DNA from: Candidatus Azophilus lithoversatilis
Lineage (GTDB): Bacteria; Pseudomonadota; Gammaproteobacteria; Pseudomonadales; Azotimanducaceae
Direction of reading: 5' to 3'
Length of the DNA stretch: 43,093 nt
NCBI GenBank assembly: GCA_028278675.1
Contig: JAQAJJ010000037.1
Span: 1 to 43,093, forward strand
A program made the position numbers and the translations under genes. The notes under the pieces were generated by a model that was not told where the DNA came from, did no database searches, and saw only the letters and a program-made list of their open reading frames with translations. How positions within the stretch are numbered: the first letter of the stretch is position 1; every line of letters begins with the position of its first letter. Of the stretch, positions 1 through 43,093 are shown one piece after another.

Positions 1-332
1 TCCAGAATGCCATTACAGTTGGTGAGTTTTGCGGCGTCGGACCTGCTCACCTCTATCCTCGTTGAAATATAGCCGGTATCCGAGGACTTACAGAACGCGC
101 TGATAAAGCACCGATCGGGTTTAATGAAGTTCGCGGTGACATTCTCGCACGTATCACTTGCGGAACTGGCCCTGAACTGGGCCATGCATGAACGTTCTGT
201 GTCAACTTCGGCATACTCGTTCTCTATTGTGTGGCTGGCTGCTGCGCAGCCGGCATGAGCCTGATCGGCAAGAACTGCCGTCAAGGCGAGCGCGAACGCC
301 GCCGAGACGGCATGGACTGCACTCCACTTCAT
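1..332 (-). CDS. Partial secreted cysteine-rich protein, possibly CVNH lectin-like
   Basis: This reading frame opens with ATG at 332 and stays open for 110 codons to the left window edge, so its C-terminus is missing. A good ribosome binding site (GGAGG) lies about 8 bases upstream. The first 28 or so residues form a classical signal peptide: a lysine near the start, an alanine-rich hydrophobic stretch, then AHA as a plausible cleavage site. The mature part carries spaced cysteines, including SDTCENV, CFISAFC and a terminal LTNCNGIL. That spacing, with a short glycine-tyrosine strand between the cysteines, resembles the CyanoVirin-N homology fold, but the match is from memory only. A generic small periplasmic protein is equally allowed. 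The open frame is seen directly; secretion is inferred; the family is a guess. Confidence 0.6.
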   Translation of the reverse strand, partial: MKWSAVHAVSAAFALALTAVLADQAHAGCAAASHTIENEYAEVDTERSCMAQFRASSASDTCENVTANFIKPDRCFISAFCKSSDTGYISTRIEVSRSDAAKLTNCNGIL

Positions 333-347
333 CTTTCGATCCTCCCG

Positions 348-873
348 TTACTTGGCCGGTCGTCGCCGCAGCATGTTATTGCCTGTGGAACCTGTCAAGG
401 CGATAGCGGTTGATTGGATGTGACGCGGCGCTTCGTTCAGGACCAGCGAGACCATAGCGCCGTAGTAGAACGCGAGCGGAAACACCACCGGCCCCATGCC
501 CAAGTGAAAGCCGGCGCATTCCGGTGCTGCCACTCTGAACAGAATCACCAGCGGCCAAGCGGCGGCGCCCACGACAGCGACGAACAGCGCGTGAGTCGTG
601 CGGAATCGGCTTGTGAACCAGTCAGCGGCCAAGCCACAGCGCATGGATGGCGACGAAGGCGAATCCGGTCAGCAGTCCGAACTGCTGGCGCGACAGGTCG
701 AGCTCGGCGGTGATCTGGGCGGCGAAAGCTGGGAGCATGTGCTGATCAACGTAGCTCAGCACGTTGATCAGGATGAGCGGCGCCAGGACTTAGTATCCGG
801 ATGCCGTTGTTGCTGGGGTTTGCTTGTCCGCAGGGGACGGCGGTGAGCTCGCCGCCGTCGGTTCAGTGGCCAT
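348..873 (-). pseudogene. Decayed MFS transporter
   Basis: Translation from ATG at 873 gives 27 residues ending TASGY and then an in-frame TAA. Past that stop the same frame reads like the first helix of a major facilitator: LILINVLSYVDQHMLPAF, then LSRQQFGLLTGFAFV, until a TGA at HALWLGR. The gene then resumes in another frame (ATG at 644) with GLAADWFTSRF, which matches the usual loop 2-3 motif, two hydrophobic segments and a late-helix piece, MVSLVLNEAPRHIQSTAIAL, ending at 348. Intact MFS proteins have about 400 to 450 residues. Here there are two stops, a frame change and a large internal deletion. The 5' end overlaps the 3' end of the upstream cytochrome gene by 11 bases, so it was once the third gene of that operon. 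Confidence 0.75.
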
Positions 874-1531
874 GGACAGCACGGCACTCGTTCATGCAGC
901 GCTCGGCCTGAATGTCGGGGATGCCGCCATTGCCCATGTCGCCATCCCCGGCCTCACCGACCGGCCACAGCCCGTGATCGGTCGTCATGCCGTGGCGATT
1001 GGGCAGCCGACTCTGTACGTTGGCCATGTTGCTGTGCGAGAGAGTAAATGCTTCCGGGACGATCCCCGCGAGATGGAGCAAATAGGCGGTCAGCGCGTAC
1101 ACATCATTTGGTGCCAGGGACTTCGGCGTTTCCCAAGGCATGGCGCGTTGGATGTAGTCGAACAAGGTGGACAGCGTGGCAAGCCGCATGAAGGTCGTGC
1201 GTTGCGCGGCCGCTGAGCCGGCCAGCGCCCGTGCATGGCCGCTGCGAATGTCGTGCGCGGACGTGCCCCCCACCAGCGGAGTGAAGAAGGCGTCGGATTC
1301 CCCGGCGCTGCCGTGGCAGGCGGCGCACTGCGCCCCGTAGAGTTCCCGGCCGCGGACGACGCTGCCCTCCCCCTCAGGCAATCCCCGGAAGTCGGCCCGC
1401 ACGTCAATGTCCCAAGCGCGCACCTCCGCCACCGTCGCGGCTCGGCCGACGCCCGGGTAGCGGTCCATGGCCCAGCCCGACCCGGCAACGCAGATCAGTG
1501 CCAAACCAACCCACTCAAACCACTTGGACAT
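863..1531 (-). CDS. soxD: SoxD-like c-type cytochrome, partner of SoxC
   Basis: A 222-residue exported monohaem cytochrome. Residues 1 to about 22 are a hydrophobic signal sequence (WVGLALICVAGSGWAM). A single haem-binding motif, CAACH, lies at residues 69 to 73, and AMPW further on could supply the axial methionine. ATG at 1531 was chosen because it immediately precedes the signal peptide and overlaps the 3' end of soxC by 17 bases, a usual sign of translational coupling. In sulfur-oxidising bacteria SoxCD (sulfane dehydrogenase) passes electrons from the SoxC molybdenum centre to the SoxD haem in the periplasm. The protein is much shorter than the dihaem SoxD of Paracoccus, so a general sulfite dehydrogenase cytochrome subunit is the alternative. 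Confidence 0.75.
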   Translation of the reverse strand: MSKWFEWVGLALICVAGSGWAMDRYPGVGRAATVAEVRAWDIDVRADFRGLPEGEGSVVRGRELYGAQCAACHGSAGESDAFFTPLVGGTSAHDIRSGHARALAGSAAAQRTTFMRLATLSTLFDYIQRAMPWETPKSLAPNDVYALTAYLLHLAGIVPEAFTLSHSNMANVQSRLPNRHGMTTDHGLWPVGEAGDGDMGNGGIPDIQAERCMNECRAVHGH

Positions 1532-2879
1532 TGACGACCTCGCCGTTTGGAGCGACTCGCCAGGACTGGATGGCATGGTTGTGGTAGATCGATCCCGTGC
1601 CCCGCGCCGCCCGCAATTCAGCATGGGCGGGCTGAACGTAGCCCGTCTCGTCGATGGCGCGAGATTGCAGGACTGCCGCTTGGCCATTCCAAACCCAGTC
1701 GAAGTTGAATCGCGTGAGCGCCTTGGCGAGCACCGGAGCTTCGAGGCGGGCGCTGCGCCAGTTGCGGCCACCGTCCACCGAAACGTCCACCCCTCCAACG
1801 CGGCCCCGGCCCGACCAAGCCAACCCGGTGATGTTGTGGAATCCTTGGCTGAGCAGCGTCTGGCCACCCGATGGCGTCGTGATCACCGACTTGCACTCCT
1901 GAACGGACGTGTACTGGCGGTGTTGGCCATCGGGCATGAGATCGATGTAATGCAGCGATTCCTCACGGGTCGCATAAGGCGCATCGCCCACCTCGATGCG
2001 GCGCAGCCACTTCACCCAGGAGACGCCCTGCACACCCGGCACCACCAGCCGCAATGGGAAGCCGTTCTCGGGGCGCAGCGCCTCGCCGTTCTGGCCATAC
2101 GCCACCAGAACCTCTCCGGATTCGATCAACGCCATGGGAATGGTGCGGGTGAGCGACGCGCCGTCCGCGCCCTCGGCCAAGACAAAGCGCGCACGACGGA
2201 AATCCACTCCGCATTCTTCGAGCAACAGGCGCAGCGGAACCCCTGTGAACTCGGAGCAGGAGAGCAGGCCGTGGGTGTACTGCACCGTCGGTGCGGTCGC
2301 GCGAATTCGCTCGGTGCCGGTATTGCCGCTGCACTCGATGAAGTGAATGCGGGACACTGGCGGCAGCCGCATCAGGTCGTCCACCGTGTAGATCCTGGAT
2401 TCGGCGATCAGACCGGAATGGGCTGCGTTGATCATCAATCGGTGCCGCCGCGGGTCGATGTCGTGCCAGCCATGGTGGTGGCGCTCGTAGTGGAGGCCCG
2501 ACGGCGTAATGATGCCGAACAGCCCTTGGAGTGGGCAGAACGAAGCCGAGTTGGCGCCCAGTGGCGAAAGGCCTCGCGGTCCGCGTCGCTGCAATGCGCT
2601 GCGATGCTCCGAGGGCGAGCCATAGGGGCGCGCGGCAACCGGGCGGCCGGGGCTAGTGGTCCAAGGCGGCAGGTTGACGATGGCAGGGTCGGCCTCGCCC
2701 GCTTGCGACCGCAGCGGCGCTCCCGTCATCGCGCCCGCGGCCAGCAGGCTGGTGCGCAAAAAGCGACGCCGTCCCTCTCGCGCGGCCGTCAGATCCGCTT
2801 TGCTGAGGAAGTTTTCCGCAGCCGGCCGCAGGCGACCCAAGCGTCTTGTGAGATCACCCATAGCGAACTCGGCACTCAT
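1515..2879 (-). CDS. soxC: SoxC-like molybdenum sulfane/sulfite dehydrogenase
   Basis: A 454-residue protein of the sulfite-oxidase fold. After about 36 residues there is a Tat-like segment, GRRRFLRTSLLAAGAM, predicting export of the folded molybdenum protein to the periplasm. The molybdenum-ligating cysteine lies in HFIECSGN near residue 183. The surrounding SoxC-type blocks are clear (RIYTVDDLMRLPPVSRIHF, GVPLRLLLEECGV, ARFVLAEGADGAS), and the dimerisation domain follows (GLAWSGRGRVGGVDVSVDGG). Starts at 2879 and 2861 are both possible; neither has a strong ribosome site. It forms an operon with the downstream cytochrome gene. No soxXYZAB gene is in this window, so its in vivo substrate (protein-bound sulfane, sulfite or another sulfur compound) cannot be told. 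Confidence 0.85.
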   Translation of the reverse strand: MSAEFAMGDLTRRLGRLRPAAENFLSKADLTAAREGRRRFLRTSLLAAGAMTGAPLRSQAGEADPAIVNLPPWTTSPGRPVAARPYGSPSEHRSALQRRGPRGLSPLGANSASFCPLQGLFGIITPSGLHYERHHHGWHDIDPRRHRLMINAAHSGLIAESRIYTVDDLMRLPPVSRIHFIECSGNTGTERIRATAPTVQYTHGLLSCSEFTGVPLRLLLEECGVDFRRARFVLAEGADGASLTRTIPMALIESGEVLVAYGQNGEALRPENGFPLRLVVPGVQGVSWVKWLRRIEVGDAPYATREESLHYIDLMPDGQHRQYTSVQECKSVITTPSGGQTLLSQGFHNITGLAWSGRGRVGGVDVSVDGGRNWRSARLEAPVLAKALTRFNFDWVWNGQAAVLQSRAIDETGYVQPAHAELRAARGTGSIYHNHAIQSWRVAPNGEVVNVQVV

Positions 2880-3243
2880 CCACGAAACCGCCAGTAACGC
2901 CAAAATGGGTTGTGCCCATGTGGAAGTCTCTTGATCGACTCGACCCTGATTCTGGTAGCGGATGCTAGCACGGCTCCATTGGAGGCCACCCCTCTCGGCC
3001 CGAGGTCTCCCCACCCTCGTGCCGAATCAAGGCAGTTCCAAGCGAGGGCAAGATGCCCTCAGCCTCCGGATCCCGCTTGGTTCCGCAAAAGTTTCGCGCA
3101 GCGAAACTGCAACGAAGCGCGGGTTCGCGCCCTCGATCTGGAATCGAGGGAACACGCCGAAGCCATGCCAACAGTGCATGGACAGCTACCATTTCCCGCA
3201 AAGTCCAGCCAAGATTGGCAGCCTGCTGCCCAAGGACTCCACA
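2880..3243. other. Intergenic region between soxC and hspQ
   Basis: These 364 bases separate the divergent soxC and hspQ genes. I see no convincing coding frame. The stretch contains three compact perfect hairpins (annotated separately) and an AAGGA ribosome site just ahead of hspQ. I did not find a promoter pair close to consensus. The promoters of both genes must nevertheless lie here. Confidence 0.6.
3044..3150. repeat. Cluster of three REP-like hairpins
   Basis: Three perfect inverted repeats follow one another: GAGGGCA/TGCCCTC with a 3-base loop (3044-3060), GTTTCGC/GCGAAAC with a 3-base loop (3091-3107), and CCCTCGAT/ATCGAGGG with a 5-base loop (3130-3150). None is followed by a T run, so they do not look like simple rho-independent terminators. 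The first shares its GAGGGC core and 3-base loop with a hairpin at 18247-18263, which suggests a dispersed family of repetitive extragenic palindromes. Confidence 0.55.
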
Positions 3244-3546
3244 GTGACCCAATTCTCCCCCGGCCAGATCGTCAAGCACCGCAAGTTCGGCTATCGGGGC
3301 GTCGTATTCCAAGCCGATGCGGAGTTTGAACTAAGCGAGGAGTGGTACGAGGCGGTCGCCCGCAGCCGGCCACCCAAGGATGCGCCTTGGTATCACGTGC
3401 TCGTCGATGGCGGCACCCACAGCACCTATGTCGCAGAGCGGCACCTGACGCCAAGCCGCGACCGTTCCCAGATCGAGCACCCGATGCTCGGCCACTACTT
3501 TGCAAGCTACAACGGCCGCAGCTACCTGCCGCACACCCTTCACTGA
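3244..3546 (+). CDS. hspQ: Heat shock protein HspQ
   Basis: A 100-residue protein of the HspQ/YccV family, close to the usual 100 to 105 residues. It shows the family pattern: QFSPGQIVKHRKFGYRGVVF, then WYEAVARSRPPKDAPWYHVL, VDGGTHSTYVAERHL and the terminal IEHPMLGHYF. In enterobacteria HspQ binds hemimethylated oriC DNA in vitro and acts as a specificity-enhancing factor for Lon protease. The GTG at 3244 is preferred because AAGGA lies about 9 bases upstream and the length then fits the family. An in-frame ATG at 3178 would add 22 unrelated residues. The 3' end nearly touches the convergent amidohydrolase gene (5 bases between stops). Confidence 0.9.
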   Translation: MTQFSPGQIVKHRKFGYRGVVFQADAEFELSEEWYEAVARSRPPKDAPWYHVLVDGGTHSTYVAERHLTPSRDRSQIEHPMLGHYFASYNGRSYLPHTLH

Positions 3547-3551
3547 AGCGC

Positions 3552-5243
3552 CTAAGCCCGCAGCAGCCGCCCCGGCGTTGCGCCGGTGTACTCATTCTCC
3601 GTTAGCAGCACTTCGCCGTTGACCACCGTGTGCTTGACGCCGTCAGCCGTCTGCCTGAGCCGTTTGGCGCCGGCCGGCAGGTCATGCGCCACCTCCGGCA
3701 GTCGCGGGGCGATGGTGTCCGGGTCGAAGACCACGAGATCGGCGGCCATGCCGGTGCGGATCAAACCCCGGTCGTGCAGGCCCCACAGGGTGGCCGTGTT
3801 GTAAGTGATCTGGCGCACCGCCTCCTCCAGGGTGAAGGCTTCGCGGTCACGTACCCAATGGCTCAGCAGGTGCGTCTGCAGGGAACTGTCCATGATTTGG
3901 GCCGCATGGGCGCCGGAGTCGGAGAAGGTGATGGCGGAACGCGGGTGCTTCATCATCTCCAGCACGTGTTCCTGATCTTCGTTGGCTATGGGTTGGCGGA
4001 AGAAGATGTCGAAGTCGTGCTCAAGGGAAAGGTCGATCATCAATTCCACCGGATGCACGCCCTTGCGAGCCGCCAGCTCGGCCATGCTGGGGTGATCCTG
4101 GGCCATGTCCGCCATGGGATACACCCATTCCCACTTCGGCGGCCGCGCCTCCGCCCCGACGACCCGCGGGCCCTTGTATTCGGCGCTGGCCGAAGCGATC
4201 AGCCGTGCCTTCAGCGTCGGGTCCCTAAGCCTCGCCTTCTGCTCATCGAGGGACAGGCTGCGAAAATCCTTCCAAACATCCCACTTGTCGAAGGGCGTGT
4301 AGGTCTTGAAGGAGAGCAGCACGTTGAGCGCACGGCTGTGGACTTGGGCGAACATGCGCCCGCCAGCCGCCGCGGTTTCATTGAGCAGGTCGAAGTACGG
4401 GCGCCACAGTTCCGGGGCCGCGCGCACGCTGAACACACCCCAAGTCTGGCTGACGCCGGACTCCACCGCCAGGTCGCGCAGCCGCTCATGGTATTCCCGG
4501 TTTCGCTCCGGATCCCGACCCGGCGCCTCGCCGGCAAGTTCAAACAAACCCTTGCCGGTGGCCCCCATGGCGTTGACGATGCCGCGCACTTCGTCCCACT
4601 GGGCCAAGCGGCTGGCCACGGGACGGTCATCGGCGGTTGTGTGATTGAAGGTGCGCGAGGTGGAAAAGCCAACGGCGCCAGCCTGGACGGCCTCCTGAAC
4701 CAGCCGCTCCATGGCCTTTTGATCGTCTTCGGTTGCGGCCTCCGAGAAAGCCCGCTCGCCCATGACATAGGTGCGCAAGGCGGAGTGGCCGATGTAACCC
4801 GCGTAGTTGATGCCCTTGGGCAGCGCCTCCACTGCATCCAGGAACTCCGGGAAGGACTCCCAACGCCAATCGATGCCCGCCAGCATGGCCTCACGGGAGA
4901 TGTCCTCGGCCCGCTCGAGGTTGCGGAACACCAAATCGGCCTCGGCCTGCCGACAGGGCGCCAGGGTGAAGCCGCAGTTGCCCATCACGACACTGGTGAC
5001 GCCGTGGTAGCAAGAGGATGCGCCGATCGGATCCCAGAACACTTGGGCGTCCATGTGCGTATGTCCATCGACGAAGCCGGGCGCGACCACGAGCCCCTCG
5101 GCGTCCAAAGTTCGCTTGGCGCGTTGATCAATCCGGCCAATTGCGGTGATGCGGCCATCGCGCACCCCTACGTCCGCCCGGTAGCGGGCGCCGCCGGAGC
5201 CATCCACCACCACGCCGTTTTTGATGAGCAGGTCGTAGGTCAT
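3552..5243 (-). CDS. D-aminoacylase-like amidohydrolase
   Basis: A 563-residue amidohydrolase-superfamily enzyme of the N-acyl-D-amino-acid deacylase group. The N-terminal beta-sandwich segment MTYDLLIKNGVVVDGSGG is followed by the metal motif HTHMD (residues 61-65), the family hallmark MGNCGF, further histidines in IGHSA and AQVHSRA, and the late metal-binding SDSGAH. The C-terminus returns to the small domain (GMAADLVVFDPDTI). Family members hydrolyse the amide bond of N-acylated D-amino acids or similar cyclic amides with one or two zinc ions. No signal peptide is visible, so it is probably cytoplasmic. It is the last gene of a minus-strand set with the spermidine-dehydrogenase-like and peroxiredoxin genes (52-base gap upstream). 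The exact substrate is unknown. Confidence 0.85.
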   Translation of the reverse strand: MTYDLLIKNGVVVDGSGGARYRADVGVRDGRITAIGRIDQRAKRTLDAEGLVVAPGFVDGHTHMDAQVFWDPIGASSCYHGVTSVVMGNCGFTLAPCRQAEADLVFRNLERAEDISREAMLAGIDWRWESFPEFLDAVEALPKGINYAGYIGHSALRTYVMGERAFSEAATEDDQKAMERLVQEAVQAGAVGFSTSRTFNHTTADDRPVASRLAQWDEVRGIVNAMGATGKGLFELAGEAPGRDPERNREYHERLRDLAVESGVSQTWGVFSVRAAPELWRPYFDLLNETAAAGGRMFAQVHSRALNVLLSFKTYTPFDKWDVWKDFRSLSLDEQKARLRDPTLKARLIASASAEYKGPRVVGAEARPPKWEWVYPMADMAQDHPSMAELAARKGVHPVELMIDLSLEHDFDIFFRQPIANEDQEHVLEMMKHPRSAITFSDSGAHAAQIMDSSLQTHLLSHWVRDREAFTLEEAVRQITYNTATLWGLHDRGLIRTGMAADLVVFDPDTIAPRLPEVAHDLPAGAKRLRQTADGVKHTVVNGEVLLTENEYTGATPGRLLRA

Positions 5244-5295
5244 GTGTTCCTCGCGTCCGCCGACTGGAAATCGCTATCTTACCCGTGGTTCCCCG

Positions 5296-7152
5296 TCAGC
5301 CGTCGTTGGTGAGCTCGCGCACCGCCCGGTAAGCAGCGTTGAATGCGCCGTCAACGTAGGCGTAAGCCTCGCTGTCGGCGTTGGCGATGGCGATTTGTCC
5401 GACCTGTTGGCGGCCGATCACATGCGGCCCCGCGCCTCGGCCCCAAGCCGGGTCGTCCCACAGGTTTAGGTATTCGTGGCTGTAGCCGTGCGGCCAGCGA
5501 TTGACGGTGATGGCCGCGATGTCGCGCTCCACATCGAGGCCATGCGGCCCCCAAGCCGCATCGAGTTGGTCGAAGATCCCCGCCTCGTACTCCGCGAACG
5601 GCATCTGGTACATGGCCATGCGCCCGGCGCGAAACTGCTCGAACGGATCCCCTGACTGGCCGCAGGCTGGCGTTTGCCAGCACTGCAGCACGCAGGGCTC
5701 GCTCGGCTCGGCGGTGAAGGCGTAGCCGCCCATGCTCACCGGAAAATCCATGCCCGCGATGGTCAACAGGCCGGATGGCGCGTAGAACTGGCTGATGCCG
5801 GATCTCTGGATCGCCTGCCAGTTGTCGAGCGCCACATTGATGATGCCGAGCGGCACCTTTTCCGGATAGGCCAGCGCCTCGCGCTGCACCTTGCCGACGT
5901 CCGGACACAGATGGGGAATCATGTTGTTGTAGCAGGCCAGCACGCTGTGCAGCGCCCGGGAGCGATGGACCTCGCCGCCGCTCACATAAGTCAGGTCCAC
6001 GCCGCCGGCGCGGTTTTCGGCGCGCACCGCGGTGCTGCCAAGCCGGATGCGCACCCGATGGTTGGGATCGTCCAAACGGGTGTAATCAGCGCGTGCCATC
6101 ACCACATCGTCCATGGACGCGCCTGCAATGCTGCCCGGAATCAGCGAGCGAACCAACAGCCTCGCTACGCTGGCATTGCCGTCGGGGAAGTGAAAAACAT
6201 AGGGCTGCTGCTCGTCGCGCGCCTCAAGTTCGTCCTCCAGATACGGGTAAGTGGCCTCTGCCGCCGCCTCACCCAACCAGCCTTCAATGACCCCTTCGGT
6301 TACCGAAAGCACGTCGAGGCCCGCGCCCCAGAGCGGGCCTGAACGCCGGCGCATGAACTGAATGCCCTCATCGGTGAAGCCGTAGGCGGTGCGCAGAAAT
6401 GCCTCGGCTGGGGTCTTGTTCGGCGCGGCCAGCATTTCGCGCACTGCCGGGGTGTCGCGCATGGCGCCCGCCGACAGCGCAGTCAAACCGCGGCGGGTGG
6501 CTTGCGAAACGGGGAACTCAGCGATGCGACGCGCCTTTTCGGCTTGGCTTGGGCCGCCAAACGGCGAGAACGCATCAGCAGCCAAACCGCTCCGGCCATT
6601 GTCCGCGCTGCGGAACAGCGCACCCTCGGTCAGCCCGTGGCGCCGGTCGAACTCGAAGTCGAAATAGCGGCGGAACGGCCCCGTGCGAAAGCCGAGTTCC
6701 TCAAGCAACCGCTTCGCCACCAATGAATAGCCCCGGGGCGACGAAAGGCTCTGGCTGCCGCCATAGCCCAGCAGGGTCTTGCCGCGCACGGTGAATTCGT
6801 TGCGCTTGGCATGGCCGCCGAAATCGTCATGGTTGTCGAGAATCAGGATGCGGGCATCCGCGCCAATCCGCTGGCGGTAGAAGTAGGCGGCAGCAAGGCC
6901 GGACAAACCCCCGCCAACGATGATGAGGTCATAGATCGAATCGGTCTGCGCCTTGGGCCGCGGCCAAGTCTTGCCGTTCCAGGCCAAATCGTGGGCGACC
7001 TCAAAGGAGCCGGGATGGGCGCCGCGCAACCCGGTGAGCGCCGGCGGATAGGCGCCTTCAGGCCTTTCGCGAGCGAGCGCCTCAAGGGGTGCTGCGCCCG
7101 TTCCGGCGGTCAAGGCCAGCGCAGTGCCCTGCAGAAAGTCCCGGCGTTTCAT
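5296..7152 (-). CDS. Tat-exported FAD oxidoreductase, spermidine dehydrogenase-like
   Basis: A 618-residue flavoprotein. It begins with a twin-arginine signal, MKRRDFLQGTALALTAG, so it is predicted to be folded and exported. A stretch typical of spermidine dehydrogenase relatives follows (PALTGLRGAHPGSFEVAHDL). The FAD-binding Rossmann motif VGGGLSGLAAAYFYR starts near residue 79, and the acidic end of beta-2 lies in ILILDNHDDFGGHAKRNEF. Relatives oxidise polyamines such as spermidine, but many members have unproven substrates, so polyamine oxidation is inferred. The gene starts 8 bases after the stop of the peroxiredoxin gene and is followed by the amidohydrolase, so the three are probably co-transcribed. 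Confidence 0.8.
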   Translation of the reverse strand: MKRRDFLQGTALALTAGTGAAPLEALARERPEGAYPPALTGLRGAHPGSFEVAHDLAWNGKTWPRPKAQTDSIYDLIIVGGGLSGLAAAYFYRQRIGADARILILDNHDDFGGHAKRNEFTVRGKTLLGYGGSQSLSSPRGYSLVAKRLLEELGFRTGPFRRYFDFEFDRRHGLTEGALFRSADNGRSGLAADAFSPFGGPSQAEKARRIAEFPVSQATRRGLTALSAGAMRDTPAVREMLAAPNKTPAEAFLRTAYGFTDEGIQFMRRRSGPLWGAGLDVLSVTEGVIEGWLGEAAAEATYPYLEDELEARDEQQPYVFHFPDGNASVARLLVRSLIPGSIAGASMDDVVMARADYTRLDDPNHRVRIRLGSTAVRAENRAGGVDLTYVSGGEVHRSRALHSVLACYNNMIPHLCPDVGKVQREALAYPEKVPLGIINVALDNWQAIQRSGISQFYAPSGLLTIAGMDFPVSMGGYAFTAEPSEPCVLQCWQTPACGQSGDPFEQFRAGRMAMYQMPFAEYEAGIFDQLDAAWGPHGLDVERDIAAITVNRWPHGYSHEYLNLWDDPAWGRGAGPHVIGRQQVGQIAIANADSEAYAYVDGAFNAAYRAVRELTNDG

Positions 7153-7160
7153 CGACGGGG

Positions 7161-7703
7161 CTATTCGGGTTGACCTGCCGCTACGCTTCGGGCAACGCCA
7201 AGCTCCGCGAGTTGCACCGCAATGTCCTCCGCAGCGGTAGCCGGGCGCACCTCGCGGTCGATGGCGATAATGGTGCCGTCCAAGCCCACATAGAAGGTCT
7301 GCCGGGCAGCGTAGCCCGCCTCAACCAGCACCCCGTACGCAGCGGCGACCTCCTTGGTGGGGTCGCTCAACAACGGGAAGTCCGCTTGCTGTTGGCGGGC
7401 GAAACCAATGTTGTCGGCCAACGGATCGACGCTGGCCATGAAGTAGGCCGCCTTGAATTCACGGATCAGATGCCCCTTTTCGGCCAGCGACTTGCACTCA
7501 ATGGTGCAACCGCGCGTGTAGGCCTTGGGAAACCAAGCCAGCACCACCACCGATTTGCCCCGATGGTCCGCCAATCGGTGAAGCTCGCCATCGGAACCCT
7601 GCAACTCGAAATCAGGGGCGGGATCACCCACTTCAATGCCGTGGCCCGTGAGCGGCGCAACCGCCAACAACAAACTGATTGCGAATCGGCCCATTGCCTT
7701 CAT
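7161..7703 (-). CDS. Exported peroxiredoxin, AhpC/TSA-BCP type
   Basis: A 180-residue thioredoxin-fold peroxidase. The first 20 or so residues (MGRFAISLLLAVAPLTGHG) look like a signal peptide, and the mature domain opens with VGDPAPDFELQGSDG. The peroxidatic cysteine sits in YTRGCTIECKSL, with a second cysteine four residues later. The usual BCP resolving cysteine lies five residues on, so the resolving arrangement is not quite standard. ATG at 7703 is preferred over ATG at 7709 because GGAAGG is then 7 bases upstream. Peroxiredoxins reduce hydrogen peroxide and organic peroxides. The position just before an exported flavin oxidase-like gene suggests removal of peroxide made in the periplasm, which is an inference. 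Confidence 0.85.
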   Translation of the reverse strand: MKAMGRFAISLLLAVAPLTGHGIEVGDPAPDFELQGSDGELHRLADHRGKSVVVLAWFPKAYTRGCTIECKSLAEKGHLIREFKAAYFMASVDPLADNIGFARQQQADFPLLSDPTKEVAAAYGVLVEAGYAARQTFYVGLDGTIIAIDREVRPATAAEDIAVQLAELGVARSVAAGQPE

Positions 7704-7817
7704 GTTCATGCCTTCCTTGCGTGTGTCTCGATCAGGTAGCCTACCCGTTCCTAGGACAAAGGCGAAGGCACAATCTTTGGCGCTCTTTGGTAGATCGAAT
7801 GAAGACCGCCCGCCCCG

Positions 7818-8606
7818 ATGGCCATGATGCCCCATTGGCAGGTCCATCCGGGCACCGGCCCCTACTTGTTGCTGGTGCATGGGTTTCTGATGGGCCCCAA
7901 TCAATGGCATCCGAATCTGGCGGCCTTGGGCGCGGTCTGCCAGCCGGTGGTGGTTGACTTGCTCGGCCACGGTCGCTCTGCTGCGCCAGCGGCTGCCGAA
8001 TGCTACCAACCCAGCGCCTACATTGAGGCCTTCGAAGCCATCCGCCAAGCCTTGCATGCGCAGCGTTGGTTCCTTTGCGGCTATTCCCTGGGTGCCGGCT
8101 TGACCATGCGCTACGCCCTGTTGCATCCCGAGCGCATCATCGGCCATGCCTTCACCAACTCCACATCAGCCTTGGCCGATGCCGGCCAGGCGGCTCTTTG
8201 GCGAGCGCAGGGCCAGGCATCCTCGGCCCGCATTCTGGCCGGGGGAAGCAAGGCCATCGAACGCATCCCGGTGCATCCGCGGTTCGCGAAACGAATCGAC
8301 CCGGCCAGCCGAGCCTTGGTCCTAGCCGATGCGGCGCTGCTGAAGCCGCAAGGCGTCGCCAACACCATCCGCTACACGACGCCGGCAGCGTCGGTGCGTA
8401 GTGAACTAGGCGACAACGAGCGCCCGGCCCTGCTCCTGAACGGCGTGCGGGAACGACGCTTTCAAGCCCACCGGCACCACATCGCTGAAAACATGCGCCA
8501 CGCGCGGATCGTCGATCTCGACGCCGGCCATGCCGTCAACCTGGAAGCCGCCTCCGGCTTCAACCAAGCGTTGGCCGAGTTCGTCGAGCAATGTCCCACA
8601 TCGTAG
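7818..8606 (+). CDS. Alpha/beta hydrolase, MenH-like
   Basis: A 262-residue alpha/beta hydrolase with the features of the MenH/epoxide-hydrolase-like branch. The oxyanion segment is LLLVHGFLMGPNQW. The nucleophile elbow GYSLGAG places the catalytic serine at residue 90. The catalytic histidine is in DAGHAVNLE near the C-terminus, and an acid in the preceding strand is likely. No signal peptide is visible. The last 16 bases overlap the following acyltransferase gene, so the two are probably translated together. That pairing hints at a job on an acyl ester or lipid, but the substrate cannot be read from sequence. Confidence 0.8.
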   Translation: MAMMPHWQVHPGTGPYLLLVHGFLMGPNQWHPNLAALGAVCQPVVVDLLGHGRSAAPAAAECYQPSAYIEAFEAIRQALHAQRWFLCGYSLGAGLTMRYALLHPERIIGHAFTNSTSALADAGQAALWRAQGQASSARILAGGSKAIERIPVHPRFAKRIDPASRALVLADAALLKPQGVANTIRYTTPAASVRSELGDNERPALLLNGVRERRFQAHRHHIAENMRHARIVDLDAGHAVNLEAASGFNQALAEFVEQCPTS

Positions 8607-9430
8607 ATGTGCTGATCGAGGAGCGGGCCGCAAGGCTCCATCAGCGGCCCTTCGTTTGGCGCTTGGTGCGCGCCTTTCTCTACCCGTTGATCGCCTATCC
8701 TCGGGCGGTGGACTTGATCGACCGCGTGCAGCCGATGTCCGGGCAGCAGATCTTCGACCACTTGAGCGAAATGCTGCGCTTGCGGGTGGAGATGCACGGC
8801 CTGGAATGCCTGCCCGCCCAAGGCCGGGCTCTGGTCACGGCCAACCACCCCGCCGGCATTGCCGACGGCATCGCCCTGTATGACGCCATCAAGCGCGTAC
8901 GCCGGGACGTGGTCTTCTTCGCCAACCGGGACGCCGTGCGGGCAGCGCCAAACTTGGCCGAGTTGGTGATTCCGGTGGAGTGGGTCGAGGAGCGCAGGGA
9001 TCACGCCCGCAACAAGGAGACCGTGCGCCACATGGTGCGGGCCTTCCGCCAGGACCGGCTGGTGGTGATCTTCCCTTCAGGGCGCTTGGCGCGTCCGAGC
9101 CTCAAGGGATTGATCGAGCGGGAGTGGACCACCACGGCGGTCAACCTCGCCCGGAAGTACGCCTGTCCCATCGTGCCGGCCCACCTCAAGGCCCGCAATT
9201 CATGGCTTTACTATCTGCTGTACGCGATCAACACCGAACTCAAGGACATGACCCTGTTCCGGGAACTCATCAACAAGGAACGATGGAAGTACCGAATTCG
9301 CTTCGGGCCGGAGATTGACGCCGGTGGCAGTTCGGACCCGGCCCGACTCACCGCCGAGATGCGTTCATTCGTCACCGGACCGCTGGCGCGGGGGCCGGCC
9401 CGCTTCGTCGCTCAATCCGCCAGGCGGTAG
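8591..9430 (+). CDS. Lysophospholipid acyltransferase-family protein
   Basis: A 279-residue membrane-associated acyltransferase of the PlsC/LPLAT type. The catalytic motif appears as NHPAGIADG (residues 85-93), a known variant of the NHxxxxD box with one extra spacer residue. The acceptor-binding block FPSGRLARPS follows. Such enzymes move an acyl chain from acyl-CoA or acyl-ACP to glycerol-3-phosphate, lysophosphatidate or a related acceptor at the inner membrane. The start overlaps the end of the alpha/beta hydrolase gene by 16 bases. The 3' end overlaps the convergent sucrase/ferredoxin-like gene by 19 bases. Which acceptor it uses is not evident. Confidence 0.8.
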   Translation: MSHIVDVLIEERAARLHQRPFVWRLVRAFLYPLIAYPRAVDLIDRVQPMSGQQIFDHLSEMLRLRVEMHGLECLPAQGRALVTANHPAGIADGIALYDAIKRVRRDVVFFANRDAVRAAPNLAELVIPVEWVEERRDHARNKETVRHMVRAFRQDRLVVIFPSGRLARPSLKGLIEREWTTTAVNLARKYACPIVPAHLKARNSWLYYLLYAINTELKDMTLFRELINKERWKYRIRFGPEIDAGGSSDPARLTAEMRSFVTGPLARGPARFVAQSARR

Positions 9431-10296
9431 GGCCGTTCGGATTTCAATTGCTGATCCCCGCAACTGGACAGCACCGGCACCGGCTCCTCGCTCGGCGCCA
9501 CGTTGACGAGAAGCGGACTTCCGCCGTGGTTGAAGGTCACCTCGGCGTGGCCTTCGCCCTCCTTCAATGCAACCCATTCCAAGCCATCACAGTCTGCGAA
9601 CCCCTCCGCCGCCTGCACCGGCTTGGGATAGCATGAACGGCCCCGGAGATAGCGCCGCGGCACCGCGCCCGCTTCCACTTCGGCGACGAATCGTTCGACG
9701 GAGTCGTCGCCGGCATCGGGGCCAGCCATGCCCACCCGTCCGTACAGCACCCCCTGCGGCAGCACCAGCACGTTGGGCGCGAAGCGGTGGCCACCAAGAT
9801 GGGTCACTTGCCAGACACGCTCCCCGAGGCGTTCGCGCAGCTGATTGTAGAGGGGCAACCCGAAACGGGCGCAACACAGGTCACGCTGGCCGTTGGTGCA
9901 GACGAAGTAGCGAGGGGCCTCGAGACGCTCGCCTGAATCGCCGCGGAACAGCGTCTCGACCGGTGTTTGGATCAGACCGTCGTAGCCCGGTCCGCCTGAC
10001 TCAAAGGTGCGCAGCGCACCGTCATGCTGAATCAGCAGGCGAGTGTCCGGCCGGTCTATTTCCGGCTGGCGGATGAACTGCGCGCGCACCTTGTGGCCTT
10101 GGCCTTCAAGTGCTTCAATACCGTGCGTCAACCAGCCCCGGACACCCTCGCCCAAGGCATTGTCCGAAATCGCCTTCGCCCGCCAAGCGGGACGGTATTC
10201 AAGCAGCAGCCAAACGTCCACCACGGCGGCAGTGCCGAGCATCGGCTGATCGGCGCTCGCCTCGCAACAATAGACTCGCTCGTTCATCGACAGCAT
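9412..10296 (-). CDS. Sucrase/ferredoxin-like (thioredoxin-fold 2Fe-2S) protein
   Basis: A 294-residue protein of the Suc_Fer-like family. It shows the family's two hallmarks, the cysteine cluster CTNGQRDLCCARFG near residues 132 to 145 and the histidine block HLGGHRFAPN about 25 residues later. These are thought to ligate a 2Fe-2S cluster in a thioredoxin-like ferredoxin fold. Further cysteines occur near the N-terminus (YCCEAS) and in RSCYPKP. ATG at 10296 is chosen for the GGGA a few bases upstream; ATG at 10287 is an alternative. No physiological role is established for bacterial members, so this is annotated by family only. It is divergent from the PrpD cluster and convergent with the acyltransferase. 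Confidence 0.8.
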   Translation of the reverse strand: MLSMNERVYCCEASADQPMLGTAAVVDVWLLLEYRPAWRAKAISDNALGEGVRGWLTHGIEALEGQGHKVRAQFIRQPEIDRPDTRLLIQHDGALRTFESGGPGYDGLIQTPVETLFRGDSGERLEAPRYFVCTNGQRDLCCARFGLPLYNQLRERLGERVWQVTHLGGHRFAPNVLVLPQGVLYGRVGMAGPDAGDDSVERFVAEVEAGAVPRRYLRGRSCYPKPVQAAEGFADCDGLEWVALKEGEGHAEVTFNHGGSPLLVNVAPSEEPVPVLSSCGDQQLKSERPYRLAD

Positions 10297-10465
10297 TTCA
10301 TCCCAAGCCAGTCGCCCAAATCAAGGCGTGGGCGGGACGCGCCCGTTCCAAGATTGGGGGGTTTCGCGATTCACAGAGCGGGCAGGTGTTGACAACTTGA
10401 TCATTGACCTTGCTTCGATGCCGTTGCTCCGCTAGCTTTAGCCGCTTCAACTAAGGATCGACTTC

Positions 10466-11809
10466 ATGGAAGCCACGCGGCAATTGGCCCAGCGCGTCGT
10501 TGATACGCGCACCGAGCACATTCCCCAGGCGGCGCGGGTGGTCGCCCGCCAAGCGTTGATGGATTTCATTGGCGTTGCGATTGCGGGCGCTCGGGAGCCG
10601 CTGGCCGACATTTTGGCAGAGGAAATCGACGCCGAGGGGGGCCATCCCCAGGCGCAGCTCATGGGCCGTCCGTGCCGCGCCTCAGTGCGTCAGGCGGCGC
10701 TGTTCAACGGCTCTGCCGGCCATGCCCACGACTACGACGACGTCCACAATGCCATGACCGGCCATCCAACCGTGCCGGTTGCGCCCGCTGTGCTGGCGCT
10801 GGCAGAGCATCTCGGTCGAAGTGGCGCCGACGTCATTGCCGCCTTTTGCGCCGGGGTGGATGCCGAGTGCATTCTGGGCCGATTCGCAGGCGCCAACCAC
10901 TACGCTCGAGGCTGGCACGCCACCGGCACCTTGGGCGCTTTCGGCGCCGCCGCTGCGGCGGCCCGCATGCGCAATCTCGATGCGGCCCAGACGGCCGCAG
11001 CGCTGGGCATTGCCGGCACCCAGGCCGCGGGCCTCAAGTCCCAGTTCGGCACCATGTGCAAGCCGCTGCATGCGGGCCATGCCGCCGCCACGGGCGTGGA
11101 TGCCGCCAACCTCGCCGCCCGGGGCTTCACCAGCCGCTTGGACATTCTTGAGGCCGACCAGGGTTTCCTCGCCACGCAAAGCGAGTGCGGCAGCGCCGAG
11201 CAATGGCAAAGGGCGATGGCGGTGCCCGCCTTCACCCAGGACATTTGCTTCAAGTACCATGCCGCCTGCTACCTCACCCACTCCTCCATCGAAGCGATTC
11301 GGGCCTTGAGCGAGCGCCATGGCCTTGAATCCAAGGACATCGCCGAGGTGGACATTCGCGTTGACAAGGGCCACCTCAAGGTCTGCAACATCCCCGAACC
11401 CGCCACCGGGCTGGAAGCCAAGTTCAGCTTGCGCCTCACCGCCGCCATGGCGCTCTCCGGGGTGAACACGGCCAGCATCGACGTCTTCACGGACGAGTTG
11501 ACCGAAGACCAAGGGCTCACGGCACTGCGCGACCGGGTTAGGGTTGCCGCCCACGCGGAACGCAACCCGGACAGTGTCGTCAACATCCGCACAATGGATG
11601 GCCAAGTCCATGCCGAAGCCTGCAATGTCGCCATTCCCATGACCGATCTCGATGCCCAGTGGGACAAGCTCGAAACCAAGTTCCGCGCCTTGGTTGCCCC
11701 CCGTCTGGGCGATGCCGCAGCCGATGCCATCATCGACGCCTGCCACGGACTTGAGCAGGCGGACTGCGTCACGCCACTGATGAAGCTGCTGGCCAGCGCC
11801 GATGGGTGA
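10466..11809 (+). CDS. MmgE/PrpD family dehydratase/decarboxylase
   Basis: A 447-residue MmgE/PrpD-family protein of normal length. Clear family blocks are ARQALMDFIGVAIAGA, the active-site segment GHAHDYDDVHNAM with GHPTVPVAPAVLAL after it, GWHATGTLGAFGAAAAAARM, and CKPLHAGHAAATGVDAANLA. The family includes 2-methylcitrate dehydratase, cis-aconitate decarboxylase and isomerases of similar tricarboxylates. The ATG has AAGGA about 9 bases upstream. It is the first gene of a tightly packed run with two MaoC hydratases, a CitE-like lyase and an acyl-CoA dehydrogenase. That context points to processing of a C5 to C6 di- or tricarboxylate rather than to the propionate 2-methylcitrate cycle, since no prpB or prpC is beside it. 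The exact reaction is not determined. Confidence 0.85.
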   Translation: MEATRQLAQRVVDTRTEHIPQAARVVARQALMDFIGVAIAGAREPLADILAEEIDAEGGHPQAQLMGRPCRASVRQAALFNGSAGHAHDYDDVHNAMTGHPTVPVAPAVLALAEHLGRSGADVIAAFCAGVDAECILGRFAGANHYARGWHATGTLGAFGAAAAAARMRNLDAAQTAAALGIAGTQAAGLKSQFGTMCKPLHAGHAAATGVDAANLAARGFTSRLDILEADQGFLATQSECGSAEQWQRAMAVPAFTQDICFKYHAACYLTHSSIEAIRALSERHGLESKDIAEVDIRVDKGHLKVCNIPEPATGLEAKFSLRLTAAMALSGVNTASIDVFTDELTEDQGLTALRDRVRVAAHAERNPDSVVNIRTMDGQVHAEACNVAIPMTDLDAQWDKLETKFRALVAPRLGDAAADAIIDACHGLEQADCVTPLMKLLASADG

Positions 11810-12290
11810 CGCCGACTTTCGCGATCGGGCGGTGCTCAAGGCCAAGGGCAACCGCTTCGAGGACATGACGCCGGGCCGAGTGTTCGAGCACCACTGGGGA
11901 CGTACCCTAACCGAAGGCGACAATGCCGCCTTCACCACCCAGACGCTGTCGTTCTGCCCGCTCTACTTCAATGCGCCCTATGCCCAGTCCCTGGGGCATC
12001 CCAACGTGCAGGTCAATCCGCTGCTGGTGTTCAACACCGTCTTCGGGCTGAGCGTGGAGGACTTGAGCGAAGGCGGCGGTCCGTTCCTCGGCGTGGACAA
12101 TTGCCAATTCATCCAGCCGGTCTATCCCGGCGACACCTTGACGGCCCGAAGCCAAGTGGAGAACGCCAAGACCTCCAGCAGCCAGCCGAAGTTCGGCATC
12201 GTCACCTGGCACACGCAGGGCTTCAACCAGCGCGGCGAGGCGGTGATCGAGTTTCGCCGCACCAACCTCGTTCGCAGGCGGAGCGGCTGA
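11802..12290 (+). CDS. MaoC-family hydratase, first of a pair
   Basis: A 162-residue single hot-dog-domain protein of the MaoC dehydratase group. The family start FEDMTPGRVFEHHWGRTLTE is followed by the catalytic-helix region TEGDNAAFTTQTLSFCPLYF, QVNPLLVFNTVFGLSV and the strand VYPGDTLTARSQVENAK. MaoC proteins hydrate 2-enoyl-CoA esters or dehydrate 3-hydroxyacyl-CoA. The start overlaps the prpD-like stop by 8 bases, and the stop overlaps the next start by one base (TGATG). Two adjacent single-domain copies probably make a heteromer equivalent to the fused two-domain hydratases that act on mesaconyl-CoA or itaconyl-CoA. That assignment is inferred from neighbours. Confidence 0.8.
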   Translation: MGDADFRDRAVLKAKGNRFEDMTPGRVFEHHWGRTLTEGDNAAFTTQTLSFCPLYFNAPYAQSLGHPNVQVNPLLVFNTVFGLSVEDLSEGGGPFLGVDNCQFIQPVYPGDTLTARSQVENAKTSSSQPKFGIVTWHTQGFNQRGEAVIEFRRTNLVRRRSG

Positions 12291-12769
12291 TGGCGCTGAC
12301 CGGTGACGACAACTATTTCGAGGACTTCGAGCCGGGCGCGGTCATGCGCCACGCGCGGGGCAAGACCATGTGCGAGCAGGACAATGTGGGCATCACGCTG
12401 CAGGTGCTGAACACCGCGGAGGGACACTTCAACGAAGACCTGATGCAGAGGAACGCCATGGGCCGCGAAGGCTGGAACTCCCGGCTGCAGTTCGGCGGCG
12501 TCACCATCGCGATGGTGATCGGCTTGGCCATGCAGGACACTGGCGAGAACGCCGTCGCCGAACTGGGCCTGGACAAAATTCGCCTCAAGGCGCCCGTGTT
12601 TCACGGCGATACGCTGTACGCCTACAGCGAAGTGCTGGAAAAACGCCAAGGCGACGAACCGAACGCGGGCGTCGTCGTCTTCAAGCACTACGGCGTCAAC
12701 CACAAGGACCAAGTCGTGTTCGAAGGTGAACGCACGGTCCTGGTGAAGAAGAGGCCCGCACAACCGTGA
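12290..12769 (+). CDS. MaoC-family hydratase, second of a pair
   Basis: A 159-residue hot-dog protein whose start is translationally coupled to the preceding MaoC gene (TGATG). It shows FEDFEPGAVMRHARGKTMCE, the central helix LQVLNTAEGHFNEDLM with a candidate catalytic aspartate/histidine region, LQFGGVTIAMVIGLAMQD, and the closing strands KAPVFHGDTLYAYSEVLEKR and VVFEGERTVLVKK. It resembles but clearly differs from its neighbour, as expected for the two halves of a heteromeric hydratase. It probably acts on a branched-chain or dicarboxylic enoyl-CoA together with the CitE-like lyase. The next gene, a damaged citE homologue, begins 28 bases downstream. Confidence 0.8.
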   Translation: MALTGDDNYFEDFEPGAVMRHARGKTMCEQDNVGITLQVLNTAEGHFNEDLMQRNAMGREGWNSRLQFGGVTIAMVIGLAMQDTGENAVAELGLDKIRLKAPVFHGDTLYAYSEVLEKRQGDEPNAGVVVFKHYGVNHKDQVVFEGERTVLVKKRPAQP

Positions 12770-12797
12770 AGATTGATTGAACCCGTTCTTGGTTGCC

Positions 12798-13686
12798 ATG
12801 AGCCGACATCCCAGTCGCCCCCGGCGCTGCCAGCTCTCCGTTCCCGGCATTTCCGAAAAATTGATGGCCAAGGCCTCTGGCCTCGACCTTGACCATGTGT
12901 TTCTGGTTCTGTAGGATGGGCGCCCGAGGGCTGGTGGTCGAGGCCATCAACGGTTTGGAATGGCGCCCGCGCACCGTCTGCGTGCGCATCAACGACGTGG
13001 ACACCGAATGGTGCCACGACGACATCATCGAAGTGGTGACCGGCGCCGGCGCCAAGCTCGACACCCTCATGCTCACCAAGGCCAAGCGGGCCGCGGACGT
13101 GATTTTCGTGCACCTCATGCTCGACCAACTCGAAAGGAAGCTCGGCCTCACTCGGCGCATCGGCATCGAGTGCCTGATCGAGGAGGTGGAAGGCATGATG
13201 AACGTCGATGAGATCGCCGCCTGCTCCGACCGCCTGGAGTGCCTGGTGTTCGGCATGGGCGACTACTCCGCCAGCCAGCAGATGCAAATCGCCACCGTGG
13301 GTGGCTCGGGCAGCTATCCGCCCGACCTCTGGCACTATCCCCGCTACCAAATGACCATCGCCTGCCGGGCCAACGGCATCGATCCGGTGGATGGCCCTTA
13401 CGCCAACTTCCGCAATCCCGAGAGTTACCGCAAGGAGGCTGAACGGGCCCACGCGCTGGGCATGGCCGGCAAGTGGGCGATCCATCCGAGCCAAATCGAA
13501 CTGGCCAACGCCGTCTTCACACCCTCAGAAGCAGAAGTCGCCTCCGCCCGGGCGCAAAAGGCGGCCTACGATGAGGCGCTGGCCCAAGGCATCGGCTCAA
13601 TCAACGTCGATGGTGTGATGGTCGATGCAGCCAGCATTCGCATTGTGCAGAACACCATCGACCGTGCCGACCTGATCGGCATTTGA
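12798..13686 (+). pseudogene. Broken CitE-like CoA-ester lyase
   Basis: Translation from ATG at 12798 gives the typical CitE N-terminus (RRCQLSVPGISEKLMAKASG, then LDLDHVFLVL) and a TAG at 12912-12914, where the family has DLEDAV. The rest, from about 12916 to 13686, is in the next frame and is otherwise excellent: ARGLVVEAINGLEW, RIGIECLIEEVEGMMNVDEI, VFGMGDYSASQ, GKWAIHPSQIE. Against the usual spacing between DLED and ARA, about 23 bases appear to be lost just after the stop, which explains the frame change. A product starting at ATG 12916 would lack the first strand, including the conserved arginine of the N-terminal motif. Intact relatives cleave malyl-, citramalyl- or beta-methylmalyl-CoA. 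A sequencing fault is the alternative, though a combined stop and deletion makes it less likely. Confidence 0.75.
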
Positions 13687-13704
13687 ATCCAAATCCGATT
13701 CCCA

Positions 13705-14883
13705 ATGACTGAGCACTACCTAACCGACGAGCGCCGCATGATTCAGGATGTCGCGCGGGAGTTCACCAAGAACGAAGTGCTGCCGGTGGCCAACGCGCTG
13801 GATCCGGTTCAGGGTGAAATCCCCATGGCGCTGCGCGACAAGATGGGCGAGATGGGCTACTTCGGCATCCAGATGGCTGAGGAGCACGGCGGCATGGACC
13901 TGGGCGTGTTCGAATACTGCCTGGTGGCCGAGGAACTGGCGCGGGGCTGGATGAGCGTGGCCAGCATCATCGCCCGGGCCGCCTCGCTGATGAGCGTCGG
14001 CGGCTGGCCGGAGGACAAGCGCCGCGAACTGACCGCCAAGGCCGCCCAAGGCAAGTACTTGGCCGCCGTCTCCCTTTCCGAGCCCAACGTCGGCTCCGAC
14101 CTCGCCTCAGTCAGTTGCCGGGCGGTGCTGGACGGGGATGAATGGGTGATCACCGGCAACAAGTACTGGTGCACCTTCGCCGACGGCGCCGACTACATTC
14201 AGTTGCTGGCCCGCGCCGAGGGCAGCGACGATCCGGCGCACAAGGGCCTGAAGAACTTCATCATCGAAAAGGAGCGCGGCAGCCTGCCGGAAGGCTGTTC
14301 CGGCTCACCCATCCCCAAAATCGGCTACTTCGGCTGGAACACCTTTGAACTGGCCTTCGACGGCTGCCGCATTCCCAAGGAGAACGTCATTACCGGCGGT
14401 ACCGGCGACGGCTTCAAGAACACTGTCAACTGGCTCAACGTGGCCCGGGCGCATACGGCGGCCCGCTCCATCGGCCTGGCCCGGGGGGCGTTGGAGGACG
14501 CCATGGACTACGCCCACGAGCGGGTGCAGTTCGGCGTCCCCATCGCCGACTTCCAGGAAACCCGCTTCAAGATCGCCCGCATGGCCAGCGAAGTGGAGGC
14601 CGCCCGGCAACTCATGTACCACGTCGCCACACTCATGGACAACGGCGAAAAGGCGGACCGCGAAGCCGCCATGGTGAAGTGGTACGCCAGCGAAATGGCG
14701 GAGCGGGTCACCTCGGATGCCCTGCAGATTCTTGGCGGCGCCGGCTACACCAAGCTGCACGCCGTGGAACGCTACTGGCGCGACGCCCGCCTGACCAAGA
14801 TCTTCGAGGGCACCAGCGAGATTCAACTGCGCATCATTTCCGACCGGCTGCTGGGCAGGCCGTCGAGCCGGAATCTGGCTTAG
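13705..14883 (+). CDS. Acyl-CoA dehydrogenase
   Basis: A 392-residue flavoprotein of standard acyl-CoA dehydrogenase length. It shows the substrate/FAD blocks AVSLSEPNVGSDLAS and WVITGNKYWCTFADGADYI, the C-terminal signature QILGGAGYTKLHAVERYWRD, and the catalytic glutamate in FEGTSEIQLRI at the position used by medium-chain and glutaryl-type enzymes. These enzymes introduce the alpha-beta double bond in acyl-CoA and pass electrons to electron-transfer flavoprotein. It starts 18 bases after the CitE-like pseudogene and is followed by the MetX-like gene after 21 bases. In this setting it could produce the enoyl-CoA that the two MaoC proteins hydrate. Chain type is not predictable from what is visible. 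Confidence 0.9.
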   Translation: MTEHYLTDERRMIQDVAREFTKNEVLPVANALDPVQGEIPMALRDKMGEMGYFGIQMAEEHGGMDLGVFEYCLVAEELARGWMSVASIIARAASLMSVGGWPEDKRRELTAKAAQGKYLAAVSLSEPNVGSDLASVSCRAVLDGDEWVITGNKYWCTFADGADYIQLLARAEGSDDPAHKGLKNFIIEKERGSLPEGCSGSPIPKIGYFGWNTFELAFDGCRIPKENVITGGTGDGFKNTVNWLNVARAHTAARSIGLARGALEDAMDYAHERVQFGVPIADFQETRFKIARMASEVEAARQLMYHVATLMDNGEKADREAAMVKWYASEMAERVTSDALQILGGAGYTKLHAVERYWRDARLTKIFEGTSEIQLRIISDRLLGRPSSRNLA

Positions 14884-14904
14884 CCGCGGAAACGGCAACC
14901 CATC

Positions 14905-15987
14905 ATGAGCGCCCTTAGGAAACTGGTCGTTGACGGGCCGTTCCCCATGCGCCGAGGCGCCTTGGACAGCCCCACCATCGCCTTCGAAACCCTGGGCGAA
15001 CTCAGTCCCAAGGCGGACAACGCCGTGCTGGTCTTCACTGGCCTCTCGCCATCCGCGCACATCGCCTCTTCGCCGGAAGACCCCTCAGCGGGTTGGTGGG
15101 AGGACATGGTCGGCCCGGGCAAGCCCATCGACACGAACCGCTTCCTCGTCGTCTGCGTCAATTCCTTGGGCAGTTGCTTCGGATCCACTGGGCCAGCGTC
15201 GATCAATCCAGCCACTGGCACCCACTTCCGGCTCGATTTTCCGGTGCTGTGCCTCGAGGACATCGCCTCAGCAGGCGCCCAAGTGCTCGACCATCTGCGC
15301 ATCGACACGGCCCACACGGTGGTCGGCGCCTCGATGGGCGGCATGACGGCTCTGGGCTTCGCCCTGCTCCATCCCGGCCGCAGCCGAAGACTGGTGTCGA
15401 TCTCCGCCGCTGCGCGCAGCCAGCCCTTCGCCATTGCGCTGCGCTCCCTGCAGCGGGAGATCATTCGCCGCGACCCCGAGTGGCGCCAAGGACGCTACGA
15501 CTTTGAAAAGGGCCCGATAACCGGAATGCGGCTGGCACGCAAGCTCGGCATGATCACCTATCGTTCAGCGGTGGAATGGGCGCAGCGCTTCGGGCGGGAA
15601 CGGGCCACGGCGGAGCCACCCCATGAGCATCCATTTGGCATCGACTTCGAGGTTGAGTCCTACCTTGAGGCGCACGCCAACCGATTCATCGGCGCGTTCG
15701 ACGCCAACTGCTACCTTTACTTGTCGCGGGCCATGGATCTGTTCGACGCCGCCGACCACGGCGGCACTTTGGAGCGGGCGTTCAGTCAAATCGAGCTGGA
15801 CCAAGCGCTGATCGTCGGCGTGGAGTCGGACTTCCTCTTCCCCGCTCACCAACAGGCCGACCTGGCCGCCGCCCTGGAGCCGCACGTCAAGGCCGTTGAT
15901 TACAAGTGCTTGAGCTCCATTCAAGGACACGATTCCTTCCTGGTTGACATGGACCGCTTCAGGCCCGCCATCGCTGGGTTCTTTTAG
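14905..15987 (+). CDS. MetX-like alpha/beta hydrolase or O-acyltransferase
   Basis: A 360-residue protein of the homoserine O-acetyltransferase (MetX) branch of the alpha/beta fold. The N-terminal block LDSPTIAFETLGELS is followed by VVCVNSLGSCFGSTGPASI. The nucleophile elbow VVGASMGGMTAL has Ser143, the acid is in VGVESDFLFP, and the histidine is in SSIQGHDSFLV. Family members transfer acetyl or succinyl groups to homoserine or serine, but many homologues in catabolic clusters are esterases or thioesterases. Placement after acyl-CoA dehydrogenase and CoA-lyase genes makes a role with a CoA or ester intermediate at least as likely as methionine synthesis. No gene symbol is assigned for that reason. 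Confidence 0.75.
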   Translation: MSALRKLVVDGPFPMRRGALDSPTIAFETLGELSPKADNAVLVFTGLSPSAHIASSPEDPSAGWWEDMVGPGKPIDTNRFLVVCVNSLGSCFGSTGPASINPATGTHFRLDFPVLCLEDIASAGAQVLDHLRIDTAHTVVGASMGGMTALGFALLHPGRSRRLVSISAAARSQPFAIALRSLQREIIRRDPEWRQGRYDFEKGPITGMRLARKLGMITYRSAVEWAQRFGRERATAEPPHEHPFGIDFEVESYLEAHANRFIGAFDANCYLYLSRAMDLFDAADHGGTLERAFSQIELDQALIVGVESDFLFPAHQQADLAAALEPHVKAVDYKCLSSIQGHDSFLVDMDRFRPAIAGFF

Positions 15988-16045
15988 GGCTGGACTCGCT
16001 TGGCCGAAGTGATTAGCTTGAGACTACTCAATCGGAGTTGGCCCC

Positions 16046-18076
16046 TTGAACATTGAAATGGAAGCACCAAGCCGCGCGATGCGCACAGCCGTGTGTCCCC
16101 TCGACTGCGCGGACACCTGCAGTCTCGACATTGAAGTCGTCAACGGCCGCATGACCCAGGTGCGGGGCGGCACCGGCAATCCGCTGACTCGGGGCCGCAT
16201 TTGCGCCAAGGTGGCGAGTGGCCTGGAGCAGCAGCTGTACGGCTCCGACAGGCTGACCACGCCGCTGGCGAAATCGCGCGGCGGGTTTCGGCCCATCGGC
16301 TGGCATGAGGCGCTTGACCGCATCCATCAGCGCTACGCCGAAATCATCGTCCGACACGGCGCCGAGGCGATCGTGCCGTTGGCCTATGGCGGACCCATGG
16401 GCCTGCTGGCGGGCGGCTCCATGGACAAGCGCTTCTTCAACCGGCTCGGCGCGACCCGGGTGCGCAATGAACCGCTCTGCAGCGGCACCTCGTCGGCAGC
16501 CTACGAGAGCGTTTTCGGAGAGGCAGGCGGCATTCCGTATACGGAGCTGGCTGAGTCCCGGCTCATTGTCATCTGGGGCAACAACATTACCGTCGGCCAC
16601 CTGCACCTGACCAAGCCCATCCGGGAAGCGCGCCGCGCCGGGGCGAAGGTGGTGGTCATTGATCCGAAGCGCACGCGAATCGCCGACGACGCCGATCTGC
16701 ACTTGCCCATCGTGCCCGGCACCGACGTTGTCCTCGGTTACGCGGTTGCCGCGGAACTCGATCGCCGCAACGCCATCGACCGCGCCTTCGTCGAGGCCCA
16801 CGTCTTCGGCGCCGACCGCTATCTTGCCGAGGCTGGCAACTACTCATTGGCGTTCGCAGCCGAACACTGCGGTCTCGACCTTGATGCGATCCAAGCCTTC
16901 GTGGACTATTGGGCCACAATCTCCCCGGTCGGCATCTCGGTGGGTGTCGCGCCGGAACGCAACCAAAACGGCGGCGCCGGCCTGCGAACCATCTATGCGC
17001 TCGCCGCGCTGACCGGCAACGTCGGCGCACAAGGCGCGGGCATCTGCGATGTAGGGGCGCTCTTTCCGGTGAATCGCGAGGCCTTGGAGAGGCCGGATCT
17101 AAGAACCGGGCAGGCGCGAGAGTTCAACATCCTCGACGTGCCCGAGCGCATACTCGACAACGACTTGGACCCACCCGTCCAGTCGGTGTTCATCTACAAC
17201 CACAATCCGGTGGCCGTCCACCCGCGTCAGCGAACCATGATGAAGGCGCTGTCGCGGCCGGATTTGTTCGTCGTCGGCTGCGACCTGACCATGACCGACT
17301 CCATGGCGCTCGCCGACATCGTGCTGCCAGCCACCTCGCACCTTGAGGCGGGCGACATCTACAAGGCGTATGGCCATCAGTACCTGCAGCGCGCCGAACA
17401 GGTTGTCGCGCCGGTCGGCGAGGCGCTGCCCAACACCGAGATGTTTCGCCACCTCGCGAAGCGCTTCGGGTTCGACGAGCCGGCCTTTGCGGAGACCGAC
17501 GAGCAGTTGATCGAGCAATCCATCGACCGGAACCACCCAGCGCTAGGCGGTCGCTCGGCGCTCGAACTGCCGACCGGCGACTGCGTGGATGTTTCCCAAG
17601 GCGCGCGAACCCTGCTGCGCGGGGCGGCGCCCACCACGCCGAGCGGCCGGATAGAGCTTTACAGCGAAACCTTGGAGCAGTCCTGCGGCCAAGGGCTGCC
17701 CCGCTACCGCCCACTGGCGCGGCGGCGGCGCTTCCTGCTCATCAGTCCGAGTTCCGATCTGCGCACCAACTCCACCTTCGGCGGCGCGCCGGGCCACGAT
17801 GACGATCTGGCCATTGAAATGCACCCTGCGGACGCGGCCGGTGCCGGCGTGTCGGACCGGCAACCGGCCCGCATTTGGAACGACCAAGGCGAACTGGTCC
17901 TGCCGGTGCGCATCAGTCAGCGGACCCGCCGGGGAACCCTTTACGTGCCCAAGGGCGGATGGCTGCGCAGCTATCCGGAGGGTGCGAGCGTCAATGCGCT
18001 GGTGCCCGGCCACCGCTCGGACCTCGCCGACGGGGCCTGCTACAACGACACTGAAGTCGATATCGCAACGGCCTGA
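16046..18076 (+). CDS. Molybdopterin oxidoreductase, DMSO reductase family
   Basis: A 676-residue molybdopterin-guanine-dinucleotide enzyme. The N-terminal iron-sulfur motif is CPLDCADTC with a fourth cysteine in GRICAKV, consistent with one 4Fe-4S cluster. The Mo-ligand region reads NEPLCSGTSSAAYESVFG, where the cysteine is a candidate ligand, and the cofactor-binding blocks IVIWGNNITVGH and VVVIDPKRTRIADDADLHLP follow. The C-terminal cofactor domain (RRFLLISPSSDLRTN and later strands) is complete. There is no Tat signal, so it is likely cytoplasmic. TTG at 16046 is chosen because GGAG lies 8 bases upstream; an ATG at 16058 is poorly spaced. No electron-transfer subunit gene is beside it, and its substrate is unknown. 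Confidence 0.85.
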   Translation: MNIEMEAPSRAMRTAVCPLDCADTCSLDIEVVNGRMTQVRGGTGNPLTRGRICAKVASGLEQQLYGSDRLTTPLAKSRGGFRPIGWHEALDRIHQRYAEIIVRHGAEAIVPLAYGGPMGLLAGGSMDKRFFNRLGATRVRNEPLCSGTSSAAYESVFGEAGGIPYTELAESRLIVIWGNNITVGHLHLTKPIREARRAGAKVVVIDPKRTRIADDADLHLPIVPGTDVVLGYAVAAELDRRNAIDRAFVEAHVFGADRYLAEAGNYSLAFAAEHCGLDLDAIQAFVDYWATISPVGISVGVAPERNQNGGAGLRTIYALAALTGNVGAQGAGICDVGALFPVNREALERPDLRTGQAREFNILDVPERILDNDLDPPVQSVFIYNHNPVAVHPRQRTMMKALSRPDLFVVGCDLTMTDSMALADIVLPATSHLEAGDIYKAYGHQYLQRAEQVVAPVGEALPNTEMFRHLAKRFGFDEPAFAETDEQLIEQSIDRNHPALGGRSALELPTGDCVDVSQGARTLLRGAAPTTPSGRIELYSETLEQSCGQGLPRYRPLARRRRFLLISPSSDLRTNSTFGGAPGHDDDLAIEMHPADAAGAGVSDRQPARIWNDQGELVLPVRISQRTRRGTLYVPKGGWLRSYPEGASVNALVPGHRSDLADGACYNDTEVDIATA

Positions 18077-18179
18077 TCCGGCGAGCCTTTGGGTTGACCC
18101 AGAACGGTACGCCGCCGCAGCCGAAGGAACCACCGGCCAGCCGCTAGGCTGTCTCCATTTGTTTCATGCGAGCCAACAG

Positions 18180-18310
18180 CTCCGCCGTGCGGAGTCGCGG
18201 ACGTGCAGGGAACAGGCGCATTTCCCCGGGCGTTCCCTCTCGGACCGAGGGCGTCCCGCCCTCGATTGGGCCATCGGGAGGCGCTTTCCATCTGGAAGCT
18301 GAGAATTTGT
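18180..18310. repeat. Palindrome-rich intergenic segment
   Basis: Between the molybdoenzyme and the convergent DsbA-family gene lies a run of inverted repeats: CTCCGC/GCGGAG (18180-18194), GGGAAC/GTTCCC (18208-18237), GAGGGCG/CGCCCTC with a 3-base loop (18247-18263), and a near-perfect hairpin around TTTCCATCTGGAA close to 18286-18300. The GAGGGC hairpin resembles that at 3044-3060. There is no T tract, so this looks more like a repetitive palindromic unit than a plain terminator. The remainder of 18077-18326 shows nothing else. Confidence 0.5.
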
Positions 18311-18326
18311 TCCATGAAAGGCCCGT

Positions 18327-18938
18327 TCAGGGTGTTGCAGGGTGTCTGGCGAACTCGAGCAACGCCTCCGCGCTCAGATAGCCGCCTGCCAGCAGTCGCC
18401 GTTTGCCACTGCGCTCGCCCAGCACCGACGGCAACGCGTTGGTGCCGAAATCCCGGGAAGTGCTCATTTGAAAGCGCACGGCGGCGCGCACCCGCTCCGA
18501 CCCGGCAGCCCGTAGAAACGCCTCGGCATCCAAGCCGCAGTCACTCGCAGTTGCGGACAGGACTTCAAGATTGTTGATATCCATCCCCTCGACGAAGAAG
18601 CGCGCCTGCAAGCGATGCAAATAGTCGAAGGGTGGGGCGCCAACCAACTCCCGAACCGCCTGCACGGCAATGCAGGGCAAAGTGCTGTTGTAGATCAGGG
18701 GCGTCGGCAGCTTGAAGCCAAAAGCCTGCCCGGTGGTGGCTTGCACCTCGCGCCAGATGCCCATGAGGTGGTTGCGCCCGAACTCGCCGATTGGCTGGGT
18801 GCCGTGGATGTTGATGCCACCCAACAGCACATCGAATGCCCCCGGCAACACCGCCCGCGCCCGATCAACCTCCGGCGTCATGCCCCAACACCAGGAACAC
18901 ATCGGATCGGTGACGATGAGAATCTTGGTGCCGCCCAG
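18327..18938 (-). CDS. DsbA-family thiol oxidoreductase with doubtful start
   Basis: A thioredoxin-fold protein with the typical first strand and active site KILIVTDPMCSWCWGM (CxxC = CSWC), then the long helical insertion of the FrnE/HCCA-isomerase group and the closing segment FGTNALPSVLGE with its cis-proline, GGYLSAEALLEFA. The first ATG (18902) lies inside the active-site loop and would remove the first beta strand. The frame stays open upstream to a TAG near 18996 but holds no ATG, GTG or TTG. CTG at 18938 is the best-placed codon, so I use it with reservation. The gene may start at a rare codon, or its 5' end may have been lost. Function would be disulfide exchange or isomerisation, with no partner gene nearby. 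Confidence 0.65.
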   Translation of the reverse strand: MGGTKILIVTDPMCSWCWGMTPEVDRARAVLPGAFDVLLGGINIHGTQPIGEFGRNHLMGIWREVQATTGQAFGFKLPTPLIYNSTLPCIAVQAVRELVGAPPFDYLHRLQARFFVEGMDINNLEVLSATASDCGLDAEAFLRAAGSERVRAAVRFQMSTSRDFGTNALPSVLGERSGKRRLLAGGYLSAEALLEFARHPATP

Positions 18939-19115
18939 TCGGCCTGAAGAGCGCCCGAAGGGAGATTCCTCAGTGGCTATCCGGAAGTTCTCCTATCTGA
19001 CTGGAGCACTAGTTTCCTTGATCGCGGGTCAAGGTTGCCACATGAGTCAACTTTTGCGCCCGGCGACCGGCCACTCGTTGGTCTGATCGTTGTCGCTTTG
19101 CAGGGACAGGCACTG

Positions 19116-20000
19116 TCACTCTTGCCGTTCGATGTTGAGCAGGGGCAGTGCGCCACCGCCGTTTACTTGAGGCAGTTGGCCATCCCATTTCTCGGCGATG
19201 CGCAACTGAATAAGGTCGGGATTGTCCCGGAGCGCCTCGGCTTCCCGACGGATCGCTTCGGCGCGGGCCTTCGAGGCGGCTTCTATTTGGTAGGCCTCGG
19301 CGTCCGCCGCCAAAGTGCGCTCCGCTGCGGCGGCTTCCGCTTGAGTGACCCGGCGCAGCTTTTCGTTCTTGGCCTTGAGGGCCTCCTGCTCGGCCTGCAC
19401 CTTCTCTTCAATGGCACGGTTGAATTCGTCGGAAAAATCGAAGTCGGTGATGGCGACGTTGGCGAGCATCACCGCTCCGGATACGCCCTTCTCGCTCAGG
19501 GTCGCATTGACGAAGGCCTCAATTGACTCTTGAATCTTGGTTTTCACCTCCGCCCGCCGGGTCACGAGCTCCTCGGCCGTGTACTGGGCGGTGATGGCTT
19601 TGACCGACTCCAGGATCGCCGGGGTAATGAGCGTTCCCTCCAGCATGGCGCGGGTGCCGATGCGCTGGTAGGTGGAGGGCATCACCGGTCCGGACAGGGA
19701 GTACTGCACCGCCACTTGGGTCCGCACCACTTGCAGGTCCTTTGACGAGGCGCCCGCATCCGCTTGGGCGGCACGGAGCCTGATGTCCATCTCCTCCACC
19801 CCATCGATGAACGGGATCTTGAGGTGGAAGCCTTCGGGCAGATGGTCGGGCTGCACGGCTCCAAGCCTGCGCACCACCCCGACCCGCCCGCTGTCAACAA
19901 TGACAAAGCAGGACGTGATGACGATGAGCGACGCTATGATGCCAGCGATAATTGCGATGGCGTTAGGAATGCCGAAGCCCAGTTTGGTTTTGTTGGACAT
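19116..20000 (-). CDS. SPFH/prohibitin-family membrane protein
   Basis: A 294-residue protein. An N-terminal membrane anchor occupies about residues 13 to 36 (AIAIIAGIIASLIVITSCFV). The SPFH domain follows (VDSGRVGVVRRLGAVQPD, LPEGFHLKIPFIDGVEEMDI), then a long charged, alanine- and glutamate-rich region predicted to be coiled coil (EEKVQAEQEALKAKNEKL through AEAIRREAEAL). This is the prohibitin/HflC arrangement. Such proteins assemble into large membrane rings that organise lipid domains and modulate FtsH-type proteases. The usual HflK partner is not adjacent, so a stand-alone prohibitin-like protein is the best call. It appears monocistronic. Confidence 0.85.
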   Translation of the reverse strand: MSNKTKLGFGIPNAIAIIAGIIASLIVITSCFVIVDSGRVGVVRRLGAVQPDHLPEGFHLKIPFIDGVEEMDIRLRAAQADAGASSKDLQVVRTQVAVQYSLSGPVMPSTYQRIGTRAMLEGTLITPAILESVKAITAQYTAEELVTRRAEVKTKIQESIEAFVNATLSEKGVSGAVMLANVAITDFDFSDEFNRAIEEKVQAEQEALKAKNEKLRRVTQAEAAAAERTLAADAEAYQIEAASKARAEAIRREAEALRDNPDLIQLRIAEKWDGQLPQVNGGGALPLLNIERQE

Positions 20001-20054
20001 GTCAGTTGCCCCCCTTTGGATTTGTTGGGTGTTCTTCCGCCAAATAGACTTCCT

Positions 20055-20998
20055 TCAATGCCAGTTCATCTTGGCGGGACGGCCCTGGATTCTCTTTGGC
20101 CCTGCGTCCAACACCGCTTGATGAGGCCTGTGCTCAAAGTTCATCCACAATGACTCCTGCCTCGGTTGGCGCACTGAGTGGCAGTTGCGTAGCGGGGCAT
20201 CCACCCGGCGCCAGTCTGCGTAAAGATGCTCGTAGAGCGGCGTTTGGTAGCCGGATAATACTGCACGACCACGGATGAATTCAGTACTGCTGCCAACTCC
20301 CCATGCTCGGCGTCGGTCATTTCGTGGCCGTAGGCGGCCTTGTCGCCGCGGGCGGCATGGACGTATGGAGGATCGAGGTAGAAGACGGTTTCTGGCGTGT
20401 CGTAGCGTTGAATGACCTCGATGGCAGGCGCGTTTTCGATCTGCACACGCTGCAGGCGCTGAACGATCTCCGGCAGCGCCTCAACGGAACCCAGCCAACG
20501 GGAGACAGCACCCGCCATGCCGGCGCGCGAGGTGAGGACGCAATGCGCCCACCGGCCTTCGCTGCTCGTCTGGGCAAGCCCGGTTCGGGTTTGCCGGGCG
20601 CGCACGAAGAAGCGCCGAGCTCGCTCGAAGGTGGGCAGATCCGGTTCGTACTCGCAGGCCTTGGCGAGTTCCTCGCGGGAAAAGGGCGTCAGGCCGATGG
20701 CGCGGATCAATTCATCACTGTCATCGCGCAACACTGTAAAGAAGTTAACCAGCTCCCCATCAATGTCGTTGTAGGTCTCCACGGGCGCGGGTGGTCGATT
20801 GAGAATCACGGCGGCAGAGCCGCCGAACACGTCACAAAAATGGGTGGCATCTTCTGGAATCTGCGGCAGAATGAAGGGCAGATGGCTGAATTTGCCGCCG
20901 TACCAGCCGAAGGCGATCAGTTTCCTGCGCTTGCGCGAACCTTTGGCGATGCGCCTTCCACTGCCTGTGCTGTTGACCGAGGGTTGTGAGCTGTTCAT
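20055..20998 (-). pseudogene. Frameshifted DNA adenine methylase, D12 class
   Basis: From ATG at 20998 (GGAG 6 bases upstream) the frame encodes a Dam-like N6-adenine methyltransferase. It has motif I in AFGWYGGKFSHLPFI, DVFGGSAAVIL, the segment TYNDIDGELVNFF, and the catalytic DPPY in VFYLDPPYVHA. After ELAAVLNS the annotated frame turns to nonsense, but the next frame gives the expected ending: IRGRAVLSGYQTPLYEHLY, DWRRVDAPLRNCHSV, RQPRQESLWMNF. Losing one base near 20276 explains the break. The out-of-frame product would stop at 20141 and the restored frame at 20055. The catalytic core is intact, but the lost C-terminal helix-strand probably matters for folding. No restriction endonuclease lies beside it. 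Confidence 0.75.
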
Positions 20999-21031
20999 GC
21001 CCATCTCCAAGGTTGCGACTTTAGCCAGATT

Positions 21032-21045
21032 AACCTATCTAGGTT
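21032..21045. promoter_or_regulatory. Palindrome upstream of the DNA methylase
   Basis: AACCTA/TAGGTT with a 2-base spacer forms a perfect dyad about 35 to 50 bases upstream of the methylase start, inside an AT-richer intergenic stretch (21000-21122). It overlaps a TTGAAC that could serve as a -35 element. This makes it a candidate operator for the methylase gene, although no regulator gene is adjacent and the dyad is short. Confidence 0.35.
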
Positions 21046-21122
21046 CAATCGTCGGTTTGGTCGGTATTTGTATGGATAAACAGTAATCAACAAAGAGCGC
21101 GGAGTCCATACCTATTTTGCTC

Positions 21123-23306
21123 TCACTGGACTCGCTTCTCGGTAGCGACGTTCGGTTGGGGCGCGGCTTGGATGATCGCGCACCCACTCTCGGTCACCAC
21201 GCCGACGCTGGCGCAGTCGGGGTACTCCGCCTCCCGCAAGGCGCCCAGGCAAGCTGTGGCCTGGACTTCGGGGATGCAGGCCAGCAGGCCGCCGGCGGTT
21301 TGGGGGTCGGCCAACAGCTGGACGGCAGGGTCCGCCGGCAGGCAGCCGCGCAGTTCGAAATCGGTTAGCCGGGCTTCGTTTTCGGGCTGCAGCACGCTGG
21401 CCGCGCCGCGCTCGAAGGCCATAACTGCCCCATCCAGGGCGGGCAGCCTGTCCAACCAAATCTCAGCGCCCAGGCCGCTGGCATCCAGCATTTCCGTCAA
21501 GTGCCCAATCAGGCCGAAGCCAGTGACGTCGGTGGCGGCGCGAACGCCGTGCCGACGCAGAACGGCAAGCGCTTGCGCATTGGAACGGTCGAGGCGGCGC
21601 AGCGCGTCCTGGACTTGGGCAGTGGGGACGAGGCTGCGCATTTGCGCTGCGAGCAGTACGCCGACGCCTAAGGGTTTGGTGAGAATCAGCAGATCGCCCG
21701 GCCGAGCGCCGCCTTTGGTGAGCGGTGGTTCCACCGCCGCGCCGCTGACCGCCAAGCCCAAGGACAGCTCAGCGCCTTCGGCGGAGTGGCCACCGACCAG
21801 CGGCACGCCATCCGCGTTGAGCACGTCAACCGCGCCAAGCAGCATTTGGACCAGCTCATCCTCCATCAACGCTTCCGACATTAACGGCACTGTGGCCAAG
21901 GCCATGGCGCTGGTTGGGTCGGCACCCATGGCGTAGATGTCGTTCAGGCAGTGATGGGCGGTCAGGCGTCCGAACCGGTAGGGATCATCCACCAAGCTGC
22001 GAAAGCCGTCGATGGTCAGTGCCAGGGGTGCCGAATTGGGGGCCAGCAGCGCCGCATCGTCACCGATCCCTTGCATCAGGTGAGCGGCCGATTGAACCGG
22101 CAGCCGCGACAGCGCCCGGCTGAGCACGCCGGCGCCGATCTTGGCGCCGCAGCCGCCGCAACGCATGGCGTCCAATCCATCGCCGCCCGCGGGCTCCGTG
22201 TCATCCATGCTCGGCAGAACTTGATAGCGCCTCATGAAGCGCCGATCAATCCACCGCTTCCAATGCCACGCCCAGCGCCCGGAAATTGCAAAGGCACCTC
22301 TCGAAACCACCGCTCGGCCGTCGCCGGTACCGATCAGGCTCAAGGCGTGGCGCTGGGGCCGGTAGCGTCGCGGCGAACGACCTTCGACAGCGCGGCGCAG
22401 ATTGCCCGCCAGTGCGGGACCGGCGCGCACCGCGTAAACGCCGGATTTGGGACGAGCACCGCTGTCGAAGTGAGCGATGTCCCCGGCTGCGTATACCCGT
22501 TCATCGGATACGGAGCGCAGGTGCGGGTCCACGCGAACGAACCCCTTGTCGTCGGTGGCCAGCCCACTGTTGCGGACCCAAGGCGGCGCCTGAACACCGG
22601 TCACCCAGAACAGGTGATCGAACGGCACCTCCGCGCCGTCCCGCAGGCGCAATGCCTCCGGCGTCCCTGACGCCACCGTGCCGCGAACCAATTTGATGTT
22701 CGCCTTTGCCAGCTCGCCGAGCAGCAGCTTCCTCGCCATGCGCCCATGGCCGGGCAGGATGTCGACGGCAACCACCTTGATGTCGATGGTCTCCAGCAGG
22801 GCCCGGCGGGCGGCCAGGGCCAATTCAAGGCCTCCGGCGCCGCCGCCGACGAACACCAGCTTGGCGTTGGGGCGGATGCGCTCGCTCAGATTGTCCCATT
22901 CAGGCAGAAAGCGGCCAATGGGCTTGACGCAGACGCCCAATTCGACTGGGGCTTCCGGCGCCGCGCCGCTGTTGATGGACAGCAGGTCGAAGCGAACGGG
23001 CGGCCGCTGCAGGCATTGAACCAAGCCATTGTCCAAGTCGAGCGCGGTGACCTCTTCGTCGATGAGACGAGCCCCCGCGAAGCGGCACAGCGAACCGAGG
23101 TCGATGTGAATGTCGTCCCAATCATGAAACCCGGCGATGTAGCCGGGCAGCATGCCCGAATAGGGGGTGTGAACCTCCCGGGCGATTACGGTGACTCGAA
23201 CGCCCTCCAACGGCGCCATGCCGAACGACTTGAGTGCCTGAACATGGCTGTGTCCCCCCCCAATCAACAGCAGGTCGCGACGGGGCGGTTTGGGTGGCGC
23301 TTTCAC
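21123..23306 (-). CDS. selD: NADH dehydrogenase-like/selenide, water dikinase fusion
   Basis: A 727-residue two-domain protein. Residues 10 to about 350 form a type-II NADH-dehydrogenase-like flavoprotein with two dinucleotide-binding motifs (LLLIGGGHSHVQAL and LVFVGGGAGGLELALA) and the FAD block VYAAGDIAHF. From about residue 378 it is selenide, water dikinase: MRCGGCGAKIGAGVLSRAL with the catalytic cysteine in place of selenocysteine, GIGDDAALL, LNDIYAMGADP, and VGGHSAEGAELSLGLAVSG. SelD makes selenophosphate from selenide and ATP for tRNA selenouridine or selenocysteine. The fused flavoprotein may supply reduced selenium, which is a guess. GTG at 23306 was chosen because GGCGG lies just upstream and the domain starts directly after it. 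Such fusions are known in several bacteria. Confidence 0.85.
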   Translation of the reverse strand: MKAPPKPPRRDLLLIGGGHSHVQALKSFGMAPLEGVRVTVIAREVHTPYSGMLPGYIAGFHDWDDIHIDLGSLCRFAGARLIDEEVTALDLDNGLVQCLQRPPVRFDLLSINSGAAPEAPVELGVCVKPIGRFLPEWDNLSERIRPNAKLVFVGGGAGGLELALAARRALLETIDIKVVAVDILPGHGRMARKLLLGELAKANIKLVRGTVASGTPEALRLRDGAEVPFDHLFWVTGVQAPPWVRNSGLATDDKGFVRVDPHLRSVSDERVYAAGDIAHFDSGARPKSGVYAVRAGPALAGNLRRAVEGRSPRRYRPQRHALSLIGTGDGRAVVSRGAFAISGRWAWHWKRWIDRRFMRRYQVLPSMDDTEPAGGDGLDAMRCGGCGAKIGAGVLSRALSRLPVQSAAHLMQGIGDDAALLAPNSAPLALTIDGFRSLVDDPYRFGRLTAHHCLNDIYAMGADPTSAMALATVPLMSEALMEDELVQMLLGAVDVLNADGVPLVGGHSAEGAELSLGLAVSGAAVEPPLTKGGARPGDLLILTKPLGVGVLLAAQMRSLVPTAQVQDALRRLDRSNAQALAVLRRHGVRAATDVTGFGLIGHLTEMLDASGLGAEIWLDRLPALDGAVMAFERGAASVLQPENEARLTDFELRGCLPADPAVQLLADPQTAGGLLACIPEVQATACLGALREAEYPDCASVGVVTESGCAIIQAAPQPNVATEKRVQ

Positions 23307-23323
23307 GGAGTCCGCCAATCCCG

Positions 23324-24445
23324 CTATGCCGATGCGCGAAGCAGCGGCCCTTCGCGCCGTGCGAGGGTGGCGGAAGGCTGTTCCAAGCTTGGCAGCATCG
23401 TCACGGCGGCGCCCGGGCATTCGTCGAAATAGGCTGCGTTGAACAGGGTTTTGAAGTCAAGGCGATCCTGGTCCGGGCGGAAGCCGTGCCCGGTTGGCGG
23501 CGCCAGCAGGCGCCAAGCCGAATCGAAGCGGGCGCCAATGGAGAAGAAGCTCTCTTTAGGGTCCAGGGTTGCGCCGTAGCGGAGATCGCTCAAGGTGACC
23601 TCGAAGCCATTGGCCGCTTGCTGCACCACGGGAAAGCTCCAGCCCATGGTGAACCAATCAAAGGTGCGGCCTTCCTCCGTGGCCGCCAACAGCGAGGCAG
23701 CCACCCGGCCGTTCCTGGGCGCCCGCCCCCATTGGATGGCGCACGGCGACCAAGTGGAGAAGTAGCCGACCCGCACCTCTTGCGGGGTGCGCACGACGAC
23801 GCGCCGGTAGTGCACCTGCAGAATCGTGGGGAAGGCGCTCAACTCATAGTCCGCCAAACCCTCGGCCGCCAGTTGCGCGGTGGCGAATTGCGCCGTTTCA
23901 CGGTTTTGCGCCCATCCGTATGCGAGGTAGGCGCAGCTCAAAGCCAACGCGGCCAGGGCGGAAGCCTTGCGGCGGCGCGGCGATTTGAGCCAAGCCCCGG
24001 CCCCCAGCCCACCGAGCAGGATCAAGGTGTACACCGGGTCGATGATGGGCATCGCATTGACCGCAAACCGCCGTTCGGAAAACGGCGCGAACAACTGCGT
24101 GCCGTAGGGCGTCAACCAATCCAGCACTGGGTGGGACAGCAGCGCCAAGGTGGCCACGGCCAGCCACCAAAGGTGTTGACGGCGCCAATGCAGGCCATCG
24201 CCGAATCGCCGCCACAGCCAGTGGCCAGCCAGCGGGCCCACCGCCAGCAGCACGATGAGTGAGTGGGTGATGCCCCGGTGGTGCTTTAGGGTGTCAAAGA
24301 AGTCGCCGCCAATCGAGAAGACCACGTCGATGTCCGGAGCGGCCCCCAGGGCGGCGCCGGCAACAAGAACCCCCTTGGCCATGTCGGCGGGCGCTGCGCT
24401 GCGGGCGGCAATCGCGCCAAGCGCCGCTTGGGAGAACGGATCCAA
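23324..24445 (-). CDS. Membrane metal-dependent hydrolase, YdjM/DUF457 type
   Basis: A 373-residue inner-membrane protein. The N-terminal part carries the family pattern: MDPFSQAALGA, AAPDIDVVFS, then HHRGITHSLIVLLAV and LLSHPVLDWLTPYGTQLF, where the conserved histidines and aspartates are candidate metal ligands. Several hydrophobic helices surround them. The C-terminal third is a soluble domain of unclear kind (TILQVHYRRVVV onward). The start codon is TTG at 24445, directly after the stop of the CoA transferase gene, and the next gene starts 17 bases further on, so it sits mid-operon. Relatives of this family respond to DNA damage in E. coli, but the catalytic activity is unproven. Confidence 0.75.
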   Translation of the reverse strand: MDPFSQAALGAIAARSAAPADMAKGVLVAGAALGAAPDIDVVFSIGGDFFDTLKHHRGITHSLIVLLAVGPLAGHWLWRRFGDGLHWRRQHLWWLAVATLALLSHPVLDWLTPYGTQLFAPFSERRFAVNAMPIIDPVYTLILLGGLGAGAWLKSPRRRKASALAALALSCAYLAYGWAQNRETAQFATAQLAAEGLADYELSAFPTILQVHYRRVVVRTPQEVRVGYFSTWSPCAIQWGRAPRNGRVAASLLAATEEGRTFDWFTMGWSFPVVQQAANGFEVTLSDLRYGATLDPKESFFSIGARFDSAWRLLAPPTGHGFRPDQDRLDFKTLFNAAYFDECPGAAVTMLPSLEQPSATLARREGPLLRASA

Positions 24446-25642
24446 TCAGATCACGCCTTGCGCCGCCAAACGGGCGATGTCCGTTTCGTCATAACCGAGT
24501 TCAGCGAGCACCTCGGCGCTGTGCTCACCCAATTCCGGGGCATTGCCGATCGGCACCGGGTCAAGCCCTTCAACGTTGACCGGCGGGCGAATGAACCGCG
24601 CCCCGCCAGCGGCGTCACTCGGCGGGGAAAGCAGCCCGCTGCCCGCGACTTGGGGATCGTCAGCCAAGTCATCGACCTGGCCGACCAAGGCCACCGGCGC
24701 GCCGGTTTCGGCAAACCGCGCCATCCAATGACCGCTCGGCTCGGCTGCGATGCGCGCGCGCAGCCGCTCGATGAGCGCCTCGCCATGGGTGATGCGGACT
24801 TCGCTCGTCGCAAAGCGCGCATCATCGCTCCAGTCCTCGGCCGCCAGCCCCCGCAGCACCCGCCTGAACTCATCGTCGGTGCGCACCATGGTGAACTGCA
24901 GCCAACGACCGTCCGCAGCGCGGTACAGAGGGCGATTCCAGAAACATCGGTGGGCGTCCTGGTAGCCAGCTGTTTCGGCGCCGCAAAAGCGCGCCTGGGC
25001 GATGCAGGAGGCAGCCCAAGCGCCATTGGCCAGCAACGAGGTGTGCACCATGCGCCCCTGCCCCGTGCGCTCCCGATCGAGCAGCGCGGTGACGATGCCG
25101 GCGTAGAGCGCCACCGCCGTGGGATGGTCGCCCATGCCCGGCAAGCACTGGGCCGGATCCGCTCCCGGCGCGCGCACCAAGTCCATCAACCCGCTGCGCG
25201 ACCAGTAGGCAACCAAGTCGAAAGCCTCGCGGTCGCGTTCCGGCCCGGATTCGCCGTAGCCGGTGAGCGAGGCGTAGATCAGCCGCGAATTGCGCGCCTT
25301 CAAGTCATCGTAGGTCAGACCCAGTTCCCCGCGCAGGGCCGGCGGCTGGTTGGTGATGTAAACGTCAGCCTCCGCCGCCAGTTCGAGCAGGATGCGCCGT
25401 CCCTCCGCCGACTTCAGGTTCAAACTCAACGAGCGCTTGTTGTGCGCATCCAGCAGCCAAGCGTAGTTGACCTCGGCATCCGGAGTGATGGAGAAGGAGG
25501 CGAAGCGCCGGTAGTCATCGCCGCGTTCCGGCCTTTCCACCTTGATGACCTCGGCACCATAGTCGGCCAGCATGGTGGCGGCCACCGGCGCGGCGATCCA
25601 AGTGCCCACATCGAGCACCTTCAGTCCCTGGAAGATCGTCAT
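24446..25642 (-). CDS. CaiB/BaiF family III CoA transferase
   Basis: A 398-residue class III CoA transferase of normal length. The N-terminus (FQGLKVLDVGTWIAAPVAAT, then LADYGAEVIKVE) is characteristic. The catalytic aspartate is in GMGDHPTAVALYAGI, and the closing domain contains VNVEGLDPVPIGNAPELGEH. Family members move CoA between dicarboxylic, aromatic or carnitine-type acids by way of an aspartyl-CoA intermediate. The ATG overlaps the stop of the thioredoxin-like gene (ATGA), so it is translationally coupled to a redox-type operon. It could also serve the acyl-CoA gene run at 10466-14883 by activating a dicarboxylate. That link is inference only. Confidence 0.9.
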   Translation of the reverse strand: MTIFQGLKVLDVGTWIAAPVAATMLADYGAEVIKVERPERGDDYRRFASFSITPDAEVNYAWLLDAHNKRSLSLNLKSAEGRRILLELAAEADVYITNQPPALRGELGLTYDDLKARNSRLIYASLTGYGESGPERDREAFDLVAYWSRSGLMDLVRAPGADPAQCLPGMGDHPTAVALYAGIVTALLDRERTGQGRMVHTSLLANGAWAASCIAQARFCGAETAGYQDAHRCFWNRPLYRAADGRWLQFTMVRTDDEFRRVLRGLAAEDWSDDARFATSEVRITHGEALIERLRARIAAEPSGHWMARFAETGAPVALVGQVDDLADDPQVAGSGLLSPPSDAAGGARFIRPPVNVEGLDPVPIGNAPELGEHSAEVLAELGYDETDIARLAAQGVI

Positions 25643-26202
25643 GCCGCCGCCAATCGGGACGCCGTCTTGGCCAGGTGGGCGGGGCCCCGCAGCCGCACGC
25701 GTTCGAGCAGATGTCCCTGGGTGTCGAGCAGCGCCAACGTGGGCGTCTGCATCACCTGCAGGGAGACGGCGAGGTCGGCGCTGGCCAAAACCCGTTCAGG
25801 AGGCAAGCCATGACGATTCGCGAAGTTCGCCAAGGCCGTGCTGGCGGCGCCGCCAACCAGGACCAACGGCAGCGCTTGGTAGCGACGAACCGCGGCCGCA
25901 TAGCCCGGCAGCAGCGACTTGCACACCGCGCACTCCTCGTTGACGAACAACAGGGCGAGGGCCCGATCTTTGGAAAGCAGCCGCAAGGAACCCGCGAAGC
26001 CCGCTGCCGTGTCCACTCGAACGGCGTCGAGATCGACTCGGTCCACCTTGCCGGCCTCCCGACGGGCCTGCTGCAGCAGGCCACCCACGGGCGCGGTGCG
26101 CTCATGGAGAACGCCGATCTGGCGGGCCAAGGACAGCGCCACGGCACCGAGTGCCAGCAATCCGAGCAGCAGGCCAACTTGGGAGGCGATGATGAGGGTC
26201 AC
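25639..26202 (-). CDS. MauD/TlpA-like thioredoxin-fold membrane protein
   Basis: A 187-residue protein with one N-terminal membrane helix (LIIASQVGLLLGLLALGAVALSL is the hydrophobic core) followed by a periplasmic thioredoxin-like domain. The redox motif CAVC occurs in FVNEECAVCKSLLPG, and the cis-proline is in MQTPTLALLD. This layout matches MauD, the methylamine dehydrogenase accessory protein, although no mau genes are present. GTG at 26202 overlaps the stop of the preceding gene (GTGA), and the 3' end overlaps the CoA transferase start. It probably reduces or isomerises disulfides, or helps insert a cofactor, in the periplasm. The target is unknown. Confidence 0.75.
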   Translation of the reverse strand: MTLIIASQVGLLLGLLALGAVALSLARQIGVLHERTAPVGGLLQQARREAGKVDRVDLDAVRVDTAAGFAGSLRLLSKDRALALLFVNEECAVCKSLLPGYAAAVRRYQALPLVLVGGAASTALANFANRHGLPPERVLASADLAVSLQVMQTPTLALLDTQGHLLERVRLRGPAHLAKTASRLAAA

Positions 26203-26768
26203 AGGTTGCGCCGTTTGATCTCCCGGCGCAGGCGCGTCGTGTCGGATTCCAAGGGCTCGGCGAGTTCCGACGGATCCAGGCTGCCTTCCGTGTGCGCCCA
26301 CATCTTGATGCCGTCATAGGTGATGTACTTTTCGGGAATCACCTCGAGAACGATGCGCAGCGGCGAATTGAGCATCTCCTCAAAGGCCTTGGCCGCTTCC
26401 TCCTCAGGCCGCAGGGCGCGGGCGAAGTCCGGATAGAACCAGTCCTTGGTCTCGCGATCCTCATGCACCACGCAGCGCCCCTTGATGGTTATGGTCTTCG
26501 ACGGACCGAGCTCGGTTCCCGTGCTGGTGATGACCACCGACACCTTTGGATTGCGCCGCACCGCCGAGATGCGGTGCCGATGGGCGCCGGCGGTGAGCCA
26601 AACGCGGCCCTGGCGCCAGATGTAGGACATGATGACCCCCATGGGCCATTCGTCCTTGGTGCACCAGTTGAACACGCACTCGCGCTGGGTGAGCAGCAGC
26701 CGTTCCTGATCGTCGGGATTGAGTCGGTAAATGGAGACCAATTCATAGTTTTCCAGATCGTCGGACAT
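26199..26768 (-). CDS. Pyridoxamine 5'-phosphate oxidase-like FMN-binding protein
   Basis: A 189-residue split-barrel flavoprotein of the PNPOx-like superfamily. Visible landmarks are LTQRECVFNWCTKDEWPMGV, then SYIWRQGRVWLTAGAHRHRI, VRRNPKVSVVITS and TITIKGRCVVHED, the alternating strands of the FMN-binding barrel, followed by a C-terminal helix and EVIPEKYITYDGIKMWAH. Members include PNP oxidases, flavin reductases and F420-dependent enzymes. The substrate here is not apparent, and the sequence lacks the full signature of true PdxH. It lies between the rhodanese and MauD-like genes, overlaps the latter's GTG by 4 bases, and so shares its operon. Confidence 0.75.
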   Translation of the reverse strand: MSDDLENYELVSIYRLNPDDQERLLLTQRECVFNWCTKDEWPMGVIMSYIWRQGRVWLTAGAHRHRISAVRRNPKVSVVITSTGTELGPSKTITIKGRCVVHEDRETKDWFYPDFARALRPEEEAAKAFEEMLNSPLRIVLEVIPEKYITYDGIKMWAHTEGSLDPSELAEPLESDTTRLRREIKRRNL

Positions 26769-26823
26769 AGGCAATGTTCCTGTTTGGCAGTGAAATCGAT
26801 TGTAACTCGCTGGAGGCAGTCGG

Positions 26824-27252
26824 CTATTCCGCCTTTGGCTTGCGCATCCAGCGGCTGGCGGAGGCGGTTTCCTCCACCGCCTCACCGGCCTTGGCCCAAC
26901 CATTGAAGCCAGGCTCCAAGTGGGCCACGTCCGGATAGCCCATGTCGAGCAGCGCCTTCGCCGCCAGCACGGAGCGCCCGCCGGCAGCGCAATAGACGAC
27001 GATGCGCGCCTGGGGGGTGAAGTAGTCACGATAGTAGGGGCTTTCGGGGTCCGCCCAGAATTCCAGCATCCCCCGGGGCGCGTGGCGGGAACCGGGAATC
27101 GCCCCCAAGTCCACGTATTCCTGAATTTCCCGCACGTCCACGAGCAGCAAGTCATCGCGCTCCCGAAGCTCGCGCTTTAGTGCCTCGACGGAGAGGTTTT
27201 CAATACCTTGCTTTATCTCCCCGACGGTTGCAAAAATGGATCTGATGCCCAC
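26824..27252 (-). CDS. Single-domain rhodanese sulfurtransferase
   Basis: A 142-residue rhodanese-domain protein. The domain runs from LSVEALKRELRERDDLLLVD through VREIQEYVDLGAIPGSRHAP to the active-site loop VYCAAGGRSVLAAK, whose cysteine is the predicted persulfide carrier, and ends at FNGWAKAGEAVEE. GTG at 27252 has GGAGGA about 8 bases upstream and is the preferred start. It is the first gene of the minus-strand operon reaching to the SelD fusion. Rhodaneses can carry sulfur or selenium as per(thio/seleno)sulfide, so delivery to SelD is a possible role, but that is inferred from operon membership alone. Confidence 0.85.
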   Translation of the reverse strand: MGIRSIFATVGEIKQGIENLSVEALKRELRERDDLLLVDVREIQEYVDLGAIPGSRHAPRGMLEFWADPESPYYRDYFTPQARIVVYCAAGGRSVLAAKALLDMGYPDVAHLEPGFNGWAKAGEAVEETASASRWMRKPKAE

Positions 27253-27364
27253 GGTTCGGCTCCTCCGCAAAAAAGCGGCATTCTTGCAGATTTCCCGGCG
27301 CAATGCTGGCGCGGCGCGTTAGAGGGTATGATGGGCATCCGGGACACAGGCGGGAGGAACGAAC

Positions 27365-28582
27365 GTGAAATCGCGTAGGCAATTCCTGAAGGCGGGCGCT
27401 CTTGGCACCGGCGCTGCGGCCATGACGCCGGTGCTGCCGCAGGCGGCGGTGCGGGAGGCGGATGGCGCCAACCGGGTGCGCCGCTACGTGAAGCTGGGCC
27501 GCACCGGGCTGGAGATGTCCGACATCTCGTTTGGATCAAGCCGGTTGCGCGAGGGCGAGGAAGGCCTGGTTCGCCACGCCCTGGACAAAGGCGTCAACTA
27601 CTTCGACACCGCCGAAGGCTACACCGGCGGCCAATCGGAGCGGGTGCTGGGCAATGCGCTCAAGGGCGAGCGGGAGCGCGTCATCATCGCCTCCAAGACC
27701 GCCGCCCCAGCCACCGCGTCCAAGGAGCGGATCATGGGCGAGTTGGAGGGGAGCCTTAAGCGCCTGCAAAGCGATCATGTGGACATCTACTTCAACCACG
27801 CCGTCAACGACCCCGCCCGGCTCGACAACCCGGAATGGTTTGAATTCTGCGAGCGTGCCCGGCAGCAGGGCAAGATCCGCTTCACGGGAATGTCCGGCCA
27901 TGCGGGGCGCTTGGTGGAATGCCTCGACCACGCCTTCGACAAGGACATGGTGGACGTGGTCCTGGTGTCGCTCAACTTCGGCCAGGATCCCGAGTTCCAC
28001 GAACGCTTCACCCGGGGCTTCGATCTCGTCGCCCGCCATCCGCAACTGCCGCGGGCCTTGCGCCGCGCCAAGGAACAGGGCGTCGGCGTCATCGCCATGA
28101 AGTGCCTGATGGGTGCCCGCCTCAACGACATGCGCCCCTACGAGCGGGACGGCGCCTCATTCGCCCAGGCGGCCTTCCGTTGGACCCTCTCCCAGCCCGA
28201 CGTTGACGCACTAGTCATCTCCATGACCTCAACGGCCAAAATCGACGAATTCCTGGGCGCATCGGCCTGGCAATCGCTGGCGGCGGGCGATCGGGCGCTG
28301 CTCGGCCGCTACGCCGCCTTGAACGGCGCAAGCTACTGCCAGCAAGGCTGCAATGACTGTGCTGGGTCCTGCCCCTTCGGGGTTCCGATTGCCGACGTGC
28401 TGCGCACCCGCATGTACGCCACGGACTATCAGGACCTGGACTTCGCCCGCCGGGAGTACGCCCAACTCGAAGTCAACGCCAGCCCCTGCCTCGGCTGCGA
28501 TGGCGCACCCTGCCTGGACGCCTGCAGCCACGGGCTGCCCATTGCCGAACTCTGCGCGCCCACCCATCGGATGCTGGCCTAG
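27365..28582 (+). CDS. Tat-exported aldo/keto reductase with two ferredoxin-like clusters
   Basis: A 405-residue protein. A twin-arginine signal (MKSRRQFLKAGALGTGAAAM) predicts export. The aldo/keto reductase barrel follows, with YVKLGRTGLEMSDISFG, the catalytic aspartate and tyrosine in YFDTAEGYTGGQSERVLG, the lysine in ASKTAAP and the histidine in FNHAVND. The C-terminal 80 residues add two cysteine groups, CQQGCNDCAGSCP and CLGCDGAPCLDAC, consistent with two 4Fe-4S clusters. It would therefore be an electron-linked aldo/keto reductase rather than a plain NADPH enzyme. GTG at 27365 has GGAGG 7 bases upstream. Its TAG stop coincides with the first base of the inverted-repeat element before larB. 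Confidence 0.85.
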   Translation: MKSRRQFLKAGALGTGAAAMTPVLPQAAVREADGANRVRRYVKLGRTGLEMSDISFGSSRLREGEEGLVRHALDKGVNYFDTAEGYTGGQSERVLGNALKGERERVIIASKTAAPATASKERIMGELEGSLKRLQSDHVDIYFNHAVNDPARLDNPEWFEFCERARQQGKIRFTGMSGHAGRLVECLDHAFDKDMVDVVLVSLNFGQDPEFHERFTRGFDLVARHPQLPRALRRAKEQGVGVIAMKCLMGARLNDMRPYERDGASFAQAAFRWTLSQPDVDALVISMTSTAKIDEFLGASAWQSLAAGDRALLGRYAALNGASYCQQGCNDCAGSCPFGVPIADVLRTRMYATDYQDLDFARREYAQLEVNASPCLGCDGAPCLDACSHGLPIAELCAPTHRMLA

Positions 28583-28612
28583 TGTCTCGTCAAGCGTCAT
28601 ATGTCGCATCAG
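28582..28612 (+). repeat. Left 31-bp terminal inverted repeat
   Basis: This is the left arm of the element, and it matches the reverse complement of 28724-28754 at all 31 positions. The preceding base differs from its counterpart at the right end, which fixes the outer boundary. Its first base is the last base of the upstream TAG stop codon. Confidence 0.9.
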
Positions 28613-28723
28613 CGTTCGCCCTTCGGGAGCGCCAGCGGCGCGCCATCGCTTTGTTGCAGCCCTTGGCAATGCGGCCAGGCATTCCCTGCGGACTGCGCCT
28701 CGCGCTGAGGCGCCGCTGACGCT

Positions 28724-28754
28724 CTGATGCGACATATGACGCTTGACGAGACAC
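28724..28754 (-). repeat. Right 31-bp terminal inverted repeat
   Basis: This is the right arm of the element, ending 2 bases before the ATG of larB. It therefore occupies the place where the larB ribosome binding site should be; only GACGAGAC is left there. It also contains ATG triplets in frame with larB (for example at 28736), but these would add residues not normal for LarB. Confidence 0.9.
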
Positions 28755-28756
28755 CA

Positions 28757-29506
28757 ATGCTCGACGACATTCTGGCCGCATTCAAGGACGGCGCGATCGA
28801 GGCCGATGAGGCGAGCCGCCGCATTCGCGCAACCTTCTACCAAAGCGTTGGCCAACCGAGCGCCGCCCATTCGACCCTCGACAGCGACCGCCTGGCGCGC
28901 ACTGGCGCTTCGGAAGTGATCTACGGAGCGGGCAAGAGCGCGGTGGAGATCGCTGATCTGGTCGAGGCCCTGGTCGGGGCGGGACAAAACGCCCTGGTCA
29001 CCCGAACCGGTCCGGAGGCCTACGATCAAGTGCTTGAACGCACCCCCGCCGCCCGCTACCACGAAGCGGCATCGGCCATCACCGCCACCGTTCAGGAGCC
29101 GCCCAAGGCCGACACCCTGATCGCGGTCATCACAGCCGGCACATCGGATGCGCCGGTGGCCGAGGAAGCCGCGGTCACGGCGGCCTTTTACGGCAATCCG
29201 GTATTGCGCGTTCGCGATGTGGGGGTGTCGGGCCTGCACCGGTTGCTGGCCCGGCTCGAGGAGATTCGCCAAGCGCGGGTGGTGATCGTCGTGGCCGGCA
29301 TGGAGGGCGCCCTGCCCAGCGTGGTTGGCGGTTTGGTGGAGGCACCGGTCATCAGCGTACCCACCAGCGTCGGCTATGGCGCCGCCTTCGGCGGCGTCGC
29401 CGCGCTGCTGGGCATGCTGTCGAGTTGCGCCGCGGGCCTCGCCGTGGTCAACATCGACAACGGCTTCGGCGCCGGATACCTCGCCCACAAGATCAACAGG
29501 CTTTGA
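28757..29506 (+). CDS. larB: LarB, pyridinium-3,5-biscarboxylic acid mononucleotide synthase
   Basis: A 249-residue protein of the LarB family, with the C-terminal half homologous to PurE/AIR carboxylase. Landmarks are MLDDILAAFKDGAIEADEAS at the N-terminus, SEVIYGAGKSAVEIADLVEA, VITAGTSDAPVAEEAAVTA, VIVVAGMEGALPSVVGGLV and VGYGAAFGGVAALLGML. LarB carboxylates and hydrolyses nicotinate adenine dinucleotide in the first step of nickel-pincer nucleotide cofactor synthesis. ATG at 28757 gives the normal N-terminus. larE follows after 2 bases. No larC, the nickel insertase, is in the window. Translation must cope with a structured upstream repeat and a weak ribosome site. Confidence 0.9.
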   Translation: MLDDILAAFKDGAIEADEASRRIRATFYQSVGQPSAAHSTLDSDRLARTGASEVIYGAGKSAVEIADLVEALVGAGQNALVTRTGPEAYDQVLERTPAARYHEAASAITATVQEPPKADTLIAVITAGTSDAPVAEEAAVTAAFYGNPVLRVRDVGVSGLHRLLARLEEIRQARVVIVVAGMEGALPSVVGGLVEAPVISVPTSVGYGAAFGGVAALLGMLSSCAAGLAVVNIDNGFGAGYLAHKINRL

Positions 29507-29508
29507 GC

Positions 29509-30348
29509 ATGGCACCGCAACTGCTGTCCATCGAACTCACCGCCAAGCTGGACGCCCTCAAGGCCAGCCTGAGTGCCATGGAAGGCGCCTTAGTCGCCTA
29601 TTCCGGTGGTGTGGACAGCTCCTTGGTCGCCTATCTGGCCGCCGAGGTGCTTGGCGCCAAGGCCTTGGCGGTCACTTCCGGCAGCGCCAGCCTCAAGCGC
29701 TCCGACCTGCGTCTAGCGGAGCGCTTGGCCGATGAGTGGGGCATGCGCCATCGGGTGATCGTCACCGACGAACTCAGCAAGCCCGACTACCGCGCCAACC
29801 CGGTCAACCGCTGTTTCCATTGCAAGACCTCCCTGTACACGGCGCTGGCGGACATCGCCCGGCAGGAGGGATTCACCGAAATTCTCAATGGCACCAACAC
29901 CGACGATCTCGGCGACCATCGGCCCGGCCTCATCGCCGCCCAGGACTTCGCCGTCCGCTCGCCCCTGGTGGAGGCCAGCGTGAACAAGGCGGGGGTTCGC
30001 GCTCTCGCGGCTCATCTCGGCCTCGACAATGCCGAGAAGCCGCAGTCCGCCTGCCTGTCGAGCCGCTTTCCCTACGGCGCGTCGATCAACGCCGAACGGC
30101 TTGCCCAAGTGGAGCAGGCCGAGGAACGCCTGGCGGCGCTCGGCTTCGTTGAGTTTCGTGTCCGCCACCATGAGGACGTGGCCCGCCTAGAGATCGGTGC
30201 CGGCGAACTCCAACGAGCGCTGGCGCTGCGCGAAGCGCTGGAAGCCGAAATTCAAGCCTGCGGCTACCGCTTCGTGGCCCTCGATTTAGGCGCCTTCCGT
30301 TCCGGATCGTTGAATGAAGGCATCATCGAAGCGACCAACATCGAATAG
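29509..30348 (+). CDS. larE: LarE, ATP-dependent sulfur-insertion enzyme
   Basis: A 279-residue PP-loop ATPase of the LarE family. The pyrophosphate loop is YSGGVDSSLVAYLA (residues 31-44), and NRCFHCKTSLY carries a CxxC pair (Cys102, Cys105). The block KPQSACLSSRFPYG holds Cys182, at about the position of the cysteine whose sulfur is sacrificed in the best-studied LarE. With three cysteines near the active site, a cluster-dependent sulfur transfer variant is also possible. LarE adenylates P2CMN and inserts sulfur to make the dithio pincer. It starts 2 bases after larB and is followed after 8 bases by the second aldo/keto reductase. Confidence 0.9.
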   Translation: MAPQLLSIELTAKLDALKASLSAMEGALVAYSGGVDSSLVAYLAAEVLGAKALAVTSGSASLKRSDLRLAERLADEWGMRHRVIVTDELSKPDYRANPVNRCFHCKTSLYTALADIARQEGFTEILNGTNTDDLGDHRPGLIAAQDFAVRSPLVEASVNKAGVRALAAHLGLDNAEKPQSACLSSRFPYGASINAERLAQVEQAEERLAALGFVEFRVRHHEDVARLEIGAGELQRALALREALEAEIQACGYRFVALDLGAFRSGSLNEGIIEATNIE

Positions 30349-30356
30349 GCAACCCC

Positions 30357-31256
30357 ATGATTGAACGCATCCCCTTCGGCGGCACCGGCCATGCCAGCAG
30401 CCGCATCCTCTTCGGCGCCGCGGCGCTCGGTGCGATGCGCCAAGACCGGGCGGACAAGACCCTGGACCTCCTGCTCGAATTCGGCGTCAACCACATCGAC
30501 ACCGCCGCCAGCTACGGCGACTCGGAACTGCGTCTCGCCCCCTTTCTGAGTCGGCATCGTTCCGACTTCTTTCTCGCCACCAAGACCCATGAACGCGGCG
30601 CCGCCGGTGCCCGGGCGCAACTGCACCAATCCTTGGAGCGTCTGGGCGTCACGCAAATTGACCTCGTGCAGATGCACAACTTGGTGGACAGGGACGAGTG
30701 GAAGACTGCCCTTGGCCCGGGCGGCGCCCTTGAAGCCTTGGTGCAGGCCAAGGCGGAAGGCTTGGTTCGCTTCATTGGCGTGACCGGCCACGGCACCTGG
30801 GTGGCGCAGCGGCATCTGCAGAGCCTTGAGCGCTTTGCCTTTGACTCGGTCCTGCTGCCCTACAACCACACCATGATGAGCCAGCCTGTTTACGCTCGGG
30901 ACTTCAGGCGCCTGCAGGCGCTTTGCGAAAAGCGCAACGTGGCCATGCAGACCATAAAATCGGTCGCACGGCGGCGTTGGCAGGACGCCGACCCGGACCC
31001 GCACTTTTCTTGGTACATGCCGATCAAGGAGCCTGCTGCCCTGCGCCGCGCGGTGCATTTCGTGCTCGCCGAGCCGGGACTGTTTCTCAACAGTTCCAGC
31101 GACGCCACCCTGTTGCGCCCGATTCTCGAAGCCGCCAGTGAACCGATCGAACCGCCAAGCACGCAGGCGATGGAACGGGACGTGGCCGAGCACGGCATGG
31201 CGCCCCTCTTTGTCCGTGGCGAATCCGACGAGGTTGTTCTGGCCCCTGCTGGATAA
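30357..31256 (+). CDS. Aldo/keto reductase family protein
   Basis: A 299-residue aldo/keto reductase without a signal peptide. The barrel landmarks are IPFGGTGHASSRILFGAAAL, the catalytic Asp/Tyr in HIDTAASYGDSELRLAPFL, the lysine in LATKTHERG and the histidine in QMHNLVDRDEW, with SLERLGVTQIDLVQ between. The usual C-terminal NADPH-phosphate binding loop is weak, and an insertion (RRRWQDADPDPHFSWYMP) occurs late in the barrel, as in a subgroup of uncharacterised reductases. It is probably cytoplasmic. It sits 8 bases after larE, so it may belong to the lar operon, but whether it uses or helps the nickel cofactor is unknown. Confidence 0.85.
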   Translation: MIERIPFGGTGHASSRILFGAAALGAMRQDRADKTLDLLLEFGVNHIDTAASYGDSELRLAPFLSRHRSDFFLATKTHERGAAGARAQLHQSLERLGVTQIDLVQMHNLVDRDEWKTALGPGGALEALVQAKAEGLVRFIGVTGHGTWVAQRHLQSLERFAFDSVLLPYNHTMMSQPVYARDFRRLQALCEKRNVAMQTIKSVARRRWQDADPDPHFSWYMPIKEPAALRRAVHFVLAEPGLFLNSSSDATLLRPILEAASEPIEPPSTQAMERDVAEHGMAPLFVRGESDEVVLAPAG

Positions 31257-31265
31257 ATCTCCTCG

Positions 31266-32402
31266 ATGGAGCCTTCCCACTCGCAGCCTTCCCACTCGCA
31301 GCCTTCCCACTCGCAGCCTTCCCTGTCCGTGGTGGTGCCAACCTTCCACGAGGCTGCAAACATTCCGGTCCTCGCTGAACGCCTAAGCGCGGCGCTCGAC
31401 GAGCGCGGCATCGAATGGGAGTTGCTGCTGGTCGATGACGACTCCAACGACGGCAGCGAAGCCATCGCCAGGGAGTTGGCGAAGCGGCTGCCGGTGCGCA
31501 TGACCGTGCGCCGTGCGGCCCGCCGTGACCTCTCCCTGTCGGTGCTTGAAGGCGTGCGGCTGGCTCGATTCGACCGGCTGGTGGTGATGGACGCTGACCT
31601 CTCCCACCCTCCGGAACGCATCACCGACCTGCTCCGAACATTGGATGACGGCTGCGATCTGGCGCTTGGCAGCCGCTACGCCACCGGCGGCACCGTGGAC
31701 CGCGATTGGAGCCCCTGGCGCTTTCTGACCTCCCGCTTGGCGACCGCGCTGGCCCAGCCCCTCACCCGCTGTTCCGACCCCATGAGCGGCTTCTTCGCCA
31801 TCGATCGCCGGCGGCTGCCGGACCTGCGACAGTTGCGCCCCATCGGCTACAAGATTGCCCTGGAGCTCATGGTGCGCGGGCGCCTGCGCGTCAAGGAAGT
31901 GCCGATCGGCTTCTCGGATCGCGCCGCTGGCACCAGCAAGATGAACGGCCGGCAGTGGATCAACACCGCTCGACACCTGCACCGCCTGTATCGGCACCGA
32001 TTCGGCGGCTGGGCGCGGGCGATCTGGTTCGCGGCCGTCGGCGCCAGCGGCTTCTTGGTTGATGTGGTTTTCTACCTAGGTCTGCAGTGGGCTGGCGTCA
32101 ACCACCAACTGGCGCGGGCGCTTTCCTTCTGGCCAGCGGCGAGCTGGAATTGGGCACTGCACCGCCGCATCACCTTTAGGGAACGCCCGCGCCGTCCCCG
32201 TACCCGGCAGTGGGCAGAATTTCTCGCCGCCAGCTTGGTCGGCCTTGGCGTGAACCTAGGCACCTACCTCGCCCTGACCGGTTGGATCGACTTCTTCGAC
32301 CGCCATCGATTGTTGGCGCTGATCTGCGGCGTGGCCCTCAGCGGCGGGGTCAATTTCCTGAACTCAGCCCGGGTCGTCTATCGCCAGCAGGCCGCACCTT
32401 GA
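31266..32402 (+). CDS. GT2 glycosyltransferase with GtrA membrane domain
   Basis: A 378-residue protein. After a peculiar repeated N-terminus, a dolichol-phosphate-mannose-synthase-like GT2 domain spans about residues 18 to 240 (LSVVVPTFHEAANIPVLAER, LLVDDDSNDGSEAIA, the DXD-type DADLSHPPERI, GSRYATGGTVDRDWSPWR). A GtrA-like domain with four predicted helices completes it (AVGASGFLVDVVFYLGL to GVALSGGVNFL). Such fusions transfer a sugar from a nucleotide sugar to polyprenyl phosphate and flip or present it across the inner membrane. It starts 9 bases after the aldo/keto reductase and may be co-transcribed. The acceptor and sugar are unknown. Confidence 0.85.
   Translation: MEPSHSQPSHSQPSHSQPSLSVVVPTFHEAANIPVLAERLSAALDERGIEWELLLVDDDSNDGSEAIARELAKRLPVRMTVRRAARRDLSLSVLEGVRLARFDRLVVMDADLSHPPERITDLLRTLDDGCDLALGSRYATGGTVDRDWSPWRFLTSRLATALAQPLTRCSDPMSGFFAIDRRRLPDLRQLRPIGYKIALELMVRGRLRVKEVPIGFSDRAAGTSKMNGRQWINTARHLHRLYRHRFGGWARAIWFAAVGASGFLVDVVFYLGLQWAGVNHQLARALSFWPAASWNWALHRRITFRERPRRPRTRQWAEFLAASLVGLGVNLGTYLALTGWIDFFDRHRLLALICGVALSGGVNFLNSARVVYRQQAAP
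31271..31323 (+). repeat. 15-bp in-frame coding tandem repeat
   Basis: The unit GCCTTCCCACTCGCA occurs three times in perfect tandem (31271-31315), and the first 8 bases of a fourth copy follow. It encodes PSHSQ repeats just after the start codon of the GT2-GtrA gene. Because the unit is five codons, gain or loss of copies would change only the length of the N-terminal tail. Confidence 0.95.
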
Positions 32403-32565
32403 CCCGGATAACTCACCAAGTCGCTTATCCAACACTCGAATACCTTTCAATTTCAATGAATTGCCTATTCCATTTGAGTGTTTCGCACGGTGCAAACCGC
32501 GCTGACCGCGCCCTCGCTTGTCTTTTGGCGGCGCGATCATCGCGGCTCTTGGTGAAACATCCGGG

Positions 32566-33468
32566 TTATGCCGACCGCGAAGCGGACCCTCTCCGGCCCA
32601 AGTAGCTGAACAACTGCCGGTCGTGGCGGCTGGCTGCGGAAAACCGCTCGGGACGCGGCCAGGGTGGCCAGCGCGGCGGTTCGCCCCGCGGCTGGTCGCC
32701 AATCACCGTGACCCGCTGGATGATGCGCTCGCTGGCGAAGTCGTTGAGCACAAAATGCTGGGTGCAACGGTTGTCCCAGATCGCCACCGTGCCCTCTGAC
32801 CAGCGATAGCGCACGGTAAAGCGCGGGTTTTTCACCCAATTGGTGAGATAGCGCAGCAGCGCATCGCTTTCGCCGGCGCTCATTTCGACAATGCGCCGGG
32901 TGAAGTGCTCGTTGACATAGAGCGCCTTGCGCCCGGTTTCAGGGTGTTCCCGCACCACCGGATGCACCATCATGCTGTCGGGCCGGTTGTGGGGTGCGGC
33001 GTCGTGCAGGGCAGTCAAGCCGAGACACAGATCCTGCATCGGCGGCGACAGCTCCTCAAAGGCTGCATAGAGGCTGGTCCAAAGGGTGTCGCCGCCGGTC
33101 TCCGGGCACTTCACCATGTGCAGAATCGACATCACCGCGGGCCTTTCCTGGAAGGTCAGGTCGGTATGCCACTCATCGGCAATGCCACCGTGGCTGGCGG
33201 CCAGCTCGAAGAGCTCATCTCGGTCGGTGAATGGATTCTTCAGGTTGGGGTGCGACTCCAAGGTGCCGAAGTGACGTCCAAACTCGATGTGCTCATCAAC
33301 GCTGATGCGCTGGCCAGGCAGGAAGAGCACGAGGTGCCGAAGCAGCAGGGAGCGGATCGCCTCAGCCTCCGCCGGGCCCGCCGCGGCGAGATCAAAACCA
33401 CGCACCTCGGCACCGAGGGCGCCCGCCAGCCGAGTGACCTCCACGTTCGAGTGCCCTGCCTGCGTCAT
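32566..33468 (-). CDS. TauD/TfdA family 2-oxoglutarate dioxygenase
   Basis: A 300-residue non-haem Fe(II)/2-oxoglutarate dioxygenase. The iron ligands are His101 and Asp103 in DEWHTDLTF and a later histidine in RCTQHFVLNDF. The 2-oxoglutarate-binding arginine is in RIIQRVTVIGD. The start at 33468 has GGGGAG 6 bases upstream. Relatives release sulfite from taurine or alkyl sulfates, or cleave aryloxyalkanoates by hydroxylation. The C-terminal tail after the arginine (PWPRPERFSAASRH) is a little longer than in TauD. It is transcribed divergently from the putative lipid operon across 94 bases containing an inverted repeat. Bases 32403-32565 downstream hold no gene. Confidence 0.9.
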   Translation of the reverse strand: MTQAGHSNVEVTRLAGALGAEVRGFDLAAAGPAEAEAIRSLLLRHLVLFLPGQRISVDEHIEFGRHFGTLESHPNLKNPFTDRDELFELAASHGGIADEWHTDLTFQERPAVMSILHMVKCPETGGDTLWTSLYAAFEELSPPMQDLCLGLTALHDAAPHNRPDSMMVHPVVREHPETGRKALYVNEHFTRRIVEMSAGESDALLRYLTNWVKNPRFTVRYRWSEGTVAIWDNRCTQHFVLNDFASERIIQRVTVIGDQPRGEPPRWPPWPRPERFSAASRHDRQLFSYLGRRGSASRSA

Positions 33469-33502
33469 CCGTCGCTCCCCTTGAACCACCTTGATGGGCT
33501 TG

Positions 33503-33532
33503 ATTCTACTTGCACGGGAAGGCGAGTAGAAT
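33503..33532. promoter_or_regulatory. Inverted repeat in the divergent promoter region
   Basis: ATTCTACT and AGTAGAAT form a perfect 8-base inverted repeat with a 14-base spacer, so the half-sites are centred 22 bases apart, about two helical turns. The right half includes TAGAAT, a reasonable -10 hexamer for the operon starting at 33563. The position between dioxygenase and lipid-operon starts suits an operator bound by a dimeric repressor. No regulator gene is adjacent. Confidence 0.45.
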
Positions 33533-33562
33533 GCCCCGCGCCCGTCGCGTTGCGGAATAGCC

Positions 33563-34696
33563 TTGACCGTCGAAATCATCCCAGTGACCAACAAGCGCCT
33601 GCTCAAGGCCTTCATTAAGGTGCCTTGGCCCATCTACCGCGACGATGGCGCTTGGCGGGCGCCCTTGGTGCAGGAGCGCCTGATGGCCTTCTCCCCGAAG
33701 TCGCCGGTGTTCGACCACTTGGAATGGCAAGCTTGGATCGCGCTGCGAAACGGTCGGCCCGCCGGCCGGATCACCGCCCAGATCGACGCCTTGCATCAGG
33801 CGCAACACGGCGAGGGGACAGGCTTTTTCGGGCTGATTGAGTGCGAGGACGATCAGGACCTCTTTGGCGCCCTGCTCAATATCGCGGAGGATTGGCTGCG
33901 CCATCGGAAAATGCACCGCATCATTGGCCCGATCAATCTGAACATCAACCAGGAAATCGGGTTGCTCACCGAAGGCTACGACACCCCACCCTACTTCATG
34001 ATGGGCCACGCCCGCCCCTACTACCCCCAGCGCATCGAGGATCTCGGCTATCAGCCCTGCCAGCACATGCTCGCCTACGAAGCGGCAATGACCTACGAAG
34101 AACCCCGGGCCGTGGCCGTGCAGCGCAAACGGCTGGCGCGGCGCATCGCCTTACGCCCATTCGATCGGTCGCAAAAGCGCGCGGACCTGGAACGGCTGCG
34201 CAACATCTTCAACGACGCCTGGTCCGGCAACTGGGGCTTTGTCCCCTTCACCGAGCGGGAGTTTCAAGCCCTGGGCCGAATGCTGCTGCTGATCGTGCCC
34301 AATGACCTGATCTGGCTCGCCGAAATCGACGGCGAAGCAGTCGGCTTCATCGTCTTGCTGCCCAACATCAACGAGGCGATTGCGGACTTGAACGGCCGCT
34401 TGCTGCCATGGGGATGGGCGAAGCTGCTTTGGCGATTGAAGGTCCGGCTGCCCGCCAGCGGCCGAGTTCCGCTGATGGGGGTACGCCGCCATCTGCACGA
34501 CGGCCCGCTCGGCGGCGGCGTCGCCATGAGCCTGATCCAGCGCGCCCGGGAAACCGGCCTCGGGCATGGCATCTTAACCTGTGAGACCTCGTGGATACTG
34601 GAGGACAACAAGGGCATGCGGGCCATCATGGAGCGCATCGGCGGCGTGGTCAGCAAGCGCTACACCGTTTACGAAAAGCGGTTGGTGCCGCCGTGA
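33563..34696 (+). CDS. GNAT/YghO-like acyltransferase, possible ceramide synthase
   Basis: A 377-residue protein with a tandem GNAT-like layout. The N-terminal half contains FIKVPWPIYRDDGAWRAPL, GRITAQIDALHQ and RIIGPINLNINQEIGLLTEG. The C-terminal half contains WSGNWGFVPFTEREF, LIWLAEIDGEAVGFIVLLPN and LTCETSWILEDNKGMRAIME. This is the YghO-like N-acyltransferase family, which as I recall includes the bacterial ceramide synthase of Caulobacter. It would acylate a sphingoid base or another long-chain amine, but this is inferred from family and neighbours. The start is TTG with GGAA 5 bases upstream. Its stop overlaps the next start (GTGA). It is the first gene of a six-gene operon. Confidence 0.75.
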   Translation: MTVEIIPVTNKRLLKAFIKVPWPIYRDDGAWRAPLVQERLMAFSPKSPVFDHLEWQAWIALRNGRPAGRITAQIDALHQAQHGEGTGFFGLIECEDDQDLFGALLNIAEDWLRHRKMHRIIGPINLNINQEIGLLTEGYDTPPYFMMGHARPYYPQRIEDLGYQPCQHMLAYEAAMTYEEPRAVAVQRKRLARRIALRPFDRSQKRADLERLRNIFNDAWSGNWGFVPFTEREFQALGRMLLLIVPNDLIWLAEIDGEAVGFIVLLPNINEAIADLNGRLLPWGWAKLLWRLKVRLPASGRVPLMGVRRHLHDGPLGGGVAMSLIQRARETGLGHGILTCETSWILEDNKGMRAIMERIGGVVSKRYTVYEKRLVPP

Positions 34697-35478
34697 AGGC
34701 GATCGTGCTGGCGGGAGCCCGCGCCGACGAGCCGTCCGGTGGACGCCACGGCGACCGGATGCCCACGCCCCTGACCCCGGTGGCGGGCGTCCCCTCCCTA
34801 GTCAGGGCATTGGACGCCCTGCGTTGCTCCGAGACGGTGGACGGCGGCCTGCTGGCCGGCCCGGAAATGCGGCATGGCCGCCATGGCGGCACTGTCGCCG
34901 AACTGCTCGCCGCCGGGGACTTTGCGTGGTCCGCGCCAGCGACCGGCCCAGCCGAGAGCGCACTAAAGGCCATTGAGCGCCTCGACTCCTGGCCGATTCT
35001 CTTGACCACGGGCGACCACGCCCTGCTGAGTGCACAAACCGTTGATGGCTTCTGCGCCGCGGCGAGCGCTCAAGACGCCGATTTGACGGTGGGCCTGGCA
35101 CCCCATCGCTTGGTCGCCGAGCGATTTCCGGCCCTCAAGCGCACCCGGCTGCGCTTTGCCGACGCGGCCTACTGCGGCACCAACCTCTTCTACCTCCGCA
35201 GCCCCAAGGCGGCACGGGCCATCGCCTTTTGGGTCAACGTGCAGGCCAATCGCAAACGGCCTTGGCGGATCCTGGGGCGCTTGGGGTGGCGCACCCTGGC
35301 CGCTTATGCCTGCGGCCGCCTGAGCGTCGATGGCGCCTTGGCGGCGCTGTCCCGGCTGACGGACTGCGCTTTGGGCTGGGTGGCCGTTGAAGATCCCCTG
35401 GCAGCCATTGACGTGGACTCCGCCGCCGATCTTGCCGTTGCGGAAGGGATACTGGAATGCCGGTCCCGCTCCTGTTAA
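34693..35478 (+). CDS. MobA-like nucleotidyltransferase
   Basis: A 261-residue protein of the MobA-like NTP-transferase fold. It begins VKAIVLAGARADEP, the usual nucleotide-binding first strand and loop, though the loop is less glycine-rich than the consensus LAGGxGxR. The segments WPILLTTGDHALLSAQTVDG and TNLFYLRSPKAARAIAFWV match the metal-binding acidic turn and the later beta strands, and a C-terminal D-V-D occurs in AAIDVDSAADLAVAEG. It should form a nucleotide-activated small alcohol or sugar. GTG at 34693 overlaps the previous stop, and the 3' end overlaps the lipid kinase gene by 22 bases. A head-group-activating role for the same lipid is inferred. Confidence 0.7.
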   Translation: MKAIVLAGARADEPSGGRHGDRMPTPLTPVAGVPSLVRALDALRCSETVDGGLLAGPEMRHGRHGGTVAELLAAGDFAWSAPATGPAESALKAIERLDSWPILLTTGDHALLSAQTVDGFCAAASAQDADLTVGLAPHRLVAERFPALKRTRLRFADAAYCGTNLFYLRSPKAARAIAFWVNVQANRKRPWRILGRLGWRTLAAYACGRLSVDGALAALSRLTDCALGWVAVEDPLAAIDVDSAADLAVAEGILECRSRSC

Positions 35479-36302
35479 CCAACCCGAGGGCGGGGGTGGA
35501 CAAACACCAACTCGCCTTTCGCGGAGAGCGGTTCGTGCTGGGCACCGGGCCGCTTCCGGATCTGTCCGCCTTCAGCCTGCTGGTCCTCGCCGGCGGCGAC
35601 GGCACCCTGCAACGCACCCTGACCGAGGCGCTTGCGCAAAAGCCGGCCAGCGCCCTGCCGCCCATTGCCGTGCTTCCGGCTGGGCGCACCAACATGTCGG
35701 CCGCGGACCTCAATGACCACCGACGATTCGCCCAATGCGCCAAGGCGCTTGAACCGATGCTGGACGGCCCCCTGCCCCCCGCCACCGTTCGACCGCTGGT
35801 TCGAGTGGATCAGGCGGACGACCACCAATATGGCTGGTTCTTCGGGCTCGGCGTGGTGGCCTCCGGGATCGCCCACTGGAGCGGACGCCGCTCCGATAGC
35901 CAGTTGGCCACCACCCTGCGCACGGTTTGGTCTTCGGCAAGGGGATATCTGGCCCCCATCGAGCACCAGGCGATCCGCTGGAACGGCGAAACGCGGCAGG
36001 TGTTCGCGATGATCGCCACCACCCTCAACCGGCTGCTCTTCGGCAGCCGTCCCTATTGGGGGGACGGCGAGGGGATGCACAACACTTGGGTGTTCAGCGA
36101 GGCCCGTGGCAGGGTGCGCCGCAGCTTGCGGCTGCTCAGTGGCGATGCCTCCTTGGGCCGGCTGCCCGGCTACGCCAGCAGCAATCAAACTGGGCTCGAA
36201 CTCGAACTCGACGGTCCTTACACCATCGACGGCGAGCTGTTCCACAACCAGGGCCCGCTGCGGCTTTCCCTGAGCGAACCCCTGCGATGGCTGTCGTTGT
36301 GA
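35457..36302 (+). CDS. DAGK-family lipid kinase
   Basis: A 281-residue protein of the diacylglycerol/sphingosine/ceramide kinase fold. The substrate/ATP segment LLLTNPRAGVDKHQLAF opens it, and the nucleotide motif VLAGGDGTLQRTL (GGDGT at residues 46-50) follows. LPAGRTNMSAADL corresponds to the usual GTxNDFA loop in a variant form. The C-terminal beta-sandwich ends with YTIDGELFHNQGPLRLSL, where DGE is the typical late motif. The enzyme would phosphorylate a lipid hydroxyl. Bacterial ceramide kinase belongs to this family, so a ceramide substrate is plausible beside a ceramide-synthase-like gene. It overlaps both neighbours, by 22 and 16 bases. Confidence 0.8.
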   Translation: MPVPLLLTNPRAGVDKHQLAFRGERFVLGTGPLPDLSAFSLLVLAGGDGTLQRTLTEALAQKPASALPPIAVLPAGRTNMSAADLNDHRRFAQCAKALEPMLDGPLPPATVRPLVRVDQADDHQYGWFFGLGVVASGIAHWSGRRSDSQLATTLRTVWSSARGYLAPIEHQAIRWNGETRQVFAMIATTLNRLLFGSRPYWGDGEGMHNTWVFSEARGRVRRSLRLLSGDASLGRLPGYASSNQTGLELELDGPYTIDGELFHNQGPLRLSLSEPLRWLSL

Positions 36303-37057
36303 AAGGCCAAGGTGAGGTCGCGGAACGGGATGCGCCCAAGCCGCGCGTCGCCATTCGCTTGGGCAAAGTGGTCATGCGCACGTTCGACGCCTTTCTCGCC
36401 CGCCATTCGCGAGTCGCCACCACGCCCTTCATTGATCGCAGCGCCTTTTCCTGGGTGCCCGCGCTGGAAGCCGAAGCCGCGGCCATCCGCACCGAACTCA
36501 ACGGCATCATGCGCCATCCCCAAAACATACCCGCCTTTCATGAAATGTCACCCGACCAGGTGCGCATCTCCAAGGGTGACAATTGGAAAACGTTCGTGAT
36601 GCGCGTATTCGGCCACCGGATCGACGACAACTGCGCCGCCTGCCCGAACACCGCAGCGCTCATCGAAGCCCTGCCGGGCGTGCAGAACGCCTGGTTCTCG
36701 ATCCTGGCACCCGGCTACCACATTCCCCCCCACCGGGGACCGACCAAGGCCCTGGTGCGCTGCCACCTCGGCCTGCGGATTCCCGCCAACGCGGCGGACT
36801 GCTGGATTCGGGTGGGCGATCAAGTGCGCCACTGGGAGGACGGCCGCTGCCTGCTGTTCGACGACACCTATGAGCACGAAGTGCGCAACGACACCCCGGA
36901 ATCCCGAGTGGTGCTGTTCCTGGACGTGGAGCGCCCCTTGGACCGCGCCGGAGAGACCTGCCGGCGGCTGGTGCTGGCCCTGTTTCGAGCAACGGCCTAC
37001 GTCAAGCGCCCGATGGCGAACATCAAGCGCTGGAACCAAGGGCTGCAACGGCCGTAG
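36287..37057 (+). CDS. Aspartyl/asparaginyl beta-hydroxylase-like, LpxO-type
   Basis: A 256-residue member of the Asp/Asn beta-hydroxylase fold, which includes LpxO, the lipid A 2-hydroxylase. The iron ligands are expected in YHIPPHRGPTKALVRCHLGL (His149) and in YEHEVRND (His197), with the 2-oxoglutarate-binding arginine shortly after (SRVVLFLDVERPL). SILAPGYHIPPHRG is a strong family signature. LpxO hydroxylates the 2-position of an acyl chain using Fe(II) and 2-oxoglutarate. In this operon the enzyme could 2-hydroxylate the N-acyl chain of a ceramide-like lipid. No N-terminal membrane helix as in LpxO is clear. ATG at 36287 overlaps the kinase gene by 16 bases. Confidence 0.8.
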   Translation: MAVVVKGQGEVAERDAPKPRVAIRLGKVVMRTFDAFLARHSRVATTPFIDRSAFSWVPALEAEAAAIRTELNGIMRHPQNIPAFHEMSPDQVRISKGDNWKTFVMRVFGHRIDDNCAACPNTAALIEALPGVQNAWFSILAPGYHIPPHRGPTKALVRCHLGLRIPANAADCWIRVGDQVRHWEDGRCLLFDDTYEHEVRNDTPESRVVLFLDVERPLDRAGETCRRLVLALFRATAYVKRPMANIKRWNQGLQRP

Positions 37058-37062
37058 ACCCC

Positions 37063-38700
37063 ATGCTGACCGACTTCACCCATGCGAAGTCGCCGCGCAC
37101 GGCACAAGCCGACGTCTGCATCATCGGCGCCGGCGCCGCCGGCATCACGCTCGCCCGGGGCCTGACCGGCCAGGGTCTGCGCATCCTGCTGCTGGAGAGC
37201 GGCGGCCTGGACTACAGCCCGGAAACCGCCGCCCTCGGCGTCGGCGACAACATCGGCTCCGCCTACTACCCGCTCGAGGACAGCCGCCTGCGGTTTTTCG
37301 GCGGCACCACCAACATCTGGGGCGGACGCTGCGTCCCCTTGGACGACATCGACTTTCAAGCGCGGGATTGGGTCGCGCACAGCGGCTGGCCCATCAAGGC
37401 GTCTGAACTGGCCGATGGCTACCGCGCAGCCCATGAGGACTTGGAGGTCGCCATGCCAACGGGTTCGCGGGATAGCGACGCCGAAAGTGAGCAGCCCTGG
37501 GGCGCCGCGGCGCTGTCCATGGATGCCAATCGCTTCATGAGCCGTTGTTGGCGCTTCGACCGCCAGCGGGAGCGCTTCCATGCCAAGCATACCCAGGATG
37601 TGCTCAAGGCATCGGACATCGAAACGCTCATCAACGCCACGGCGGTGCGCATCCAAGCCAATCCGCAGCGATCAGGCATTGAGCACGTGCTGGTGCGCAA
37701 CGCCGGCGGACGCATCGCGAAGATTACGGCCAACGCCTATGTGCTGGCCTGCGGCGGCATCGAAAACGCCCGCCTGCTGCTGGCGTCGAACGATGTCGAA
37801 CCGCACGGCATTGGCAACCGCCACGACCAGGTGGGGCGCTTCTTCATGGAGCACCCACACGGTCGCCTAGGCCGCATCCAAACCCGCGAGCCCTATCGCC
37901 TCTGGGACGCATTTCGCATGCGCTTCCCAACCGGCGGCGTGCCCGTGGCGCCGGTCCTCCTGCCGACGCCCGGCCTGCAGCGGGAACGGGGCATCCTGAA
38001 CACCGCTTTGACCTTCAAATGGCAACGCAATCCCGCAGCGGGCGTGCCCCGCGCTCGACGAATCTATCAGGAGTTGAAGACCGAGCTAGCGCCCGGACGG
38101 GGCAACCGGCGGCTCTGGCACGCCTACCGGGGATTGCGGTTCGCCTACGCCCGTTCCCTGCGCCCCCTAGTGACCCGCGGCCTGATGCGCCTGCAGGAGT
38201 TCCAACTCAGCGTCATGATCCGCGCTGAACAAGCGCCCAATCCGGCAAGCCGCGTCGTGCTGTCTAGCACCAGGGATGAGTTTGGGTGCCCCAGGGCGAA
38301 CTTGGACTGGCGGCTTGGCGAACAGGATAAGCACACTCTGCGCGAGTTGGCGCGGGCCCTGAACGACGAATTGGTGCGCCTCGATCTGGGCGTTGTCGAA
38401 CCATCCCCTTGGCTGGAGGAAACCGGCCTCGATTGGCCCGTGGACGGCACGGTGGGCAACCACCCCATCGGCGGCTATCACCATGCCGGCACCACCCGCA
38501 TGAGCGCCGACCCTGCCGATGGGGTGGTGGACCGCAACTGCGCGGTCCACGGCTACCCCAACCTCCAAGTCCTCGGCAGTTCCGTGTTTCCCACAGCGGG
38601 CTGGGCCAACCCGACCCTGACGATCCTCGCCTTGGCGCATCGATTGAAGGTGCACTTGCTATCGAGGCGCACTGACTTGCCAAGGCACAAAATCGAGTAA
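37063..38700 (+). CDS. GMC-family FAD oxidoreductase
   Basis: A 545-residue glucose-methanol-choline oxidoreductase. The FAD-binding start is ADVCIIGAGAAGITLARGL (GxGxxG at residues 22-27), followed by ILLLESGG, the segment FFGGTTNIWGGRCVPLDDID and the second FAD contact VLACGGIENARLLLAS. The C-terminal active-site region reads GGYHHAGTTRMSADP, LQVLGSSVFPTAGWANPTLT, giving the His/Asn pair of the family. These enzymes oxidise an alcohol to an aldehyde or ketone. No signal peptide is seen. It starts 5 bases after the hydroxylase gene, so oxidation of a hydroxyl on the same lipid or its head group is likely, but the substrate is not known. Confidence 0.85.
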   Translation: MLTDFTHAKSPRTAQADVCIIGAGAAGITLARGLTGQGLRILLLESGGLDYSPETAALGVGDNIGSAYYPLEDSRLRFFGGTTNIWGGRCVPLDDIDFQARDWVAHSGWPIKASELADGYRAAHEDLEVAMPTGSRDSDAESEQPWGAAALSMDANRFMSRCWRFDRQRERFHAKHTQDVLKASDIETLINATAVRIQANPQRSGIEHVLVRNAGGRIAKITANAYVLACGGIENARLLLASNDVEPHGIGNRHDQVGRFFMEHPHGRLGRIQTREPYRLWDAFRMRFPTGGVPVAPVLLPTPGLQRERGILNTALTFKWQRNPAAGVPRARRIYQELKTELAPGRGNRRLWHAYRGLRFAYARSLRPLVTRGLMRLQEFQLSVMIRAEQAPNPASRVVLSSTRDEFGCPRANLDWRLGEQDKHTLRELARALNDELVRLDLGVVEPSPWLEETGLDWPVDGTVGNHPIGGYHHAGTTRMSADPADGVVDRNCAVHGYPNLQVLGSSVFPTAGWANPTLTILALAHRLKVHLLSRRTDLPRHKIE

Positions 38701-38709
38701 ACTGTTCCA

Positions 38710-39480
38710 ATGAAGGTAATTGTTCTATCCGCTGGCCAAGGCAAGCGGCTGCTGCCGTTGACCGAGGATCAACCCAAGTGCGCCCTGATGCTCGGCGAAC
38801 GGACGGTGCTCGGTTGGCAATTGGAGGCGTTTGCGGCCGCCGGGGCCACCGAAGTGGTGGTGGCCACGGGCTTTCGCGCTGGGCTCATCGGCCGGCTCGT
38901 CGAGGACTACGCCAAGCTTGAAGTGCGCACGGCGCACAATCCCTTTTTCGCTCATTGCGACAATCTTGGCACTTGCTGGGTGGTGCGCCATGAAATGACC
39001 GATCCGTTCATCATCGTCAACGGCGACACCTTGTTCGAGCCGGAGGTCTTCGCCCGGCTCATCAACAGCCCCGACGAGCACCCCATCACCTTGGTCACCA
39101 ACGTTAAGGACAGCTACGACGATGACGACATGAAAGTGATCGTCTCCGGCAATGAACTCAAGCAGGTGGACAAGAAGCTGCCGACGGGCGAGGTTCACGG
39201 CGAGTCCATCGGCATGATCCGCTTCCAAGGTGACGGGCCCCGACTTTTTCGGGAGTGTCTCGAATCCATGATGGCCGTCGAATCGACCTTGGGCCGTTGG
39301 TATCTGTCCGCTATTGATGCCCTCGCCGCGCAAGGCTACGTCGGCATCACCACCACCGGCAGGCACGATTGGTGCGAGATAGACGACCGCAAGGACCTGG
39401 AGCATGCGCGCACCACCGTGCCGCTCTGGTTTAAGGGCCGATTGTCGGCCACGGAGAAGCTGGCCGGCGCCATTCGCTGA
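38710..39480 (+). CDS. LicC-like nucleotidyltransferase
   Basis: A 256-residue sugar/phosphocholine nucleotidyltransferase. The signature is KVIVLSAGQGKRLLPLTEDQ followed by the invariant lysine, then FIIVNGDTLFEPEVF with the metal-binding aspartate, and HDWCEIDDRKDLEHA with the second metal aspartates near the end. HNPFFAHCDNLGTCWVV is typical of the phosphocholine cytidylyltransferase (LicC) branch. Such enzymes make CDP-choline, CDP-glycerol-like compounds or nucleotide sugars. It is the last gene of the six-gene operon, 9 bases after the GMC gene, and the second nucleotidyltransferase of it. The activated head group is not predictable from sequence alone. Confidence 0.8.
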   Translation: MKVIVLSAGQGKRLLPLTEDQPKCALMLGERTVLGWQLEAFAAAGATEVVVATGFRAGLIGRLVEDYAKLEVRTAHNPFFAHCDNLGTCWVVRHEMTDPFIIVNGDTLFEPEVFARLINSPDEHPITLVTNVKDSYDDDDMKVIVSGNELKQVDKKLPTGEVHGESIGMIRFQGDGPRLFRECLESMMAVESTLGRWYLSAIDALAAQGYVGITTTGRHDWCEIDDRKDLEHARTTVPLWFKGRLSATEKLAGAIR

Positions 39481-39537
39481 AGAACTCAGAACCCGAAAAT
39501 GTCGGCCAGAGCCAAATCAGATCCCGTTAACAGGCCT

Positions 39538-40377
39538 TCAGCGCCAGCCTTTCCGGATTGCGCTGACTTCTTCCCATAGCGCCAGTGCCGCGTTGCGGGA
39601 CGCGTCCTCGAACTGGGAGCCTTCTTCGGCGGTGCCAGCGTAAAGCACGGAACGCGAGGCGTTGATGATGAGCCCTTGACGGTCGACATCGAGGCCGGCT
39701 TCGAGCACTTGCGCCAAATCGCCGCCTTGGGCGCCGACACCCGGAACCAACAGCGGCATGCTGCCGACAACTTGGCGAATCTGGGCAAGCTCAGCGGGAT
39801 AGGTTGCACCTGCCACCAGCATCAGGTTGCCATCGCGATTCCACTCCCTTGCCGCCGCCGCAACGCGCAGATACAGCGGCGCTTCGGGGGGATGCCTCTG
39901 CAGCCAGCCGCTGCCCGCGTTGCTGGTGCGGCAAAGCAGGAACGCGCCCCGCTCGGGGCGGCGCAGGAAAGGGCGAACGCTCTCCTCCCCGAGATAGGGG
40001 TTGATGGTCACTGCATCCGCGTTGTAGCGCTCGAAAACCTCTTTGGCGTACAACTCAGCCGTGGCGCCCACGTCGCTGCGCTTGGCGTCAAGAATGACTG
40101 GAATCTCCGGCCAGCGCTGGTGAATAAAGGCAATGACGCTGGCGAGTTGATCCTCCGCTCCTTCGGCGGCGAAGTGGGCCGCTTGGGGCTTGAAGGCGCA
40201 GACCAGATCGGCGGTGGCCTCGGCGATGGCGCAGCAAAAGTCGCGCAGGCCCGAAGGGGATCGACGAAAAATTGCTGGCAGCCGGCTGCGAACCGGATCC
40301 AAACCGACGCAGATGAGCGAGCCGCTCTGCGCCCACGCCTGCTTGAGGCGGTCGAGAAATGTTAAAGCGGCGCCCAC
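39538..40377 (-). CDS. pyrF: Orotidine-5'-phosphate decarboxylase, type 2
   Basis: A 279-residue OMP decarboxylase of the longer (mycobacterial, type 2) subfamily. FLDRLKQAWAQSGSLICVGL opens it, ADLVCAFKPQAAHFAAEG is the first barrel lysine region, and the active-site motif DAKRSDVGATA supplies the catalytic Asp-Lys-Asp. LVPGVGAQGGDLAQV binds phosphate, and IINASRSVLYAG follows. It converts OMP to UMP in pyrimidine synthesis. The only suitable start is GTG at 40377, five codons before the conserved TFLDRL. It lies only 7 bases downstream of a TATAAT hexamer, so the transcript is probably leaderless. The gene is convergent with the lipid operon. Confidence 0.92.
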   Translation of the reverse strand: MGAALTFLDRLKQAWAQSGSLICVGLDPVRSRLPAIFRRSPSGLRDFCCAIAEATADLVCAFKPQAAHFAAEGAEDQLASVIAFIHQRWPEIPVILDAKRSDVGATAELYAKEVFERYNADAVTINPYLGEESVRPFLRRPERGAFLLCRTSNAGSGWLQRHPPEAPLYLRVAAAAREWNRDGNLMLVAGATYPAELAQIRQVVGSMPLLVPGVGAQGGDLAQVLEAGLDVDRQGLIINASRSVLYAGTAEEGSQFEDASRNAALALWEEVSAIRKGWR

Positions 40378-40384
40378 ACGGCGA

Positions 40385-40413
40385 ATTATAGTGGAGCACT
40401 AGTGCGCTGTCAG
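40385..40413 (-). promoter_or_regulatory. Near-consensus sigma-70 promoter of pyrF
   Basis: On the minus strand, CTGACA (40413-40408) is followed by a 17-base spacer and TATAAT (40390-40385). That is five of six and six of six matches to the consensus with ideal spacing. The -35 box lies within the last codons of the riboflavin synthase gene. Transcription would begin about 7 bases downstream, at or next to the GTG start of pyrF. Confidence 0.8.
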
Positions 40414-41022
40414 TTCCCGCTCCGCCAGCACCCGCTCGACCGTTTCAACAATGGCGCGGGTTTGGGCATCGATTTCCAAATTCACCCGATCCCCCCGGGC
40501 CACCGAGCCTAGGGTGGTGCGGGCGATGGTCTCGGGAATGAGGCTCACCTTGATGCGCTTTGCCGGCGCGTCCACCGCAGCGATCGTGAGGCTCGCGCCA
40601 TCGAGTGCAGCGAAGCCCTTGTGGTGCAGAAAGCGCAACCAATCGGCCTCCACGCGAAGCCACAAATTGCGTTCGTTCTCCCCTTCCTCGACGGCATCAA
40701 CCGCAGCGGTGCCGGCGACGTGGCCGGAGAGGATATGCCCGCCAATCTCATCGCCAACGCGAAAGGAGCGCTCGACATTGACTCTGCTGCCCTGCGCAAG
40801 CACACCGAGATTGGTGTGGTCGAGGGTTTCGCGAATAACGTCGAAGGAGGCGTTGCCCGCCTCAACTTCAGTAGCCGTCAGACAAACGCCATTGACGGAT
40901 ACGGATGCGCCCAAGGTCAACCCCTCCGACAACTCGCCAGTATGGATGCCAATGCGCCGCAGGCCAGGTTCATCCATGACTGAGGCCACCTCGCACAATC
41001 CTTGGACTATTCCGGTGTACAT
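40399..41022 (-). CDS. ribE: Riboflavin synthase, alpha subunit type
   Basis: A 207-residue riboflavin synthase with two lumazine-binding domains. The first starts with the invariant MYTGIVQGLCEVASV and includes GASVSVNGVCLTATEV. The second begins at NVERSFRVGDEIGGHILSGH and includes LDGASLTIAAVDAPAKRIKV. It joins two lumazine molecules to give riboflavin and a pyrimidine by-product. ATG at 41022 gives exactly the family N-terminus; its ribosome site is weak. No FMN riboswitch and no other rib gene are next to it. The protein is close to the length of the E. coli enzyme. The downstream pyrF has its own promoter inside this gene's 3' end. Confidence 0.92.
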   Translation of the reverse strand: MYTGIVQGLCEVASVMDEPGLRRIGIHTGELSEGLTLGASVSVNGVCLTATEVEAGNASFDVIRETLDHTNLGVLAQGSRVNVERSFRVGDEIGGHILSGHVAGTAAVDAVEEGENERNLWLRVEADWLRFLHHKGFAALDGASLTIAAVDAPAKRIKVSLIPETIARTTLGSVARGDRVNLEIDAQTRAIVETVERVLAERELTAH

Positions 41023-41061
41023 GGCTGTGTCGCCGTGAAGGCGGCAATGAGGCAAATGCTG

Positions 41062-42438
41062 CTAAAGCGCCGACGCGAGCTGCTCGCGCCGTTTCGTTTC
41101 CCGGTCGATGAAGGTGATCCACTGCTGACAGATGCGCTGATTGGATTGGTCGCGCAAGCGCCGCGCCTCGTTGCGGCAGGCGGAAAAGGAGGCCCGGGCG
41201 GCGGTCAAGCGGTCACGATTGTATTCGCACATGCCACGCACAATCTGGACGCTCTGCATTTTGCGCAGTCCGCCCTTGTCCAAGGCGTTGGAGGACGCCG
41301 AAACGCACTGGCTGAACTTGTCGGCCTCCAAGTAGAGCTGCGCCAGGCTTTCGTAGATTCTGCCGTCATCAGACAGCTTGGCAGCCTCCTCGAACACGGG
41401 AATGGCCTTGTCCACTTCCTGGGAAAGTTGGTACGCCTGTCCGAAGGAGCGCAAATTCTTGTCAGTGCGCTCTATGACCTCGGCGTCAAACCCCTGGTCC
41501 ATGACCGCTGCAGCGCGAATGGGCACCTCTTCCTGCATCAGCAAGCCAGCCAAGGTGGTCAGGTCCGACTCGCGCGTCAAAAACCCGGCTTCATAGGCGG
41601 CCATCATGGTGTACACCTGCTGCTTTTCCATGCCCTCCTGGCCCTGGATGCCTGCCAACCGTATCCAATAGTCCCGCTTGGGGAAATCACGCACCAGAAT
41701 TTCGAGAATCTCCAAGACTTTGGGCCAATTCTCCAATTCGAAATAGAGATAGTTGAGCAGCGCCCACCAATTTTCCTTGACGGCAGTGCTGCGTTCCTTG
41801 GCCACGGCGATGCCCCGTTCGATCTGGTCCACGGCATTCGGGTAGTCCTGCATCTGGTAGTAAACCTGACCCATGAAGATGTGCGGTTGCGGCCCCGGAT
41901 TGTTGGCCTTGGAAATCCAGATTTCCATGTAGCGCAAGGCATCGTTGTACCGCTCATCCACAAAGCACAGCTGCGCCAAGGTGTAGAGGGTGGTGGTCTC
42001 CAAGCCTTCCGGAATGTCCTCCCCCTGCTTGATGACTTCCTGATAGTGGCGAATGGCCGTGCCGTAATCCTCCCTGGAGAAATGCACGAAGCCCAGCATG
42101 TTGTGAATCTGGCCGATTTCGTTGCCGTTGTAGCGGCAACTACGGCCCCGACACCGGTCCAGCATGCTCTGCAACACCGCTTGCGCCGAGTCGAGGTCCT
42201 TGAGATCGATGAATTCCTGCGCTTCGGCCAACTTCTTGAAGGTGGCCTCGCTCATGGACGGCACCCGCCGCGTCTTCTGCCTCGGCTTCTCGTCCTCCTG
42301 GCCCAGTGCCTCAGGCGCGCCGCCGAACGTGAGGCCCGGAGCGATCTGAATGCCAAACACCATAACCACCGCCGCAGCGAAAGCGACTGCCAGGCCGCAG
42401 AAACGCCTGGCCAATGTTCTTAAGGCTGTGCCCATCAT
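41062..42438 (-). CDS. TPR protein of a TonB system
   Basis: A 458-residue exported or membrane-anchored protein. Residues about 12 to 36 are hydrophobic (RFCGLAVAFAAAVVMVFGIQ), and a proline/charge-rich linker follows. The rest is made of tetratricopeptide-like helical pairs, for example GQIHNMLGFVHFSREDYGTA, TLYTLAQLCFVDERYNDALR, IFMGQVYYQMQDYPNAVDQI and IYESLAQLYLEADKFSQC. TPR proteins of this length regularly follow exbB-exbD-tonB in TonB2-like clusters of gammaproteobacteria and help the TonB machine. ATG at 42438 has GGAG 6 bases upstream and lies 9 bases after the tonB stop, so it is the last gene of that operon. The exact partner is not proven. Confidence 0.85.
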   Translation of the reverse strand: MMGTALRTLARRFCGLAVAFAAAVVMVFGIQIAPGLTFGGAPEALGQEDEKPRQKTRRVPSMSEATFKKLAEAQEFIDLKDLDSAQAVLQSMLDRCRGRSCRYNGNEIGQIHNMLGFVHFSREDYGTAIRHYQEVIKQGEDIPEGLETTTLYTLAQLCFVDERYNDALRYMEIWISKANNPGPQPHIFMGQVYYQMQDYPNAVDQIERGIAVAKERSTAVKENWWALLNYLYFELENWPKVLEILEILVRDFPKRDYWIRLAGIQGQEGMEKQQVYTMMAAYEAGFLTRESDLTTLAGLLMQEEVPIRAAAVMDQGFDAEVIERTDKNLRSFGQAYQLSQEVDKAIPVFEEAAKLSDDGRIYESLAQLYLEADKFSQCVSASSNALDKGGLRKMQSVQIVRGMCEYNRDRLTAARASFSACRNEARRLRDQSNQRICQQWITFIDRETKRREQLASAL

Positions 42439-42447
42439 GGCCCGCTC

Positions 42448-43053
42448 CTACCCGTCCTGCAGCTCGAAAGTGATTCGATTGCGTACTCCCGCCACGTCAA
42501 TCGGTTCGCCGTTCACTACCTTGGGTTTGTACTTGAACTTGAGCGCGGCGTTGACCGCGGCGCGGTCAAAAATGCCCGGCGGCTTGGACTCGATCACCAT
42601 CGGATCCCGCACCGCGCCTGTGCGGGTGACAACGAACTCCAACAGGACGTAGCCCTCAATGCCCCGAGTTTGCGCTCGGCGCGGATACACCGGCGCGACC
42701 TTGACAATGGGCAGGTACTCGCCATCGGAACTGAATCCCCCCGTGCCGCCGACATTGACATCCATATCTATGTCCACGGCGCCAATATCGACGCCTTGCG
42801 ATACGTCAGAGGAATCGAAATCCGGACGGGGCATGTCCGGGGGCGGTTCGTCCGGAGGCGGAGGCGGCTTCGGCTTGCGCTGCTTGGTCTCGATTGAAAC
42901 GTCGTCCTCAACGCGGACAAAGTCCACGATTTTTCCTGAAAAGCCATCGTCAAAGGGGCTCTTGTCGCTCTTGATTAGCGCCTGCATGAGCAGGTACAGG
43001 GCAAACGTGGCGACGGCCCCAAAAGCGACGGCAACCCCGAAACGGATCAACAT
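42448..43053 (-). CDS. tonB: Energy transducer TonB
   Basis: A 201-residue TonB-family protein. An N-terminal membrane helix (FGVAVAFGAVATFALYLLM) is followed by a short acidic segment, a proline-rich spacer (KPKPPPPPDEPPPDMPRPD), and a C-terminal TonB domain (PVYPRRAQTRGIEGYVLLEF, then VTRTGAVRDPMVIES and IFDRAAVNAALKFKYKP). It couples the proton-motive force sensed by ExbB/ExbD to outer-membrane receptors. It is somewhat shorter than classical TonB, as in TonB2-type proteins. It begins one base after the stop of the ExbD-like gene and is followed by the TPR gene. Confidence 0.9.
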   Translation of the reverse strand: MLIRFGVAVAFGAVATFALYLLMQALIKSDKSPFDDGFSGKIVDFVRVEDDVSIETKQRKPKPPPPPDEPPPDMPRPDFDSSDVSQGVDIGAVDIDMDVNVGGTGGFSSDGEYLPIVKVAPVYPRRAQTRGIEGYVLLEFVVTRTGAVRDPMVIESKPPGIFDRAAVNAALKFKYKPKVVNGEPIDVAGVRNRITFELQDG

Positions 43054-43054
43054 G

Positions 43055-43093
43055 CTAAGGCTCGGTGGAAAAGGCGACGTCGGACAGGCCGGC
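43055..43093 (-). CDS. C-terminal end of an ExbD-like gene
   Basis: The last 12 codons of a minus-strand frame enter from the right edge and end with TAG at 43057-43055. The tail reads AGLSDVAFSTEP, which resembles the C-terminus of ExbD biopolymer transport proteins. Position directly before tonB, with one base between stop and ATG, supports the call. Too little is visible for more. Confidence 0.6.
   Translation of the reverse strand, partial: AGLSDVAFSTEP

Follow-up and report, generated by a model that had tools for sequence, protein, structure and literature searches.

The closest described system is the CPG/CPG2 cluster of Caulobacter crescentus, which spans CC_1168-CC_1152 (PMC11324152, PMC12275187, PMC10331486, PMC13228409; see also PMC9386255 and PMC11334938). 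The reported Caulobacter acyl hydroxylase is a DesA-type enzyme, CC_0202 (PMC11324152), and the CpgD paper considers that phosphoglycerate may come from a dedicated, as yet unidentified enzyme (PMC12275187). Anionic sphingolipids are described there as supporting Caulobacter life without LPS, and they are also connected with sensitivity to polymyxin (PMC12275187, PMC11324152). How ceramide acquires its head group is still being resolved one enzyme at a time.

The uncultured gammaproteobacterium Candidatus Azophilus lithoversatilis carries a six-gene operon, genes A to F, at positions 33563-39480 of the window, by which we mean the whole stretch of 43,093 nucleotides analyzed. All six frames are open on the plus strand and follow the order given in the preliminary description:

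33563..34696, plus strand: gene A, a YghO-type GNAT, predicted ceramide synthase (CerS; cf. CC_1154), TTG start
34693..35478, plus strand: gene B, a MobA-like nucleotidyltransferase (cf. CC_1153), GTG start, GTGA overlap with A
35457..36302, plus strand: gene C, a DAGK-family lipid kinase (DAGK_cat), predicted ceramide kinase (cf. CpgB/CC_1160)
36287..37057, plus strand: gene D, an Asp_Arg_Hydrox family Fe(II)/2-oxoglutarate enzyme, predicted acyl hydroxylase
37063..38700, plus strand: gene E, a GMC-family FAD oxidoreductase (GMC_oxred_C)
38710..39480, plus strand: gene F, cytidylyltransferase-like, predicted CDP-glycerate synthase (cf. CpgD/CC_1152; residues by motif)

The junctions from A to F measure -4, -22, -16, +5 and +9 bases. 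A consensus scan of the operon found no promoter-like site on the plus strand (two sites, both on the minus strand, with 1.2 expected) and three terminator-like sites where 7.8 were expected. Genes A, B, E and F are clustered and codirectional in seven of the eight congeners searched (G001, G002 and G004-G008), with no match to A in the eighth, G003, and in the set of 80 named GNAT loci B is found after A on the same strand in 73; this conservation argues that the grouping is not due to chance. Gene C is absent from G005. In these congener comparisons, in the Pfam and NCBI profile searches below and in the identities to BL21 and Roseomonas cluster proteins, the D query included 19 residues before the likely start, and the B query 10.

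Gene A matches PF00583 at 28.1 bits (Pfam cut-off 20.7) and shares 47% identity with YghO of E. coli BL21 and 47-50% with plasmid-borne relatives, which places it with the YghO/CC_1154-type N-acyltransferases of the proteobacterial ceramide pathway. A core ceramide gene of more than 35% identity lies in the stretch examined in 42 of the 80 named loci, a count that leaves out L150, whose core gene reaches only 25%, and it lies within 3 kb of the GNAT gene in 40; no core ceramide gene appears in the stretch examined in 37 loci, L150 being counted here as having one. The preliminary description had named a GNAT clustering away from ceramide synthases, in combination with a genome without SPT, as evidence against its reading, and the likeness to YghO and these neighborhoods point the other way. 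Against solved chains, the profile of gene A gave a single match, a GNAT (E 0.0026), and matched no ceramide synthase, and an open-access literature search found no paper that pairs ceramide synthase with YghO.

Candidates for the remainder of the pathway lie at two further loci in the genome. On contig C18, a serine palmitoyltransferase (SPT) gene stands beside genes for an acyl ligase (aasR), a CerR-like reductase (cerR) and an ACP (acpR), in the order ligase, epimerase, ACP, SPT, with acpR preceding spt. The ten best solved relatives of this SPT are all SPT entries (398-273 bits), the next family being 2-amino-3-ketobutyrate ligase at 231 bits. The absence of SPT and a 3-ketosphinganine reductase from the window had been named as the main gap, and a genome without SPT as one half of the joint grounds for abandoning the sphingolipid reading; both enzymes now have candidates on C18. 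Contig C29 encodes a CpgA-like CDP-alcohol transferase (CDP-OH_P_transf, 44.4 bits; 42% identical to a Roseomonas cluster protein) and a CC_1158-type phosphoesterase (Metallophos, 61.2 bits; 37% to a Roseomonas cluster protein), candidate counterparts of two CPG/CPG2 pathway proteins. Also on C29 are a CpgC-like protein with no Pfam family, 36% identical to a Roseomonas cluster protein equated with CC_1161 by position only, a flippase-like protein under the Pfam cut-off, and an LptA-like protein. The LptF_LptG profile has two hits each on C9 and C29, four in all, which reveals a second LptF/LptG pair. Because the draft genome carries 2.5% contamination and its three modules are spread over separate contigs, mis-binning of C29 is possible.

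Relatives bring these modules together. In the congener G005, one run holds A-B-D-E-F, lptF-lptG, cpgA, cpgC and spt-acpR-cerR-aasR; one-run clusters also occur in G020 and G027, from two other genera of the family, and L139 holds nearly all of these genes. SPT is 73-92% identical in congeners G001, G002, G005, G006, G007 and G008. Exceptions occur in both directions: an SPT match is missing from G004, which has the operon, and an SPT-grade match from G034 and G043, which have the GNAT; G018, G042 and G049 have SPT-grade matches and no GNAT. Overall, the SPT in the genome, the identity of A to YghO and the single run in G005 support the earlier view that the operon serves a sphingolipid pathway, which we regard as almost certain. 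That it forms a CPG-type phosphosphingolipid module, joining N-acylation to head-group addition, is very likely.

Genes B, C and F supply the candidate kinase and head-group enzymes. Gene B scores 24.7 bits against MobA-like PF12804, under the Pfam cut-off of 27, and is 34% identical to a nucleotidyltransferase beside cerS on a Roseomonas plasmid; its model (pLDDT 90.2) has 2dpw as the best Foldseek match, followed by IspD and GlmU, and in the alignment it does not have a lysine that is present in many relatives. Gene C (DAGK_cat, 32.5 bits) carries GGDGT at residues 46-50 and DGE at 258-260, consistent with a DAGK-type kinase with the GGDG motif of the CPG/CPG2 pathway and a predicted ceramide substrate. 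Gene F (NTP_transf_3, 46.7 bits; NTP_transferase, 36.0 bits) has R13, K23, N85, N104, D106, S166 and W197 invariant in 13 alignment rows, and by motif and spacing only these agree with the catalytic and glycerate-contacting residues of CpgD, a CTP:phosphoglycerate cytidylyltransferase (PMC12275187). Among solved structures F matches LicC best, a CTP:phosphocholine cytidylyltransferase (1jyk; 43.5 bits, residues 2-110 only), and F matched no solved chain named CpgD. The preliminary description had called F LicC-like and pointed out that LicC activates phosphocholine; phosphoglycerate fits better than phosphocholine because the CpgD residues are kept by motif. Judged from these residues, the head group is probably phosphoglycerate.

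Gene D matches Asp_Arg_Hydrox at 173.7 bits, and H149, H197 and R207 are invariant in 15 alignment rows; the conserved histidines, which we take to be iron-binding, join the profile match in assigning D to this family. D falls in the family of the OlsC and LpxO acyl hydroxylases, but below both NCBI equivalog cut-offs (OlsC, 202 versus 450 bits; LpxO, 124 versus 500). We consider an acyl hydroxylase the likelier identity of D, with somewhat less assurance than for the head group. D-type genes occur in 18 of the 80 named loci and never share a stretch with the nine sterol-desaturase-type genes (chance 0.09), which is a hint, no more, that one type replaces the other. A search of titles and abstract openings in the open-access literature found no D-type enzyme reported for bacterial sphingolipid synthesis.

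Gene E matches GMC_oxred_C at 88.5 bits, with H473, H474 and N516 invariant in 13 alignment rows; this C-terminal domain, together with what we presume to be FAD-binding glycines and a His/Asn pair, identifies a GMC oxidoreductase. E scored below the NCBI equivalog cut-off for named GMC enzymes in the 25 of 26 families listed, pyranose oxidase being best at 60.8 versus 544.9 bits, and its orthologs form one clade of 18 with support 100/100. A medium-quality model (pLDDT 65.6; best TM 0.56, rmsd 9.4) says only that the predicted fold is GMC. By sequence and this model, the nearest solved GMC relatives are the large subunits of FAD glucose dehydrogenase and fructose dehydrogenase, at 18-20% identity in structural alignments, and Pfam searches found no subunit of that kind among the other five operon genes. 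Action of E on the ceramide part is a possibility that we place just short of even. No GMC enzyme in bacterial sphingolipid synthesis was reported in the open-access titles and abstract openings among the matches listed.

Family, residues and gene context suggest a model in which a phosphosphingolipid pathway of the Caulobacter type is divided among three scattered modules, the operon being one of them. C18 would supply the acyl-ACP ligase (AasR), ACP (AcpR), serine palmitoyltransferase and reductase (CerR); gene A would N-acylate the long-chain base to ceramide, and gene C would phosphorylate it. Gene F would convert CTP and phosphoglycerate to CDP-glycerate, and gene B with the CpgA-like, CpgC-like and phosphoesterase proteins of C29 would attach a first and then a second phosphoglycerate. 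The flippase-like protein, second LptF/LptG pair and LptA-like protein of C29 may carry the lipid towards the outer membrane. Gene D would 2-hydroxylate the amide-linked acyl chain, and, more weakly, E might oxidize a secondary alcohol of the lipid to a ketone, acting either on the C3-OH of the base or on the 2-OH introduced by D; the product would be an oxo-ceramide phosphoglycerate. We tentatively suggest, while leaning against the full combination, that this gammaproteobacterial lineage makes an undescribed sphingolipid, an acyl-hydroxylated, keto ceramide phosphoglycerate.

The ceramide module could also be accepted with other roles for F and E: F might activate phosphocholine or another small phosphate, as its match to LicC would allow, or E might make a head-group precursor by oxidizing an alcohol, for instance towards (phospho)glycerate. 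Small sugars are the substrates of the solved enzymes closest to E, and the CpgD paper leaves room for a dedicated phosphoglycerate-supplying enzyme (PMC12275187). We consider this unlikely, as F keeps the glycerate-contacting residues of CpgD by motif, and many CPG-type clusters have F without E (F in 40 and E in 12 of the 80 named loci). It is very improbable that the GNAT acylates another amine and that the operon, unrelated to the SPT cluster, produces some other N-acyl lipid of the amino-acid lipid type. The SPT genes do lie on another contig, and two additional GNAT genes of G005 (57-58%) lack the operon partners, a D-like gene being found some 6 kb from one of them, but the one-run clusters with spt in the congener and two other genera, and the many core ceramide genes close to the GNAT, argue against it.

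D and E might also be passengers, lipid-related enzymes housed in the operon that leave the sphingolipid untouched. In four genomes (G019, G100, G101 and G113) E is found apart from the sphingolipid cluster, and D and E are separable: among 50 named genomes, which partly overlap the 97 relatives, 8 of the 13 with E also have D at 43% identity or above, and E is missing from 9 of the 17 with such a D. On the other side, the 14 of 97 relatives with an E ortholog all carry the GNAT as well, the E gene of L139 is flanked by spt and acpR, and D-type genes recur across the named loci; we judge passengers a rather improbable reading, a little more so than altered roles for F and E. The E searches scored at most the best 14 candidates per genome in the relatives and at most the best five class-wide, so weaker or hidden copies could be missed. 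D orthologs of at least 51% identity accompany E in all 14 of its genomes and are otherwise found in G042 only; strict coupling, with E acting only on the product of D, was suggested by the 97 genomes and rejected on the 50. Hypergeometric values for co-occurrence (2.9e-11 by genome, 1.0e-5 by genus) are too small, since related genomes are treated as independent.

If the proposed Caulobacter-type pathway with both modifications holds, E would represent the first known case of a GMC flavoenzyme in sphingolipid synthesis, and D, as an Fe/2-oxoglutarate ceramide hydroxylase, would take the place of the DesA-type enzyme of Caulobacter. The E clade would then be a possible marker for organisms expected to make the modified lipid. 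With an almost full set of pathway genes plus a defined additional hydroxylase and flavoenzyme, the genus would allow the two modifications to be assigned through two genes.

Among known systems, the yghO-spt cluster of E. coli BL21 (L083) shares YghO and counterparts of the C18 proteins (ligase 43%, reductase 42%, SPT 52%, and ACP 42% over 48 residues only), whereas its kinase- and nucleotidyltransferase-like neighbors are annotated as other families (dTMP kinase, ATP-binding). Azotobacter beijerinckii, Stutzerimonas and Pseudomonas (L143, L127 and L138) hold spt-acpR-cerR-aasR, cerS, B, F, lptF-lptG, cpgA, the kinase, cpgC and a D-type gene in a single stretch, but without E and with D only 37-46% identical. 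By family, residues and context, this genome has predicted counterparts of the Caulobacter CerS, CofC/MobA-like nucleotidyltransferase, ceramide kinase, CpgD, CpgA and CC_1158, a tentative CpgC-like protein, a second LptF/LptG pair, and SPT with its ACP, ligase and reductase. Here the genes are instead divided among three loci, and an Asp/Asn-type hydroxylase and a GMC enzyme stand in the operon. Work on Caulobacter has already covered most of the pathway, so what sets this operon apart is the combination of D with the GMC enzyme E.

Frame calling and domain search bore out the preliminary description of six tightly spaced genes, with domains as listed here:

33563-39480, + strand: six open frames, overlapping or at most 9 bases apart, in the order YghO-type GNAT (A), MobA-like nucleotidyltransferase (B), DAGK kinase (C), OlsC/LpxO-like hydroxylase (D), GMC flavoenzyme (E) and CpgD-like cytidylyltransferase (F).

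The 43-kb contig C36, which is the entire window, belongs to a 3.77-Mb draft genome (104 contigs; completeness 99.56%, contamination 2.5%). The named genomes closest to it, among the matches listed, are MAGs that bear the titles Pseudomonadales bacterium or Gammaproteobacteria bacterium. Directly upstream of the operon, on the same strand, a glycosyltransferase family 2 is fused to a GtrA/DPMS membrane domain (31266-32402); the fusion gene is retained in congeners G007 and G008, and the same place lacks it in G001, G004, G005 and G006. A TauD-family dioxygenase lies on the − strand (32566-33633); in its longest frame it shares 71 bases with the beginning of gene A, but translation probably begins at an internal start. 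The region 27365-31256 encodes a pair of aldo-keto reductases, of which one has a TAT-like start and an Fe-S-like C-terminus. They stand on either side of an AIRC-domain protein and a further frame, which we take to be LarB and LarE; six congeners (G001, G004-G008) have the LarE-like gene upstream of A. The frame at 21123-23420, combining a pyridine nucleotide-disulphide oxidoreductase domain with AIRS domains, is presumably a SelD-type fusion.

By homology, gene A is a GNAT of the ceramide synthase family, as first proposed: it is 47% identical to YghO of E. coli BL21, and to YghO of another E. coli record at 47% over 99% of its length. The aca/cerS family takes in yghO and Caulobacter CC_1154 (PMC9386255, PMC11324152). 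In a named-genome scan covering the best 80 of 577 relatives, 43 stretches hold at least one of aasR, cerR, acpR and spt (one at 25% identity only), and 24 hold all four. A core gene above 35% identity occurs in 42 of the 80, within 3 kb of gene A in 40 of these. None of the four was found in the other 37 stretches, partly because 31 of the 80 are shorter than 15 kb; among the 49 longer ones, 24 have a core gene, the 25% case included. Gene A also matches 44 plasmid records, and whole or partial sphingolipid clusters are plasmid-borne (L084, L085, L086, L087), one on a conjugative Klebsiella michiganensis plasmid with SPT, ACP, ligase and YghO. Congener G005 carries two extra GNAT copies (L057, L058; 57-58%) without operon partners, one about 6 kb from a D-like gene (41%).

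A serine palmitoyltransferase and a CerR-like reductase, missing from the window, were both located on another contig, C18, in a run of acyl ligase, NAD-dependent epimerase/dehydratase, ACP and SPT. The genome has 16 matches to the aminotransferase family, and the one on C18 is SPT: its top ten solved relatives are all SPT entries (398 to 273 bits), followed by 2-amino-3-ketobutyrate ligase (231). Gene order is that of the E. coli BL21 genes adjoining yghO, with identities of 43% (ligase), 42% (epimerase/dehydratase), 42% (ACP, 48 residues) and 52% (SPT). The C18 SPT gene belongs to this genus, since six congeners (G001, G002, G005, G006, G007, G008) have it at 73-92% identity; searches of G003 and G004 gave no match. 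After spt, at approximately L077:12400-14924, is a protein that by eye resembles PEP synthase.

A third contig, C29, encodes a weakly flippase-like protein, a CpgC-like protein and a CDP-alcohol phosphatidyltransferase that shares 42% identity with its counterpart in a Roseomonas sphingolipid cluster. The contig also has genes for a metallophosphoesterase, an LptG/LptF pair and an LptA-like protein; contig C9 has another LptF/LptG pair. The Caulobacter cluster carries second LptF and LptG versions (PMC11324152). G005, of the same genus, has A-B-D-E-F-lptF-lptG-phosphoesterase-cpgA-cpgC-spt-acpR-cerR-aasR in one series of genes spanning about 15 kb, without C. In G020 and G027, which represent other genera of the family, A-B-C-E-F is accompanied by these partners too, although in G027 aasR would fall outside the stretch examined. 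In L139, a named gammaproteobacterial MAG, the set is present, but E is placed between spt and acpR, and a D-type gene closes the far side. Strong GNAT and SPT-grade matches each occur in 23 of 97 relatives, together in 20. On sequence grounds, the operon, C18 and C29 modules belong together.

In Caulobacter, according to published work, CC_1160/CpgB is a ceramide kinase, CC_1152/CpgD makes CDP-glycerate, the CofC-like CC_1153 is required for CPG2, and the remaining steps involve CC_1159/CpgA, CC_1161/CpgC and CC_1158 (PMC11324152, PMC12275187, PMC10331486). Gene C retains GGDGT. Residues G9, R13, K23, N85, N104, G105, D106, S166 and W197 of F match CpgD Gly12, Arg16, Lys26, Asn90, Asn110, Gly111, Asp112, Ser170 and Trp201 in motif and spacing, a motif match to the published residues (PMC12275187) rather than a sequence alignment; T88, T or S in 13 rows, would correspond to the cytosine-contacting Thr93. 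For F this motif match favours CTP and phosphoglycerate rather than phosphocholine, even though its best solved match by sequence is LicC, the family to which the preliminary description likened it. Gene B matches the MobA-like Pfam family at 24.7 bits, below the cut-off of 27; its model (29 sequences; pLDDT 90.2) matches the PDB nucleotidyltransferases 2dpw, then GlmU and IspD, and it lacks a Lys present at one place in many relatives.

Gene D scores 202 bits against OlsC (cut-off 450) and 124 against LpxO (cut-off 500), and because both fall short it is neither by NCBI's rule. D-type genes occur in 18 of the 80 named loci (best 80 of 577), including Stutzerimonas, Pseudomonas and Azotobacter; a plasmid-borne cluster of P. 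veronii has one too (54%). The natural reading is that D is a putative 2-hydroxylase of the amide-linked chain; the acyl hydroxylase reported for Caulobacter, CC_0202, is DesA-type, of another family (PMC11324152). Gene E carries glycines for FAD binding together with His 473/474 and Asn 516, which do not vary across 13 rows, and its 18 orthologs form one clade (100/100) separate from eight other GMC enzymes. Its nearest solved relatives are FAD glucose and fructose dehydrogenases, which do not settle the substrate. Among the matches listed, orthologs at 49% identity or more occur in 14 of 97 relatives, and each of the 14 belongs to the 23 genomes in which the GNAT matches strongly. In a sample of 274 genomes spread over the class, 16 have the GNAT; a GMC match reaching E 1e-100 or better occurs, among the matches listed, in the genome of the window and a single other (41%). 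Two results count against a close tie. In G019, G100, G101 and G113, E lies away from sphingolipid genes, except that three of the stretches show weak matches of a flippase-like or ligase-like kind, and five of 13 named E genomes gave no strong D. E therefore accompanies the pathway but is independent of D.

The most likely pathway, judged from families, residues, gene order and published Caulobacter work, is one in which AasR would load AcpR, SPT would condense the acyl chain with serine, and CerR and CerS (gene A) would yield ceramide. C would convert this to ceramide 1-phosphate, CpgC, B, F and CpgA would add one or two phosphoglycerates, and the second Lpt set would export the lipid. We further infer, with strength decreasing from D to E, that D may hydroxylate the acyl chain and E may oxidise a lipid alcohol. 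We found no description of a hydroxylase and GMC pair within a ceramide phospholipid pathway in searches of one open-access library. The core pathway is already known; on those searches, what is new is the addition of this pair to it.
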